Positions 1 to 52,611 of a DNA stretch of 52,611 bases are shown here, piece by piece (the stretch's first letter is position 1; the number at the start of each line of letters is the position of its first letter). The translations under genes were made by a program, and so were the position numbers. Below the pieces are notes generated by a model, which worked only from the letters and a program-made list of their open reading frames with translations, was not told the DNA's origin and made no database searches. Origin of the DNA: Bacteroidota bacterium (GTDB taxonomy: Bacteria > Bacteroidota > Bacteroidia > UBA8524); assembly GCA_016124735.1 (NCBI GenBank), contig WGMZ01000039.1, forward strand, positions 1 through 52,611. The letters run 5' to 3'.

Positions 1-143
1 AAAAAGAGAAAACCTTGCAAGATATCTGGCGGAATACTGCTATAAAGTTAACAGGAGATATTTTGGCCTTAATATCTTTGAAAGGCTAGTAAACATAAGT
101 GTTTTGCCTAGTTTAGTGGTAAGTTAAAGGACAGTCATGTTAT

Positions 144-575
144 TTAAATCAGTCCCTCATCCATAAAGGAGAAATAACTTTCTGAGGAAATGATGATGTG
201 ATCTAAAAGAACAATTTCAAGGGATTCACAAGAGTCACGAATTTTTCTTGTTATCCGTATATCCGCTTCTGAGGCCGTAAGGTTTCCACTCGGATGATTG
301 TGAGCTAAGATGACTCCGCAAGCGTTTGTTTTTAAAACAAGCTGCAAAATCTCTTTAATGTTCACGACTGTACCCGAGGTATTTCCTTCTCCAATTCTGC
401 TATAACATAAGCATCTATTGGAATTGCTCATTAGAAGTACAAAGAAAAATTCTTTGTAATCTATTCTCTCTGATTCAAAAATATTCTTAAATATCCTGTA
501 GGCATCATTTGAGCTTTTCACAATACCGGGAATCTTTGATAGCGGCCTCCGATAAACTATCGATACTTCGCCCAT
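144..575 (-). CDS. RadC-like JAB/MPN domain protein (mobile-element type)
   Basis: This is a 143-residue JAB-domain protein of the RadC family, in the short form usually carried by plasmids and integrative elements rather than the longer chromosomal RadC. The JAMM metal motif is visible: Glu42, then AHNHPSGNLTASEAD with His92, His94 and Asp105. It ends in the family-typical FMDEGLI. I start it at the ATG at 575 (MGEVSIVYRRP), which fits the family; the frame stays open to ATGs at 662 and 740, but those add a basic stretch unlike RadC and run into the ArdC remnant upstream. The ArdC fragment ends 64 bases before it on the same strand, and ardC and radC often sit together in conjugative elements. 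The biochemical role of short RadC proteins is not settled. Confidence 0.85.
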   Translation of the reverse strand: MGEVSIVYRRPLSKIPGIVKSSNDAYRIFKNIFESERIDYKEFFFVLLMSNSNRCLCYSRIGEGNTSGTVVNIKEILQLVLKTNACGVILAHNHPSGNLTASEADIRITRKIRDSCESLEIVLLDHIIISSESYFSFMDEGLI

Positions 576-639
576 TGTTAGTTTGTTCTTTCTCTTTCGT
601 CTTAACTTGCCTTTCGATAGACTACTGAATACCCTTTGT

Positions 640-915
640 TTAATTACCTTCCGTCGGTTCATATTCTTTGATTTGGTCAAGGATAAAGTCAACAGCCTTT
701 TGTGCTTGTGCACTTGCTTGGACAATGAACTTGGGATCACCGCGGAAAACCTTCAGCCATGACTGGATATAGGCCAAACTGTTATCGAAGACTTTTTCTC
801 CAATTCCAGTATGTGAGGCTAAATAACAAGCTCCAGTTTCAGCAATAAGTTCTTCGAAGGAGTAATCACTCGAGCCAAACTCTGACATTTCAATCAGACT
901 TTTCCGGTTCAGGCG
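640..915 (-). pseudogene. ArdC-like antirestriction protein, 3' remnant
   Basis: The frame encodes the C-terminal part of an ArdC-like protein (DUF1738 plus zincin-like peptidase domain). Recognisable family segments are RLNRKS, then SDYSFEELIAETGACYLA, then LAYIQSWLKVFR and the closing AQAQKAVDFILDQIKEYEP. An internal ATG lies at 888, but family-like sequence continues upstream in frame to about 915. It then turns into unrelated residues and reaches a TGA near 942. The missing part is the N-terminal ssDNA-binding domain and the HExxH metal site, so the product cannot be a working ArdC. Full-length relatives are roughly 300 residues; about 90 remain. The break sits next to a hairpin-rich segment, which suggests deletion during decay of an integrated element. 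Confidence 0.75.
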
Positions 916-980
916 TGAATCCTCCCTAATAAAAAAACATCACGCCAATGCGCGGACCGAAATTTATCGGGAGGGCACCC

Positions 981-1038
981 GCCGCCTGACGGAGCCACTA
1001 TCCCGCAGGTGCGGGATAGTGGAGGAAGCCCTAGCGGC
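981..1038. repeat. Strong palindrome next to the ArdC remnant
   Basis: CCACTATCCCGC (995-1006) and GCGGGATAGTGG (1011-1022) form a perfect 12-bp stem with an AGGT loop. An outer GCCGC (981-985) / GCGGC (1034-1038) pair brackets it, with GACGGAG on one side and GAGGAAGC on the other, so the whole can fold as a two-tier cruciform. There is no T-tract, so it is a poor terminator. Its place at the break point of the ArdC remnant suggests it belongs to the lost mobile element (end, oriT-like or replication-origin hairpin), but that is inference. Confidence 0.6.
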
Positions 1039-1470
1039 TCAATGAGGAAGTAAGCGCGATTTTTTCTAAAAAAAGGAAATAGAAAGAATGAAAAATGGAT
1101 TGTGAATAAATCACCCAATAGGTATTGTAGGAAATAAACAGATACACATGTGGTATATGTAGCTTATTATAGCCTTCTCGTCGAATGGATTCAAAAGAGC
1201 CGTACAAAACAAGTCATTAAAAAACTCGGTAGGTCCAGCAACCATCCTTTCTGTTTCTATTCACGCAACTGTCTGTTATTCAGTAACACTTCAATTCCCA
1301 CCTCATATAACCCTCGATGCCCATTCCTCTGATTATTTATTTCTTCAATGACGACACTTTTTGATTCCGATATCCCTGCAAAAAACAAAATCTCGGTTCC
1401 CTTGTCTTTCATCTAAGGTCTCAAATGTTATCAATTTTGAGGAAAAACAGCGACATTCGCCATTGGCGCT
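1039..1470. other. Intergenic, no supported gene
   Basis: This AT-rich stretch lies between the mobile-element remnant and the giant secreted protein. A 60-codon open frame at 1150-1332 has no signal, domain or recognisable similarity and I do not call it. No clear terminator or TAnnTTTG promoter box was seen before the ATG at 1471. Confidence 0.5.
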
Positions 1471-4400
1471 ATGAGAAGACCGTTATTGCTCACTTTAGGA
1501 ATCCTTCTATGCAGCACTCTTTCTGCACTGAATATTTCTCTGGTTGGTAGTAGTTCGACGTTAACAGACAACAACACAACCTTTAGTCTGTCAAAACCCA
1601 GCGGCACTAACGCCGGCGATTTGATTTTGATTCAGGCAGTATATACCGTATCCACTGGAGCAATCACAGCCCCCACAGGATTTTCAACCTATGTCAACAC
1701 TGGAAGCAACGCATTTTCTTATGCGCTTTTCTATCGATTTGCCGATGGAACCGAAGGCAGTACATTCGATGTCACATCCAATTCTACCCGCGACTGGATC
1801 GGCGCCGTGGCAGTTTATCGAAATGTAAACCCCGGAGCACCTTTCGAAGACATCAATTATACATTCAATGCTATGGCAAATGGAGCAACCAGCTTCGACG
1901 CGCCGGCAATAAGTTCATCCAGCGGCACGGGAGTTCATGTGGTTTTTGGCGCCGCCAAACATACAGGCACACCAAGCAGTATCTCTGCTCCTTCGGGAAT
2001 GACGGGCATCACGGACACATTAGGAACAGGGCGCATGGCCATGGTTGCTGAACAGGATATTCAATCCACAGGATCCACCGGCGCAAAAACATTCACCTTT
2101 TCAGGGGCACAAGGGGGAGGAAGCGATAACAACCGTCGCTATTTCACTGTATCCCTCATTCTACGGCCACTTACTATCTTATACACCTATCAATCCGGAA
2201 ACTTCGATTCCACCACCACCTGGACCACCGACCCTTCTGTGTCGACACTGAGTCCTTCCGGAGGGCTAGCTCCTCTGACCGGCGACAGCCTCGTAATAAA
2301 AAACGGAAGAACCATTACCCTGAGTGCCGATAAAAGTAATACCTCCTTCGGACTGCTTCTTGAAGAAGGCTCTGTTCTCGATCTGCAAACCTATACGCTC
2401 GATGGACTGAACAGTATCAGTGGTTCCGGGAAACTCCGTTCAAGCGGCAGCTCGGGGTCAGTTGCCTATTTTCCAACGGCTCAATCCAATGCAGACTTTC
2501 TTGATTCCGGAGGGGGCATTTTGGAATATTACTGCAGCACCAGCGTAATGCTCAATACTTCAGTCACGAATTGTCAGGAATTAATTCTCAGAAGAGAATC
2601 CAGCGGAACCACTCAATATACCCTGGCTTCCAACCTCAGCATTTATGGCGACCTTACTATTACCGGAAGCAATAGTGGAGTAGCACGTCTGACTATTGGC
2701 AACAATACCACAGCCAGGTCTCTAAGCATTGGCGGGACAGCCTCAGTCAGTTCGGGCTGTGAATGGACAGTAGGTACCAGCAACGCCAACCACACAGTAT
2801 TCATAGGGGCCAATTTCAGCAACTATGGAATGGTTGGATTTACCAATCAAACAAGTCCGAGCTACGGTACGGCATCTACCACGGGTACCGTAACACTCAC
2901 ATTTACAGGTGCTGCAAACAATTCGTTTTACTGTTATGGCCCAACAAACCTGTACCGGATGATTGTCGATAAGGGCAGCGATCAAACACATGTCCTGAGT
3001 GTGGAATCGGATGATTCAACACATCTGAAACTATTCGGTCCCAATGACCAGGGCAATAATCCCAGCAGCGACCCAAATCCAACGGTATTAAAGGCATTAA
3101 GCCTGGTAAATGGTACGCTTAAGTTGAACTCAAATATTTACCTCCCCTGCCTGACTACAGGAGGAGATGATTTCTTTATCCCTCAAAATGCCGCATTATG
3201 GGTGAATGGAGCCTATATAGTTTCCACGACGGGAAGCGGGAGCAACACAGGAATTACAGTGGTTGGAAAACTCCGGTTAAGTTCCGGATCGATCGAAACA
3301 GGCTCGAGCACCGGACTCTTGTACCGGGTGAATGGTGAAATAGTCGTTGAAGGAGGAACCCTGCACGCCGCTCAATTCAGAGAAGCCGATCCCGGCACTC
3401 CCCACAATGGTTCCTATACCCAAAGCGGAGGAACTGTAACCATCGACGGGACCACAGAAGATAACGGGCACGCTCGGTTCAGTCTGCCAAATACCGGGTG
3501 CACATTTGACATGAGTGCAGGTACTCTTCAAATAAAATACCCAGTTACCAGGCAGGGAACCGCTGTCAATCTTATTAATATTGGCGCTGCATCGCAAAAC
3601 TTCTCTGTGACAGGAGGAGAAATTCAGGCGGTTTCCAACAAAACCGGGGTAGCCGCCCGGATGATCATTAGCGGCACCTTATCCACTCTGACCCTTTCTA
3701 AGAGTGGCGGAGGTGATTTTATTGCGGATGCGGCCCTTGCAACCAGCACCTCGCTCCACATGGAACAAGGCTCACCGCTTCTCGATATGAACGGCTACGG
3801 TTTAAGTCTGTCGGGCGACCTGGAGATTGATTCCGCAGCCACGCTGAAAATGAATTCCGGCACCCTTTCTTTTAGTGGAGCCACCAAATCATTGTTCACC
3901 GTGAATGGAACACTAAGCGGAAATTTGCAGGATTTCTATATCAACAAATCGGATTCTCTGGAATTGGCCGGTTCAACCGATACGCTGATTGTGTTGGGTA
4001 CCTTCTCGCTGGTAGACGGCGTTTTAGCGGACGGTGGGAAAACCCTCGACTTGCGGGGAAACCTGGTGCTTTCCGGAGAACATAGTGGAACTGGCCAGCT
4101 GTTACTAAGCACAGCAACGAGCCGCACGGTTTCCGGCAGCGGGAATGGTATTGTCACCAATCTTAGCTTCGACGCACCATCGGATGCCAGTGCTACCCTT
4201 TCCTGCAACCTGAAACTGCAAGGAGAACTAAATTTCATTGGGAGCACCCGTCGGGTTTTGGATTTCGGGGCCTATGCATTGACAATCGACTCCTTTGCCA
4301 GCATCATAAATCCTGGAAGCAATCGCTTTGTGCGTTTCAACGGATTGCAATCAGCCGGAGGGATGACCAAGATCTACACAAGCGACAGTTTCTATTTCCC

Positions 4401-7400
4401 CATTGGAAGCGGAACGGGCACTACCTTTGACTACACCCCTTCTGTCATCTACTTCACAAGCTCACCAAGCACAAGAGGAAATATCACGGTAAAGCCGGTG
4501 GCCTCAGAAAATATTGCCGTTACAACAACAGGGCGCTCTCTTACCTATTACTGGAAAACCAGCTCAACAGGCTTCACATTGGGATCTGCCGTGGTGGTGC
4601 AAAATTATTATTACACTTCGGGGGATGTAGTGACAGGAACCGGAATCACCGAAGGTGGATATGTTCCTGCTAAATTCGATATTGGTGCCGGAGCCTGGGT
4701 GACGGGCACTACAAGCGACGTAGATACCATCACCAAACGCATCCAATTTACAGGAGCAAGCTTTTCTGGTATTGACGGAGATTATACGGCGGGCGACAAC
4801 TCGCCGGTTAATCCATTTGGGGCGGTAACTATTTATTACAGTCGGGTGGATAATGGCTCCTGGTCCGATGTAAATACCTGGACCACTAATTCGGACCACA
4901 GCACGGTTTCTCCTCCGTCCACAGCACCAAATGCCAATTCCATCATCCGCATTGGCAATGGAACGAGTGTATTTCATACCATCAATATCGACTCAAGTAA
5001 CAGAGCAGCCGGAAGTCTGGTGATTTACCCGGGTTCCGTCCTGGACCTTAAACAAACAACGGGAAACGATTTCGGAGTAGTGGGCGGAACAAGTCTGGGT
5101 GGACATGGCCGAATACGCATGGACAGGAACGGAACGAGTTATGCATTCCCTGGCGGAGATTATGGCAATTTTCTGGAAAGCGGTGCGGGAGAAATTGAGT
5201 ACTACAACTCCACTACTTCCATTGTAACGCTTCCTACGGGAATCAGCGCCTACAATAAACTCATCATCAATGCAGAATCCACCGGCATCATTGAATTTCC
5301 GGCCCTGGATATAACGATTTACGACAGCCTTTTATTTACTTCCTCAAGTTCAGGTATCGTTTATATTAATGAAACCAACTCCTCTTTAGGCGACCTCGAT
5401 GTTCAGGGAGCCACTATCGTCTCGGGTGGAACAGTAGAACTTCGAAACTCGGGAAATTCGGCTACGAGAAATCTCACTTTTGAAGGCGACTTTCAGGTCG
5501 ATAGTGGGGCGGTCTTTCAGGTAGAGGCTGGAGGAACCAATCTGGTGCATACCATGAATTTTGCAGGAAGCCTCACCAATAACGGGACTTTCGATGCTTA
5601 CTATAACGACAACCATTACATCATCCTGCAATTTACCGGAGCAGATACCAGTTATTTCACCGGAACGCAATCCTCCGCCACAACCGATATTTTTGAGTTA
5701 AAGCTCAACAAAGGATCCGATTACTCATCCATGCTTGTGATGGATGTTGCGGGCACCCTCACTACCAAAACCAGTGGTTGGCTCACCTTACAAAATGGGA
5801 TGTTTCGCTTTGCGAAATCGGGCGGAAGTCTGACCGTTTCAGATGCGAATGCCACATTCTCGATCCCGGCGACTTGTGCCCTTTCCATCAATCATTCCAC
5901 CGCTTCCATGACGGTTGTCAAGAACAATAACAATGGTGCAGACCTCCTGCTCACGGGCAAGCTTGAAGTAATGAATGGCACCATGTATATCGGGAATACT
6001 GCCGATAATAAGAACAACGACATTATCTACACCAGCACAGGTGTTCCCAAACTTATTTTAAGTGGTGGGACTCTCAATGTAGCTGGACAAATACGGAGAA
6101 GCACCAGTGCTACCACCGGTTCACTGTACTACAACCAGAGCGGAAGCAGTATCGTAAAGATATTCGGATTAAATAACGACAATACCCAAGGCATGCTTGA
6201 AGTTCTGAACAGCGGAAGCTATTTCGGGATGCACGGCACATCCAAGTTGTATATTGCTGGCGGTGGGTCTTCCAGCTTTTCGGATCTCTATCTCAACCCA
6301 ACAACCTATTCTGTAGATGGAGGCACCGTCTATTTCTCTCCTTTGAGCCCGGTAGGGACAAGTCAAACTTATACCTGTAATTCTCAGGCACCGCTGTACA
6401 ATTTGGAAATTACACCAATGGGCGCGCTCACAGCCAGCCTAACCTTAAACAGCCATTCGCTGACTCTGGGAAATAATTTGCTGATCAGCTCTTCTGCTTC
6501 GCTCAACACCAATAGCCTTGGGTTAACGATTGGCGGTCGCTTTACCAAATCCGGCACCTACACTACCGGAACCAGCACGGTGAAATTCACCGGGTCCTCT
6601 TCGGCTCTAGAAGGTGATTTCTCTTCTACAGCCATCTATCATCTAAAAGTAGATACCAACGCGGTACTTAGCCTGAGTGGAGCAAGTACTTCAGTAAAAG
6701 TGAGCTCCACGCTCACCATCTATCCGGGAGCCATCCTTAATGACAGCAGTCATCTTCTGAACATTACCGGCAATATGGTGAATTACGGACAACATAAAAG
6801 TCTGACGAATTCCTCTTCGAATACCTTGCAATTTGGCGGAACCTCTACACAAACTATCACGGGCACCGGTTCCTTCGGCAACCTGGTAGTGAATAATGGA
6901 AACTCGGTGAGTATGTCGAGCGCCATGCAAATCAACAACCAACTCACTCTGAGTAATGGGATTCTGGATATTGGTTCGAACCAATTGACATTGAATACTT
7001 CGGCAACCGTTAGCGGAACCTTCAATACCTCGAACAATATCAAATGCAATGGCGTTTTGAGCGATGGCGGCATTAAAAAACTTTGCAGTTCCGGGGCGAA
7101 CAATGTGCTCTTCCCTGTTGGATTGACGGGGAAATACACACCGGCCCGTATCAATATCACTTCTTCCAATGCTTCGGGAACGATTACCTTAAAGGTCATC
7201 AATGCGAAACACCCCTCAACCCGGCTGAGTGCCGACAGTCAATTGAACCTCTATTGGAAAGTAGACACGACAGGTTTTGATAGTTTAACTGTCACGCATA
7301 CCTATCAATACGTGACAGCTGACGTGACGGGTTCCGAATCTGATTATGTAACCGGTCGTTTTGTGAGTCCGAGTTGGACACCTTTATACGGTATAAGTGG

Positions 7401-10116
7401 TACAGTGGACACCTCCGCAAATACCGCCACGCTCAGCGGTGTTTCCTATATCAACGGAAGTTTCACGCTGGGCAATCCCAATGAATTTGGCTTGGGCAGC
7501 ACGTATTACAGTAGAAAGAGTTCGGGCTATTGGGATGATTTGGACATGTGGTCAACTACCGGACATACCGGCGCACCTTTGGACACCATTACCGACTTGC
7601 CCAATGGATCACCCGTAATTATTGCCACTGGCGACACCGTGACCATCAGCGGTAACTCCAAGCTGGCCGAGTCCATTACCCTCGATAGTGGTGCAGTACT
7701 CGATCTGGGGAATACCTTCGGGCATAACCTAGGTACGGTTTCTGGAGAAGGCAAATTGCGGATCAAAGCCACAACCAATAATCAGTTCATTTTCCCAGCC
7801 GGAACCTTTACTTCCTTTACCGGTAGCTCTGGAGGAATTATCGAATACTATGGATCGACGAATGGGGTCCTTCCCACTCAAAGCAGCTACCATGATATTC
7901 TCTTTAGCGATGGTGCCACCCGAACGATTCCGAATACCAACCTGGACATCAATGGGGATATTCAGATTGACGCTGGTGTGGTATCGAATTCCACCTATAA
8001 CAAAACCTTAAATGTTTATGGCGATTGGGTGAACAATGTTGGAGGGAGCGGCTTCGTGCCTGGCACCGGCACTGTTAATTTTGCTTCGGATACCGCTCAA
8101 TCCATCTCAGGAATTACCCGGTTCAACACACTTGAATTTAGCGGAGGAGGCGATAAGACCCTCCAGGATTCCATCAGCTTTGGAAATCAATTGGTGCTTA
8201 CCGGTGGTATTGTCTATTTAGGAAGCCATAACCTCATGGCGGATTCGGCTGCCACCAGCAGCGGAAGTCCTTCGGCTTCGGCGATGATTGTGCAAAATGG
8301 CAGTGGTCGCGTTGTGAAGCGCTATATTAGCACGAGCCCGGCTTTTGTCTTTCCTTTGGGCGAAGAAACCGGGACCACAGAATACTCACCCGTCACGCTT
8401 TCCTTTAACAGCGGAACATTTGGGTCGTTGGCCATTGTTTCTGTTACATTGAAAGACAGTGCCAGCACCGTCTGCGCTGGTGGAAATCACTATATCAGCA
8501 GATACTGGACCTTCAGCAGTTCTGGAATCACCAGCTTCTCTGCGAACATTACTGCGCAATATGTGCAAGCGGATGTGGTTGGGACCGAATCCAATATTGC
8601 CGCGCGCATGTCGCGTCCTTCACAAACCTGTTTGAATGGCTCTTATGTAAACACGAGCGCCAATACCATGAGCATCACCTGCGCGGTTTTGAATACCCTT
8701 ACCGGCGGAGAACCCCCTGCTGCGCAGCCAACGGTGCAACCAAGCGATCTGTTTTTTACCCAGATTGGATCTGGAAGTATGACCCTGACCTGGACCCAGG
8801 GAAATGGCCACGGACGCATTGTATTTGTTAGGTCGGGCGCAGCCGTAGATGCCAAACCTGTCGATTATACCGAATATACCGCAGACACCAATTTGAGCGG
8901 AAGTCCGCAGAACCTCAACAACAGCTATGTGGTGTATCAGGGTGCCGACAGCAGTTTCACACTCAGTGGACTCTCACCTGCTTCGTATTATTATTTCGCG
9001 ATATACGAATACACCAATCAGGGCACGGAACGGGATTACCTTCTTACCGATTCGCTGACCGGATCGATGAATACCAATGCGGCAGAACCAAGCTCAGCAG
9101 CAACGGCGCTTACATTTGATCGAATCCAGCATAATTCAATCCGGCTGAATGTTTCCGGTGGCAGCGGAAGTAAGCGCATTATTGTTGCCAGAAAATCATC
9201 TGCAGTAACTGCCGCCCCGGTAGATCGGCAGGTCTACACCGCTTCTTCAACCATGGGATCCGGAGATGATTTGGGCAATAGCCAGTATGTGGTGTATTCC
9301 GGAGCCGGCGATTCAGTGACTGTTCGAGGCCTGGACCAAAACGTCTACTACCATTTCACGGTATTTGAATCGAATGGTTCAGATACGACGACCAATTACC
9401 TTACTTCCTCAACCTTAGCCGATAGCCAGCATACCTATCTCTTGCTCGAAGTCACTGTTTTCCTGGAAGGAGGTTATGCAAATGGTGCGTTGAGCACCAC
9501 CCTTCAATCCTATATACCAGCTGCGCAACCTTATACTGTCCCGCCTTTTAATTACACGGATGTCGGGAGTATTCAATCTGTACCAACAGACAGTCTGGTC
9601 GATTGGGTGATGCTCGAGTTGAGGAATGCAGACACAGCTTCCAACGCCACCTCTTCAACTATTCAGGGACGAGCGGTGGGCTTTATTCGTCCGGATGGAA
9701 CTGTAGATGATACCATTGCAGCGCCGGGAGTGGTAGTTCGAACCACCGCGCCTGGAAATTTCTTTGTGGTGGTGCACCATCGAACGCATATCTCTGTGAT
9801 GTCATCCTCCCATTTAACAGCCCCTGACACCGTCAATCAATTCTATAGCTACGATTTTACCGATGCCGTAAGTAAGGCCTATGGCACCGATGCATTGATT
9901 TCGCTTGGAAATGGCAAATGGGGCATGTATTCGGGAAGTGCCGAAAATAGTGCCTCTTCTGAAAAGATTGATGCCAACGACCGGCAAGCCGTTTGGAATG
10001 CACGCAATCAGTCCGGCTACAATGAAACCGACGTGAACCTGGATGGCTATGTGAATTCAGCGGATCGATCGATATGCTGGAATAACCGGAATATTGTTTC
10101 TCAGGTTCCGCAGTGA
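1471..10116 (+). CDS. Giant secreted beta-helix repeat protein with Fn3-like and dockerin-like C-terminal modules
   Basis: A 2881-residue exported protein, probably a surface or matrix adhesin. Residues 1-20 are a signal peptide (MRRPLLLTLGILLCSTLSA). Residues about 25-232 are a Gly/Ser/Thr-rich beta-sandwich-like head. Three super-repeats follow, starting near residues 235, 1119 and 2010, each opening with a Y-Y/T-x-S-G-x-W-x-x-x-x-x-W-T/S-T motif. Next comes a parallel beta-helix-like array rich in GTLxL, SVLDL and GNLxV strands, ending in a YW(K/T) segment near 1025, 1928 and 2343. The first two are about 885-890 residues and the third about 400. Two Fn3-like domains follow (about 2424-2530 and 2544-2650), then a conserved C-terminal module (about 2660-2881). 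The end carries Ca-binding, dockerin-like loops (DANDRQAVWN near 2834; DVNLDGYVNSADRS near 2855). No standard T9SS C-terminal domain is seen. Cysteines are few. The ligand is unknown. Confidence 0.85.
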   Translation: MRRPLLLTLGILLCSTLSALNISLVGSSSTLTDNNTTFSLSKPSGTNAGDLILIQAVYTVSTGAITAPTGFSTYVNTGSNAFSYALFYRFADGTEGSTFDVTSNSTRDWIGAVAVYRNVNPGAPFEDINYTFNAMANGATSFDAPAISSSSGTGVHVVFGAAKHTGTPSSISAPSGMTGITDTLGTGRMAMVAEQDIQSTGSTGAKTFTFSGAQGGGSDNNRRYFTVSLILRPLTILYTYQSGNFDSTTTWTTDPSVSTLSPSGGLAPLTGDSLVIKNGRTITLSADKSNTSFGLLLEEGSVLDLQTYTLDGLNSISGSGKLRSSGSSGSVAYFPTAQSNADFLDSGGGILEYYCSTSVMLNTSVTNCQELILRRESSGTTQYTLASNLSIYGDLTITGSNSGVARLTIGNNTTARSLSIGGTASVSSGCEWTVGTSNANHTVFIGANFSNYGMVGFTNQTSPSYGTASTTGTVTLTFTGAANNSFYCYGPTNLYRMIVDKGSDQTHVLSVESDDSTHLKLFGPNDQGNNPSSDPNPTVLKALSLVNGTLKLNSNIYLPCLTTGGDDFFIPQNAALWVNGAYIVSTTGSGSNTGITVVGKLRLSSGSIETGSSTGLLYRVNGEIVVEGGTLHAAQFREADPGTPHNGSYTQSGGTVTIDGTTEDNGHARFSLPNTGCTFDMSAGTLQIKYPVTRQGTAVNLINIGAASQNFSVTGGEIQAVSNKTGVAARMIISGTLSTLTLSKSGGGDFIADAALATSTSLHMEQGSPLLDMNGYGLSLSGDLEIDSAATLKMNSGTLSFSGATKSLFTVNGTLSGNLQDFYINKSDSLELAGSTDTLIVLGTFSLVDGVLADGGKTLDLRGNLVLSGEHSGTGQLLLSTATSRTVSGSGNGIVTNLSFDAPSDASATLSCNLKLQGELNFIGSTRRVLDFGAYALTIDSFASIINPGSNRFVRFNGLQSAGGMTKIYTSDSFYFPIGSGTGTTFDYTPSVIYFTSSPSTRGNITVKPVASENIAVTTTGRSLTYYWKTSSTGFTLGSAVVVQNYYYTSGDVVTGTGITEGGYVPAKFDIGAGAWVTGTTSDVDTITKRIQFTGASFSGIDGDYTAGDNSPVNPFGAVTIYYSRVDNGSWSDVNTWTTNSDHSTVSPPSTAPNANSIIRIGNGTSVFHTINIDSSNRAAGSLVIYPGSVLDLKQTTGNDFGVVGGTSLGGHGRIRMDRNGTSYAFPGGDYGNFLESGAGEIEYYNSTTSIVTLPTGISAYNKLIINAESTGIIEFPALDITIYDSLLFTSSSSGIVYINETNSSLGDLDVQGATIVSGGTVELRNSGNSATRNLTFEGDFQVDSGAVFQVEAGGTNLVHTMNFAGSLTNNGTFDAYYNDNHYIILQFTGADTSYFTGTQSSATTDIFELKLNKGSDYSSMLVMDVAGTLTTKTSGWLTLQNGMFRFAKSGGSLTVSDANATFSIPATCALSINHSTASMTVVKNNNNGADLLLTGKLEVMNGTMYIGNTADNKNNDIIYTSTGVPKLILSGGTLNVAGQIRRSTSATTGSLYYNQSGSSIVKIFGLNNDNTQGMLEVLNSGSYFGMHGTSKLYIAGGGSSSFSDLYLNPTTYSVDGGTVYFSPLSPVGTSQTYTCNSQAPLYNLEITPMGALTASLTLNSHSLTLGNNLLISSSASLNTNSLGLTIGGRFTKSGTYTTGTSTVKFTGSSSALEGDFSSTAIYHLKVDTNAVLSLSGASTSVKVSSTLTIYPGAILNDSSHLLNITGNMVNYGQHKSLTNSSSNTLQFGGTSTQTITGTGSFGNLVVNNGNSVSMSSAMQINNQLTLSNGILDIGSNQLTLNTSATVSGTFNTSNNIKCNGVLSDGGIKKLCSSGANNVLFPVGLTGKYTPARINITSSNASGTITLKVINAKHPSTRLSADSQLNLYWKVDTTGFDSLTVTHTYQYVTADVTGSESDYVTGRFVSPSWTPLYGISGTVDTSANTATLSGVSYINGSFTLGNPNEFGLGSTYYSRKSSGYWDDLDMWSTTGHTGAPLDTITDLPNGSPVIIATGDTVTISGNSKLAESITLDSGAVLDLGNTFGHNLGTVSGEGKLRIKATTNNQFIFPAGTFTSFTGSSGGIIEYYGSTNGVLPTQSSYHDILFSDGATRTIPNTNLDINGDIQIDAGVVSNSTYNKTLNVYGDWVNNVGGSGFVPGTGTVNFASDTAQSISGITRFNTLEFSGGGDKTLQDSISFGNQLVLTGGIVYLGSHNLMADSAATSSGSPSASAMIVQNGSGRVVKRYISTSPAFVFPLGEETGTTEYSPVTLSFNSGTFGSLAIVSVTLKDSASTVCAGGNHYISRYWTFSSSGITSFSANITAQYVQADVVGTESNIAARMSRPSQTCLNGSYVNTSANTMSITCAVLNTLTGGEPPAAQPTVQPSDLFFTQIGSGSMTLTWTQGNGHGRIVFVRSGAAVDAKPVDYTEYTADTNLSGSPQNLNNSYVVYQGADSSFTLSGLSPASYYYFAIYEYTNQGTERDYLLTDSLTGSMNTNAAEPSSAATALTFDRIQHNSIRLNVSGGSGSKRIIVARKSSAVTAAPVDRQVYTASSTMGSGDDLGNSQYVVYSGAGDSVTVRGLDQNVYYHFTVFESNGSDTTTNYLTSSTLADSQHTYLLLEVTVFLEGGYANGALSTTLQSYIPAAQPYTVPPFNYTDVGSIQSVPTDSLVDWVMLELRNADTASNATSSTIQGRAVGFIRPDGTVDDTIAAPGVVVRTTAPGNFFVVVHHRTHISVMSSSHLTAPDTVNQFYSYDFTDAVSKAYGTDALISLGNGKWGMYSGSAENSASSEKIDANDRQAVWNARNQSGYNETDVNLDGYVNSADRSICWNNRNIVSQVPQ

Positions 10117-10176
10117 TGATTGAGTAAATCAGAGTCATCCGTCGAGACGCCGAATGACTTTTGAAACAGCTTGAAC

Positions 10177-10199
10177 AGGTCGCGATAAATCGGCGACCT
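10177..10199 (+). terminator. Hairpin after the giant protein gene, weak terminator candidate
   Basis: AGGTCGC (10177-10183) pairs with GCGACCT (10193-10199), and G184/A185 can pair with T190/C191 inside. It lies 60 bases past the stop codon at 10116. No T-run follows directly; the first T-rich tract comes about 25 bases later, so termination activity is doubtful. Confidence 0.3.
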
Positions 10200-10300
10200 T
10201 ACTTCAAAGCTTCAGCCTTAAGTTAAGTTTTTTCATTTTTCTTAAATAAGGGTTAGTCTCTTATAACTCGTGGTTTGGTCGGTGCTGGTTCAATGTTTGA

Positions 10301-10383
10301 ATCGCTCGGCCCGGAGGGCCAGAGCGATATTTTATCTGAGTCAAGATACAAAAAATAGCACTCAGTCCCTCCGGGCCGAGTGC
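10301..10383. repeat. Twin-hairpin REPIN-like palindromic element
   Basis: Two GC-rich hairpins stand 29 bases apart. The left is ATCGCTC-GGCCC (10301-10312), loop GGA, GGGCC (10316-10320), one bulged A, GAGCGAT (10322-10328). The right is GCACTC-A-GTCCC (10358-10369), loop TCC, GGGCC-GAGTGC (10373-10383) with one mismatch. The GGA and TCC loops are complementary. The two halves also form a 14-bp perfect inverted repeat (10305-10318 with 10367-10380), so the unit can fold as two hairpins or one long one. This is the layout of REPIN elements (inverted pairs of REP palindromes). It lies between convergent genes. Confidence 0.65.
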
Positions 10384-10435
10384 TTCTCCACTCTCCATTC
10401 TGTAGGAATCTCAGAACAATTGAATATCGTTCTTC

Positions 10436-10476
10436 AAAAAACCGCCCGAACCTTCTCCGAAAAGAAAGCCGGGCGG
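10436..10476 (-). terminator. Rho-independent terminator of the RND efflux operon
   Basis: Read on the minus strand, CCGCCCG (10476-10470) pairs with CGGGCGG (10448-10442). The inner part can pair further through CTT/AAG around a TTTTCGG region. The stem is followed at once by six T (10441-10436). It lies 33 bases after the stop of the RND pump gene, the right place and strand to end that operon. Confidence 0.75.
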
Positions 10477-10508
10477 CACAAGCTATACACTCAAATGAGT
10501 CTCTTTAT

Positions 10509-13500
10509 CTAAAGCTTAACTTGTTTCTTCTGTCTGCGTTCATCCCATTTGTACAGGGCACGCATATAACTTGGCAACACAATGAGCAGCATCGGCAAAC
10601 CAGCCACAAAACCACCAATAACCGCGACTGCCAAAGGCTGCTGCATCTGTGCTCCCAAACCAATTCCCAAAGCCAAAGGCATCAGGGCCAATATGGCTCC
10701 GATAGCCGTCATCAACTTCGGACGAATCCTCAAAGCGATGGCATAGTTTACTGCTTCATCCACATCGCCCGATTCTTTCATGTTCTGCTTGAACTGATGC
10801 ACCGTGAATATGGCATTCTCCGCAATAATCCCGACAATCATAATGATGCCCGTATAACTGCTCACATTAAGCGGAATCCCAACCAGATACAAAGCCAGAA
10901 TACATCCTCCAATTCCCATTACCGAAACAAATAAGACAAGGAAACTGATCAACCATTCCTTGAAAAGGAACATCAGCACGGCCATCACAAACAGAATGGC
11001 CAGCGATAGAATTAAAAGGAGCTCCTGAAAAGATTTCTGCTGTCCGGCATAGGCTCCGCCGTAAGCAATATGATCTGCGAAAGGAAGTTTTTCCTTGAAT
11101 TGTTTCTTAATATCAGCAATGGCTCCACCCAAATCGCGGTTTTCAAGACGGGCTGTCAAAACAATGACTGACTTTAAATCTTCCCTCCGCTGTTCAATTT
11201 CTCCAGGTACTACCTTCACGTCGCAGAAGAAGGACAAGGGCCGGGTAGTGCCATTCGGCAGGAATATCAACTGATGCTTGAGCTTGTCGACGTTGTTCTC
11301 ATCAAAGTCGATGAAGCGAAGCAAAATCCGGCGCATCTGCTCTCCATCCTGAAAATCGCCAATCTGCAATCCACCCGTCATTGCTGCCTGAGCAGGTGTA
11401 GGAATCGACTGGTTGGAATTCATTCCCAATGGAACACCGCCGGTATAGGCCGTGAGTTGGGTCTGGAAATTAGTCAACGAAATATTGTATTGACTCAATT
11501 TCAATTGATCGGGAATAAAGACCACTGAAGGTCCGGCGGTAACCAAACCATTATTGATGTCCACCAATCCGGGAATCTGCTCCATCACCTGTTCTGCCTC
11601 CTGGGCCTGTCGTTTCAGAGTGGTATAATCATTACCGAAAATCTTGATTTCAATCGGCTGGGGTGTGCTCATCAAATCGCCCAGAAGGTCGGAGATCCGT
11701 TGTCCGAATGATATTTCTTCCATCGCCGGCACTTTGGCTTCCACCTCTGTTCGCAATTCAGCAATAACTTCCTCAGTGGTTTTCTTTCTATCCTTTTTCA
11801 GCTGAATAGAATAGTCGCCAATATTCGAAGGGTCGCTTCGGAATGCCATGTGAATTCCTGTACGTCTCGAATAGGATTCCACCTCCGGATGCTTTTGGAT
11901 GACTTTTTCAATCTCCTTGCACAGCCGATCCGTCTCGTCGATGGACGTTCCGGGAGGCGATATATAATCCAACACGATACTGCCCTCATCTAAATCGGGT
12001 AAAAACCCTGTTTCCAGTTTCCCGGAAGCCCAGTAGGCAGAAGCACCAATGGCCAGTACAAACAGGGAAGCAAACACTGGTTTCTTGAAGAACCAGCTGA
12101 GCCAGCGAAGCTTTCGCATGGCTTCTTGTGCATGCGCCACATGGTCAATCGGTGCCTTGATAGACTTTCTGTAACCTATAATAAGATGAAGTACCGGAAG
12201 CAGCAGCCAGGTGACTAAAAAGGAAGTCACCATGGTTAGCTGCATCGTATCTGAGAGTTCTTTAAAAAATGTACCAGCCAATCCACTCATCAGGCGAAAT
12301 GGGAAGTGGATCACGATAGTCGACAAGGAGGAGCCCACCATAGCCGGGAACAGCCCTTTGATGGATTCACTGACCACCTGAAAACGGTTCTTTTCAGGAT
12401 ATTCTTCGTGCGTTCGGTAAATCTGTTCGATGATGACGATGGCATCATCTATAATCAATCCAATGGATGCCGCAATTGCTCCAAGGGACATTACATTGAT
12501 GGTAATTCCTGCCTGATGAATCACCAATAAGGTAAACGCCAGCGTAATAGGAATAGTAATCAAAACCACTGCACTGGCGCGCCAGGACCGGAGGAAAATA
12601 ATCATCACCACAATGGCCAAAAACAAGCCTTCGTAAATGGTTTTGATTACACTATGAATACTGTCGCCAACAAAGGCGCTCTGGTTATAATAGGGTTTGA
12701 GAACATATCCCTTGGGTAGCAGTTTTCTTACCTCATCTGCCTTGGTTTCCACCTCTTTGGCAAAGTCGATGAGATTGATGCCTGGTTGCTTCACCAGGTC
12801 GATCAACACTGCATTGTTTCCATTGGCATTGATGACTAAAAATTCCTTTTGATTCTGTATCTCCACCTTTGCCACGTCTTTAACATGGACAATGCGAACC
12901 CCATCGTTCTTGATGATGATATCTCCAATCTCATCCACACTGCTGATGCGGGTATCGGTGAGCGATAAATACAGGCGGTTGTAATCGTCGAGGCTCCCAT
13001 TGGAAAGCACAAAATTGTTATTGCTAAACGCATTGATGATGGTGCTTGGCGTAATGCCAATGGCAGTCATCTTCACCGGGTCGGGGATAATGACATATTC
13101 CTTGGCCCGTCCGCCCCGCACCACCACATTCGAAATGCCTTTTACCTGCGCAAAGACAGGACGTATGGTGAGGTTCGCTTCGTCTTTCAACGCAATCTGA
13201 CTGGCATTGGTGTTTTCAAGGGTATAGCCGTAAACCGGGAACAAGGATTGGTTCATGGCCTCAATGGAGAAATTCACGCCGGGAGGCAGGAAATTCTTGA
13301 TCTCATTGATCCGGCTTTCTATCTGAATCTTTTGTGCATAGGTATTGATGCCCCAGTCGGAGAACACATCAATGGTGCAGGTTCCTCTGCTCGTGCTGCT
13401 TTTGACCACCGAAACGCCCTGTACCCGCTTCACTGCACTTTCCACCGGCTTGGTTACGATGGTCATCATGCGATCGACCGGAAGCTGACCCGCGTCGATA

Positions 13501-13649
13501 ATAATCGTTACCCTCGGGAAAAGCACCTCGGGAAAGAGGTTGGTGGGCATGCGCGTGTAGGAATAAATTCCTGAAAGCAGCAGCAGTATGCCAATGAAGA
13601 GGATTGGCTTGGTGAAAACCTGAAAGTAATTCTTTGCTCTACTCGCCAT
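10509..13649 (-). CDS. RND efflux pump inner-membrane transporter (AcrB/MMPL superfamily)
   Basis: A 1046-residue proton-driven exporter forming the inner-membrane part of a tripartite pump. The N-terminus is a membrane segment followed by FPEVLFPRVTI, typical of RND pumps. The fourth-helix region reads IGLIIDDAIVIIE with Asp401-Asp402, the proton-relay pair of HAE-type (drug) pumps. Metal (HME/CusA) pumps usually have a different arrangement, so a hydrophobic or amphiphilic substrate is more likely than a heavy metal. In the second half, where AcrB has the proton-relay Lys (AKNAI), this protein has GIIAENAIF with Glu944. Length is normal for the family. It is the last gene of the PepSY-TolC-MFP-RND operon, overlaps the MFP gene by 11 bases, and is followed by a good terminator. 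The substrate cannot be told from sequence. Confidence 0.92.
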   Translation of the reverse strand: MASRAKNYFQVFTKPILFIGILLLLSGIYSYTRMPTNLFPEVLFPRVTIIIDAGQLPVDRMMTIVTKPVESAVKRVQGVSVVKSSTSRGTCTIDVFSDWGINTYAQKIQIESRINEIKNFLPPGVNFSIEAMNQSLFPVYGYTLENTNASQIALKDEANLTIRPVFAQVKGISNVVVRGGRAKEYVIIPDPVKMTAIGITPSTIINAFSNNNFVLSNGSLDDYNRLYLSLTDTRISSVDEIGDIIIKNDGVRIVHVKDVAKVEIQNQKEFLVINANGNNAVLIDLVKQPGINLIDFAKEVETKADEVRKLLPKGYVLKPYYNQSAFVGDSIHSVIKTIYEGLFLAIVVMIIFLRSWRASAVVLITIPITLAFTLLVIHQAGITINVMSLGAIAASIGLIIDDAIVIIEQIYRTHEEYPEKNRFQVVSESIKGLFPAMVGSSLSTIVIHFPFRLMSGLAGTFFKELSDTMQLTMVTSFLVTWLLLPVLHLIIGYRKSIKAPIDHVAHAQEAMRKLRWLSWFFKKPVFASLFVLAIGASAYWASGKLETGFLPDLDEGSIVLDYISPPGTSIDETDRLCKEIEKVIQKHPEVESYSRRTGIHMAFRSDPSNIGDYSIQLKKDRKKTTEEVIAELRTEVEAKVPAMEEISFGQRISDLLGDLMSTPQPIEIKIFGNDYTTLKRQAQEAEQVMEQIPGLVDINNGLVTAGPSVVFIPDQLKLSQYNISLTNFQTQLTAYTGGVPLGMNSNQSIPTPAQAAMTGGLQIGDFQDGEQMRRILLRFIDFDENNVDKLKHQLIFLPNGTTRPLSFFCDVKVVPGEIEQRREDLKSVIVLTARLENRDLGGAIADIKKQFKEKLPFADHIAYGGAYAGQQKSFQELLLILSLAILFVMAVLMFLFKEWLISFLVLFVSVMGIGGCILALYLVGIPLNVSSYTGIIMIVGIIAENAIFTVHQFKQNMKESGDVDEAVNYAIALRIRPKLMTAIGAILALMPLALGIGLGAQMQQPLAVAVIGGFVAGLPMLLIVLPSYMRALYKWDERRQKKQVKL

Positions 13650-14568
13650 GATCTTCCCCTACTATTTGCACCAATGCTGTATCGGCTAAGCCATAACTCC
13701 CGTTCACAATGATTCGGTCTGTACTGTCGAAATGCGGTTGCAAAATCTCAATCTCCTGATGATTTTTATTTCCGGTCCGCACTGCTACCTGAACTGCTGT
13801 GCTGTCGTTCAAGAGCTTCATGACCCAGAAATGCTGCATCCGTTCATCGCTCTGAACACAGGTAATTGGTATTATCTGTTGGGTTTCGCCATTTCCCTTG
13901 TCGACCATTACAGTGACAATCAAATTTTCCGGAAGAAAGAGTGGTTCTACCGATTTGGCCAGGACTGACTGGGTTTGCGCAGTGATATTCATGCTGCTCA
14001 ATGGGGTTGAGATGATGGCTGAGTGAATGGAATTATCGGGTAGAATAATTCGGCAATGTTTTCCGCGATTGACAAACTTCCTGAACTCAAAAGGCACATT
14101 CACCTGAAAAGCTAAATCATTGCTTTCCGAGATGGTGCAAAGCTGGGTGCCTTCCAACACATAGTCTCCTATTTGTTGTTTATCGAGGGTGCTCACCACC
14201 CCTGAAGCTTGCGCTTTCACTTCAATTACTCCGAAAGAAGTCAGGGAGGTATCGAGCTGATTCAAATCATTCCCCAGCGCTCTTTTCTCCTTGCTCTCCA
14301 GCGTATATAAGATATCTCCCTCTTTGACTTTGTCGCCAAGACGAATATTGACATGCGTTATAAAAGCAGGGAAAGGGGCATTAATGACGTTCCTTTTCAA
14401 ATAAAGTGTGCTCGCAAACAACTCAAGCTCATCGTGGATACTCCCCTTATGCACATGTGTAATCTGCACATTTGTTTTCGGCACGAGCTCGGATTCTTCC
14501 TCCTTTTTCGGACTACCGCATGCATATAAAAGGAACACTGCGCCGGCTGCCATACATAGTTTTTTCAT
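13639..14568 (-). CDS. RND periplasmic adaptor (membrane-fusion) lipoprotein
   Basis: A 309-residue adaptor linking the RND pump to the TolC channel. The start is the ATG at 14568, giving a lipoprotein signal MKKLCMAAGAVFLLYACG with the lipobox Cys at about residue 17. The frame runs on to 14655, but that extension only overlaps the tolC gene end. After the lipobox comes an acidic stretch (KKEEESE). A biotinyl-lipoyl-like half-motif follows: FITHVNIRLGDKVKEGDILY, and later KAQASGVVSTLDKQQIGDYV. The coiled-coil hairpin between them is very short (about 35 residues), as in many Bacteroidota adaptors. It sits 10 bases after the tolC stop and overlaps the pump gene by 11 bases, so the two are probably translated together. 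Confidence 0.88.
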   Translation of the reverse strand: MKKLCMAAGAVFLLYACGSPKKEEESELVPKTNVQITHVHKGSIHDELELFASTLYLKRNVINAPFPAFITHVNIRLGDKVKEGDILYTLESKEKRALGNDLNQLDTSLTSFGVIEVKAQASGVVSTLDKQQIGDYVLEGTQLCTISESNDLAFQVNVPFEFRKFVNRGKHCRIILPDNSIHSAIISTPLSSMNITAQTQSVLAKSVEPLFLPENLIVTVMVDKGNGETQQIIPITCVQSDERMQHFWVMKLLNDSTAVQVAVRTGNKNHQEIEILQPHFDSTDRIIVNGSYGLADTALVQIVGEDHGE

Positions 14569-14578
14569 TTCTTCCGAT

Positions 14579-15868
14579 TTACCAATTCCAGTAATTGTAA
14601 GTGTTGACCAGTAATTGCCGGTTGGTTTCCAGGATATAATAATCGCGTTTGGCAACGGTCATGTTTTTTAATGTGGTGATATAGATAAGGATGGACATTT
14701 GCCCCTGCATGATTTGTTTTTTGTAGGCCTCGAGCAAAGCGCTGTATTCCTTCAACTGATTTTCTGCAATGGTCTTTCTGTTGTCGTACGAGTTAAGTTC
14801 AGTAAGTATTTTCTGCTTTCTCACATTATTCTGCTTTAGGAAATTGTCACGGTAAAATGCCACCGCCTCTAATTGAAGCTCTGTCTTTTCCTGCATGATG
14901 GACTTCTGATTGCCATCGTAAAAATTCCAGGTAAGATTGAGTCCGGCACTCATACCAAATCGGTTAGGGATGGTCGGGGCGTATACCGCATTTAATCCGG
15001 CATTGGAATACACATTTACCTGAGGCTTGTATTTTGTTTCAAAGACCTGCTGCGTGCTAATTAAAGTCAGACTGTCGAGTTTGTACTTCAACAGATAAGA
15101 AGATTGAGCTGGAGCTTGCTCCGGCTTTAAATCAAGATGCAAGTCGGGAAGGAGAACAAAGCTTGTATCATCTAAACCGCACAAAACATTGAGGTCCATG
15201 AGGTCTCGTTTATAGGTGGCCTTGTAGGTGGCATACAATCCTCTGTTGGTATGGTATTCAATGGTCAGCAGGCGGAGATCCGACTGTTTCAGAATACTTC
15301 CTTCCACGAGCTTCTCTACGATATCCATCTGCTCTTTGATGATGGATAACATGGAGTCGGCGAACTGCATCTGATTTTTATCCAACAGGCAAAGAAGGTA
15401 TTGATCGGTTACAAACTTCTCAATATCGTGCTCGGTCAATTGAATGGTATTCTCATTGATCTTTTGCCTGACACGGGCCTGACCTGCATAGGCTTCATAA
15501 CGGCCATTATTGAACAGAGGCTGAGAATAATTGATGAGTCCCTGATACAGGCCTCCATTCGAAGCTGCTAAATCATACCCAACATATTTATCCGCTACGT
15601 ATGCGTTAGGATCCAAGCGGGCTGTACCCTGGTCTTTTGAAATTATGGGCGCAAACATATACCCACCCGTTACCCCTATCTGGGCTTTGGTATACTGCGC
15701 CCGTAATCTTTCTGCCTCCAACTCATTAGCTTGAGCTTGTTGCTTGTTGTCAAATAAAAGGGGACTGTTTTCTTTCGCTTTTCTGATATAATCATTCAGG
15801 ACATCCTGCGCCTGAATTTTTTCTGCAGCACAGCACAAAAGCAAAAGAACTAGAAACACTTTTTGCAT
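14579..15868 (-). CDS. TolC-family outer-membrane efflux protein
   Basis: A 429-residue outer-membrane channel of the TolC/OEP family. The signal peptide is MQKVFLVLLLLCCAAEKIQAQ. Long heptad-rich helices with Gln/Glu/Lys-rich faces (for example DNKQQAQANELEAERLRAQY near the start and NVRKQKILTELNSY near the end) alternate with barrel-like strands such as GMSAGLNLTWNFYDGN. The two-fold OEP repeat is visible: each half has a strand pair followed by a long helix pair. The gene sits 7 bases after the PepSY-like lipoprotein gene and 10 before the adaptor, all on the minus strand. It supplies the exit duct of the pump encoded just downstream. Confidence 0.9.
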   Translation of the reverse strand: MQKVFLVLLLLCCAAEKIQAQDVLNDYIRKAKENSPLLFDNKQQAQANELEAERLRAQYTKAQIGVTGGYMFAPIISKDQGTARLDPNAYVADKYVGYDLAASNGGLYQGLINYSQPLFNNGRYEAYAGQARVRQKINENTIQLTEHDIEKFVTDQYLLCLLDKNQMQFADSMLSIIKEQMDIVEKLVEGSILKQSDLRLLTIEYHTNRGLYATYKATYKRDLMDLNVLCGLDDTSFVLLPDLHLDLKPEQAPAQSSYLLKYKLDSLTLISTQQVFETKYKPQVNVYSNAGLNAVYAPTIPNRFGMSAGLNLTWNFYDGNQKSIMQEKTELQLEAVAFYRDNFLKQNNVRKQKILTELNSYDNRKTIAENQLKEYSALLEAYKKQIMQGQMSILIYITTLKNMTVAKRDYYILETNRQLLVNTYNYWNW

Positions 15869-15875
15869 GGCTGAA

Positions 15876-16340
15876 TCAGTCGTTCTCCTTTTCGGATTCG
15901 GTCTCTTTGCTCTGCTTCTTAATGAGTTTACCTTCCGGTGTAATGACTACTTCGAGTTCGGATGGTCCCATCTCAACCACGAATTCGTAAAATTTTCCTT
16001 CCGGCGTTTCCGACATTTCAGCCTCCTCAATCGTATAACCCACCAATTCCTGTTCGATGGTGTTTTTTACCGGCTCAGGGATATCCGTAATTTCGATATC
16101 GTATTCTGTCTCTTTCCACGGCCCGTCGTTTAAGAAGTTTGCGGAATATTCCTCTCCATCCAGAGTGAATTCTGCTTCCCATTCAGAATCGCCTTCTTTG
16201 TCCCATTTCACATTTTTAGCGTTGGGATACATTTGGGTAAAGGCCGAATGCACTTCTTTTGGAACTACATTTCCCGAACCGGAACAGGCTGAAAAGCCCG
16301 CCAAGGCCAGAGCATAGCTGGCTATTGTCCATGTTTTCAT
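15876..16340 (-). CDS. PepSY-like domain lipoprotein, first gene of the efflux operon
   Basis: A 154-residue periplasmic lipoprotein (signal MKTWTIASYALALAGFSAC, lipobox Cys19). Two PepSY-like repeats are visible. The first holds VHSAFTQMYPNAKNVKWDKEG and WEAEFTLDGEEYSANF; the second holds VKNTIEQELVGYTIEEAEM and YEFVVEMG. The family (putative beta-lactamase-inhibitor-like, PepSY-like) is common in Bacteroidota next to two-component systems and is thought to modulate envelope signalling; the exact role is unknown. The protein is strikingly acidic, with a Glu/Lys-rich tail. The gene leads the TolC-MFP-RND operon and is preceded by the same direct-repeat motif that precedes the response-regulator gene, so it is probably the first target of that regulator. 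Confidence 0.8.
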   Translation of the reverse strand: MKTWTIASYALALAGFSACSGSGNVVPKEVHSAFTQMYPNAKNVKWDKEGDSEWEAEFTLDGEEYSANFLNDGPWKETEYDIEITDIPEPVKNTIEQELVGYTIEEAEMSETPEGKFYEFVVEMGPSELEVVITPEGKLIKKQSKETESEKEND

Positions 16341-16375
16341 ATCTTAGTTTTTTAGGTGAATCCTTAATTCACTTT

Positions 16376-16409
16376 CAAAACTGCAGGACGATTTAGAAGA
16401 AATTTAGAA
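16376..16409 (-). promoter_or_regulatory. Predicted response-regulator operator and promoter of the PepSY-efflux operon
   Basis: On the plus strand TTTAGAA (16392-16398) and TTTAGAA (16403-16409) form a direct repeat with an 11-base period, the spacing used by OmpR/PhoB-type dimers. The flanking bases match the copy at 18377-18396 over 20 identical positions. On the minus strand a CAGTTTTG box (16383-16376, resembling the Bacteroidota -7 element TAnnTTTG) follows after exactly 6 bases, as in the other copy. The PepSY start codon is 36 bases further on. Binding by the neighbouring regulator is inference. Confidence 0.6.
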
Positions 16410-16421
16410 TTCTGAAGTCGC

Positions 16422-17687
16422 TCAGAATTTTACGACAAAATGATGCAGATTATTGGAAAACGAATAGTCAATCTCCCACTGATTCAGGTCAGCAATCATC
16501 TTTATAATTGCCAGACCCAACCCGCTGCTGTTCGCATGCTGAGAGGGATTTCCAAAGCGCTTAAACAGGCCGTCGGCATCCAAAGCGCTTGCTTTGCCAG
16601 TATTGGTAATTTGCAGATGATTTTGTTTAGTGGAAATAGAAATGCTTCCGTCCTGCACATTGTGGCGAATGGCATTGAGCAAAAGGTTATTGATCAGCAC
16701 TTCGGCCAGAGACCGGTTGGAATGAACCTGAATCGTCTCATCCAACTCGGCTTCAACCTGGATATTCTTCTCTTCGGCCTGCTCAGAAAAATAAGGAAGC
16801 ACTTCTTCCAACATGGCATTGAGATTCAAATCTTCTTTATCAGCAAATTGCTGGTTTTCCATTTTTGCCAACAAGAGGAGATTCTTATTCAATCTGCTCA
16901 ATCGGGCTACTGCATCGTACAATTGCTGAACGATTTCCGCTTGGTTTTCCGTTAGATCCGGACTTTGCAAAAGCAGATCGAGCTTGGATTGAAAAACTGC
17001 CAGGGGCGTCTGCAATTCATGGGCTGCATTCTCTGTAAATTCTTTTTGAGATTGAAAAGCCCGAAGGTTTTGCCTGGTTAGTTTTTCTAGTGCCTTGTTA
17101 AGTTGCTGAAATTCCACCACACGGCTTTCCGAAAAATAAAAGGGTTCCTGCGAGGCAATATCAAAACTTTCCATCAAATCCAATGTTCGGTAAAATGGTT
17201 TCCAGATGATGGATGAAATGATTTTAGAAACCAATACAAAACCCACCAATAATACCATCAAGATGATGAGGTAGAGAATACCCGTGGTTTCTACTAAATC
17301 TTCCCACTCTACCAGATTCAGACGTATCATCAGGGTATAAGGAGCGCCTTCAATCTCCACATCAGAATACAAAACCCGGTAGGGTTCCAATTCCTTCGCC
17401 CCCGAATCGTAAAACTCTTGTTGGATGATGCTTTCCCGAACCTTGCTGACCGTATCCGACAAGATGCGAATATCACGGTTGAAGCGATTCCAGGTTGGAA
17501 CGTCCGAAGTGGTGAGAGTATTCAGGGCATCCTTAATGAAATCATCTTTTCGTAATTGAATGGCTTCATCTACATCATCGATGTATAATTTCCTGGAGAA
17601 CCAATAATAAGAAGGGGCACTCAGCAGCAGCAGCACAAATGCAGACACAATGTAATAGACCAGTGTTTTGTTGAGCAGCTTATTCAT
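16422..17687 (-). CDS. Two-component sensor histidine kinase (class I, OmpR-partner type)
   Basis: A 421-residue membrane sensor kinase. Membrane segments lie at about residues 6-28 and 135-158, enclosing a roughly 100-residue periplasmic sensor domain with no recognised fold. A HAMP-like linker follows. The phosphoacceptor helix reads FTENAAHELQTPL with His223. The ATPase part shows the N box (NNLLLNAIRHN) and a G2-type GLGLAIIKM. I chose the ATG at 17687 because it makes an ATGA overlap with the regulator stop; an ATG three codons upstream (17696) is equally in frame. It is co-transcribed with the OmpR-type regulator. Position before the PepSY-efflux operon suggests it senses envelope stress or an exported compound. 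Confidence 0.9.
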   Translation of the reverse strand: MNKLLNKTLVYYIVSAFVLLLLSAPSYYWFSRKLYIDDVDEAIQLRKDDFIKDALNTLTTSDVPTWNRFNRDIRILSDTVSKVRESIIQQEFYDSGAKELEPYRVLYSDVEIEGAPYTLMIRLNLVEWEDLVETTGILYLIILMVLLVGFVLVSKIISSIIWKPFYRTLDLMESFDIASQEPFYFSESRVVEFQQLNKALEKLTRQNLRAFQSQKEFTENAAHELQTPLAVFQSKLDLLLQSPDLTENQAEIVQQLYDAVARLSRLNKNLLLLAKMENQQFADKEDLNLNAMLEEVLPYFSEQAEEKNIQVEAELDETIQVHSNRSLAEVLINNLLLNAIRHNVQDGSISISTKQNHLQITNTGKASALDADGLFKRFGNPSQHANSSGLGLAIIKMIADLNQWEIDYSFSNNLHHFVVKF

Positions 17688-18358
17688 GATTCCCATTTAT
17701 ACCCCATTCCGTAGATGGTTTTAATGTATTCCTTGGCACCAGCTTCTGCAAGCTTCTTTTTTAAATTCTTGACATGGGCATAGACAAAACCGTGATTATC
17801 GAGCATGTCGGCCATGTCGCCTGACAGGTGCTCGGCCAATGCGCTTTTGGAGATGATGCGGTTTTTATTGCCAAGCAGAAAAAGGAGCAGGTCGAATTCT
17901 TTTTTTGTGAGAGGCAATGCCTTTTCATGCACCGAAACGGATTTGGCCAGCAGGTCGACTTCCAACTCGTTCACATGGATTTTATTGGTGGTACCAAAAT
18001 GTCTGCGGCGAATCACCGAATGGATTCGGGCACTCAACTCCGACATATGAAAAGGCTTGGGCAGGTAATCATCTGCGCCGATTTGCAGTCCTTTCACCTT
18101 GTCTTCAATAGAATTCCTGGCGGAGATAATGATGACTCCTTCCTGCTTATTTTGTGATTTAAGCGATTCCAATATTTTCAATCCATCGCCTCCGGGAAGC
18201 ATTAAATCCAGGAGTATGCAATCGTATTCGTAGATTTCAATTTTATCCGACGCTTCCAAAAAGGTAGCAGCAAACTCGCAACGGTAGTCTTCCTCTTTGA
18301 GGTAATCTGCCATGCTGTCGGCCAGCTCTTTCTCGTCTTCGATGATCAGAATCTTCAC
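17684..18358 (-). CDS. OmpR/PhoB-family response regulator
   Basis: A 224-residue DNA-binding response regulator. The receiver domain (1-120) has the acidic pair Glu7-Asp8, phosphoacceptor Asp51 (LLDLMLPGGDG), and Lys101 in DDYLPKPF. The winged helix (about 126-224) has the family landmarks LTKKEFDLLLFLLGN and TIYGMGYKWES. The start codon is GTG at 18358 (MKILIIEDE), preceded by AAG-rich sequence. Its stop overlaps the kinase start in ATGA. An 11-bp-period direct repeat sits 19 bases upstream of the start and recurs before the PepSY-efflux operon, which points to autoregulation and control of the pump. Confidence 0.92.
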   Translation of the reverse strand: MKILIIEDEKELADSMADYLKEEDYRCEFAATFLEASDKIEIYEYDCILLDLMLPGGDGLKILESLKSQNKQEGVIIISARNSIEDKVKGLQIGADDYLPKPFHMSELSARIHSVIRRRHFGTTNKIHVNELEVDLLAKSVSVHEKALPLTKKEFDLLLFLLGNKNRIISKSALAEHLSGDMADMLDNHGFVYAHVKNLKKKLAEAGAKEYIKTIYGMGYKWES

Positions 18359-18362
18359 CTTA

Positions 18363-18396
18363 CAAAGTCACCAATGGATTTAGAAGAAATTTAGAA
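18363..18396 (-). promoter_or_regulatory. Predicted autoregulatory operator and promoter of the two-component operon
   Basis: TTTAGAA (18379-18385) and TTTAGAA (18390-18396) repeat with an 11-base period. The 20 bases 18377-18396 are identical to 16390-16409. On the minus strand a TGACTTTG box (18370-18363) follows after 6 bases, the same gap as at the other site, and the GTG start is 4 bases further on, so the leader would be very short. A motif just upstream of the -7 box fits activation by a bound dimer at the -33 position. Confidence 0.6.
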
Positions 18397-18539
18397 CTCC
18401 TCATTTTTTCGTTTGGTAAAGGTAAGAATTACTCCATTGACCCTGCTTGAATAGAGGTGGCGAATTGCTTTAATTTTCCTTGGTTAAAAACACCTATCTT
18501 GCGCTCTGCCTCCGAATCGATGACCTTTGCGCTTGCTGA

Positions 18540-18853
18540 ATCGACAGCAAAACCAGAGTTCCTTTCCACGCTCTATTCATTTTAATATTGCCCCGGCCCT
18601 TCCTGCAGACCCCTAGAAAAACTTTTCATCTTTCCGACGACTATCGTTTTGAATTACTCAATAAAGAAGCAGATAATCTGGGGATGATACTTTTCCGCTA
18701 TCCGGTCTATTTCAAACGAGACGCCATCGATGGCGGACAGGCTTGTATGCATGTTAAAACGACCATATCGCTTCGCTTGATGCGGCATTTAAAGGGTTCA
18801 GCTATCAAAACGAACTCATCCAAAAAAACGGCACAATCTTATTGATCCGATAA
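18540..18853 (+). other. Intergenic stretch with doubtful, possibly decayed open frame
   Basis: The stretch between the regulator (18358) and murF (18855) holds no convincing gene. One frame is open from 18540 to 18845 with only a TTG start at 18588 and codes for protein-like text such as DYRFELLNKEADNLGMILF. In the frame shifted by one base, codons from about 18765 to 18853 read like a plausible C-terminus (DAAFKGFSYQNELIQKN, then stop). Together they could be a frameshifted relic, but no family is recognised and chance is a fair alternative. The rest (18397-18539) shows nothing notable. Confidence 0.25.
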
Positions 18854-18854
18854 T

Positions 18855-20165
18855 TCAATCTTGAAGCAGATGAGCCACAGCTTTCTCCACGGCAATACCT
18901 CTCGACCCTTTTAAAAAAATGAGACTGTCTTTTGGTATAGGATGGTCTCTTAAATAGGCCGCGGCGGATTGCGAATCAGGAAATGAGCGGGCATCTCCAT
19001 GCAATTGTTTGGCGAATGCCGGGCCGATGAAAATTCCGTTTTCAAGATTCAGATGACGCAGTAATTCAACAATAGTCCGGTGTTCCTCCGCTTCGTAAGC
19101 ACCCAGTTCCAGCATATCGCCCAGGATAAAAAATTTCATCCCTTCCTGTTGCGCCAAACTTTCCAGGGCCACTTTCATGCTGCTTGGGTTGGCATTGTAG
19201 CAATCCAACAAAAAGGTATACCCATTTTTTGAAACGACTTGCGAGCGGTTGTTTTGCGACACATAGGATTCGACCGCTGTTTTCGTGATCCAATCGGGTA
19301 TATCGAAATGACGGGCTATGGAAAAAGATGCCAGAATATTGGAAAAGTTATAAGCGCCGGGTAGCTGGCTATGTACCTCAATACCTGAATCCAGCTCCAG
19401 ACTAACGCCGGGAAAACTGCCGGTAAGGGTAGCCGAAGTAGAACAGCTGCTGTCTTGCCCGTAGGAAACAACCCGGTTCAGTTTATTCGCCATTTTTTCC
19501 AACCAGGGATCGTCCATATTAACGAAGGCCAATCCGCTATGCCGCATCAAATACAGGAACAACTCGCTTTCCTCCCTTGCCACCCCTTCAATACTGCCAA
19601 ATCCTTCCAAATGTTCTTTACCAATATTGGTAATTAATCCGAAATCAGGCTCGGAAATCTCCACCAATTCGGCAATGTCTCCCTCCTGATTCGTGCCCAG
19701 TTCCAAAATGGCCACTTCCGTATCGGCCGGCATGGAGAGAAGGGTCAGCGGTAAACCAATATGATTGTTGAAATTCCCTTCGGTGGCATGCGTTTTATAC
19801 CTGCTCGCCATGACTTCTTTCAGCAACTCCTTGGTGGTTGTTTTGCCATTGCTGCCTCCAATACCAATCACCGGAATGGCCAGGTCCTCGCGGTACAATC
19901 TTGCTAATTCCTGAAGTGCTTTTAAAGCATTGTGCACATAGATAACCCTTGGATTTTCACCGAGTTCCTTCCTGACTTTTTCATCATCTATAACCACATA
20001 GCCTGCGCCATTCTCAAGTGCCTTTGCGGCAAACTGATTGCCGTCAAAGCTCGGACCTTTCAAGGCGAAAAAAATACAACCCTTGGGTAGCTTTCTGGAA
20101 TCGGTACTTACTACAGGATTTTCCTTATACAATTCTAAAAGGCGGGAATAAATTTCAAAGTCCAT
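18855..20165 (-). CDS. murF: UDP-N-acetylmuramoyl-tripeptide--D-alanyl-D-alanine ligase
   Basis: MurF adds D-Ala-D-Ala to UDP-MurNAc-tripeptide, the last cytoplasmic step in making the peptidoglycan precursor. The 436-residue protein has an N-terminal substrate domain with STDSRKLPKGCIFFALKG, the Mur-ligase P-loop GIGGSNGKTTTKELL, and TEGNFNNHIGLPLTLL. The Mur-family Glu/Asn/His residues lie in ELGTNQEGDIAELVEI and TNIGKEHLEGFGS. The C-terminal domain carries LLDCYNANPSSMKVALESL and ILGDMLELG, both MurF signatures. It stands alone here, away from any mur-dcw cluster, and reads toward the doubtful stretch at 18.5-18.85 kb. Confidence 0.96.
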   Translation of the reverse strand: MDFEIYSRLLELYKENPVVSTDSRKLPKGCIFFALKGPSFDGNQFAAKALENGAGYVVIDDEKVRKELGENPRVIYVHNALKALQELARLYREDLAIPVIGIGGSNGKTTTKELLKEVMASRYKTHATEGNFNNHIGLPLTLLSMPADTEVAILELGTNQEGDIAELVEISEPDFGLITNIGKEHLEGFGSIEGVAREESELFLYLMRHSGLAFVNMDDPWLEKMANKLNRVVSYGQDSSCSTSATLTGSFPGVSLELDSGIEVHSQLPGAYNFSNILASFSIARHFDIPDWITKTAVESYVSQNNRSQVVSKNGYTFLLDCYNANPSSMKVALESLAQQEGMKFFILGDMLELGAYEAEEHRTIVELLRHLNLENGIFIGPAFAKQLHGDARSFPDSQSAAAYLRDHPIPKDSLIFLKGSRGIAVEKAVAHLLQD

Positions 20166-20304
20166 TCAGGCAACAATTTCTACACGAAACTAGTCATTAG
20201 ACTATATTGCAGAAGTGAAAGATATTCACTTTGCTATGAGCCGGCCAAAATCAAAACAGATTCTTCCTGTTTTAACCAGCGTAATGTATGAAAGGAAACC
20301 AGCC

Positions 20305-22596
20305 ATGAAAAAACTCTTATTCGCCTTAAGCCTATTCATTTGTGCGGGCGTCTTTGCTCAATCTCCCAAATTCTATCTCAACAATCAACTCAAATTTGTT
20401 GATGAAAACAATGACACCATTCCCTATCCATTTATCGGTGGGTTTGTGTCGCCGCAGTTCAGTGATATTGACCTGAACATGGATGGAATCAAAGACCTCT
20501 TTGTTTTTGACCGCAGTGGGAATAAGAAAATGACCTTTATCAATAAAGGCACAGCGAATCAGGTGGCCTACGTTTATGCTCCGAAATATGAATACTACTT
20601 CCCGGAATTATCCAACTGGGTGCTTTTACGAGATTACAATTGCGATGGACTGGAAGACATTTTTACCGGCTCGGAACAGAGCGGATATACAGTATACAAA
20701 AACATAAGCACCAAAGACAGCATCAAGTTTAAGCATATTGTTTACGACCTGACAGATACCACCGGAGGAAACATGTATTGCCTGGTAACCGACGTGCCTG
20801 CCATTGACGACATAGATGGAGATGGCGATTTGGATATCCTGGCATTTGGTGTGCTTGGCGGCTACGTTCAGTATTACAGAAATGAGCGAGTAGAAAAACA
20901 TCTGGATTGCGACGAGCTCAATTTCAATTTTATTGATTTCTGTTGGGGCTCTTTTCAAGAGGCCAGTTTAAGCAACGCCATCTACCTGGGCGACAATTGT
21001 TTCGGGCTTAAATTTTATACAAACAATGCCCACTCTGGTAGCACTTTGCTCACCTTCGATGTGGATGCAGATGGAGACAAAGACATGCTGGTGGGCGATG
21101 TGGGCTATCCCGAATTTAAATTCCTCATCAACGGAAAGGTGGAAACCTCCTGGCCTTGGGACACCGTCACTTCTTTCACCACAGGATACCCCAACAATAC
21201 GCTGGGTGTATATATCGACATATTCCCCGCTTCATTTTATTTGGATGTGAATAACGACGGCAAGAAAGACTTACTCGCTTCCAGCGATGATCCAAACACC
21301 GCAAGTAACCTGGGACAAAACTGGTGGTACAGCAATTCGGGCCAAAACAATAAGCCCACCTTTAACTTCGAAGACAGCAGTTTCCTGCAGAACATGACCA
21401 TTGATTTCGGCTCGCAAACTGCGCCTGCCCTTTTCGATGTGGACGGAGATGGAGATCTTGACCTTCTACTGGCCAACAGAGGCAACTTCCGGGATACACG
21501 AAATGCCAATGACCGAATGGCCCTTTTCGAAAATGTTGGAAACAGCACCAAGGCGATCTTTAAATACAAGGAAGGCGATTACCTTAATTTCAGCAACGAC
21601 AGCATCCCTGGTATGTATCCTGCATTTGTTGACCTCAATGACGACGGAATGCTCGATCTTGTTATTGGCGACCTCTACGGAGAGCTTCACTATTATCAGA
21701 ACTCCGGCACGAAGTCGCAACCGGCCTTCACCCTGATCAATGATACACTAGGTAGCATCGATGTAGGCAATTATGCAGCTCCCTTCTTTTACGATATAGA
21801 TAAAGACGGGGCCATGGATATGATTATGGGGAATTCGATGGGTACAATTCAGCTTTACCGTAACCTCGGGAGCAAAACCAATCCGATATTCGCCAGTCAG
21901 CCTACAGAAGACTCCATAGGACATATTAATGTTTCCGATTTCTTTTATAATTATGACAATTGGGATTCACTGGGCAATCCCACCGATTCAACCAAACATT
22001 TTGATTATACCGGACACAGTTCGCCCTGGATTGCCGATCTGAATAAAGACGGACATGAAGAAATTGTAGTTGGCAGTAAAGGCGGCAAAATATTCATCTT
22101 CCCATTTGACAAACTTCACCTCCACGATTCTTTTCCCAGCATCACCGATTACTTTATTCAACCAAACAACCATTCCGGCGGCATCGTCGATTTGGGAGGG
22201 AAAACAACATTGGCCCTGGCAGATTTGAGCGGCGATGGTTACCTCGATATTTTGATAGGTAATTCACGGGGAGGTATTGAATACCTGGGCTCGGAATACG
22301 ATGGATCCGATAGTGCTACTTTTATCGACCCTGTTCTTCCTTCCGTGGATGTAAACCTCTTCCCGAACCCGAGCAATGGTAATATCAATCTTCGCCAAGA
22401 TGAGCCCTTGAATTCAGACTTCCAGATTGAGGTTCTGGATGTTTTGGGCAGAAGATTGATGCGTTCAACCTGGAACCCCTCTCAGGAATCGACCAAGCAG
22501 ATTAACATGGGCGGACTGACCAACGGAACCTATTTCGTGATCTTGAAAAATCCGGAATACCGCACGACCAGCTTCCGTGTGACACTAGTTCGATAA
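20305..22596 (+). CDS. Secreted FG-GAP/VCBS repeat protein with T9SS type A sorting domain
   Basis: A 763-residue secreted protein. I start at the ATG at 20305 (signal MKKLLFALSLFICAGVFAQ); the frame is open 30 codons further up but without a signal sequence. About ten FG-GAP/VCBS repeats with DxDxDGxxD calcium loops follow, for example DIDGDGDLDILAFG, DVDGDGDLDLLLAN and DLSGDGYLDILIGN. These build an integrin-alpha-like beta-propeller used in binding or structure. The last 80 residues are a Por-secretion C-terminal domain (VNLFPNPSNGNINL, VLDVLGRRL, LTNGTYFVILK). That domain sends the protein through the type IX system to the surface. A divergent promoter region to murF lies upstream. Confidence 0.9.
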   Translation: MKKLLFALSLFICAGVFAQSPKFYLNNQLKFVDENNDTIPYPFIGGFVSPQFSDIDLNMDGIKDLFVFDRSGNKKMTFINKGTANQVAYVYAPKYEYYFPELSNWVLLRDYNCDGLEDIFTGSEQSGYTVYKNISTKDSIKFKHIVYDLTDTTGGNMYCLVTDVPAIDDIDGDGDLDILAFGVLGGYVQYYRNERVEKHLDCDELNFNFIDFCWGSFQEASLSNAIYLGDNCFGLKFYTNNAHSGSTLLTFDVDADGDKDMLVGDVGYPEFKFLINGKVETSWPWDTVTSFTTGYPNNTLGVYIDIFPASFYLDVNNDGKKDLLASSDDPNTASNLGQNWWYSNSGQNNKPTFNFEDSSFLQNMTIDFGSQTAPALFDVDGDGDLDLLLANRGNFRDTRNANDRMALFENVGNSTKAIFKYKEGDYLNFSNDSIPGMYPAFVDLNDDGMLDLVIGDLYGELHYYQNSGTKSQPAFTLINDTLGSIDVGNYAAPFFYDIDKDGAMDMIMGNSMGTIQLYRNLGSKTNPIFASQPTEDSIGHINVSDFFYNYDNWDSLGNPTDSTKHFDYTGHSSPWIADLNKDGHEEIVVGSKGGKIFIFPFDKLHLHDSFPSITDYFIQPNNHSGGIVDLGGKTTLALADLSGDGYLDILIGNSRGGIEYLGSEYDGSDSATFIDPVLPSVDVNLFPNPSNGNINLRQDEPLNSDFQIEVLDVLGRRLMRSTWNPSQESTKQINMGGLTNGTYFVILKNPEYRTTSFRVTLVR

Positions 22597-22670
22597 AGCT
22601 AACTCATTCTGTATCTGTTTACAGGGCCAATAAGGTTAAATTTTCTTTTCTTTGCAGCTTCTTACTTGGC

Positions 22671-24320
22671 ATGAAAAGAATTTTTACCCTTCTAAGTCTG
22701 GGTTTTACCCTGTTCTCAACCTATGTCTCGGCACAGGAAAACAAATACGGAGAACTCAGCGGGAACTTCCAGTCGAACACGCAGTTTTATGTGCGAGATG
22801 ACAGGATTGGAGCAAATACCATTCAATATCAGCGACAGAAATCATCTGCAGATGCATGGCTGTTTTTGAACTACAAGTTTCAGGGCTTTGATATATCTGC
22901 CCGTTACGATGTATTCAATAATTCTCCATTGCTTAATCCTCAGTTGGCTTATACGCATACCGGCATCGGCTATTGGAGTTTGCGTAAATCGATTGGAAAA
23001 CTCACCCTGACTGCCGGCTATTTTTACGATCAGTTCGGAAGTGGTGCGGCCTTTCGTGCATTTGAAGACCGTTTGATTGGTTTGGACTATGCTATTCAGG
23101 GGATTCATGCACGCTATGAATTTAGCCCAACCTGGTATGTGAAAGCCTTCACAGGTCAACAGAAAGGTATTTTAAGTCAGGATGGACAGATTGATACCCG
23201 TTTTACGGTTAGTCCGCAGGTTGTTAAAGGCGTTTACACGGAAAAGTCCTTTGCCTTTAAAAAAGGACTCAATCTGAATATCAGCGGGGGTGCGGTTAAC
23301 AGAACCCTCGATGCAACAACACTGAACCTTTTGGTATCAGAAATCAAAAGCTTGCCTGCAGGAGACCGTTTCCAACCTAAAAGCAACACCTATATTTTGA
23401 CTGGTGCTTTTAGCGGAAATTGGAAAGACTTCAATTTTGCCGGTGAATACAACTATAAAACGGCGGAAGCTATGCGAAACCCTTTTACTACGGTATTGTA
23501 TAACAGTCCGGGTTCAGTGCTTTGGGGTTCGGTAGGATATTCCAAAAAAGGTTTGGGTATCAATGCGCAGTATAAAAGGGTGGAGAATTACCAATTCCGG
23601 TCCTCTCCTAACGATTTGCTGCTGAACGGACAGCTCACTTATCTGCCTTCTATCACGCGTCAGAATGTATATCGACTTTTGGCACGTTATATCCCGGTAG
23701 TTCAGAACCTCGGGGAAAATGCCATACAAGCTGATATCCTGTGGACGCCGAATAAAAAGCTGACAATCAACCTGAACTTTTCCTGGGTCGATCGTTTGAA
23801 CGGACAACATTTGTACAATGAGTACTATGTCGACATGCTCTACAAAGCATCCCGGAAATTGAAGATTATGGTAGGCTTGCAAAGTATTTTCTACAGCCAG
23901 GCCATCTATCAGCTCAACCCGAAAGCTCCGAATGTGCATACCATTACGCCATTCACGGAAATCAATTACAAGCTGAGCAGAAAGAAAAGCCTTCGCTTGG
24001 AAGCACAATACCTGCAAACCAAACAGGACCTTGGGAGTTTTGTCAATGCAATATTGGAACTTACTGTTTCTCCGCATTGGAGTTTCTCTGCGGGGGACAT
24101 GCTGAACGTTGCTCCGGTTCGGACACCCGAAACACCTCAGGAAGTAATATCAAAGGCCCTGGTACACTACTACAATTTCTTTGTTAGCTATCAAAAGAAT
24201 AATACTCGCTTTACTTTAAACTACCTGAAACAGGTACAAGGAGTGAATTGTACGGGTGGTATTTGTCGTGTGGAACCAGCCTTTAGTGGCCTACGTTTGG
24301 GAATTGTAACCAACTTCTAA
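22671..24320 (+). CDS. DUF6029 family outer-membrane protein
   Basis: A 549-residue predicted outer-membrane beta-barrel. The signal peptide is MKRIFTLLSLGFTLFSTYVSAQ. The mature start ENKYGELSGNFQSNTQFYVRDD and the segments SAYTHTGIGYW-like, GYFYDQFGSGAAFRAFEDR and IGLDYAIQGIHARY match the DUF6029 family as I know it from Bacteroidota. Alternating hydrophobic strands with aromatic ends continue to the C-terminus (FSGLRLGIVTNF). The family has no established function. The gene precedes the Omp28-xerD-Omp28-uvrB stretch on the same strand with an 80-base gap, so it may be the start of that transcript. Confidence 0.8.
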   Translation: MKRIFTLLSLGFTLFSTYVSAQENKYGELSGNFQSNTQFYVRDDRIGANTIQYQRQKSSADAWLFLNYKFQGFDISARYDVFNNSPLLNPQLAYTHTGIGYWSLRKSIGKLTLTAGYFYDQFGSGAAFRAFEDRLIGLDYAIQGIHARYEFSPTWYVKAFTGQQKGILSQDGQIDTRFTVSPQVVKGVYTEKSFAFKKGLNLNISGGAVNRTLDATTLNLLVSEIKSLPAGDRFQPKSNTYILTGAFSGNWKDFNFAGEYNYKTAEAMRNPFTTVLYNSPGSVLWGSVGYSKKGLGINAQYKRVENYQFRSSPNDLLLNGQLTYLPSITRQNVYRLLARYIPVVQNLGENAIQADILWTPNKKLTINLNFSWVDRLNGQHLYNEYYVDMLYKASRKLKIMVGLQSIFYSQAIYQLNPKAPNVHTITPFTEINYKLSRKKSLRLEAQYLQTKQDLGSFVNAILELTVSPHWSFSAGDMLNVAPVRTPETPQEVISKALVHYYNFFVSYQKNNTRFTLNYLKQVQGVNCTGGICRVEPAFSGLRLGIVTNF

Positions 24321-24400
24321 TCTGAATAAAACCACGAAAACTGATACGCAGCAGATTGATTTGCATGCTGTCTTAATAGTGGGTATTAGTAAATTGCATT

Positions 24401-25243
24401 ATGAATAAACTGAGTCTGGTGGCATTAATTGGAATGTTCCTTTTCAATTCCTGCGAAGAAGAGCCACTGCCTATTCCAATGACTGACCCGGTGGCTCCAT
24501 TGGTAGACACCACATACGTTAACAGCCCTGTCTCGGCAAAGCAACACAAAGTCGCCATGTTCGAAGAATTTACCGGGGTACGTTGTCCGAACTGTCCGCA
24601 AGGCCATGCCGTAATGAAAGCCATGGCTGCTACTTACGGGGATCAACTGGTAATGGTTTCAATCCACGACAGCTCTCAGTTCAATCAGGCAGCTCCATTT
24701 AAAGGAGATGTGCATCTGAGCACCTTTTGGGCCAAGCAGATTTTCACGATGATTTCCAAACCCAACGGCATTCCATATGGAATTGTAGACCGTTTGGCAG
24801 GAGACAATGTTTCTTCTCTTTGGGATAATCTGGTGGCTACCCGCCTGCAAACGCCTTCCGTTGCAAATGTAGAATTGAAAATCATCAGTTTCGATGAATC
24901 AACGCATGAATTACGTTACGAAGTTAAATTCGAACTGACCGAAGACGTCAATGAACCTCTATTCTTTAGCACGGCTATCTCTCAGGACAGTATCATCGGA
25001 AAACAGGAAGATGGTAGCATTGTCATTGACGATTATGTGCATAACCATATCCTTCGGGATATGCCCCAGTTTTCCACTACGCTGAACCCAACAAACAACC
25101 CTCCCGCCACCAAAGGACGTGTATTCCTCAAACAATACATCTACTTCATGGACCCCGATTGGGTTGTTGAACACTGCAAGTTGATTGCCTATATCCACAA
25201 ACCTGTAGAGATATTGCAAGCTGCGGAGGTTCATATCAAATAA
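24401..25243 (+). CDS. Omp28-related lipoprotein, copy 1
   Basis: A 280-residue lipoprotein of the Omp28 family. Signal MNKLSLVALIGMFLFNSC ends in a lipobox at Cys18, followed by acidic EEEP; acidic residues there act as a surface-export signal in Bacteroidota. The domain opens with a thioredoxin-like motif EEFTGVRCPNCPQGHAV (CPNC), then MVSIHDSSQF and ELRYEVKFELTED. It is clearly paralogous to the protein at 26178-27014, with long shared blocks (for example NSPVSAKQ, VRCPNCP, VSIHDSSQF, NHILRDMPQF). It ends 3 bases before xerD and so is probably translated from the same mRNA. Function unknown; the CxxC suggests a redox or fold-derived role. Confidence 0.85.
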   Translation: MNKLSLVALIGMFLFNSCEEEPLPIPMTDPVAPLVDTTYVNSPVSAKQHKVAMFEEFTGVRCPNCPQGHAVMKAMAATYGDQLVMVSIHDSSQFNQAAPFKGDVHLSTFWAKQIFTMISKPNGIPYGIVDRLAGDNVSSLWDNLVATRLQTPSVANVELKIISFDESTHELRYEVKFELTEDVNEPLFFSTAISQDSIIGKQEDGSIVIDDYVHNHILRDMPQFSTTLNPTNNPPATKGRVFLKQYIYFMDPDWVVEHCKLIAYIHKPVEILQAAEVHIK

Positions 25244-25246
25244 ACC

Positions 25247-26149
25247 ATGTGGGAATCCCATATTCGTGGCTTTAGAAATTACCTGCGACTGGAAAAATCG
25301 TTGTCAGGGAATTCGCTGGATGCCTACCTCCATGATGTCGTTAAACTAACACAGTTCCTGGAAGATCAGGAAATAACGAAAGCTCCAGCAGAAATCAGTA
25401 GCCATGAATTACGTCACTTTCTGAGATGGATTGCTGAGATGGGCCTGTCATCATCTACACAGGCCAGAATCCTTTCGGGAGTTCGCGCATTCTATAAATA
25501 TCAGTTGATGGAGGACCTCATCCATGAAGATCCGACGGAATTACTCGAAGGACCAAAACTGGGCAGAAAACTACCTGATACTCTGGATTATTCGGAGATT
25601 GAAAAACTCCTGAATGCGATCGACCGAAGCACACCCGAGGGAGAAAGAAACAGAGCGATGCTCGAAGTGCTTTATGGCTGTGGCTTGCGCGTATCCGAGC
25701 TCATCAATCTTCAGATATCCAATATTTTTCCGGAAGAACATTTTGTTCGGGTGGTGGGCAAAGGCGATAAAGAAAGGTTGATTCCCATAGGAACCTCCGC
25801 TCTGAAACATATCATGATTTACCTGCAGCTGGTGAGGGTGCATATTCAGCCTCAGGCAGATTCTGTTGACACCCTTTTCCTGAATAACCGGGGCCGCGGA
25901 CTTAGTCGCGTGATGGTCTTTACCATCATTAAGAACCTGGCCAAACAGATTGGACTGAAAAAAAGTATCTCTCCACATACCTTCCGCCATTCCTTTGCCA
26001 CGCATTTAGTGGAAGGTGGAGCCGACTTGAGGGCTGTTCAGCAGATGCTCGGACATGAAAGTATCACCACCACAGAGATTTACACACACCTCGACCGGGA
26101 ATTCCTGAAAAATGTGGTGAACCGTTACCATCCGCGCTCCGGGAAGTAG
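25247..26149 (+). CDS. xerD: Tyrosine recombinase XerD (site-specific chromosome dimer resolution)
   Basis: A 300-residue tyrosine recombinase that, with XerC, resolves chromosome dimers at dif. The N-terminal SAM-like domain (1-95) includes FRNYLRLEKSLSGNSLDAYL and LSSSTQARILSGVRAFYKY. The catalytic set is complete: Arg148 in YGCGLRVSEL, Lys172 in GKGDKERL, His244 and Arg247 in SPHTFRHSFATH, His270 in LGHESI, and nucleophile Tyr279 in TTEIYTHLD. Length is normal for XerD. It starts 3 bases after an Omp28-type gene and is followed 28 bases later by a second one. Housekeeping XerD rather than an element integrase, since no element boundaries or other mobile genes are seen nearby. Confidence 0.93.
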   Translation: MWESHIRGFRNYLRLEKSLSGNSLDAYLHDVVKLTQFLEDQEITKAPAEISSHELRHFLRWIAEMGLSSSTQARILSGVRAFYKYQLMEDLIHEDPTELLEGPKLGRKLPDTLDYSEIEKLLNAIDRSTPEGERNRAMLEVLYGCGLRVSELINLQISNIFPEEHFVRVVGKGDKERLIPIGTSALKHIMIYLQLVRVHIQPQADSVDTLFLNNRGRGLSRVMVFTIIKNLAKQIGLKKSISPHTFRHSFATHLVEGGADLRAVQQMLGHESITTTEIYTHLDREFLKNVVNRYHPRSGK

Positions 26150-26177
26150 AATGAATCGTTTTGCTTAACTTGAACCT

Positions 26178-27014
26178 ATGAAATTTAACCTTCTGCTCGT
26201 CTTCAGTATTTCCATTTTCCTGTTCTCTTGCGAAGAAGACGAATTGCCGGTGACCTCCACTTCCAATCCCGCCTTATTGGACACCACCTATATGAATTCT
26301 CCTGTATCGGCAAAGCAGGATAAAAATGTTTTATTGGAGGAATATACCGGGGTTCGTTGTCCAAATTGTCCGCATGGGCATGAGGTTTTGAATACTCTTT
26401 TATCCGTTTATGGAAAGCAATTGACAATCGTTTCCATCCACGATAGCAGTCAGTTTTTGCAAGCAGTGCCCTTCAACGACATCAATCTCAGTACATCCTG
26501 GGCCAAACAAATTTTTACCATTTATTCGAAACCCGGAGGACTTCCTTATGCCATTATGGACCGTATGAACGGAAGTATAAACACCGGGCTTTGGGACAAT
26601 CAAGTATCAACAAGGTTGCAGATTTCATCCAGTTCTAATGTCGAAACCAAAATTTTAAGTTTTAATTCAAACACTCTTGAGCTTAGGTATGAAGTGAAAT
26701 TTGAATTGACAGAAGACATGAACGAAACCTTGGCTTTCAGAACAGTGATTACCGAAGACCGTTTGATTGGCAAGCAAGATACCGTTGGAAAAGTGCTCGA
26801 AAACTATGTTCAAAACCATATCCTCCGCGACATGCCTCAATTTGCTGAACCACTCAATCCAGGCAATAATCCACCTGCGCTTAAAGGCCGGGTATTCATT
26901 AAACAGTTCAGTTATACCCTGAAGCCTGACTGGAATATTAAAAATTGCCATTTAATAGCTTTCATCCACAAACCGGTTGAGGTATTACAAACGGCAGAAA
27001 TTCCCATTCAATAA
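26178..27014 (+). CDS. Omp28-related lipoprotein, copy 2
   Basis: A 278-residue paralogue of the lipoprotein at 24401-25243. The signal MKFNLLLVFSISIFLFSC ends in lipobox Cys18, followed by EEDE, a likely surface-export signal. The CPNC motif is kept (TGVRCPNCPHGHEV), as are VSIHDSSQF, STSWAKQIFT, LRYEVKFELTEDMNE and NHILRDMPQFAEPLNPGNNPPALKGR in shorter identical blocks. The two copies match along their whole length without large gaps, so one arose by duplication, with xerD now between them. It is followed by uvrB after 49 bases. Confidence 0.85.
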   Translation: MKFNLLLVFSISIFLFSCEEDELPVTSTSNPALLDTTYMNSPVSAKQDKNVLLEEYTGVRCPNCPHGHEVLNTLLSVYGKQLTIVSIHDSSQFLQAVPFNDINLSTSWAKQIFTIYSKPGGLPYAIMDRMNGSINTGLWDNQVSTRLQISSSSNVETKILSFNSNTLELRYEVKFELTEDMNETLAFRTVITEDRLIGKQDTVGKVLENYVQNHILRDMPQFAEPLNPGNNPPALKGRVFIKQFSYTLKPDWNIKNCHLIAFIHKPVEVLQTAEIPIQ

Positions 27015-27063
27015 TGCCCCAGAGGGCGATTATTGGCGCTGCTTTTGCCTAAATTCGCTGTCT

Positions 27064-29091
27064 ATGCCCTTTCAGCTTACTTCCGAATTTTCTCCAGCCG
27101 GAGATCAACCCGAAGCCATCAGACAACTCACGGAAGGAGTCGAGGCGAATGAACCCGCACAAACTCTCCTGGGAGTGACTGGTTCCGGAAAAACATTCAC
27201 TATTGCGAATGTCATTCAGAATACCCAAAAGCCTACACTCATTCTTAGCCACAACAAGACACTGGTGGCTCAACTTTACGGTGAGTTCAAGCAGTTCTTT
27301 CCGAACAACGCCGTTGAATATTTTGTTTCTTACTACGATTACTACCAGCCGGAAGCCTTTATCCCGACTTCCAATACTTATATAGAAAAGGACCTCAGCA
27401 TCAACGAGGAGATTGAAAAAATGCGTCTCAGCACAACCTCAACGCTCCTTTCAGGACGAAGGGATGTGATTGTCGTGGCATCGGTATCATGCATCTATGG
27501 CGCAGGAAATCCCAAAGATTTTGAAGGGAGCATCATCCGCCTGCACGAAGGACAAAAAATCAGTCGAAATACCCTCCTCTTTTCCCTGGTTGATTCTTTG
27601 TATTCAAGAACCACCGCCGATTTTAAAAGAGGAAATTTTCGGGTAAAAGGTGACACCGTAGACATTTATGTGGCTTATGCCGACTACGCCTACCGCATCC
27701 AGTTTTTTGGTAATGAGATTGAGGAAATCACCGTCTTCGATCCAACAACGGGCGGCGATCATAGCCGACAAAATGACATCGCCATCTATCCTGCCAATCT
27801 TTATGTAACTCCCAAAGACCGTCTACAGGCGGTGATTCATGAAATTCAGGATGACATGGTCAAGCAAGTTGCCTATTTTCATTCCATCGGACGTCATCTG
27901 GAAGCAAAAAGACTGGAAGAGCGCGTGACCTTTGACCTGGAGATGATGCGCGAACTGGGCTATTGCTCGGGGATTGAGAATTACAGCCGCTATATGGACC
28001 GCAGAAATCCGGGAGAAAGACCTTTCTGCCTTCTGGACTATTTCCCCAAGGACTTCCTTCTTGTTGTGGATGAAAGCCATGTAACCATTCCTCAGGTACG
28101 AGCAATGTATGGCGGCGATCGAGCCAGAAAAACCAACCTCGTGGAATATGGATTTCGACTGCCCGCAGCCATGGATAACCGTCCGCTGACCTTCGACGAG
28201 TTTTATTCCATCATCCACCAAACCATCTATGTTTCTGCTACTCCTGCAGACTTTGAAATCGCTCAATCGGAAGGTGTTGTGGTCGAACAGATTATTCGCC
28301 CCACCGGACTCCTGGATCCTGTCATTGAAGTCAGACCCTGCACCAATCAAGTGGATGATTTGTTGGAAGAGGTAGATGAACGTATCAAGATGGGCGACAG
28401 AATACTGGTTACAACCCTCACAAAAAGAATGGCGGAAGAACTTACTAAATACATGGCCCGCATTGGTATTCGCTGCCAATACATCCATAGCGAAGTGAAA
28501 ACCCTGGATCGGGTGGAAATACTTCGCGGACTTCGCCTCGGTGAGTTTGATGTGCTGGTGGGTGTGAACCTGCTTCGCGAAGGGCTCGATCTACCCGAAG
28601 TTTCACTCGTAGCCATCATGGATGCCGACAAGGAAGGATTCCTGCGGAGCGCTCGCTCCCTGACCCAGACCATTGGGCGTGCCGCCCGTAACGAAAGAGG
28701 GAAAGTGATTATGTATGCCGACACGGTAACAGACAGCATGGCAGCCACCATCGAAGAGAATAACCGGCGCCGCGAAAAACAGATTGCCTTCAATGAAGCC
28801 CACGGCATTGTTCCAAAAACAGTGATCAAATCGAAGGAAGCGATCATGAAACAGACCTCCGTAGCGGATCATAAATCAGGAGCATCCAAGGTCTATGTAG
28901 AGCCCGAAGAGTCAAATTCAATTGCTGCCGATCCTGTAATGAACTATCTGCATGGCGACAAATTAAAAAAGGCCATGGAAGCAACGGAGAAAGCCATGAT
29001 GAAAGCTGCCAAGGAGATGGATTTCATGACTGCTGCCCGTCTGCGCGACGAATTGATGGCAATGAAAGAAAAGCTGGAAAACGAAGTTTAA
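27064..29091 (+). CDS. uvrB: Excinuclease ABC subunit B
   Basis: UvrB is the damage-verifying helicase of nucleotide excision repair and hands DNA on to UvrC. I start at ATG 27064 (MPFQLTSEFSPAGDQPEAI, the usual UvrB N-terminus); the longer frame from 26977 only overlaps the Omp28 gene. Walker A is GVTGSGKTFT (Gly37-Thr46). The damage-reading beta-hairpin is at YYDYYQPEAFIPTSNTYIEKD in parts. The DEAD-like box is VVDESHVT, motif V is VLVGVNLLREGLDLPE, and motif VI is QTIGRAARN. A UVR domain for UvrC binding closes the protein (KAAKEMDFMTAARLRDEL). At about 675 residues it is of normal length. Its last 4 bases overlap the convergent gene downstream. Confidence 0.97.
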   Translation: MPFQLTSEFSPAGDQPEAIRQLTEGVEANEPAQTLLGVTGSGKTFTIANVIQNTQKPTLILSHNKTLVAQLYGEFKQFFPNNAVEYFVSYYDYYQPEAFIPTSNTYIEKDLSINEEIEKMRLSTTSTLLSGRRDVIVVASVSCIYGAGNPKDFEGSIIRLHEGQKISRNTLLFSLVDSLYSRTTADFKRGNFRVKGDTVDIYVAYADYAYRIQFFGNEIEEITVFDPTTGGDHSRQNDIAIYPANLYVTPKDRLQAVIHEIQDDMVKQVAYFHSIGRHLEAKRLEERVTFDLEMMRELGYCSGIENYSRYMDRRNPGERPFCLLDYFPKDFLLVVDESHVTIPQVRAMYGGDRARKTNLVEYGFRLPAAMDNRPLTFDEFYSIIHQTIYVSATPADFEIAQSEGVVVEQIIRPTGLLDPVIEVRPCTNQVDDLLEEVDERIKMGDRILVTTLTKRMAEELTKYMARIGIRCQYIHSEVKTLDRVEILRGLRLGEFDVLVGVNLLREGLDLPEVSLVAIMDADKEGFLRSARSLTQTIGRAARNERGKVIMYADTVTDSMAATIEENNRRREKQIAFNEAHGIVPKTVIKSKEAIMKQTSVADHKSGASKVYVEPEESNSIAADPVMNYLHGDKLKKAMEATEKAMMKAAKEMDFMTAARLRDELMAMKEKLENEV

Positions 29092-29984
29092 GATTTCTTT
29101 TTCTTCTTCATGCTCACGGTATTGAGCTGAAGACTGATTCCGGGAACTAAGGTCCATCCGGAAAAACCAACCTGAGACTGGTCCAACATCAGATAGGTTC
29201 CGTATTTCTGATAGAATATCGCAATTGATGGAATCACATAGATGAAGCGGTAACCTGCTTTTAAATTGCAAAAGAAACCGAAAGAACTGTAATTTTTAGT
29301 TTGACTGACTCCCTGAACCTGTAACCCATTTGAGTTAAATAAATCATTGGGAACAAAGGAGTAAGATAGATGATGATGCCCGTAAATCGCGCCGAAACTG
29401 ACACTTCCGTAACACTCTTCCGGACCAAAAGAGTAGCTGAATGTAAGTGGAACCAACCAGTCTCGTCTGGAATACGAATAACCCAATACCTGTTGAACAT
29501 GAGAGAAGTAATTGGGCAATGTAAATTTATTCCAGGAATAACGAATGCCTGCACTTCCAAACCACCGCTTTGAGTCCCTTAGCTTCTGGTCTTTATCAAA
29601 TCCAAGAAACTGAAAATTGTACTGAAACATATTGGTCTTTTTCGCCCGTAGATAGCCAAGCTCCATACGGTTGGCAATTCCCACACGTAAATAAAATTGC
29701 GAACCCACAGTCAGAGGGTCCAGAGAATATGCCATCATGGCTTTGTTTACATCTTTTATGAGGCCGGAATAGTATGCTGAATCTCCATTATTATTATACC
29801 CTTTCATGCTGTTGACCAACACGCTGGTGATATTTGAGGTTCCCACTCCGCTAAAGTTTCCCATGTAAGTGGCCCCACCTGTTACATGTCCCTTTGGCGT
29901 AACTCTACCTGATTCATTCATCACTTTGGGGACTGAACAAGACGCAATAAGTACCACTGTAAAGTAGAAAAGTAATTTTTGCAT
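29088..29984 (-). CDS. Putative outer-membrane barrel lipoprotein, unknown function
   Basis: A 298-residue protein with a lipoprotein signal (MQKLLFYFTVVLIASC, lipobox Cys16). The remainder is rich in alternating hydrophobic/aromatic strands and Gly turns, such as AGIRYSWNKF, GSVSFGAIYGHHHLSYSF and NLKAGYRFIYVIPSIAIFY, consistent with a small outer-membrane beta-barrel. It ends in a lysine cluster (KKKKKS), which is unusual for a barrel, whose last residue is normally aromatic. No family is recognised. It is convergent with uvrB and overlaps it by 4 bases, and starts 36 bases downstream of the hairpin terminator at 30020-30044. Confidence 0.7.
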   Translation of the reverse strand: MQKLLFYFTVVLIASCSVPKVMNESGRVTPKGHVTGGATYMGNFSGVGTSNITSVLVNSMKGYNNNGDSAYYSGLIKDVNKAMMAYSLDPLTVGSQFYLRVGIANRMELGYLRAKKTNMFQYNFQFLGFDKDQKLRDSKRWFGSAGIRYSWNKFTLPNYFSHVQQVLGYSYSRRDWLVPLTFSYSFGPEECYGSVSFGAIYGHHHLSYSFVPNDLFNSNGLQVQGVSQTKNYSSFGFFCNLKAGYRFIYVIPSIAIFYQKYGTYLMLDQSQVGFSGWTLVPGISLQLNTVSMKKKKKS

Positions 29985-30019
29985 TAAGGCAAGTTACGAA
30001 AGTGCCTGCGACCCAAGGC

Positions 30020-30044
30020 AAAAAAAAAGCGCTCCGAAGAGCGC
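30020..30044 (-). terminator. Rho-independent terminator with UUCG tetraloop
   Basis: Read on the minus strand GCGCTC (30044-30039), loop TTCG, GAGCGC (30034-30029) and A/T next to it form a compact GC stem, followed by eight T and more (30028-30020). The C(UUCG)G loop is exceptionally stable. It lies 180 bases past the stop of the amidohydrolase gene, far for a simple gene-end terminator. Confidence 0.8.
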
Positions 30045-30116
30045 CTTTGTAAAACCAAACCAAACCAAAACTCTATGAAGAGATAAAAAGAACGATAGGA
30101 GTGGTTAGCTCCGTTA
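30020..30116 (-). ncRNA. Candidate small RNA ending at the UUCG terminator
   Basis: Upstream of the terminator, on the minus strand, a CATATTTG box (30124-30117) follows TTTG (30143-30140) with 15 bases between, a passable Bacteroidota promoter. The predicted transcript of about 95 nt has a small GGAG/CTCC hairpin (30112-30098), a CTCT-TCAT-AGAG hairpin (30082-30071), a U/G-rich single-stranded run (30070-30051, a perfect mirror repeat), then the terminator. No open frame of note lies in it. It could also be just the 3' UTR of the amidohydrolase mRNA. Confidence 0.35.
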
Positions 30117-30224
30117 CAAATATGATGCACATACATTGCCAAATGTTGCCCTATGAGTAAAAAAATCTTAAATTTTTTACTTTTAATTGTAAATCAATCT
30201 CTTAGTTATACTGACAATCAATGA

Positions 30225-33200
30225 TTAATGTCTTCCACAATGGCATTTAGGTAGCATGAAGTCGCTTCCACTCTCGTGCCACGGAAAGGTTTCAGCATAT
30301 TTCGGATTTTCAAACCAGAAATGGGGTCCATTGTTTTTGCCATATTCACTCATCGTTGCCGATTCGTACATGCGTCCATTCATCACTACATAGGTTATGC
30401 TCTCCGTATGGTGAATATCATCTAATGGATTCTCTTCGAGAATCATGATATCCGCCAGTTTTCCTTCTTCCAGGGAGCCAATCTGATCTCCCATACCGAT
30501 GTATTCTGCCCCATTCATGGTGGCACAACGGATGGCCTGCATGGGACTCATGCCTCCTTGTGCCAGCATCCAAAGTTCCCAGTGGGCTCCGAGTCCTTCC
30601 AACTGTCCATGAGAACCCAGGTTGACTTTCACCCCCGCATCCGCTAGTTTTTTACAGGATTTACTTACCAGGATATGTCCGTTTTCGTACTCCGCCTCCG
30701 GAATCATGGTGCGGTGCCTCGAACGCATATCGACAACACTTCTCGGGGTGTAGCGAAGCAGCATGGATTTTTCCCAAACATTCGAATGCTGGTACCAGTA
30801 GTTTTCTCCACTGGCAGCCCCATAGCAAACAATGAGTGTCGGAGTATAACCCGTATTGGAATGGGACCAAAGTTGAACCACATCATCATACACCGGAGCT
30901 ACAGGTATATTGTGTTCAATTCCACTATGTCCATCCACAATCATCGACATATTGTGGTAGAAGAATGAACCACCTTCCGGATAAACCATCACGCCAAGAC
31001 TATCTGCCGCTGTAATAACCTGTTGCCTTTGTTCCCGGCGAGGCTGGTTATAACTCTTTACCGAAAATGCCCCAAAGGCTTTGGTACGATATACTGCCGA
31101 ACGGGCATCGTCGTATTTATTAATCAGGGCTTTAAAATCGCCGTCAGCACCATAAAGTATCGTACCGGTAGAATAAATCCGGGGTCCCAGCATGGAGCCT
31201 GTTTTAACCATTTCACTTTGGGTAAATACCATTTCGGTATTGGAACTCGGATCATGGGTCGTAGTCACACCATATGCCAAATTAGCAACATAGGGCCAAT
31301 AGGTTTGTGGGTGAATCCCCTGGCGGAATGTCCATAAATGAGCATGAACATCGACCATACCCGGCATCAATGTTTTGCCTTTGCAATCCCGGATATCGCT
31401 TACTCCTTTCACTTTTGCGGTCTCCGGTTTATAGCTGCCTACTCCAATCTCCGCAATTTTATTCTCGCGAACAACGAGATAGCCCAGCTCGATTACTTTG
31501 TCTGATTCATCTACAGTAATAATCCGGGCATTGTTTAACACATAGGTTTCCGAGGGCTTGTCCGACTTCAGTTCAAGACCTACCCGCATTCCGTGCAAAG
31601 GCAAGGCTTCCAGACTATCGGCTGCCTCAGGCAAGAACAAAAAACGTTCATTCAGGGGCTTGCTAAAATATTCATCGCCTAAAGTCCAATGCAACACTTT
31701 GCTGTCTGCCGACCAATGTAAATTGATGCCCGCATCTTTTGCAAATTGGGCCACCGGAACATTTTTCGCACCCGCACCAAGTTCCAGCATTTTTCCAATT
31801 TCCGGAAATGCGGCTACATAAACTTTATGCAGGTCAGTGAAAGCAACCCATTGGTTATCAGGGCTAAGCGTATAATTTTTCGCATAGGTGGAGCTGATTA
31901 CTTTCTGCGTTTCATAACCCTCTGAATTCATCTTCCAGAGATCATTCCCCTGCTGATAGTAAATCCATTGTCCATCTTTGGAGAAGAAGGGTTCTGCCAC
32001 AGCCTCACCCACATGAACTGGCTTTTTATCTTTGAGCGTCATACGATAAATCCCCGCATCTTCTGTCCAGGCAAAACCCTGATGGTCATTACCCTGTTCT
32101 TTCCAATACAGAAGTGTTATTCCATCGGATGAAAAACTTGGGGTACGAAATATCCCTTTCCCTGTGCTGATCTTCATCGGCTTTCCTCCGGATACACTCA
32201 TCTCCATGATAGAACCCAAATCCTTATCTGACCAGGTGACGTACACGATCTTTTTCCCATCCGGGGAGAAAGCCGGTTCAAATTCAAAGGCTTCTGTTTG
32301 AGAGTTCAAACGTTCTGGTTTTCCATCCGGAAGGGCTTTTTTGTATAAATAGCCTGCGGCACTAAAGACCAGCAATTTCCCGTCGGGCGAAGTCGTTGCA
32401 TAACGAATCATCTTACTGGTAAAGGTTTCAGGAGCTACTTCTTGTCTGTAACGAAGGGCTTTGCGTATTTTCTGGCTCACGCTGACACGGAAAGGTACTT
32501 CCGACACCTCTAGTGATTCAGTTTGAATTCGAAGAATTTTTCCATGCGACCAGATGACTATTTCCTTTGAGTTCGGCAGCCAATTGAATCCGGTATACAC
32601 TCCAAAAATGGCCCAGGCTTCCTGCTGATCCTTACTCAATGAATCGTATACCGGCCACTCCAAACCGCTCTGAAGGTCGTGCAGAAACAATACCGACTTC
32701 TCCCTGACACGTTTGACAAAAGCCACTTGCTTTCCATTTGGTGAAACCTGCGGACGGATGGCTCCACCGCCACCAGAGATAACCGTTTCAATCTCACCAT
32801 TGTATAGGTCGTAGCGCTTGATTACATAGATTTGCTTGTTGGGATCCTTGTTGTACTGAAAAGAACCACCCGGATACATGTCCTCCGAATAATAAATGTA
32901 ACGGCCTAATGGGTCGAAGCAAGGCTCGTTTAAATCCTGTTGGTCGTTTTTTCTTTTGGTCAGCTGAACTCCTTTACCCCCGGAAATATGGTACATCCAT
33001 AATTCACCCGCACCCAGAGAGCGGCCGGATGTAAAATGTTTGCGTGCAACAATGTATTCTCCATTGGGTGCCCAAACGGCATTGTTCAGCAAGCGAAAAT
33101 CTTCCCGGGTAATCTCCTTTGCATCCGAACCATCAGTTTTCATGTACCAGATATTGTCGCCACCACCAGCATCGCTGGTAAATGAAATATACTGGCCATC

Positions 33201-33467
33201 CGGACTGTACCTTGGTTGCACCTCCCATGCAATTCCACCACGAAGCAGTTTTGCTTCTCCGCCTTCCAGCGGCATGGAATAGATATCTCCCAGGAGATCG
33301 AATACCAGGGATTTTCCGTCCGGACTTACATCCAGATTCATCCAGGTTCCTTCATTGACTGTAAAATTTACCTCCTTATAATCTCCCGGAGGATTATTGA
33401 CGTCCCATTCCTGCGCATTCAACGACAGAAATGAGAGGCAAGTGATTATGATACTAAGCGTGCGCAT
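30225..33467 (-). CDS. Secreted TolB-like propeller/amidohydrolase fusion protein
   Basis: A 1080-residue exported protein (signal MRTLSIIITCLSFLSLNAQ). Residues about 40-620 are a TolB/WD40-like propeller with repeated SPDGKxLVF-type motifs (LDVSPDGKSLVFDL, RYSPDGQYISFTSDAGG, AFSPDGKKIVYVTW). Residues about 650-1045 form an amidohydrolase domain with the metal motif MVDVHAHLW (His near 706 and 708), HNMSMIVDGHSGIEHN, and the subfamily mark LGSHGQLEGLGAHWE. It closes with LADIMILEENPL and a Cys/His tail (KCHCGRH). The substrate is unknown; related proteins are called imidazolonepropionase-like or prolidase-like without proof. It is the second gene after the T9SS cargo protein, 23 bases apart. 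Confidence 0.88.
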   Translation of the reverse strand: MRTLSIIITCLSFLSLNAQEWDVNNPPGDYKEVNFTVNEGTWMNLDVSPDGKSLVFDLLGDIYSMPLEGGEAKLLRGGIAWEVQPRYSPDGQYISFTSDAGGGDNIWYMKTDGSDAKEITREDFRLLNNAVWAPNGEYIVARKHFTSGRSLGAGELWMYHISGGKGVQLTKRKNDQQDLNEPCFDPLGRYIYYSEDMYPGGSFQYNKDPNKQIYVIKRYDLYNGEIETVISGGGGAIRPQVSPNGKQVAFVKRVREKSVLFLHDLQSGLEWPVYDSLSKDQQEAWAIFGVYTGFNWLPNSKEIVIWSHGKILRIQTESLEVSEVPFRVSVSQKIRKALRYRQEVAPETFTSKMIRYATTSPDGKLLVFSAAGYLYKKALPDGKPERLNSQTEAFEFEPAFSPDGKKIVYVTWSDKDLGSIMEMSVSGGKPMKISTGKGIFRTPSFSSDGITLLYWKEQGNDHQGFAWTEDAGIYRMTLKDKKPVHVGEAVAEPFFSKDGQWIYYQQGNDLWKMNSEGYETQKVISSTYAKNYTLSPDNQWVAFTDLHKVYVAAFPEIGKMLELGAGAKNVPVAQFAKDAGINLHWSADSKVLHWTLGDEYFSKPLNERFLFLPEAADSLEALPLHGMRVGLELKSDKPSETYVLNNARIITVDESDKVIELGYLVVRENKIAEIGVGSYKPETAKVKGVSDIRDCKGKTLMPGMVDVHAHLWTFRQGIHPQTYWPYVANLAYGVTTTHDPSSNTEMVFTQSEMVKTGSMLGPRIYSTGTILYGADGDFKALINKYDDARSAVYRTKAFGAFSVKSYNQPRREQRQQVITAADSLGVMVYPEGGSFFYHNMSMIVDGHSGIEHNIPVAPVYDDVVQLWSHSNTGYTPTLIVCYGAASGENYWYQHSNVWEKSMLLRYTPRSVVDMRSRHRTMIPEAEYENGHILVSKSCKKLADAGVKVNLGSHGQLEGLGAHWELWMLAQGGMSPMQAIRCATMNGAEYIGMGDQIGSLEEGKLADIMILEENPLDDIHHTESITYVVMNGRMYESATMSEYGKNNGPHFWFENPKYAETFPWHESGSDFMLPKCHCGRH

Positions 33468-33490
33468 GCTACGAATATACGCATGCAGGA

Positions 33491-34681
33491 TTATCGGATG
33501 ATAGTAAGTGTGCCGGTGTATTTGTAGTCTGAATTTCTATCTTTCAACACAACATAATAAACACTGGCCGGCAGTTGATAGGGAATCCATGTATTCTTGT
33601 ATTCTAAATCCTCGAATACCAATTGACCATAGCGGTTAAAGACGCGTAATTTCCAACGACCATTTTCAGCATTATCTACAATAAAAGTCTCGTTGATTCC
33701 ATCTCCATTCATGCTCAACACATTGTAAACTTTGATTGGCGGACTTGGTGGACCATTGGGAACATCGTTATCGTCGCATTTACCAAACCAACACGAAGAA
33801 AAGCTAAAAGAAATTCCAAAGCCTCCAGGTCCATTCATCCCTCCTTTTCCGCCTCCTCTGCCTCTTCCTTTTGCTCCCGGTTTGCAGGCTTCAAATTTCA
33901 CATTCAGGGTGTCGCGATATCTGCCGCAAACGGAATTGCTTTCCAACCAGATGACCCCATCTGAACTCACCTTGATTCTTGATGTATCCGAGCCGTCGCT
34001 CCATTGATAACCAGTCAAAGGAAATGATGAAGAGAGCGTTACAATGGAGTTGAAACAAAAGGCCTTATCCGGCGTAATATGAAATTTTCGCTGTGGACAT
34101 AATGCCTGAATAATCCCCGAGCTTTCTGTTTGCCTGGTATGCAAAATAATCCATTCATCGCCAATTTGTTTGAAGCCGGCAACAAAATCAATAGAGTCGT
34201 AATGCCAGGCAGTATCTGCCGGCCGAAGCTGACCAATTGGATAGCCGAAATCCTTACCGTCAATGCTGCTGGCCACAAAGGGTGAAAAGCTGCCGTCTTC
34301 TCCAGCTCCATGGCTGGCGTATAAAAAATGGATTCGGTATGTTTTTCCATATTCAAGCGCTTGGCTCAGACGAAACGCCACCCCTTCACCATTGAGATTC
34401 CAGGCAATTCCGCTGCCTAGCCATGCTGCCTTGACTGGCTTATCGCAAAAATCTGGCATGACGGGCACTTTATTCACATTAGATTTTCGGTGGGCGCCTG
34501 TCCATGCTCCGTCTTCCCACTGGAGAATGTCTCCATTCTGAGTTATCACATCACCACTCTGAAGATTGGGTCCTGTGCCTACAGATGAGAAACAAGGATC
34601 ACTCAGGGTCAGGTGGATCGTCTGACCCTCGATAATCTCAATAAAGCAAAGTTGAAAAAGAAATAATATCCAAAGTCGCAT
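33491..34681 (-). CDS. Secreted protein with gliding-motility-type (T9SS type B) C-terminal domain
   Basis: A 396-residue secreted protein. The signal is MRLWILFLFQLCFIEIIEGQ. Residues 20-200 resemble a carbohydrate-binding-like beta-sandwich (GKTYRIHFLYASHG, GDEWIILHTRQTESS), followed by a PKD-like part (FPLTGYQWSDGSDTSRI). A Gly/Arg-rich low-complexity linker lies at about residues 270-290 (GAKGRGRGGGKGG). The C-terminal 80 residues are a gliding-motility-associated domain (MNGDGINETFIVDN, RVFNRYGQLVFE, ASVYYVVLKDRNS, YTGTLTII), the sorting signal for type IX export. It probably shares a transcript with the amidohydrolase downstream. Confidence 0.85.
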   Translation of the reverse strand: MRLWILFLFQLCFIEIIEGQTIHLTLSDPCFSSVGTGPNLQSGDVITQNGDILQWEDGAWTGAHRKSNVNKVPVMPDFCDKPVKAAWLGSGIAWNLNGEGVAFRLSQALEYGKTYRIHFLYASHGAGEDGSFSPFVASSIDGKDFGYPIGQLRPADTAWHYDSIDFVAGFKQIGDEWIILHTRQTESSGIIQALCPQRKFHITPDKAFCFNSIVTLSSSFPLTGYQWSDGSDTSRIKVSSDGVIWLESNSVCGRYRDTLNVKFEACKPGAKGRGRGGGKGGMNGPGGFGISFSFSSCWFGKCDDNDVPNGPPSPPIKVYNVLSMNGDGINETFIVDNAENGRWKLRVFNRYGQLVFEDLEYKNTWIPYQLPASVYYVVLKDRNSDYKYTGTLTIIR

Positions 34682-34738
34682 CCTGCAATATGCAAGAATT
34701 TAGACATTATTACGTATTAAAATATGATTTCCATTCAA

Positions 34739-35902
34739 TTAGTATCGGAACGATCCATGCTCTGATTCGATATTCAAGATTTTTTCGGAAGAAGCCCGCA
34801 CCTCCCCAACGATGCGGCTTTCAATTCCAAATGACTCGCCGAGCTTCACCAAAGTATCCGCATATTTGGCATCTGTATAAACTTCCAACCTATGCCCCAT
34901 ATTAAATACTTGATACATTTCTTTCCACGCTGTATGAGATTGACTGTGAATCATATCAAATAATGGAGGAATGGGGAACAGGTTGTTTTTGATTACCTCT
35001 ACGGGTTCATCCATAAAATGCTTCACTTTGGTTTGAGCACCTCCGCTGCAATGGATCCAGGCTCCGATCGCCGTTTTGGGTAATTCCTTCATTACAGTCT
35101 TAGCCAAAGGTAAATACGTCCGTGTAGGTGAAAGGACCAATTTACCAGCGTCCAGGGGAGCATTTTTCCATGAATCGGTCAGTTTTAAGCCCCCGGTATA
35201 AACTACCGAATCATCCAATTCAGGATCGAAACTCTCTGGAAATTGCTGAGCATAATATTTGGAAAATACATCGTGACGGGCTGAAGTCAGACCATTGCTC
35301 CCCATACCTCCATTGTATTCCTGCTCATATTTTGCTTGTCCATAAGATGCAAAGCCAACAATGACCTGCCCGGGACGAATTTTTGCCTCTATAATCTGCG
35401 GGCGTGGAACACGTGCTGTGACGGTTGAATCTACAATGACAGTTCGAACCAAATCGCCCACATCGGCAGTTTCTCCTCCGGTAAGAATCATTTCCACTCC
35501 CTGATCGCGCATGGTTTGAAGGAATTCTTCAGTGCCATTGATAATTGCCGCAATCACTTCTCCGGGAATCAGATTTTTGTTCCGACCAATGGTAGAAGAA
35601 AGGAGCATGTTGTTTGTAATGCCTACGCAAAGAAGGTCGTCGGTGTTCATTACTATCGCATCCTGAGCAATCCCTTTCCATACAGAAAGATCACCCGTTT
35701 CTTTCCAATACAGATAAGCCAAAGATGATTTGGTACCGGCCCCATCTGCATGCATCACATTGCACCAGGCCTCATCACCTCCCATGTAATCAGGAATAAC
35801 CTTACAAAAAGCATTGGGGAATAAGCCCTTGTCCAATTTGCTAATGGCCTTATGAACGTCTTCTTTTTGAGAGGATACGCCTCTTTTTGCATACTTATCC
35901 AT
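34739..35902 (-). CDS. purM: Phosphoribosylformylglycinamidine cyclo-ligase (AIR synthase)
   Basis: PurM closes the imidazole ring of AIR in purine synthesis, using ATP. The protein is 387 residues from the ATG at 35902 (MDKYAKRGVSSQKEDVHKAI); a TTG three codons up is a worse choice. Family features are HADGAGTKSSLAY (glycine/phosphate loop), QDAIVMNTDDLLCVG, GGETADVGDLVRTV and the C-terminal VFNMGHRLEVY. This is the divergent Bacteroidota form of PurM, which is somewhat longer than the E. coli enzyme (345). The leader carries a TACCTTTG box 6 bases before the ATG. Upstream lies the palindromic repeat array (35971-36475). Confidence 0.9.
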   Translation of the reverse strand: MDKYAKRGVSSQKEDVHKAISKLDKGLFPNAFCKVIPDYMGGDEAWCNVMHADGAGTKSSLAYLYWKETGDLSVWKGIAQDAIVMNTDDLLCVGITNNMLLSSTIGRNKNLIPGEVIAAIINGTEEFLQTMRDQGVEMILTGGETADVGDLVRTVIVDSTVTARVPRPQIIEAKIRPGQVIVGFASYGQAKYEQEYNGGMGSNGLTSARHDVFSKYYAQQFPESFDPELDDSVVYTGGLKLTDSWKNAPLDAGKLVLSPTRTYLPLAKTVMKELPKTAIGAWIHCSGGAQTKVKHFMDEPVEVIKNNLFPIPPLFDMIHSQSHTAWKEMYQVFNMGHRLEVYTDAKYADTLVKLGESFGIESRIVGEVRASSEKILNIESEHGSFRY

Positions 35903-35908
35903 GGGCTG

Positions 35909-35916
35909 CAAAGGTA
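35909..35916 (-). promoter_or_regulatory. TAnnTTTG-type -7 box in front of purM
   Basis: TACCTTTG on the minus strand matches the Bacteroidota -7 consensus TAnnTTTG exactly and ends 6 bases before the purM ATG, which implies a nearly leaderless message. No good TTTG -33 box was found at the expected distance, so the assignment is tentative. Confidence 0.35.
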
Positions 35917-35970
35917 AAACAAAAAGCTGTTCGGAGGGGACAGGCTTCAGAATTCAGAAAGTGTTCTTCA

Positions 35971-36475
35971 GTGAGGGCACAGCCATTTGGGGTCCTCACC
36001 GAAAGATATCCTCTCTCCAATACCTCTGCTAAAACGTAAAGCAATTACTCCATTCAAATTCTTTAGTCTCTGACAGAGACTAGTCTCCGGTGAGGGCACC
36101 TGAGACCTTAAAGCCATTTGGTGCCCTCACCAAATGGCATCCTCTATCAAAACCTTTACAGAAGTGAAAATTAAGAACTCCATTCAAATTCTTTAGTCTC
36201 TGACAGAGACTGGTCTCCCGTGAGGGCACCAGAGACCTTAAAGCCATTTGAGACCCTCACCGAAAGGCATCCATCCATTAACGCCTCATTAAATAATCTT
36301 AGCAAGGATCCCATTAAAAGTTCTGCTCTAGATTGTCCTCAGGTGAGGGCACCTGAGAACCTAAAAGCCATTTGGTGCCCTCACCAAATGGCATCCCTCC
36401 ATTAACGCCTCATTAAATAATATTAGTAAGGATCCCATTAAAAGTTCTGCTCTGGACCCTCACCAAATGCCTCCC
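35971..36475. repeat. Array of about five palindromic twin-hairpin repeats
   Basis: Copies start at about 35971 (degenerate), 36089, 36220, 36342 and 36455 (partial). The core is GGTGAGGGCACC, about 20 bases, then GCCATTTGGTGCCCTCACC and AAATGGC. In copy 2 the outer arms are 36089-36100 and 36120-36131 (12 bp, perfect), and an overlapping hairpin is 36113-36123 with 36128-36138 (11 bp, loop CCCT). In copy 4 a 5' hairpin CTCAGGTG-AGGG-CACCTGAG (36338-36357) has a loop complementary to the CCCT loop. Copies 2 and 3 share 130-base-period flanks with a perfect AGTCTCT-GAC-AGAGACT palindrome (36065-36081, 36195-36211). Copies 4 and 5 share a different 55-base flank (36275-36329, 36399-36453). No coding sequence lies in this 600-base interval. 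Confidence 0.85.
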
Positions 36476-36505
36476 ACTAGAAGTGCAAACTCATTCTTAT
36501 CCCCT

Positions 36506-37222
36506 TCACCTATTCAACAACTGATCGCCTACAATTCTGCTTTTTGCCTCATCCTTGTAATTTCTGCTCATGGGAATCCTGAATTCTCCGATGATTGCAT
36601 CATTGCCATCTATCCTCTCAATAGCATGAATATTCGCCAGGTAAGATTTGTGGGTTCGCACAAAGATTTCATCCGGCAATTGCTCCTGCAAGGCTTTCAT
36701 GGTGATGTGGGTTATCAGCCGCTTATCCCGAGTATGGCAAATCATATAATTCTGCATGCCCTCTATAAAGAGCAAATCGTCTAAATCCACGCGATGCAAC
36801 ACTCCTTCCGCACGGATATAAACCACATCGTTGTTCGGGGATTTTCCTGCAGAATCATTGTTCTTCAAAAACTGAATGGCCTTTTCTGAACCATGACAAA
36901 AACGATCATAGCTAAACGGCTTCAACAAGTAATCCTGTACATCGAGCTCAAATCCTTTGATGGCATATTGGTCGTAGGCCGAAGTAATAACAACCGCCGG
37001 TTTGATGCTTTGCGACTCCAGTAGTTCAATTCCCGTTGTTCGGGGCATTTCTATGTCGAGAAACACAATATCAATGGGTTGAGAATTCAGAATTTTGGAA
37101 GCTTCAGCAGCGTTTTTAGCTACAGCGTGGCAAACAAGATCCGGATTGCGATCAACAAATTCAATCAGTCCCTGTCGCGCAATGGGTTCATCATCTACAA
37201 TCAAACATCGGTAAGTAGTCAT
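36506..37222 (-). CDS. LytTR-family response regulator
   Basis: A 238-residue response regulator. The receiver has Asp10-Asp11 (CLIVDDEPIARQGL), phosphoacceptor Asp56 (VFLDIEMPRTTG) and a KPFSYDRF lysine. The C-terminal LytTR DNA-binding domain (about 130-236) shows VVYIRAEGVLHRVDLDDLL-like strands, LFIEGMQNYMICHT, and the family mark FVRTHKSYLANIHAIERI. The end is PMSRNYKDEAKSRI. Its start overlaps the kinase stop in ATGA (37219-37222), so the two are translated together. LytTR regulators in Bacteroidota commonly control surface or stress functions; the targets here are unknown. The gene is followed by the palindromic array. Confidence 0.92.
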   Translation of the reverse strand: MTTYRCLIVDDEPIARQGLIEFVDRNPDLVCHAVAKNAAEASKILNSQPIDIVFLDIEMPRTTGIELLESQSIKPAVVITSAYDQYAIKGFELDVQDYLLKPFSYDRFCHGSEKAIQFLKNNDSAGKSPNNDVVYIRAEGVLHRVDLDDLLFIEGMQNYMICHTRDKRLITHITMKALQEQLPDEIFVRTHKSYLANIHAIERIDGNDAIIGEFRIPMSRNYKDEAKSRIVGDQLLNR

Positions 37223-38262
37223 AGCGGTAGTATTAATTCTAATCGGTATCGGCCTGGTTCTCTTTCAATTTTTATTTTCGCACGGTCGCCATAAATCAAT
37301 TCCATTCGTCGCCTCAAGTTCTGCAATCCAATTCCTCCGTTTTCCAAAGGGATCTCCTGTTCAGAACAGGTATTCTCATAAGTAAACACCAGTGATTCTC
37401 TTTCCTTTGTTGCCCGAATAAGTATCTCATTGGCTTTTCCATCTGCATGATGACTCACATATTTGAATGCATTCTCAAGCGGAATAATTAACAATAGCGG
37501 TGGGATTAGATATCCCTTCATGTTGGAGTCAATATCTTCCTGAATCAGGTATTCAGAGTCGAGCCTCATCCGCTGAAGACGGATATAATTCTTTAAATAC
37601 TTCAATTCCTCATTGATAGGAACCCGTTCGTACGAAGATTCATACAATTGATAGCGCAACATCTCGCTAAATGTTTGCAATGCATTTCTCGCTTGCTCGT
37701 TCTCCGGTTTTATGAGAAAGTAAATACTATTCAAGGTGTTGAATACGAAATGCGGATTGATTTGAGATTTTAAATAAGCGAGTTCCGTTTCTGCCTTCTC
37801 CTTCTCCAACTCACTGAGTCGGATACTTGCGGTACTCCACTCATAATACCAGCGGAATGCCGTCGAAATACCCAGGCCCACAAAAATCACTACATAAGAA
37901 TCAAAAATCTGAAAACCGATGAGCATAAAAGTCCTGTGAAACTGTTCATCCATCCCTCCGGTGAATTGATAAACGAGAAAATGGACAAAAGTCATGGCCA
38001 CACTGGCAAGACTGCCAAGAATAAACCAGATGATAAAAAAGATGATTCTGTTCTCTCTAAATTTTCTGGAAAGTGGGCCCATCAAAAGGTACAACCCAAA
38101 TACCATTAAGCCATCTAGCAGGGAGTTACTTACTACCTGCGCATAATCTTCCGCAAGAGAATCACGCCAGTAATAAAAGCGATATGAAAAATAAAGCAAC
38201 TGGATGAATAAAAAGACAATCCATCTTGCTTTGGTTTCCGACAAGACCTGGCTCTTTTGCAT
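37219..38262 (-). CDS. LytS/YehU-type sensor histidine kinase
   Basis: A 347-residue membrane kinase of the LytS family. Four hydrophobic segments fill residues 12-150 (for example FLFIQLLYFSYRFYYW, LMVFGLYLLMGPL, IIFFIIWFILGSLASVAM, SYVVIFVGLGISTAF). A short coiled segment (SELEKEKAETELAYLKSQ) leads to the His_kinase domain with QINPHFVFNTLNSIYFL (His171). The ATPase part has IPPLLLIIPLENAFKYV and a GGIGLQNLRRRM glycine loop. No separate periplasmic domain is present, so the signal is probably sensed in or near the membrane. It forms an operon with the LytTR regulator by ATGA overlap. Confidence 0.9.
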   Translation of the reverse strand: MQKSQVLSETKARWIVFLFIQLLYFSYRFYYWRDSLAEDYAQVVSNSLLDGLMVFGLYLLMGPLSRKFRENRIIFFIIWFILGSLASVAMTFVHFLVYQFTGGMDEQFHRTFMLIGFQIFDSYVVIFVGLGISTAFRWYYEWSTASIRLSELEKEKAETELAYLKSQINPHFVFNTLNSIYFLIKPENEQARNALQTFSEMLRYQLYESSYERVPINEELKYLKNYIRLQRMRLDSEYLIQEDIDSNMKGYLIPPLLLIIPLENAFKYVSHHADGKANEILIRATKERESLVFTYENTCSEQEIPLENGGIGLQNLRRRMELIYGDRAKIKIEREPGRYRLELILPL

Positions 38263-38395
38263 AACAGCAAGTTCGGCATTCCGATTGAATCTCTGAAAAG
38301 CTCTTCCTGTAGCTCGTCAACAGCATGCTGCATGTAGTCAAAGAGTCCATTCTCGCATGCCATAGCTGATTAATTTCGATTAAAAATGACAGATT

Positions 38396-38824
38396 ATGAA
38401 AAAGCTAAGCATCTTAACATTCGTACTCTTTACGCTGCTTGCGTGCAGTAAATCAGACACACCTGTTCCATCATCCGGAGGAAACAACGGTGGAAATAAT
38501 AGCGGGAATAATGCTTCCTGGGTTGATACCCTCAGCCGCAAATGGATTGTTTACGAAGCCTACCATAATGGCACGCCCGATGGCAGTTCCTCCGGTTTGG
38601 TTCTGGATATGAAAAATGATGGCAGCTACAAACTGGTGAATACCGGTTATGTGGGTACCTGGGAATTCGAAGAAAATTACACCAAGGTTCGTATTGACAA
38701 GGGAAACAGTTCGTATGAAACGCTTTGGACGATTGAGAGTATTTCATCTACTCTGCTCAAGGTGAAATTTATCAGTCCATTTACAGGAGGTAATGCTGAG
38801 TGGACCCTGAAACCACAACCTTAG
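38396..38824 (+). CDS. Lipocalin-like lipoprotein
   Basis: A 142-residue lipoprotein. The signal MKKLSILTFVLFTLLAC has the lipobox at Cys17. A Gly/Asn/Ser-rich spacer (SSGGNNGGNNSGNNAS) links it to a single small beta-barrel domain. The domain carries lipocalin-like features: SRKWIVYEAYHNG at its start, LDMKNDGSYKLVNTGYVGTWEF in the middle and LLKVKFISPF near the end. Small lipocalin-like lipoproteins of this type are abundant in Bacteroidota and have no assigned ligand. It is divergent from the LytS kinase gene (133-base gap) and convergent with rmuC, with only 5 bases between stops. Confidence 0.75.
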   Translation: MKKLSILTFVLFTLLACSKSDTPVPSSGGNNGGNNSGNNASWVDTLSRKWIVYEAYHNGTPDGSSSGLVLDMKNDGSYKLVNTGYVGTWEFEENYTKVRIDKGNSSYETLWTIESISSTLLKVKFISPFTGGNAEWTLKPQP

Positions 38825-38829
38825 ATGAT

Positions 38830-40143
38830 TTAGTCGTCTTCACTTCTGCCAAGGAGCTTTTCATTCATCTGTTTGGAGGTCTTGGCGCCGAGTGCCTTTA
38901 ACTTTTCAGCCCGGCGTACAAGATTTCCATTACCATCCACCAATTTATTCATGGCATCGCTGTAGGTCTTTTTGGTCGTATCCATTTGCTGACCCAGCTT
39001 CACAAGATCCTCGGTGAAGTTCACAAACTTGTCATACATATCGCCGGCCTGACGTGCTATCTCCAAGACATTCCGGTTCTGATATTCATACCTCCAAATG
39101 TTTGCAATCGTACGCAGGGTGGCGAGCAAAGTGCTCGGGCTTACCAATACTATTTGCTTCTCATAGGCCTGGTTAAACAAATCCGGTTCTGCCTGCAAGG
39201 CAGCACTGAACGCAGGCTCGATTGGGATGAACATCAGAATGAAATCCAACCCTTCCACCCCATACAGCTTTTGATAGTCCTTTGCCGACAACTGACGGAT
39301 ATGATTCTTCATGGATTGAACATGCGCCTTCAGGTTTTGTCCGCGTTCCTCTTCCGTTCCGGCATTGACCGATTGCTCATAGGCCAAAAGCGATACCTTG
39401 GAGTCAATCACGATATTTTTACCATCAGGCAGCTTCACCACCACATCCGGCCTTAATCGTCCGCCTTCCAGGGACGTAGATTCCTGAACAATGAACTCTT
39501 GCCCTTTCATAAGCCCACTTTTCTCCAGGATACTTTCCAAAATAAACTCTCCCCAATTTCCCTGAGTTTTGGTGTCGCCTTTTAAGGCCCGCGTTAGGTT
39601 TTCTGCTTCTTTGGTGATTTGCTGATTGAGTTCACGCAGATTTTTAAGCTGTTCTCCAAGTGAACTGTTCATCTTGAGGTTTTCCTTATTGCTTTCCTCC
39701 ACTTTCTTTTCAAAGTCAAGCAATTTCTCCTTCAGGGGGTTGAGAAGCTCACCCAAATTGGTTTTATTCTGGTCCGTGAATTTCTTGCTCTTTTCCTCCA
39801 GGATTTCATTCGCCAGATTTTTAAACTGAAGCGTCATTTTTTCATTGAGTTTTTCCAACTCCAGCTTCTGTTCCTCCATGCGCTGCTGAAGGCCCTGCCC
39901 TTCGGTGTGTAACACGGCATTCTCTTTCAGTAAAATTTGGTTCTGCTGTTCCAGATTCTGGAGTTTCCTCTCGCTTTCCAGTCGCCGCTCCTCGCTGAGC
40001 GTCATGCCCTGATACAATCGCGCATTTTCAATTTCCAGGCTTTTCCCATCCCCTTCGCCTTTCCTCTTTCTATTCAAGGCGATGAAATATCCGAGTGAGA
40101 TTCCCAAAGCCAACCCAGCCAACAAATAGAGCATTCCGTCCAT
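38830..40143 (-). CDS. rmuC: RmuC-family DNA recombination protein
   Basis: A 437-residue protein of the RmuC family, which limits inversions at short inverted repeats. The N-terminus has a membrane anchor (LYLLAGLALGISLGYFIAL). A long coiled coil follows (residues about 30-170), rich in Glu, Lys and Gln. The nuclease-like core has NWGEFILESILEKSGL, LRPDVVVKLPDGKNIVIDSKVS and LDFILMFIPIEPAFSAAL, the usual RmuC blocks. The end is KLKALGAKTSKQMNEKL. Length is normal. It is interesting that a protein acting on inverted repeats is encoded a few kb from two twin-palindrome elements, but this is probably coincidence. Confidence 0.9.
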   Translation of the reverse strand: MDGMLYLLAGLALGISLGYFIALNRKRKGEGDGKSLEIENARLYQGMTLSEERRLESERKLQNLEQQNQILLKENAVLHTEGQGLQQRMEEQKLELEKLNEKMTLQFKNLANEILEEKSKKFTDQNKTNLGELLNPLKEKLLDFEKKVEESNKENLKMNSSLGEQLKNLRELNQQITKEAENLTRALKGDTKTQGNWGEFILESILEKSGLMKGQEFIVQESTSLEGGRLRPDVVVKLPDGKNIVIDSKVSLLAYEQSVNAGTEEERGQNLKAHVQSMKNHIRQLSAKDYQKLYGVEGLDFILMFIPIEPAFSAALQAEPDLFNQAYEKQIVLVSPSTLLATLRTIANIWRYEYQNRNVLEIARQAGDMYDKFVNFTEDLVKLGQQMDTTKKTYSDAMNKLVDGNGNLVRRAEKLKALGAKTSKQMNEKLLGRSEDD

Positions 40144-40304
40144 GGTTCAAAATACGTTAAGGATTTTCCAAGTACAAACTTTTTATCGCTCGCTTTGTTC
40201 GCACTGTGTCAAAAAAATACCAAACAGCTGTGATTTTCCCCTGGATACTTGCTTCCAATCCAATTTCCTGAGTAGATTGAAGGTTTTTCCGATATTCGAA
40301 TAAA

Positions 40305-40312
40305 TACCTTTG
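40305..40312 (+). promoter_or_regulatory. TAnnTTTG-type box before the acyl-CoA ligase gene
   Basis: TACCTTTG matches the Bacteroidota -7 consensus and ends 3 bases before the ATG at 40316. If it is the -7 element, transcription would begin at or next to the start codon and the message would be leaderless. The nearest upstream TTG is 26 bases away, longer than usual. Confidence 0.3.
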
Positions 40313-40315
40313 CCT

Positions 40316-42208
40316 ATGATCTATCCGAATTCCCTGCACCAGATGTTACGCGATACGGTTACTAAAACCAAGCATATTTCGGACATCTTTCTGCTCGAAA
40401 AGAAAGAAGGCAAATACGAGCCCATCACCTACGGTGAAGTTATTGACCGCGTCAACGCCACCTCTGCATACATCATGGATGCAGGATTTGATAAAGGCGA
40501 TCGCCTGGCTATGATATTGGAAAACTGTCCGGAATACCTGGTCTTTGATCAGGCACTCATGCAGATAGGATGTGTCAATGCGTCCATCTATCCTACATTA
40601 CCTGAAAGCGAAATTGAATACATTCTGCAAGATTCTGGTTCCAAAGGGGTATTGGTTGGGAACCCTTTCTTATTGAAGAAAGTTTTACGCGTCCTTCCAA
40701 ACTGTCCTGCTATTGAGAAGATATTTATCAACTTCGATAAGTCCATTGCGCGATCAGATGATCCGCGTATCGTTTCACTCCAGGATATTTTTGAAAACGG
40801 AAAAGCTCTGTATTGCGAAAAAAAAGAGGCCATTGAAAAACGATTCCACACTATTCAACCTCAGGATCTCGCCTCTCTCATCTATAAATCGGGAACCACA
40901 GGTGTACCGAAAGGCGTGATGTTGAGCCATGAGAATTTCATGAGCAATGTGGTCATGGCAAAAACGCAGGTCCCCTCCATCTGCGAAAAAGACCGTTATC
41001 TTTCTTTTCTTCCTTTATGCCACGTTTACGAGCGACTGGCTACCTATTACCTCGGCACCTATGTCGGGGCAGAAATTGCTTTTGCCCAGGGGATTGAAAG
41101 TCTGTCGAACAACATGGTTGAGATTACGCCAACCGTTATGACCACAGTTCCGCGTCTCTTGGAGCGGGTAAAGGAAAGAGTCATTAAAAATGCAGAAACA
41201 AAAGGGGGTATCAGTAAGAAGATTTTTTACTGGGCCCTGGAAATCGGACATAAGGTTCGGGTAAAAAAAGAGCAAAAACATTGGGTTAATCCCTGGCTGG
41301 CACTCATGCATCGCATCGCCAATGCCCTCGTCTATAAAAAAGTAAAAGCCAGGATGGGCGGCAAAATGCGGTTACTTGTTTCAGGGGGGGCGGCATTGCC
41401 ACAGCATGTCGGAGAATTCTTTAGCAACCTCGGCATCAATGCACTGGAAGGCTATGGACTTACCGAGACCTCTCCTCTAATGGCCGTCAACATAGAAGAA
41501 AGACAAGTTCATGGAACAGTTGGCCCGGTGGTTCCGGGAATTGAAGTGGGAATACTGAACCCAGATACCGGAACCTTCTACACCGTTCAAACCCACGAAA
41601 ATTTTAACGAAAACTTTGAGAGTCCCGAAGGAGAAATTGTCGTAAAGGGCCCTTCTGTGATGCTGGGTTATTGGAATAAGCCAGAGGAGACCGCAGAGGT
41701 CCTCGACAAAGATGGCTGGTTCCATACAGGAGACGTCGGTAAGTTTTATAAGGGAAATCTTAAAATCACCGACCGCATTAAGAACATGATTGTCAATGCC
41801 TATGGCAAAAATGTATACCCGACTCCTGTAGAAAATGTCTACTTAAAGAGCCCAAAGATTGACCAGATCTTTCTTATCGGCGATCGCCGGGAATATATTA
41901 CCGCGATTTTAGTGCCTTCTCACGACGAACTGAAAGAAGCCTTTGGTTTAAAACAATCTTTTTTTGAAGAAGATGATCCCTTTATCAATCATCCCGATAT
42001 CATCCATTGGATAGGCGAAGATGTGCGCAAACTTTCCGGAGAAGTCGCCAAGTTCGAACGCATCAAGAACTTCATCGTGAAAAGAAGACCCTTTAGCCTC
42101 GAAGAAGGAGAAATCACTCCGACCTTAAAAACCAAAAGACGCGTGATTGAAACCTGTTATGCCGAAGAGATTGAAAGCATGTATGCCGAAGTTGCTTCCG
42201 AGATTTAG
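40316..42208 (+). CDS. Long-chain fatty acid--CoA ligase (AMP-forming)
   Basis: A 630-residue adenylate-forming enzyme that activates long-chain fatty acids to acyl-CoA for uptake or breakdown. I use the ATG at 40316 rather than a TTG two codons earlier. Motifs are the AMP-binding P-loop LIYKSGTTGVPKGVMLSHEN (Lys replaces the usual Thr before SGTTG), GYGLTETSPLMAVN, GWFHTGDVGKF, and KITDRIKNMIVNAYGKNVYP in the hinge region. A VMTTVPRLLERVKERV helix marks the long-chain (FadD15/FAA1-like) group. Length fits that group, which is longer than E. coli FadD. No fatty-acid genes lie next to it; it converges with the lipoprotein gene at 42229. Confidence 0.93.
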   Translation: MIYPNSLHQMLRDTVTKTKHISDIFLLEKKEGKYEPITYGEVIDRVNATSAYIMDAGFDKGDRLAMILENCPEYLVFDQALMQIGCVNASIYPTLPESEIEYILQDSGSKGVLVGNPFLLKKVLRVLPNCPAIEKIFINFDKSIARSDDPRIVSLQDIFENGKALYCEKKEAIEKRFHTIQPQDLASLIYKSGTTGVPKGVMLSHENFMSNVVMAKTQVPSICEKDRYLSFLPLCHVYERLATYYLGTYVGAEIAFAQGIESLSNNMVEITPTVMTTVPRLLERVKERVIKNAETKGGISKKIFYWALEIGHKVRVKKEQKHWVNPWLALMHRIANALVYKKVKARMGGKMRLLVSGGAALPQHVGEFFSNLGINALEGYGLTETSPLMAVNIEERQVHGTVGPVVPGIEVGILNPDTGTFYTVQTHENFNENFESPEGEIVVKGPSVMLGYWNKPEETAEVLDKDGWFHTGDVGKFYKGNLKITDRIKNMIVNAYGKNVYPTPVENVYLKSPKIDQIFLIGDRREYITAILVPSHDELKEAFGLKQSFFEEDDPFINHPDIIHWIGEDVRKLSGEVAKFERIKNFIVKRRPFSLEEGEITPTLKTKRRVIETCYAEEIESMYAEVASEI

Positions 42209-42228
42209 GGCAAAAAGCGTCTCCCGAA

Positions 42229-42786
42229 TCAGGGAATTCGTGTGTAACTAAATCCCAGGGTGCTGTCTACCACCTGCTCCAGGCCCAGCTGGGAAGAATA
42301 CCGAACTTTTGCTTTCCGATCCTGGGAGACAAAATTTCCACTGAGTCCAAAATCATAGCTTTGGCTGCTCGAAGTATCCATCGCCGACACATTGTATTTG
42401 TAAAATTCTTCCTTCAGGTCAAGGTAGAAATAGCGATCGCTCACATAGCTTCCACTTGGTATATCAAACTCCCTTAGGCCCACCGCCATCGTAATTGGCT
42501 GCGGCTTATTCTGACAAACCAATTCCACCACCACTTGCTCGTAATGATAGGTGTGGGTCGATTCCACCGGGAGGTTGGAAACGAAAGCCGATTTTTTGGA
42601 ACTGACTTGATAGATGAGCGTATCGGTTACCTGATCTTTGGAATAGAGAAAACGGATGGTATCTCCTTCGTCATAGGCTTTGTCCAGAATGGCCCTTTGA
42701 AAATCCGTGAGGTATTCAATGGACTCACTGGTTTTTTTGCACGAAAAAAGCAGGAGCAAGGCTCCTACTGCTATCATTAATCGCAT
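42229..42786 (-). CDS. Hypothetical lipoprotein
   Basis: A 185-residue lipoprotein of unknown function. The signal MRLMIAVGALLLLFSC has the lipobox at Cys16, followed by KKTSES. The mature part begins with an Ala/Asp-rich helix (LTDFQRAILDKAYDEGDTIRF) and continues with beta-strand-like segments (HTYHYEQVVVELVC, DRYFYLDLKEEFY). No family is recognised. It is probably the last gene of a small group with the PspC and DUF2851 genes: gaps are 24 and 50 bases, all on the minus strand. Confidence 0.75.
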   Translation of the reverse strand: MRLMIAVGALLLLFSCKKTSESIEYLTDFQRAILDKAYDEGDTIRFLYSKDQVTDTLIYQVSSKKSAFVSNLPVESTHTYHYEQVVVELVCQNKPQPITMAVGLREFDIPSGSYVSDRYFYLDLKEEFYKYNVSAMDTSSSQSYDFGLSGNFVSQDRKAKVRYSSQLGLEQVVDSTLGFSYTRIP

Positions 42787-42810
42787 GGAGCCAATTTATT
42801 TAAAATTCAG

Positions 42811-43029
42811 CTAGATATCCCAAACAGAATGTCTTTTCTCTTTCATGTAAGAACGGATATTCATCCAAAAGGCAACAAAGAGATAAAAGAGAAAGGGAGA
42901 ACCAAGTGTAAAACAGGAGGCATAGATGAAATAAAGCCGAATTCGTTCGGAAGAAATACCCATCTTACCTCCCAGATAGCTGCACACTCCATACAGCCTT
43001 TTTTCCATCAGAAACTTCACTGAATGCAT
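42811..43029 (-). CDS. PspC domain protein
   Basis: A 72-residue single-domain PspC protein. The family pattern is kept: KRLYGVCSYLGGKMGISSERIRL (spread over residues 10-32), then one hydrophobic segment (FIYASCFTLGSPFLFYLFVAFWM) and a basic tail. PspC-type proteins act in the inner-membrane phage-shock/envelope-stress response; stand-alone copies in Bacteroidota have no proven partner. The first ATG is used; MEKRLYG eight codons on is another possible start. Confidence 0.8.
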   Translation of the reverse strand: MHSVKFLMEKRLYGVCSYLGGKMGISSERIRLYFIYASCFTLGSPFLFYLFVAFWMNIRSYMKEKRHSVWDI

Positions 43030-43079
43030 ACTACGAATTTAAAAAAAGGAATGAATCTCCGTATTAAATGTAACAAGCA

Positions 43080-44357
43080 TCATTCCATAAGGTTCTTCCT
43101 GCTCTGAAGAATTTTCACACCTACCTGACAATCCAGGCATTTCTTTTTCTGGCAATAGTCCGTGTACAAATGGATAAGCCCTTGTGATTCGCCAAAACTT
43201 TTCGCCAATACACCTCGTTCCTTCCACTGCTTCATCAGGCGGTTATTTTCCGCCGGTAGCTCATGAAACATTTCCAGTACATTTTCGCGCAATTCAGGCA
43301 TCGCTCTAATTTCGGCAATGACAAATAAAAACGGCAACACCGCATTGCCTAAAAGGTGCCTGCGGGTATCGACTCCTAATTCCGCCTTGCTGTGCCTGCA
43401 TGGCTGACCGAATCGCACATGATCTTCCCAGTACACGTGCGCAGTAACATGCAATATATTTTCTAAATCCTCCAAGCGGTGGCAGTCCAATATTTCCTGC
43501 AAAAGATTTGGCGACTTGCAATACAAGGAAGCCAATTGTGAAATACGACGACTTGGAAAATTCGCAGGCCTCAGCCGCAGGTATTTCCAATAGGATGCAT
43601 CCATCTCTTCCAGATGATAAATAGACTTTTGATACCGATACCTTTCCCGAAGAGAGGAGTGAAACCCATCCGCACCCCGACCCTGTAACATGCCCGCCTG
43701 ACCAAAAAACAAGGCCTCCGCTTCCTCCCGATGATGACTGTATTTTCTCAGGGCCTTCAGTGGGATAGTTCTTGCCAGCATTTCAAAGGGCAATGAATTT
43801 ACTTTCATCCCAAAATAATGCGCAAGCGTTTGAAGAAAAGCTTCCTCGAGATTGCCCCGCAACTGATCTATGCGTACACGAATTGTGGCACTATGCGTTT
43901 CCAGCCTCTCTATCAGGAGCCTCTCCTTCCAGGCTATGCTCATGATATCAGGCTGTCTGACTAAATTGGCAGAACAGGGAATGGGATTCAGACTTTTCTG
44001 CCAGTCTTCCGCCTGCAGCAAGGTCCGCTGATCCAGAAAAGAATCCAATGCCAGCTCTGGAAATGGTAGGTTCAGTTCTTTATCGTGCTGGTATACTACA
44101 TGTAAGATAACATTGTCGTATACCGGATCATTGGAATGTCCATGCTTTTCCCAGTCCGAGCTTTTTACATGAAGTTCCACATTTCCTACCCAAAGAGTTT
44201 GCCCAATTCGAATTCTCGCATGCAGAAAATCCGGTCCCCCATCGCGGTTCAATAATCCAGGATAGATAACAGAAATCGGCTCCCCATCAGTAGTACATAG
44301 GTTCTCTTTTGGAAAGCGTTGAAGCTTCCAGAAATAAGACAGCAATTCTTCGTTCAT
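43080..44357 (-). CDS. DUF2851 family protein
   Basis: A 425-residue cytoplasmic protein of the Bacteroidota-specific DUF2851 family. The N-terminus is typical: MNEELLSYFWKLQRF, then GEPISVIYPGLLNRDGGPDF, WVGNVELHVKSSDWEKHGH and DNVILHVVYQHD. The pattern of NxxGPDFxxAxI, ELHxxSSDWxxHxH with downstream Asp/Glu resembles a nuclease-like metal site, which is an idea from the residues seen, not established. The C-terminus carries CQKKKCLDCQVG, a possible zinc-binding Cys pair. No signal peptide. It leads the DUF2851-PspC-lipoprotein set. Confidence 0.85.
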   Translation of the reverse strand: MNEELLSYFWKLQRFPKENLCTTDGEPISVIYPGLLNRDGGPDFLHARIRIGQTLWVGNVELHVKSSDWEKHGHSNDPVYDNVILHVVYQHDKELNLPFPELALDSFLDQRTLLQAEDWQKSLNPIPCSANLVRQPDIMSIAWKERLLIERLETHSATIRVRIDQLRGNLEEAFLQTLAHYFGMKVNSLPFEMLARTIPLKALRKYSHHREEAEALFFGQAGMLQGRGADGFHSSLRERYRYQKSIYHLEEMDASYWKYLRLRPANFPSRRISQLASLYCKSPNLLQEILDCHRLEDLENILHVTAHVYWEDHVRFGQPCRHSKAELGVDTRRHLLGNAVLPFLFVIAEIRAMPELRENVLEMFHELPAENNRLMKQWKERGVLAKSFGESQGLIHLYTDYCQKKKCLDCQVGVKILQSRKNLME

Positions 44358-44508
44358 GCCTATAAGTTAGGACTTATACGAACGCTAAATAGCTAAATTA
44401 GAAAGTTTTACAATTCTTTGACATTGCTATTTATGCAGAGAGCAGAGAAGCAGAGTGCCAAAGGGAAAGTATTTTGACCATTAGCCAGACTAAGACAGCC
44501 TTCTACAT

Positions 44509-45342
44509 TCAATCAACAAACTCTTTCATCTGTGCTTGCATGGCAGCAGCTTCACGGCCGGCAGCTTCTGCAAAATCCTTTCCGGATGAAGCATAGATGA
44601 TACTCCGGCTAGAGTTAATAAGAAGTCCGATGTCATTATTGGCTCCATACTTTACCACCTGCTCCAGGCTTCCACCCTGCGCTCCCACTCCTGGAACCAA
44701 GAGGAAATGATTCGGAATAATTTCGCGGATGCGCGCCAATTGCTCCGCTCTGGTAGCCCCCACAACATACATCATATTTTCCGGCGATCCCCATTTTGCA
44801 CTTGTCTCCAGCACCTGCATATAGACCTGCTCCCGTCCAATCGGAAGAGTTTGAAAATCCTGCGAACCCGGGTTCGAGGTAAGCGCAAGCAGAATACTCC
44901 ATTTTCCCTCAAAATCGAGAAAGGGAGAAACCGAATCTTTACCCATATACGGGTTAACGGTAATTGAATCGAAATGAAGGTTCTCGAAAAAAGCTCGTGC
45001 ATACATGGCAGAGGTATTTCCAATATCTCCGCGCTTTGCATCGGCGATGGTGAAAATATCTTTTGGAATGAACTCCAGGGTTTTTTCCATCACCTCCCAT
45101 CCGGCCGCTCCCAAAGACTCATAAAAGGCGGTATTGAGTTTATATGCCACGGCAAACTCCGCAGTAGATTCGATGATAGCCTTGTTGAAGTCTATCAGAC
45201 CTTGAGCGCTGTGCGATATGCCTTCGGGCATTTTCAATATATCGCTATCGAGTCCAACGCAGAGAAAACTTTTCTTTTGGCGGATTTGCCGGATGAGGCT
45301 ACTTCTATTCAAAATTCCGTGATTTGTGGAGCAAAAATACAT
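44509..45342 (-). CDS. pyrF: Orotidine 5'-phosphate decarboxylase
   Basis: PyrF makes UMP from OMP, the last step of pyrimidine synthesis. Motifs are FLCVGLDSDI, the catalytic DAKRGDIGNTSAMYA, and LLVPGVGAQGG. This is the longer type-2 (Bacteroidota/Mycobacterium-like) group of about 270 residues. Two starts are possible: the ATG at 45342 (used) or a TTG at 45312 that gives MNRSSLIRQIRQKKSF, closer to relatives. The frame stays open 100 codons further up, but that part is antisense to the MazG-like gene and looks unlike PyrF. The divergent MazG-like gene starts at 45349, so the two 5' ends almost touch. Confidence 0.92.
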   Translation of the reverse strand: MYFCSTNHGILNRSSLIRQIRQKKSFLCVGLDSDILKMPEGISHSAQGLIDFNKAIIESTAEFAVAYKLNTAFYESLGAAGWEVMEKTLEFIPKDIFTIADAKRGDIGNTSAMYARAFFENLHFDSITVNPYMGKDSVSPFLDFEGKWSILLALTSNPGSQDFQTLPIGREQVYMQVLETSAKWGSPENMMYVVGATRAEQLARIREIIPNHFLLVPGVGAQGGSLEQVVKYGANNDIGLLINSSRSIIYASSGKDFAEAAGREAAAMQAQMKEFVD

Positions 45343-45348
45343 ATTGAT

Positions 45349-45681
45349 ATGGAAAGCATCAGCCTTAAAAGCGCACAGGATAAAGTGGATGCCTGGATAA
45401 AAGAGATTGGCGTTCGTTATTTTTCCGAACTGACCAATACCGCCATGCTCATGGAAGAAGTGGGTGAGCTGGCTCGCGTGATGGCGCGAAAATTTGGTGA
45501 GCAGAGCTTCAAAGAGGGTGAAGAGGAAAATCTGGAAGAAGAAATGGCCGACGTACTTTGGGTATTGATTTGCCTGGCCAATCAAACGGGCGTGGACCTG
45601 GAAACAGCTTTCCTGAAAAACATCGAAAAGAAAACCCAACGCGACAAAGACCGGCATAAAAACAACCCCAAATTATATTGA
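45349..45681 (+). CDS. MazG-like nucleotide pyrophosphohydrolase
   Basis: A 110-residue all-alpha NTP pyrophosphatase of the MazG/MazG-like superfamily. The metal-binding EExxE...ExxD residues are visible in AMLMEEVGELARVMAR and ENLEEEMADVLWVLICLANQ. Family members hydrolyse (d)NTPs to NMP and pyrophosphate, often to clear damaged or excess nucleotides. Start is the ATG at 45349 (MESISLKSAQDKVDAWIKE); the frame is open to 44974 but that part is antisense to pyrF. It lies head to head with pyrF, another nucleotide-metabolism gene, with only 6 to 36 bases between starts. Confidence 0.88.
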   Translation: MESISLKSAQDKVDAWIKEIGVRYFSELTNTAMLMEEVGELARVMARKFGEQSFKEGEEENLEEEMADVLWVLICLANQTGVDLETAFLKNIEKKTQRDKDRHKNNPKLY

Positions 45682-45760
45682 GTGGTTTTACCGGAAACGG
45701 AAAAGCCTTATACCCATAGAGAATTCCTGGGCTTATTTCACACATTTCACTAATTTCCTT

Positions 45761-45768
45761 TAGATTTG
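45761..45768 (+). promoter_or_regulatory. TAnnTTTG-type -7 box before the outer-membrane protein gene
   Basis: TAGATTTG matches the Bacteroidota -7 consensus and lies 24 bases before the ATG at 45793. No clear TTTG -33 element was found in the 45734-45742 region, so support is partial. Confidence 0.35.
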
Positions 45769-45792
45769 GAAATCTTAATCATACAGAGCCAG

Positions 45793-46659
45793 ATGAAATC
45801 ACTCTTACGACTCTCCTTAATGGCTGCATTCACGTTAATGCTCAGTCATCAATCCAATGCGCAGGCCTTTTTTGGTATTTATGGCGGAACCAACTCTGCC
45901 GGTTTACAAATGAACAATTGGAAAACCAACGCAGATCCATTGGATACCAAACCAACTTTTCAGTCCATTCGTCGATTAACTTTCGGACTGACCTGTGAGT
46001 TGCCCCTTTCCCGCTCCATCATCTTCCAACCGGAGATTGCCTGGACTACAAAAGGTGGAATTATGAGCATTGACTCAGGATATTCAGACATTTCCGGTTC
46101 CGGCCAAACAACATGGAAAACAGTAAATAATCTGGACCTCCATTACCTGCAAGTACCTATGCTGATCAAATGGAGAATTCAATTGACTAATCCTCAACCC
46201 ATGTATCCTCATGAAGGAACGGGTAAGCCTTGGTTTTTTGAGCTTTATGGCGGTCCGGTATTTAATTATCTCCTGATCCCAAGAACAAATTATTCCCAAA
46301 CCGTAACGCATATTCCTGCCGGAGCAACCGATCCGGATAACACGGTGAAAAATGTATACAACAGCAAAGTCCAGGGAGGTGTAAAGCATATTGATTTCAG
46401 TGCTGCCATTGGAGGAAATATTAAATGGAGAATGAATAAAAAGACCTTCCTGTATGTGGGCGCTCGTTATTCCCTGAACTTCATGAATATCAACAGCAAT
46501 ATTGTACGCAACGACTATTTAAATTCAGAAGGCAACCCAACCATTAGTTATCCAAGCATAAAAAATTCAGGTAACATGGCACTTACTGTGGGCATTACCC
46601 GCACTTTCACGAAGCGACGGTATTGGAATATTCCAAGAATGAAAAACAGAAGATTTTAA
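45793..46659 (+). CDS. Outer-membrane beta-barrel protein (PorT-like family)
   Basis: A 288-residue outer-membrane barrel. Start is the ATG at 45793 (signal MKSLLRLSLMAAFTLMLSHQSNAQ); a TTG at 45766 only lengthens the signal. Strands with turn residues recur: AFFGIYGGTNSAGLQMN, PLSRSIIFQPEIAWTTKGG, LHYLQVPMLIKWRI, WFFELYGGPVFNYLL and FLYVGARYSLNFMNIN. The fold resembles porin-family/PorT barrels, which are frequent in the phylum. The pattern ends in a basic tail (KRRYWNIPRMKNRRF) with a terminal Phe. A good terminator follows at 46688. Function unknown. Confidence 0.8.
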   Translation: MKSLLRLSLMAAFTLMLSHQSNAQAFFGIYGGTNSAGLQMNNWKTNADPLDTKPTFQSIRRLTFGLTCELPLSRSIIFQPEIAWTTKGGIMSIDSGYSDISGSGQTTWKTVNNLDLHYLQVPMLIKWRIQLTNPQPMYPHEGTGKPWFFELYGGPVFNYLLIPRTNYSQTVTHIPAGATDPDNTVKNVYNSKVQGGVKHIDFSAAIGGNIKWRMNKKTFLYVGARYSLNFMNINSNIVRNDYLNSEGNPTISYPSIKNSGNMALTVGITRTFTKRRYWNIPRMKNRRF

Positions 46660-46687
46660 GCTGGATCCCTTATTAAGATATTTGAGA

Positions 46688-46715
46688 ATCCTCGCCCAAG
46701 GGCGGGGATTTTTTT
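46688..46715 (+). terminator. Rho-independent terminator after the outer-membrane protein gene
   Basis: ATCCTCGCCC (46688-46697) pairs with GGGCGGGGAT (46700-46709) across an AA loop, with one T-G wobble, and is followed by seven T (46709-46715). It lies 29 bases past the stop codon at 46659. Confidence 0.85.
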
Positions 46716-46852
46716 GTTACTCCAATTCAGTATAAATACGGTATTCTTCAACTATGCATTTTTACTCTTAAATAATATTTGAAATGCATTGTTGTTTATT
46801 AGGCATTGGCCTTTATATCTCCGGTTAATCGCATTCACAATTTACCCTTCGT
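46716..46852. other. Intergenic, AT-rich
   Basis: No gene is seen. A perfect 8-bp inverted repeat, ATGCATTT (46754-46761) and AAATGCAT (46782-46789), is the only structure noticed; with a 20-base AT loop it may be chance. Confidence 0.4.
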
Positions 46853-47026
46853 CTATCCTTTTGATTTATCCAGGCTGAATCTTCCGCCTAAAGTACGGTT
46901 CAAACTCTTGAGAAAAAAAGTGCCCGGGAAATCCTTTTTTACGATGTAGTTCAGCTCACCTAGCCCCAAATCACTCGTGCACCAAGTCAATACAACGTGA
47001 TTAACAAAAATGTAACGACCTGTCAT
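46853..47026 (-). CDS. Small ORF of 57 codons, doubtful
   Basis: A 57-codon frame from ATG 47026 to TAG, too short for most automatic calls. The text looks protein-like (LGLGELNYIVKKDFPGTFF, then LKSLNRTLGGRFSLDK), which is why I record it. It sits just past the accC terminator, so it would need its own promoter, and none was seen in the 10-20 bases available. It has no signal, membrane segment or recognised family. It may be the tail of a decayed gene. Confidence 0.25.
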   Translation of the reverse strand: MTGRYIFVNHVVLTWCTSDLGLGELNYIVKKDFPGTFFLKSLNRTLGGRFSLDKSKG

Positions 47027-47036
47027 CAATTCTCAG

Positions 47037-47066
47037 CAAAAATAAAAGCCCCGCATCAGCGGGGCT
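47037..47066 (-). terminator. Rho-independent terminator of the fatty-acid operon
   Basis: On the minus strand AGCCCCGC (47066-47059), loop TGAT, GCGGGGCT (47054-47047), then TTTTATTTTT (47046-47037). It lies 40 bases past the accC stop at 47107, on the correct strand to end the DUF177-rpmF-plsX-fabH-accB-accC transcript. Confidence 0.85.
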
Positions 47067-47106
47067 CATAATTTCTTATTCCTTCAACCTAAACCTTAGT
47101 CCTCTA

Positions 47107-48447
47107 CTAGGCATTGATATCGAAATCATTCATAAAAGCGGTGGTGAAGTTTCCTGCACGGAAGTCCTCATTCTCCATCAACTTCAGGTGAAGTGGAATA
47201 GTGGTTTTTACGCCTTCAATCACAAATTCACTCAAGGCTCTTTCCATCTTCAGAATACATTCCTCGCGTGTTGCAGCCATCACAATCAGCTTGGCAATCA
47301 TCGAGTCGTAATTCGGCGGAATGGTATATCCTGCATAGATATGAGAATCGACGCGTACACCCAAGCCACCCGGTTTATGCAGGGTTGTGATTTTCCCCGG
47401 ACTTGGCGCAAAGTTTTTATAGGGATCTTCCGCGTTGATTCGGCATTCCATGGCATGCCTTTGCGGGTAATAATTTTTTCCTGAGATTGGCACACCGGCA
47501 GCAATCAGTATTTGCTCCTTGATCAAATCGTGGAAGATAATTTCCTCCGTTACCGGGTGTTCCACCTGGATTCGGGTATTCATCTCCATAAAATAGAAGT
47601 TACGGTGCTTGTCTACGAGAAACTCTACAGTACCTACCCCTTCATAAGAGATGGATTCTCCAGCAGCCACAGCTGCTTCGCCCATTTTCTCCCGAAGTTC
47701 TTCGGTAACAAACGGAGATGGCGCCTCTTCTACCAATTTCTGGTGACGGCGCTGGATAGAGCAATCGCGTTCTGAAAGGTGCACCACTTTTCCATATTGA
47801 TCGCCGGCAATCTGGATTTCAATATGGCGGGGTTCCTCGATGTATTTCTCCATGTAGATGCCGTCGTTTCCGAAGGCCGCTTGTGCCTCCTGACGTGCGG
47901 AATCCCATGCCGATTCAAATTCTTCATCTTTCCAGATGATTCGCATACCGCGACCACCACCACCGGCTGTTGCCTTGATGATTACCGGGTACTTGATTTT
48001 CTTCGCCAATTCACGCCCTTCTGCCGCATCCTTCAGCAGTCCGTCGGAACCAGGAATGGTCGGCACACCAGCCTTTTTCATGGTATCTTTTGCGTTGGAC
48101 TTGTCGCCCATTGAGTTGATCATCTCAGGAGAAGCTCCTATGAATTTGATCCCATGATCGCGACACACTTTGGAGAATTTGGCATTCTCTGAAAGGAAGC
48201 CATATCCCGGGTGAATTGCATCCGCATTGGTAATCTCAGCGGCCGCGATGATGTTCGCCATGTTGAGATACGACTGCGGACTAGGTGGTGGTCCGATACA
48301 TACCGCTTCATCCGCAAATTTTACGTGAAGGCTTTCCTTATCTGCCGTAGAATAAACCGCAACGGTTTGAATCCCCATCTCCTTACAGGTGCGGATAACA
48401 CGCAATGCGATTTCACCACGGTTGGCAATTAAAATTTTCTTAAACAT
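47107..48447 (-). CDS. accC: Acetyl-CoA carboxylase biotin carboxylase subunit
   Basis: AccC carboxylates the biotin on BCCP with bicarbonate and ATP, first half of malonyl-CoA synthesis. The 446-residue protein has the N-terminal [31 protein letters not shown], the ATP-grasp glycine loop [32 protein letters not shown] and the catalytic [15 protein letters not shown]. Length is normal. It follows accB by 34 bases and is the last gene of the operon, closed by the terminator at 47037-47066. The carboxyltransferase genes are not in this window. Confidence 0.97.
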
Positions 48448-48481
48448 GCGAATTGTTTAGGTAAAACAGGGCGGAGGCCAA

Positions 48482-48958
48482 TTAGTTTGGCTCCACCAGG
48501 AACAATGGCTGGTCATACTCAACCGGAGTGGCGTTGTCGACCAAAACTTTCACAATTTTACCAGATACTTCTGATTCAATCTCATTGAAAAGTTTCATAG
48601 CTTCTACGATACAAACAACTGAACCTGCAGAAATTTCGTCCCCTACATTGGCAAAGGGCGGTTTGTCTGGAGAAGATGAACGGTAGAAAGTACCAATCAT
48701 AGGCGATTTGATGGTAATCAGCTTGTCATCTGCAGAAGCTACAGGTGCTGCAACGGCTTCTGCCTCAGATGCTTTGGCAACAGGAGCCTGCTGAACAGCT
48801 GCCGGAATAGTGGCCTGTACAACTTGCTGAGGAGCGGCCTGTACAATGGGCGCTGCTTTACGGATGGATATTTTGAAATCTTTCTTTTCAATATCCACTT
48901 CGTCCACTCCGCTCTCGGAGACGAACTTAATCAATGTTTGTATTTCCTTTAAGTCCAT
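48482..48958 (-). CDS. accB: Biotin carboxyl carrier protein of acetyl-CoA carboxylase
   Basis: AccB carries biotin between AccC and the carboxyltransferase. The 158-residue protein has a short N-terminal domain ([20 protein letters not shown]), an Ala/Pro/Val/Gln-rich flexible linker (about residues 38-75), and a biotinyl domain with [12 protein letters not shown] (biotinylated Lys122), preceded by [18 protein letters not shown]. The thumb-type insertion SSSPDKP marks true acetyl-CoA carboxylase BCCP rather than other carboxylases. It lies between fabH and accC in the operon. Confidence 0.96.
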
Positions 48959-49028
48959 ATTGTTTCAAGGTTGGCCCGATGAAATCGGGAAAAATCAAAG
49001 GTAAAAATTCTTTCTAAATGGGAAACGA

Positions 49029-50027
49029 CTATTTGGGGTCATAGGCCCATTTGAGCCAGATGGAACCCCAGGTAAACCCTCCACCAAAAGTAGAAAGCAA
49101 CAGGTTATCGCCTTTTTTAAATTTAGATTCAAAATCAGAAAGGAGCAAAGGCAATGTTCCGTTGGTGGTATTTCCATAACGGTCAATATTGACCAATACT
49201 TTGTCTTCCGGAAGATTGATACGCTGCGCGGTAGCATCGATAATACGCAGGTTTGCCTGGTGCGCTACCAACCAATCCACATCGTCGCCAGTCATGTAGT
49301 TTCTGGAGAGCACATTATGGGTTACATCGGCCATTTTGGTTACGGCAAACTTGAATACGGTTTTACCTTCCTGATACACATAATGCTCCCGCGCATCAAT
49401 GGTCTCGTGCGTAGGCGGTTTCATGGAACCTCCGGCTTTTTGATGGAGGTAAAGTCGACCGGAACCATCTGAATGCAGGATTGAGTCTTGCACACCGTAT
49501 CCCTCTTCATTGGGTTCCAGCATGACGCAACCGACCCCATCACCAAATATGATACAGGTATTTCTATCGGTATAATCAATAATAGATGACATTTTATCGC
49601 CACCAACCAAAAGCACTTTTTTGTACTTGCCCGACTCCACCATTTTTGAAGCCACTTCCAATCCGTACAGGAAACCGGAGCAGGCCGCTGCCAGGTCGAA
49701 ACCCCAGGCGTTTTTCGCTCCAATTTTATCTGCGAGAATATTGGCCGAGGCCGGGAAGATCATATCGCCGGTAATGGTAGAGCAAAGAATAAAATCTATT
49801 TCCAGTGGGTCGATATTGTTTTTTTCCAGCATCTGAGAAACTGCGTGATACATCATCTCAGTGACTCCTTTGCCTTCTCCCTTCAGGATATGGCGTTCCT
49901 TGATACCGGTACGCGTGGTAATCCACTCGTCGGTGGTATCGACCATTTTTTCGAGGTCGGCATTGGTCAGTACATCTGGTGGTACATAACCGCCTACTGC
50001 CGTAATGGCTGCGCGAATTTTATTCAT
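49029..50027 (-). CDS. fabH: 3-oxoacyl-[acyl-carrier-protein] synthase III
   Basis: FabH condenses an acyl-CoA primer with malonyl-ACP to start fatty-acid chains. From the ATG at 50027 (MNKIRAAITAVGGYVPPDV) the protein is 332 residues; the longer frame from 50072 adds 15 residues that are not family-like. The catalytic triad is Cys116 (DLAAACSGFLYGLE), His256 (WLVAHQANLRI) and Asn286 (YGNTTNGTLPL). The N-G-T after the Asn differs from the usual SAAS, as seen in other Bacteroidota copies. It lies 19 bases after plsX and 70 before accB. Confidence 0.96.
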   Translation of the reverse strand: MNKIRAAITAVGGYVPPDVLTNADLEKMVDTTDEWITTRTGIKERHILKGEGKGVTEMMYHAVSQMLEKNNIDPLEIDFILCSTITGDMIFPASANILADKIGAKNAWGFDLAAACSGFLYGLEVASKMVESGKYKKVLLVGGDKMSSIIDYTDRNTCIIFGDGVGCVMLEPNEEGYGVQDSILHSDGSGRLYLHQKAGGSMKPPTHETIDAREHYVYQEGKTVFKFAVTKMADVTHNVLSRNYMTGDDVDWLVAHQANLRIIDATAQRINLPEDKVLVNIDRYGNTTNGTLPLLLSDFESKFKKGDNLLLSTFGGGFTWGSIWLKWAYDPK

Positions 50028-50046
50028 GGATACGTTTTCGGCCAAT

Positions 50047-50979
50047 TTAAAAGGATGATTTAATTTTATCAATTAAACCTGATTCGACCGTTTCTTTGGC
50101 CAGGCGAATCATACTTTCAAAGCTAACTGCTTTGGATATACCATGCCCTATAATTACCGGGGCATTTACTCCTAATATCGGAGTGCCTCCATAGCTTTCG
50201 TAATTAAAGCGATCGAGGAATTCATCTTTCACCCCTCTTTTCATCAGCAGATAATACATGGATTCACAGGCCTTCAATACGATATTTCCGGTAAAGCCAT
50301 CGCTAACCACCACATCCACATTGTCGAGGAAGAGGTCGCGACCTTCTACGTTACCAATAAAATTAAAATCGTTTGTTTCCGCCATCAGGTTATGGGCAGC
50401 CTGGGTAACCAGGTTTCCTTTTTCTCTTTCTTCCCCAATGTTCAGTAAACCGACACGTGGATTATCAATCTTGTAAACGTATTTACAGAATTGCGAACCC
50501 AGAACGGCAAACTGATACAGTACATCCGGTCTGCAATCCGCGTTGGCACCGACATCCAACAGGATTCCGATATTGCCGCTGATTTTAGGGAGTACGGATG
50601 TGATAGCAGGACGAAAAACGCCTTCCACCTGTTTAACGCTGAACATAGACCCCACCATCATGGCTCCGGTATTACCCGCTCCAATGAAGGCGTCTATCTT
50701 TTGTTCTTTCAACAGATGAAATCCAACTGCAATGCTTGATTCTTTTTTCTGGGCAAGCGCTTTGGTTGGGTGTTCTCCCATACCAATTACCTCCGGACAA
50801 TGAATCAACTCAAAATTCGAGAGATCGATTCCTTCTTCCTCTGCAATCTCGGCCAGTACACCTTTATCGCCAAACATCACGAGGGTTATTCCCTCCATGC
50901 TCTTGCGCGCCAGTTCACAGCCGCGAAGCGCCTCAAGGGGAGCAAAGTCCCCTCCCATCATATCTAATCCTATCCGCAT
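50047..50979 (-). CDS. plsX: Phosphate acyltransferase
   Basis: PlsX turns acyl-ACP into acyl-phosphate, the donor for PlsY in phosphatidic-acid synthesis. The 310-residue protein opens with MRIGLDMMGGDFAPLEALRG (family start), and has IGMGEHPTKALAQKKESSIAVG in pieces, GAGNTGAMMVG, ILLDVGANADCRPDVLYQFA, LLNIGEEREKGNLVTQAA and VSDGFTGNIVLKACES. All are PlsX blocks. It follows rpmF by 9 bases, in the widely conserved rpmF-plsX-fabH order that ties lipid synthesis to ribosome production. Confidence 0.97.
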   Translation of the reverse strand: MRIGLDMMGGDFAPLEALRGCELARKSMEGITLVMFGDKGVLAEIAEEEGIDLSNFELIHCPEVIGMGEHPTKALAQKKESSIAVGFHLLKEQKIDAFIGAGNTGAMMVGSMFSVKQVEGVFRPAITSVLPKISGNIGILLDVGANADCRPDVLYQFAVLGSQFCKYVYKIDNPRVGLLNIGEEREKGNLVTQAAHNLMAETNDFNFIGNVEGRDLFLDNVDVVVSDGFTGNIVLKACESMYYLLMKRGVKDEFLDRFNYESYGGTPILGVNAPVIIGHGISKAVSFESMIRLAKETVESGLIDKIKSSF

Positions 50980-50988
50980 GGGGTAGGT

Positions 50989-51174
50989 TTATTCTTCGTT
51001 GGTACCTTTCATTACCTTGATCCCTTTGTACATGCCGGTTTCAAGGTTCACCCTGTGGTACTGAGAAATGTCGCCGGTGTTCGGGTCAACGAACAAGGCT
51101 TTTTCACCCAATTTGTGGTGTGTTCTTCTCTTGTCTCTTCTGGTTTTCGAGATTTTTCTCTTAGGATGTGCCAT
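50989..51174 (-). CDS. rpmF: 50S ribosomal protein L32
   Basis: L32 of 61 residues. The start MAHPKRKISKTRRDKRRTHHKL is the standard L32 N-terminus (shown in part), followed by the Bacteroidota-type middle GEKALFVDPNTGDISQYHRV and GMYKG. The zinc-binding cysteines of some L32 paralogues are absent, so this is the zinc-independent form. It lies 6 bases after the YceD-like gene, a conserved pairing. Confidence 0.96.
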   Translation of the reverse strand: MAHPKRKISKTRRDKRRTHHKLGEKALFVDPNTGDISQYHRVNLETGMYKGIKVMKGTNEE

Positions 51175-51180
51175 TTTATT

Positions 51181-51711
51181 CTAATTAAACAAGTCTTTTA
51201 ATTTATCCCAGCGAGGATCGGTATCTCCGCCCTCACTTTGTTCATTGTCTTCCGTATTCAACTTTTCCAACACCGTTTTATTGCAATAATTTGTGTTGCC
51301 TGGATTCTCACAGGTTTTGCGCAATGGCAAAGCCATGTGCACCAAGTCGTATATATGTTGGGAGATATAGAATCTGGGGTCACTATTGACCACATAATAT
51401 ATTTCCCGGTCTATATCGTCTTCTGTCGGAATATCCGCTAGTTTGACTACAAATTCCAAAGAACGACCAATTGAAATTGGTATTTCTTCCAGGCAATTAT
51501 CGCAGGTGGAGATTACCTCGCCCTTTATCTGCAATACTCCCCGAAAAAGACGATCGGCTCTTTCCAAAGAAAGTTCCGCGTCTATCTTGCCTTTTTCAAT
51601 CAGGCTGCCTCCAAAAGCCGAGAAAAAACCAGTGTCGAGGTGCCAGTTCAGATGATTTATTCCCTGATCCAGCTTAAGCAAATCTATACCATCCTCTTCA
51701 AAAGCCTTCAT
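51181..51711 (-). CDS. DUF177 (YceD) family protein
   Basis: A 176-residue YceD/DUF177 protein, the usual partner of rpmF; YceD-type proteins are linked to 23S rRNA accumulation in other bacteria. I start at the ATG at 51711 (MKAFEEDGIDLLKLDQGINH). The frame continues to 51909, but those 66 codons are not YceD-like and lie over the probable promoter. Family features are INHLNWHLDTGFFSAFG at the start, LQIKGEVISTCDNCLEEIPI (CxxC) and the acidic PTEDDIDREIYY. A later CENPGNTNYCNK gives a second Cys pair, which could complete a metal site. It leads the operon. Confidence 0.88.
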   Translation of the reverse strand: MKAFEEDGIDLLKLDQGINHLNWHLDTGFFSAFGGSLIEKGKIDAELSLERADRLFRGVLQIKGEVISTCDNCLEEIPISIGRSLEFVVKLADIPTEDDIDREIYYVVNSDPRFYISQHIYDLVHMALPLRKTCENPGNTNYCNKTVLEKLNTEDNEQSEGGDTDPRWDKLKDLFN

Positions 51712-51735
51712 CTTTGCTTTTTTTGAACAAGGGCG

Positions 51736-51743
51736 CAAAGTTA
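51736..51743 (-). promoter_or_regulatory. TAnnTTTG-type -7 box of the rpmF-fatty-acid operon
   Basis: TAACTTTG on the minus strand matches the Bacteroidota -7 consensus and lies 24 bases before the chosen YceD start. A TTG (51770-51768) lies 24 bases further up, slightly long for a -33 partner. The box supports the start at 51711 rather than 51909. Confidence 0.45.
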
Positions 51744-52069
51744 GTTCAAAGAATTGAAATTGAAAATCAATTCTTCTTCCATAAAAAAATCGGCCCAATT
51801 CACCTCTGCAAACTCTGCAGGAAAACACCAACAGATATTCATCAGAAAGCACAAAATTCAACAATAGATTAGAATTAATTCGCTTTTCCCGAAATAATAA
51901 CAGTTCCATTTTTTAAACATATTTCTATTTTTGGGATTATTCATTAAATAAACTTAATCCACAACAGAGAAAAGCCTCCATTCATATAAGTATTCGGCAG
52001 CTCAAATAAGAGTTCACTGAATTTTCGCTTTAGGGCTGGTTCTGGATAAGGAGATGAAAAATTTAAACC
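51744..52069. other. Intergenic between the lipid operon and the secreted protein gene
   Basis: An AT-rich, 326-base divergent interval. Apart from the TAACTTTG box at its left edge I see no convincing promoter, hairpin or small gene. An open frame on the minus strand at 51944-52192 overlaps the secreted protein antisense and has no features of its own. Confidence 0.45.
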
Positions 52070-52477
52070 ATGCCAAATCGCACTCTTATCCTGTTTGTTC
52101 TTATTACGACTCTGGGACTTTCCAAATCTTCTTTCGGAAATACGTATTACTTTATTGGCGTCAACCCTTCCAATACCAATAAAGCAGATCAACTGAACAA
52201 CATCGCCAATTGGTTCGACAGCACGCGAAATGCCTACCTCAACTCAGGAACAGTACTCGATACACTGCATACCTGGCACATCGCCAAAAGCTGCTCCACC
52301 AATACCAATATTACTGCCCGAGGAACCGTTTATCTCGACTCCGGCTGTTCTATGAGTGTGCAGTCCAGTAAAGATTTGATCATAACAGGGGTATTCTATG
52401 TGTACGGGACTCTCCAACTGATAGGAAACAACCAATCAATCCTGAATATATATGCCACCGGCCAGCTGATTAATTAG
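52070..52477 (+). CDS. Short secreted beta-strand-rich protein, possibly truncated adhesin
   Basis: A 135-residue exported protein. The signal MPNRTLILFVLITTLGLSKSSFG is clear. The mature part begins NTYYFIGVNPSNTNKADQLNN and has IANWFDST, then HIAKSCSTNTNITARGTVYL and LIITGVFYVYGTLQLIGNN. This layout (an opening Y-Y segment, a W near an S/T-rich turn, then short GTLxL strands) resembles the head of the super-repeats in the giant protein at 1471-10116. The frame stops at a TAG after only two or three beta-helix-like turns, so it may be a truncated relative. No sorting domain follows, and the remaining 134 bases to the window edge are AT-rich and look non-coding. Confidence 0.55.
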   Translation: MPNRTLILFVLITTLGLSKSSFGNTYYFIGVNPSNTNKADQLNNIANWFDSTRNAYLNSGTVLDTLHTWHIAKSCSTNTNITARGTVYLDSGCSMSVQSSKDLIITGVFYVYGTLQLIGNNQSILNIYATGQLIN

Positions 52478-52611
52478 GGTCTGCTGATTTTCTACTTTCA
52501 TTGTATAAAATATTGATAATCAACTATATTATGTGGATAATATATCTTTAGTTATACTCATAAATGCACGGTTTTAGTAGGTTTGGTGTTAAATTCCATG
52601 CACTTGTTCAA

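Follow-up and report, generated by a model that had tools for sequence, protein, structure and literature searches.

A 20-base operator conserved across the Bacteroidota, predicted to serve one sensor-regulator pair with envelope-maintenance targets

Two identical 20-mers were found in the window, i.e., the whole stretch of 52,611 nucleotides that was analyzed (contig WGMZ01000039.1 of a Bacteroidota bacterium), one ahead of a regulator-kinase operon and the other ahead of the adjoining efflux operon. Judging from sequence comparison, it is highly probable that the 20-mer is bound by the OmpR-type regulator whose gene lies between the two copies, and the bound regulator would activate its own operon as well as the neighboring envelope operon. 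The two-component system is of a familiar kind, but the operator and its local regulon are new, and neither the connection with the PorY family nor, in relatives, the apparent mobility of the circuit as a cassette was expected. A literature search found no description of this operator.

The regulator-kinase locus and its two candidate operators

The relevant features of the window, all on the minus strand, are as follows.

17684-18358, minus strand: OmpR/PhoB-type response regulator; GTG start, probably leaderless
16422-17696, minus strand: sensor histidine kinase, NCBIfam NF052314 'PorY family' (461.8 bits, cut-off 350)
15876-16340, minus strand: PepSY-like protein (PF11396), with a signal sequence and Cys19 in a possible lipobox (FSAC)
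14579-15868, minus strand: TolC-type outer-membrane efflux protein (PF02321, OEP)
13639-14568, minus strand: membrane-fusion lipoprotein; the ATG at 14568 is a likelier start than the listed TTG at 14655
10509-13649, minus strand: RND permease (ACR_tran), under the cut-offs of the CusA/CzcA and multidrug subfamilies alike
18377-18396, minus strand: operator A (TTCTAAATTTCTTCTAAATC), predicted autoregulatory site ahead of the regulator-kinase operon
16390-16409, minus strand: operator B (the same 20-mer), ahead of the PepSY-efflux operon; the kinase stop codon lies 12 bases earlier
18363-18370, minus strand: -7-type box TGACTTTG, 5/6 matches to TAnnTTTG, 6 bases past operator A
16376-16383, minus strand: -7-type box CAGTTTTG, 5/6 matches to TAnnTTTG, 6 bases past operator B

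The regulator is of the OmpR/PhoB type by its domains, with a receiver (PF00072, 95.6 bits) and a Trans_reg_C winged helix (PF00486, 62.7 bits). It scored under the cut-offs of the PmrA/BasR equivalog (NF007928; 165.2 bits, cut-off 330), the Bacteroidota PhoB equivalog (NF053854; 156.9 bits, cut-off 270) and the BaeR model (154 bits, cut-off 380), and in sequence comparison with the PDB it was closest to Thermotoga DrrD (1kgs), followed by BasR. The kinase gene overlaps the regulator gene, and the PepSY-like, TolC-type, membrane-fusion and RND permease genes follow one another on one strand with short gaps or overlaps. The PepSY-like protein exceeded the gathering score of its family (45.3 against 28.3 bits), while the permease stayed below the cut-off of the CusA/CzcA heavy-metal pump model TIGR00914 (467.8 against 701 bits), and any substrate assigned to the pump is presumptive.

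On the forward strand both 20-mers read GATTTAGAAGAAATTTAGAA, with TTTAGAA twice in each copy at an 11-base period; on the coding strand this amounts to two half-sites, TTCTAAAT, of the same period. A repeat search of the window extended the two-copy repeat to 23 bases at 96% identity. The regulator promoter runs from its -7-type box through TAAG directly to the GTG, which is separated from operator A by 18 bases; 49 bases separate operator B from the ATG of the PepSY-like gene. The initial annotation had described two identical 20-mers with the doubled TTTAGAA, a TTTG-ending box exactly 6 bases past each, and distances of 19 and about 50 bases to the two genes, and our comparison agrees on every point, the last two figures matching the 18 and 49 intervening bases. 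It had also held that many unrelated copies across the genome would speak against an operator, and it was indeed found that the exact 19-mer TTCTAAATTTCTTCTAAAT occurs at these two places only in the 3,114,812 bases of the organism's own genome.

Looser matching added little. The scan of the own genome for TTCTAAATTTCTTCTAAAT gave one further site, with 3 mismatches, and among the best 28 extra sites scored in the 3-mismatch search none combined a high score with a well-placed -7 box. Within the window, 10 matches at up to 3 mismatches were obtained against a chance mean of 9.9, which is uninformative, so only the exact match counts there. The one further site in the own genome, TTCCAAATTTCTTCAAATT, is weaker (17.8 bits) and lies at positions 130264-130282 of contig C12 (G000:C12), just ahead of a possible start codon (ATGAAAGTTGCGCTGATT); no -7 box was found at the required offset. 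As a separate observation, an imperfect hairpin, ATTCTGAGCGACTTCAGAAT, at window positions 16409-16428 overlaps the kinase stop codon and reaches operator B; its arms resemble extra half-sites (TTCTGAG and TTCAGAA, 11 bp apart), and it might act as a weak terminator or as an accessory binding site.

Conservation, promoter geometry and the predicted binder

A first set of 80 loci with relatives of the kinase was fetched from one-genome-per-species data. With few exceptions, a regulator gene lies ahead of the kinase gene in these loci, and an initial scan located sites of period 11 in two positions, namely before the regulator and directly past the kinase. The position matrix (AATTCWRAATTTCTTCWRAATYG), built from 81 loci encoding the orthologous kinase, corresponds to a coding-strand consensus of TTCWRAAT-N3-TTCWRAAT with the same 11-bp period. 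In these loci, scores above the threshold of 14 bits were reached by 52 of 75 regulator promoters and by 57 of 81 promoters just past the kinase gene, but by none of 1560 first-order Markov shuffles; the random-position control was higher (4%), since its positions were drawn from the same loci. When the matrix was kept fixed and applied to a second set of 80 further loci from a different genome sample (78 after removal of two duplicates), 25 of 77 regulator promoters and 23 of 78 places past the kinase scored above the threshold, and 39 of the 78 loci carried either site. Conservation ahead of orthologous regulators and of the post-kinase gene, on which the initial proposal depended, is indeed seen across many Bacteroidota families. 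It is to be noted that the operator footprint is absent or weak in many orthologous loci, no more than half of the second set having one site or the other, that in several families of this set the site has drifted to TTCAGTTTTNCTTCAAAAT, and that some paralogous kinase-regulator pairs are without the operator.

The position of the site relative to the promoter is equally constrained. Of the 37 regulator promoters with a box, 27 have the best TAnnTTTG match at +6 past the 23-base matrix; among the other promoters the offset is +5 in 43 of 45, whereas the offsets in shuffles were evenly spread (binomial p <1e-28). The spacing between operator and box, which the initial annotation had noted to be equal at the two window sites, is thus constant to one base between distant families, and the boxes, including both of those in the window, are those of Bacteroidota primary-sigma promoters, i.e., TAnnTTTG -7 elements at a fixed position. 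Of 45 unique sites, 33 have the start codon of the regulator at +17 or +18. Transcription is expected to begin about 5 to 7 bases past the -7 box; since the start codon sits where transcription should begin, the regulator mRNA is probably leaderless. Lastly, the operator occupies the -33 region, where the consensus TTG is absent. Considering this absence together with the fixed spacing, class II activation by the operator-bound regulator is the most likely mode of action.

The circuit would then operate in the following manner. The adjacent PorY-family kinase, presumably in response to envelope damage, would phosphorylate the OmpR-type regulator, which would bind as a head-to-tail dimer to the two TTCWRAAT half-sites. 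As the operator replaces the -33 element at one fixed spacing from the -7 box, binding would activate transcription. Operator A would thereby drive the regulator-kinase operon in a positive feedback, through a probably leaderless mRNA, and operator B would drive the neighboring envelope operon, which here is PepSY-TolC-MFP-RND.

The same position, overlapping the expected -33 region, would also suit repression, in that the regulator, phosphorylated or unphosphorylated, could block polymerase at both promoters and so exert negative autoregulation. Sites for repressors, however, usually tolerate movement, whereas here the spacing to the -7 box does not vary by more than one base between distant families; moreover, a -33 place that holds an operator instead of the consensus TTG is, from general knowledge, what would be expected of activator-dependent promoters. 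We therefore regard repression as unlikely and favor activation.

As to the protein that binds, direct repeats with an 11-bp period are the signature of OmpR/PhoB-type regulators, and both the geometry of the sites and their conservation fit the predicted binding to half-sites repeated in direct orientation every ~11 bp. Across the loci, the recognition helix, [FV][IV]YAH[IVM]KNLKKKL, is nearly invariant. Residue 192, at the start of this helix, was the most informative of 224 regulator columns for an operator base: at position 5 of the half-site, regulators with valine had 40 A and 8 G, and those with isoleucine 0 A and 21 G. On the tree, this covariation amounted to 4 supported independent pairs and 0 contrary ones, with a median p of 0.125, which is not significant; the correlation is therefore suggestive only.

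Genome-wide scans likewise connected the operator with the kinase. The strict site occurred 16 times in 11 of 296 Bacteroidota genomes, against 4 occurrences of the reversed-pattern control, and the kinase family was present in 10 of these 11 genomes compared with 70 of the 296 overall (Fisher p ~3e-6). When the TTTG box was also required, 12 sites were found in 8 of 16 kinase-bearing genomes and 0 with the reversed pattern; judged from their coordinates, each of the 12 is located no more than ~10 kb from the kinase gene, so the regulon appears to be mostly local. Scans at two mismatches were near noise. The search for the operator near TTTG boxes in the genome and its relatives, which the initial annotation had recommended, thus returned strict copies that co-occur with the kinase gene.

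If the 20-mer instead served another regulator, such as PorX or an ECF sigma factor of the T9SS cascade, its strict copies would not be expected at the regulator-kinase locus, nor with the 11-bp direct repeats of the OmpR/PhoB kind, and 77 of the 78 sampled kinases of the NF052314 family (second set) adjoin an OmpR-type regulator. We consider it very improbable, even though the kinase scores above the PorY family cut-off, a PorX homologue (CheY-PglZ, 517 aa) is encoded elsewhere in the genome (G000:C12:171786-172364), and PorX is phosphorylated by PorY in Porphyromonas gingivalis (PMC4800418). Recent duplication or chance, without a regulatory role, might be entertained for an AT-rich sequence in which degenerate, 3-mismatch matches in the window are at chance level, but merits almost no credence, since the same two places are conserved in distant Bacteroidota with different flanks and target genes.

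Predicted targets and possible cassette mobility in relatives

The first gene past the kinase, or past extra copies of the operator in the same loci, varies by lineage. The types encountered are OMP_b-brl_3 receptors, PAP2 phosphatases (some weakly LpxE-like), Omp85 proteins, PepSY-like proteins, sulfatase-fold membrane transferases, OEP-led efflux operons, DgkA, DUF347 and EamA; for the window, PepSY and RND efflux together make up the predicted output. The transferase, DgkA and PAP2 are biochemically coherent as enzymes of lipid A or phospholipid head-group remodeling, and this coherence points to envelope maintenance as the common theme of the predicted targets. The circuit initially claimed, consisting of kinase, regulator, autoregulation and a PepSY-efflux target, is essentially upheld: its two operator places are conserved at fixed spacing, but the targets differ between lineages, and PepSY-efflux, being one among several, does not define the system. 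The suggestion that the PepSY protein may feed back on the pump or the sensor is a weaker, conjectural part of that claim. The membership of the kinase in the PorY family and the probable leaderlessness of the regulator mRNA had gone unnoticed in the initial annotation. HtrA/DegP was at one point a candidate target in Chitinophagaceae and was dropped, the operator ahead of it being weak in most such loci.

Six loci that belong to distant families (L033, L037, L053, L058, L060 and L065) share a block of ~3.6 kb (~5246-8850), 83-93% identical, which holds exactly both operators, the regulator, the kinase and an Omp85 gene. Its left edge is GTTAGGTGCAAG in all six and its right edge carries CACCTAACAG in five, four of which have a long inverted repeat past it. 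The circuit is thus bounded by integron-like cassette ends (GTTAGGTG ... CACCTAAC), and edges of this kind, RYYYAAC and GTTRRRY, are characteristic of integron gene cassettes. In L033 several such cassette-like units stand in a row, and a tyrosine recombinase resembling integron integrases lies just upstream in L037 and L053 and further upstream in L065. Against NF040815, the recombinases of L053 and L065 scored above the cut-off and that of L037 below; none of the three reached the TIGR02249 IntI cut-off, and no IntI above the cut-off was found in two such genomes. A strict attC scan yielded only one site (L037), because its pairing rule did not consider the outer repeat as part of the next cassette; support for the cassette claim comes from the homology boundaries and the repeats. 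At the window's own locus, a search for cassette ends found none. The accessible part of one report describes an integron-borne, regulated class C beta-lactamase (PMC7148499), a possible precedent for a regulated cassette.

Relation to PorX/PorY and other envelope systems

In P. gingivalis, the PorY kinase gene is unlinked to that of its partner PorX (PMC8050853; PMC4800418), and PorX/PorY are reported as not autoregulated (PMC8050853). The window resembles this system in its NF052314 kinase, the only PorY-family kinase found in the genome, and in the PorX homologue. It differs in that the T9SS system would call for a PorX-partnered kinase outside any operon with another response regulator, whereas the window's kinase gene forms an operon with that of an OmpR-type regulator, under a promoter with a predicted autoregulatory site. 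As nearly all sampled family members adjoin an OmpR-type regulator, the T9SS function implied by the family name need not apply to the window's kinase, although some cross-talk with PorX may occur. The sole sampled exception, L240, is a possible parallel to the orphan PorY. We tentatively propose, while leaning slightly toward doubt, that the PorY family was ancestrally the sensor of a phylum-wide envelope-stress circuit that acts locally, through an OmpR-type regulator and an operator of its own, that the T9SS control by PorY-PorX in P. gingivalis is a later rewiring, and that the circuit is portable, moving in some Bacteroidota as an integron-type gene cassette that comprises all of its parts, i.e., the two operators, the regulator, the kinase and the Omp85 target.

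PmrA/BasR of Enterobacteria is similar in being an OmpR-type regulator with a tandem 11-bp direct-repeat box. PmrA controls eptA and dgkA, and the predicted targets in relatives of the window likewise include lipid-modifying transferases, DgkA and PAP2 phosphatases. The window's regulator nonetheless reached only 165 of 330 bits for PmrA, its half-site is TTCWRAAT in a Bacteroidota -7/-33 promoter, and the targets of the circuit also include Omp85, OMP_b-brl_3 and PepSY-efflux. The envelope-stress systems CpxAR and BaeSR share with it the local kinase-regulator pair and the efflux output, but have a different box, and the regulator is below the BaeR cut-off (154 of 380 bits). In Riemerella anatipestifer, the OmpR-type regulator and kinase RAYM_RS09735/RAYM_RS09740, named PhoP/PhoR by its authors, are under one promoter and conserved in Flavobacteriaceae; the mutant has lowered chaperones, a lipoprotein and TonB receptors, and the accessible part of that report does not describe an operator (PMC5399024). 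The likeness to this pair is one of description, and any orthology with it is conjectural.

Envelope-stress signaling in Bacteroidota is poorly mapped, and with the operator the regulon of a two-component system present in many of these bacteria becomes open to direct testing. The finding also advises caution with kinases named 'PorY family, T9SS', most of which are partnered by an OmpR-type regulator that has envelope targets, and it turns the origin of PorX/PorY into a question that can be tested.

Two other regions of the window deserve mention. At 24401-27014, paralogous genes for Omp28-domain, lipoprotein-like proteins (24401-25243 and 26178-27014) flank a gene for a XerD-type tyrosine recombinase (25247-26149). 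At 1471-10116, a repetitive, secreted-looking protein of 2881 residues is encoded, which may be a T9SS cargo, since the organism has a PorX homologue.
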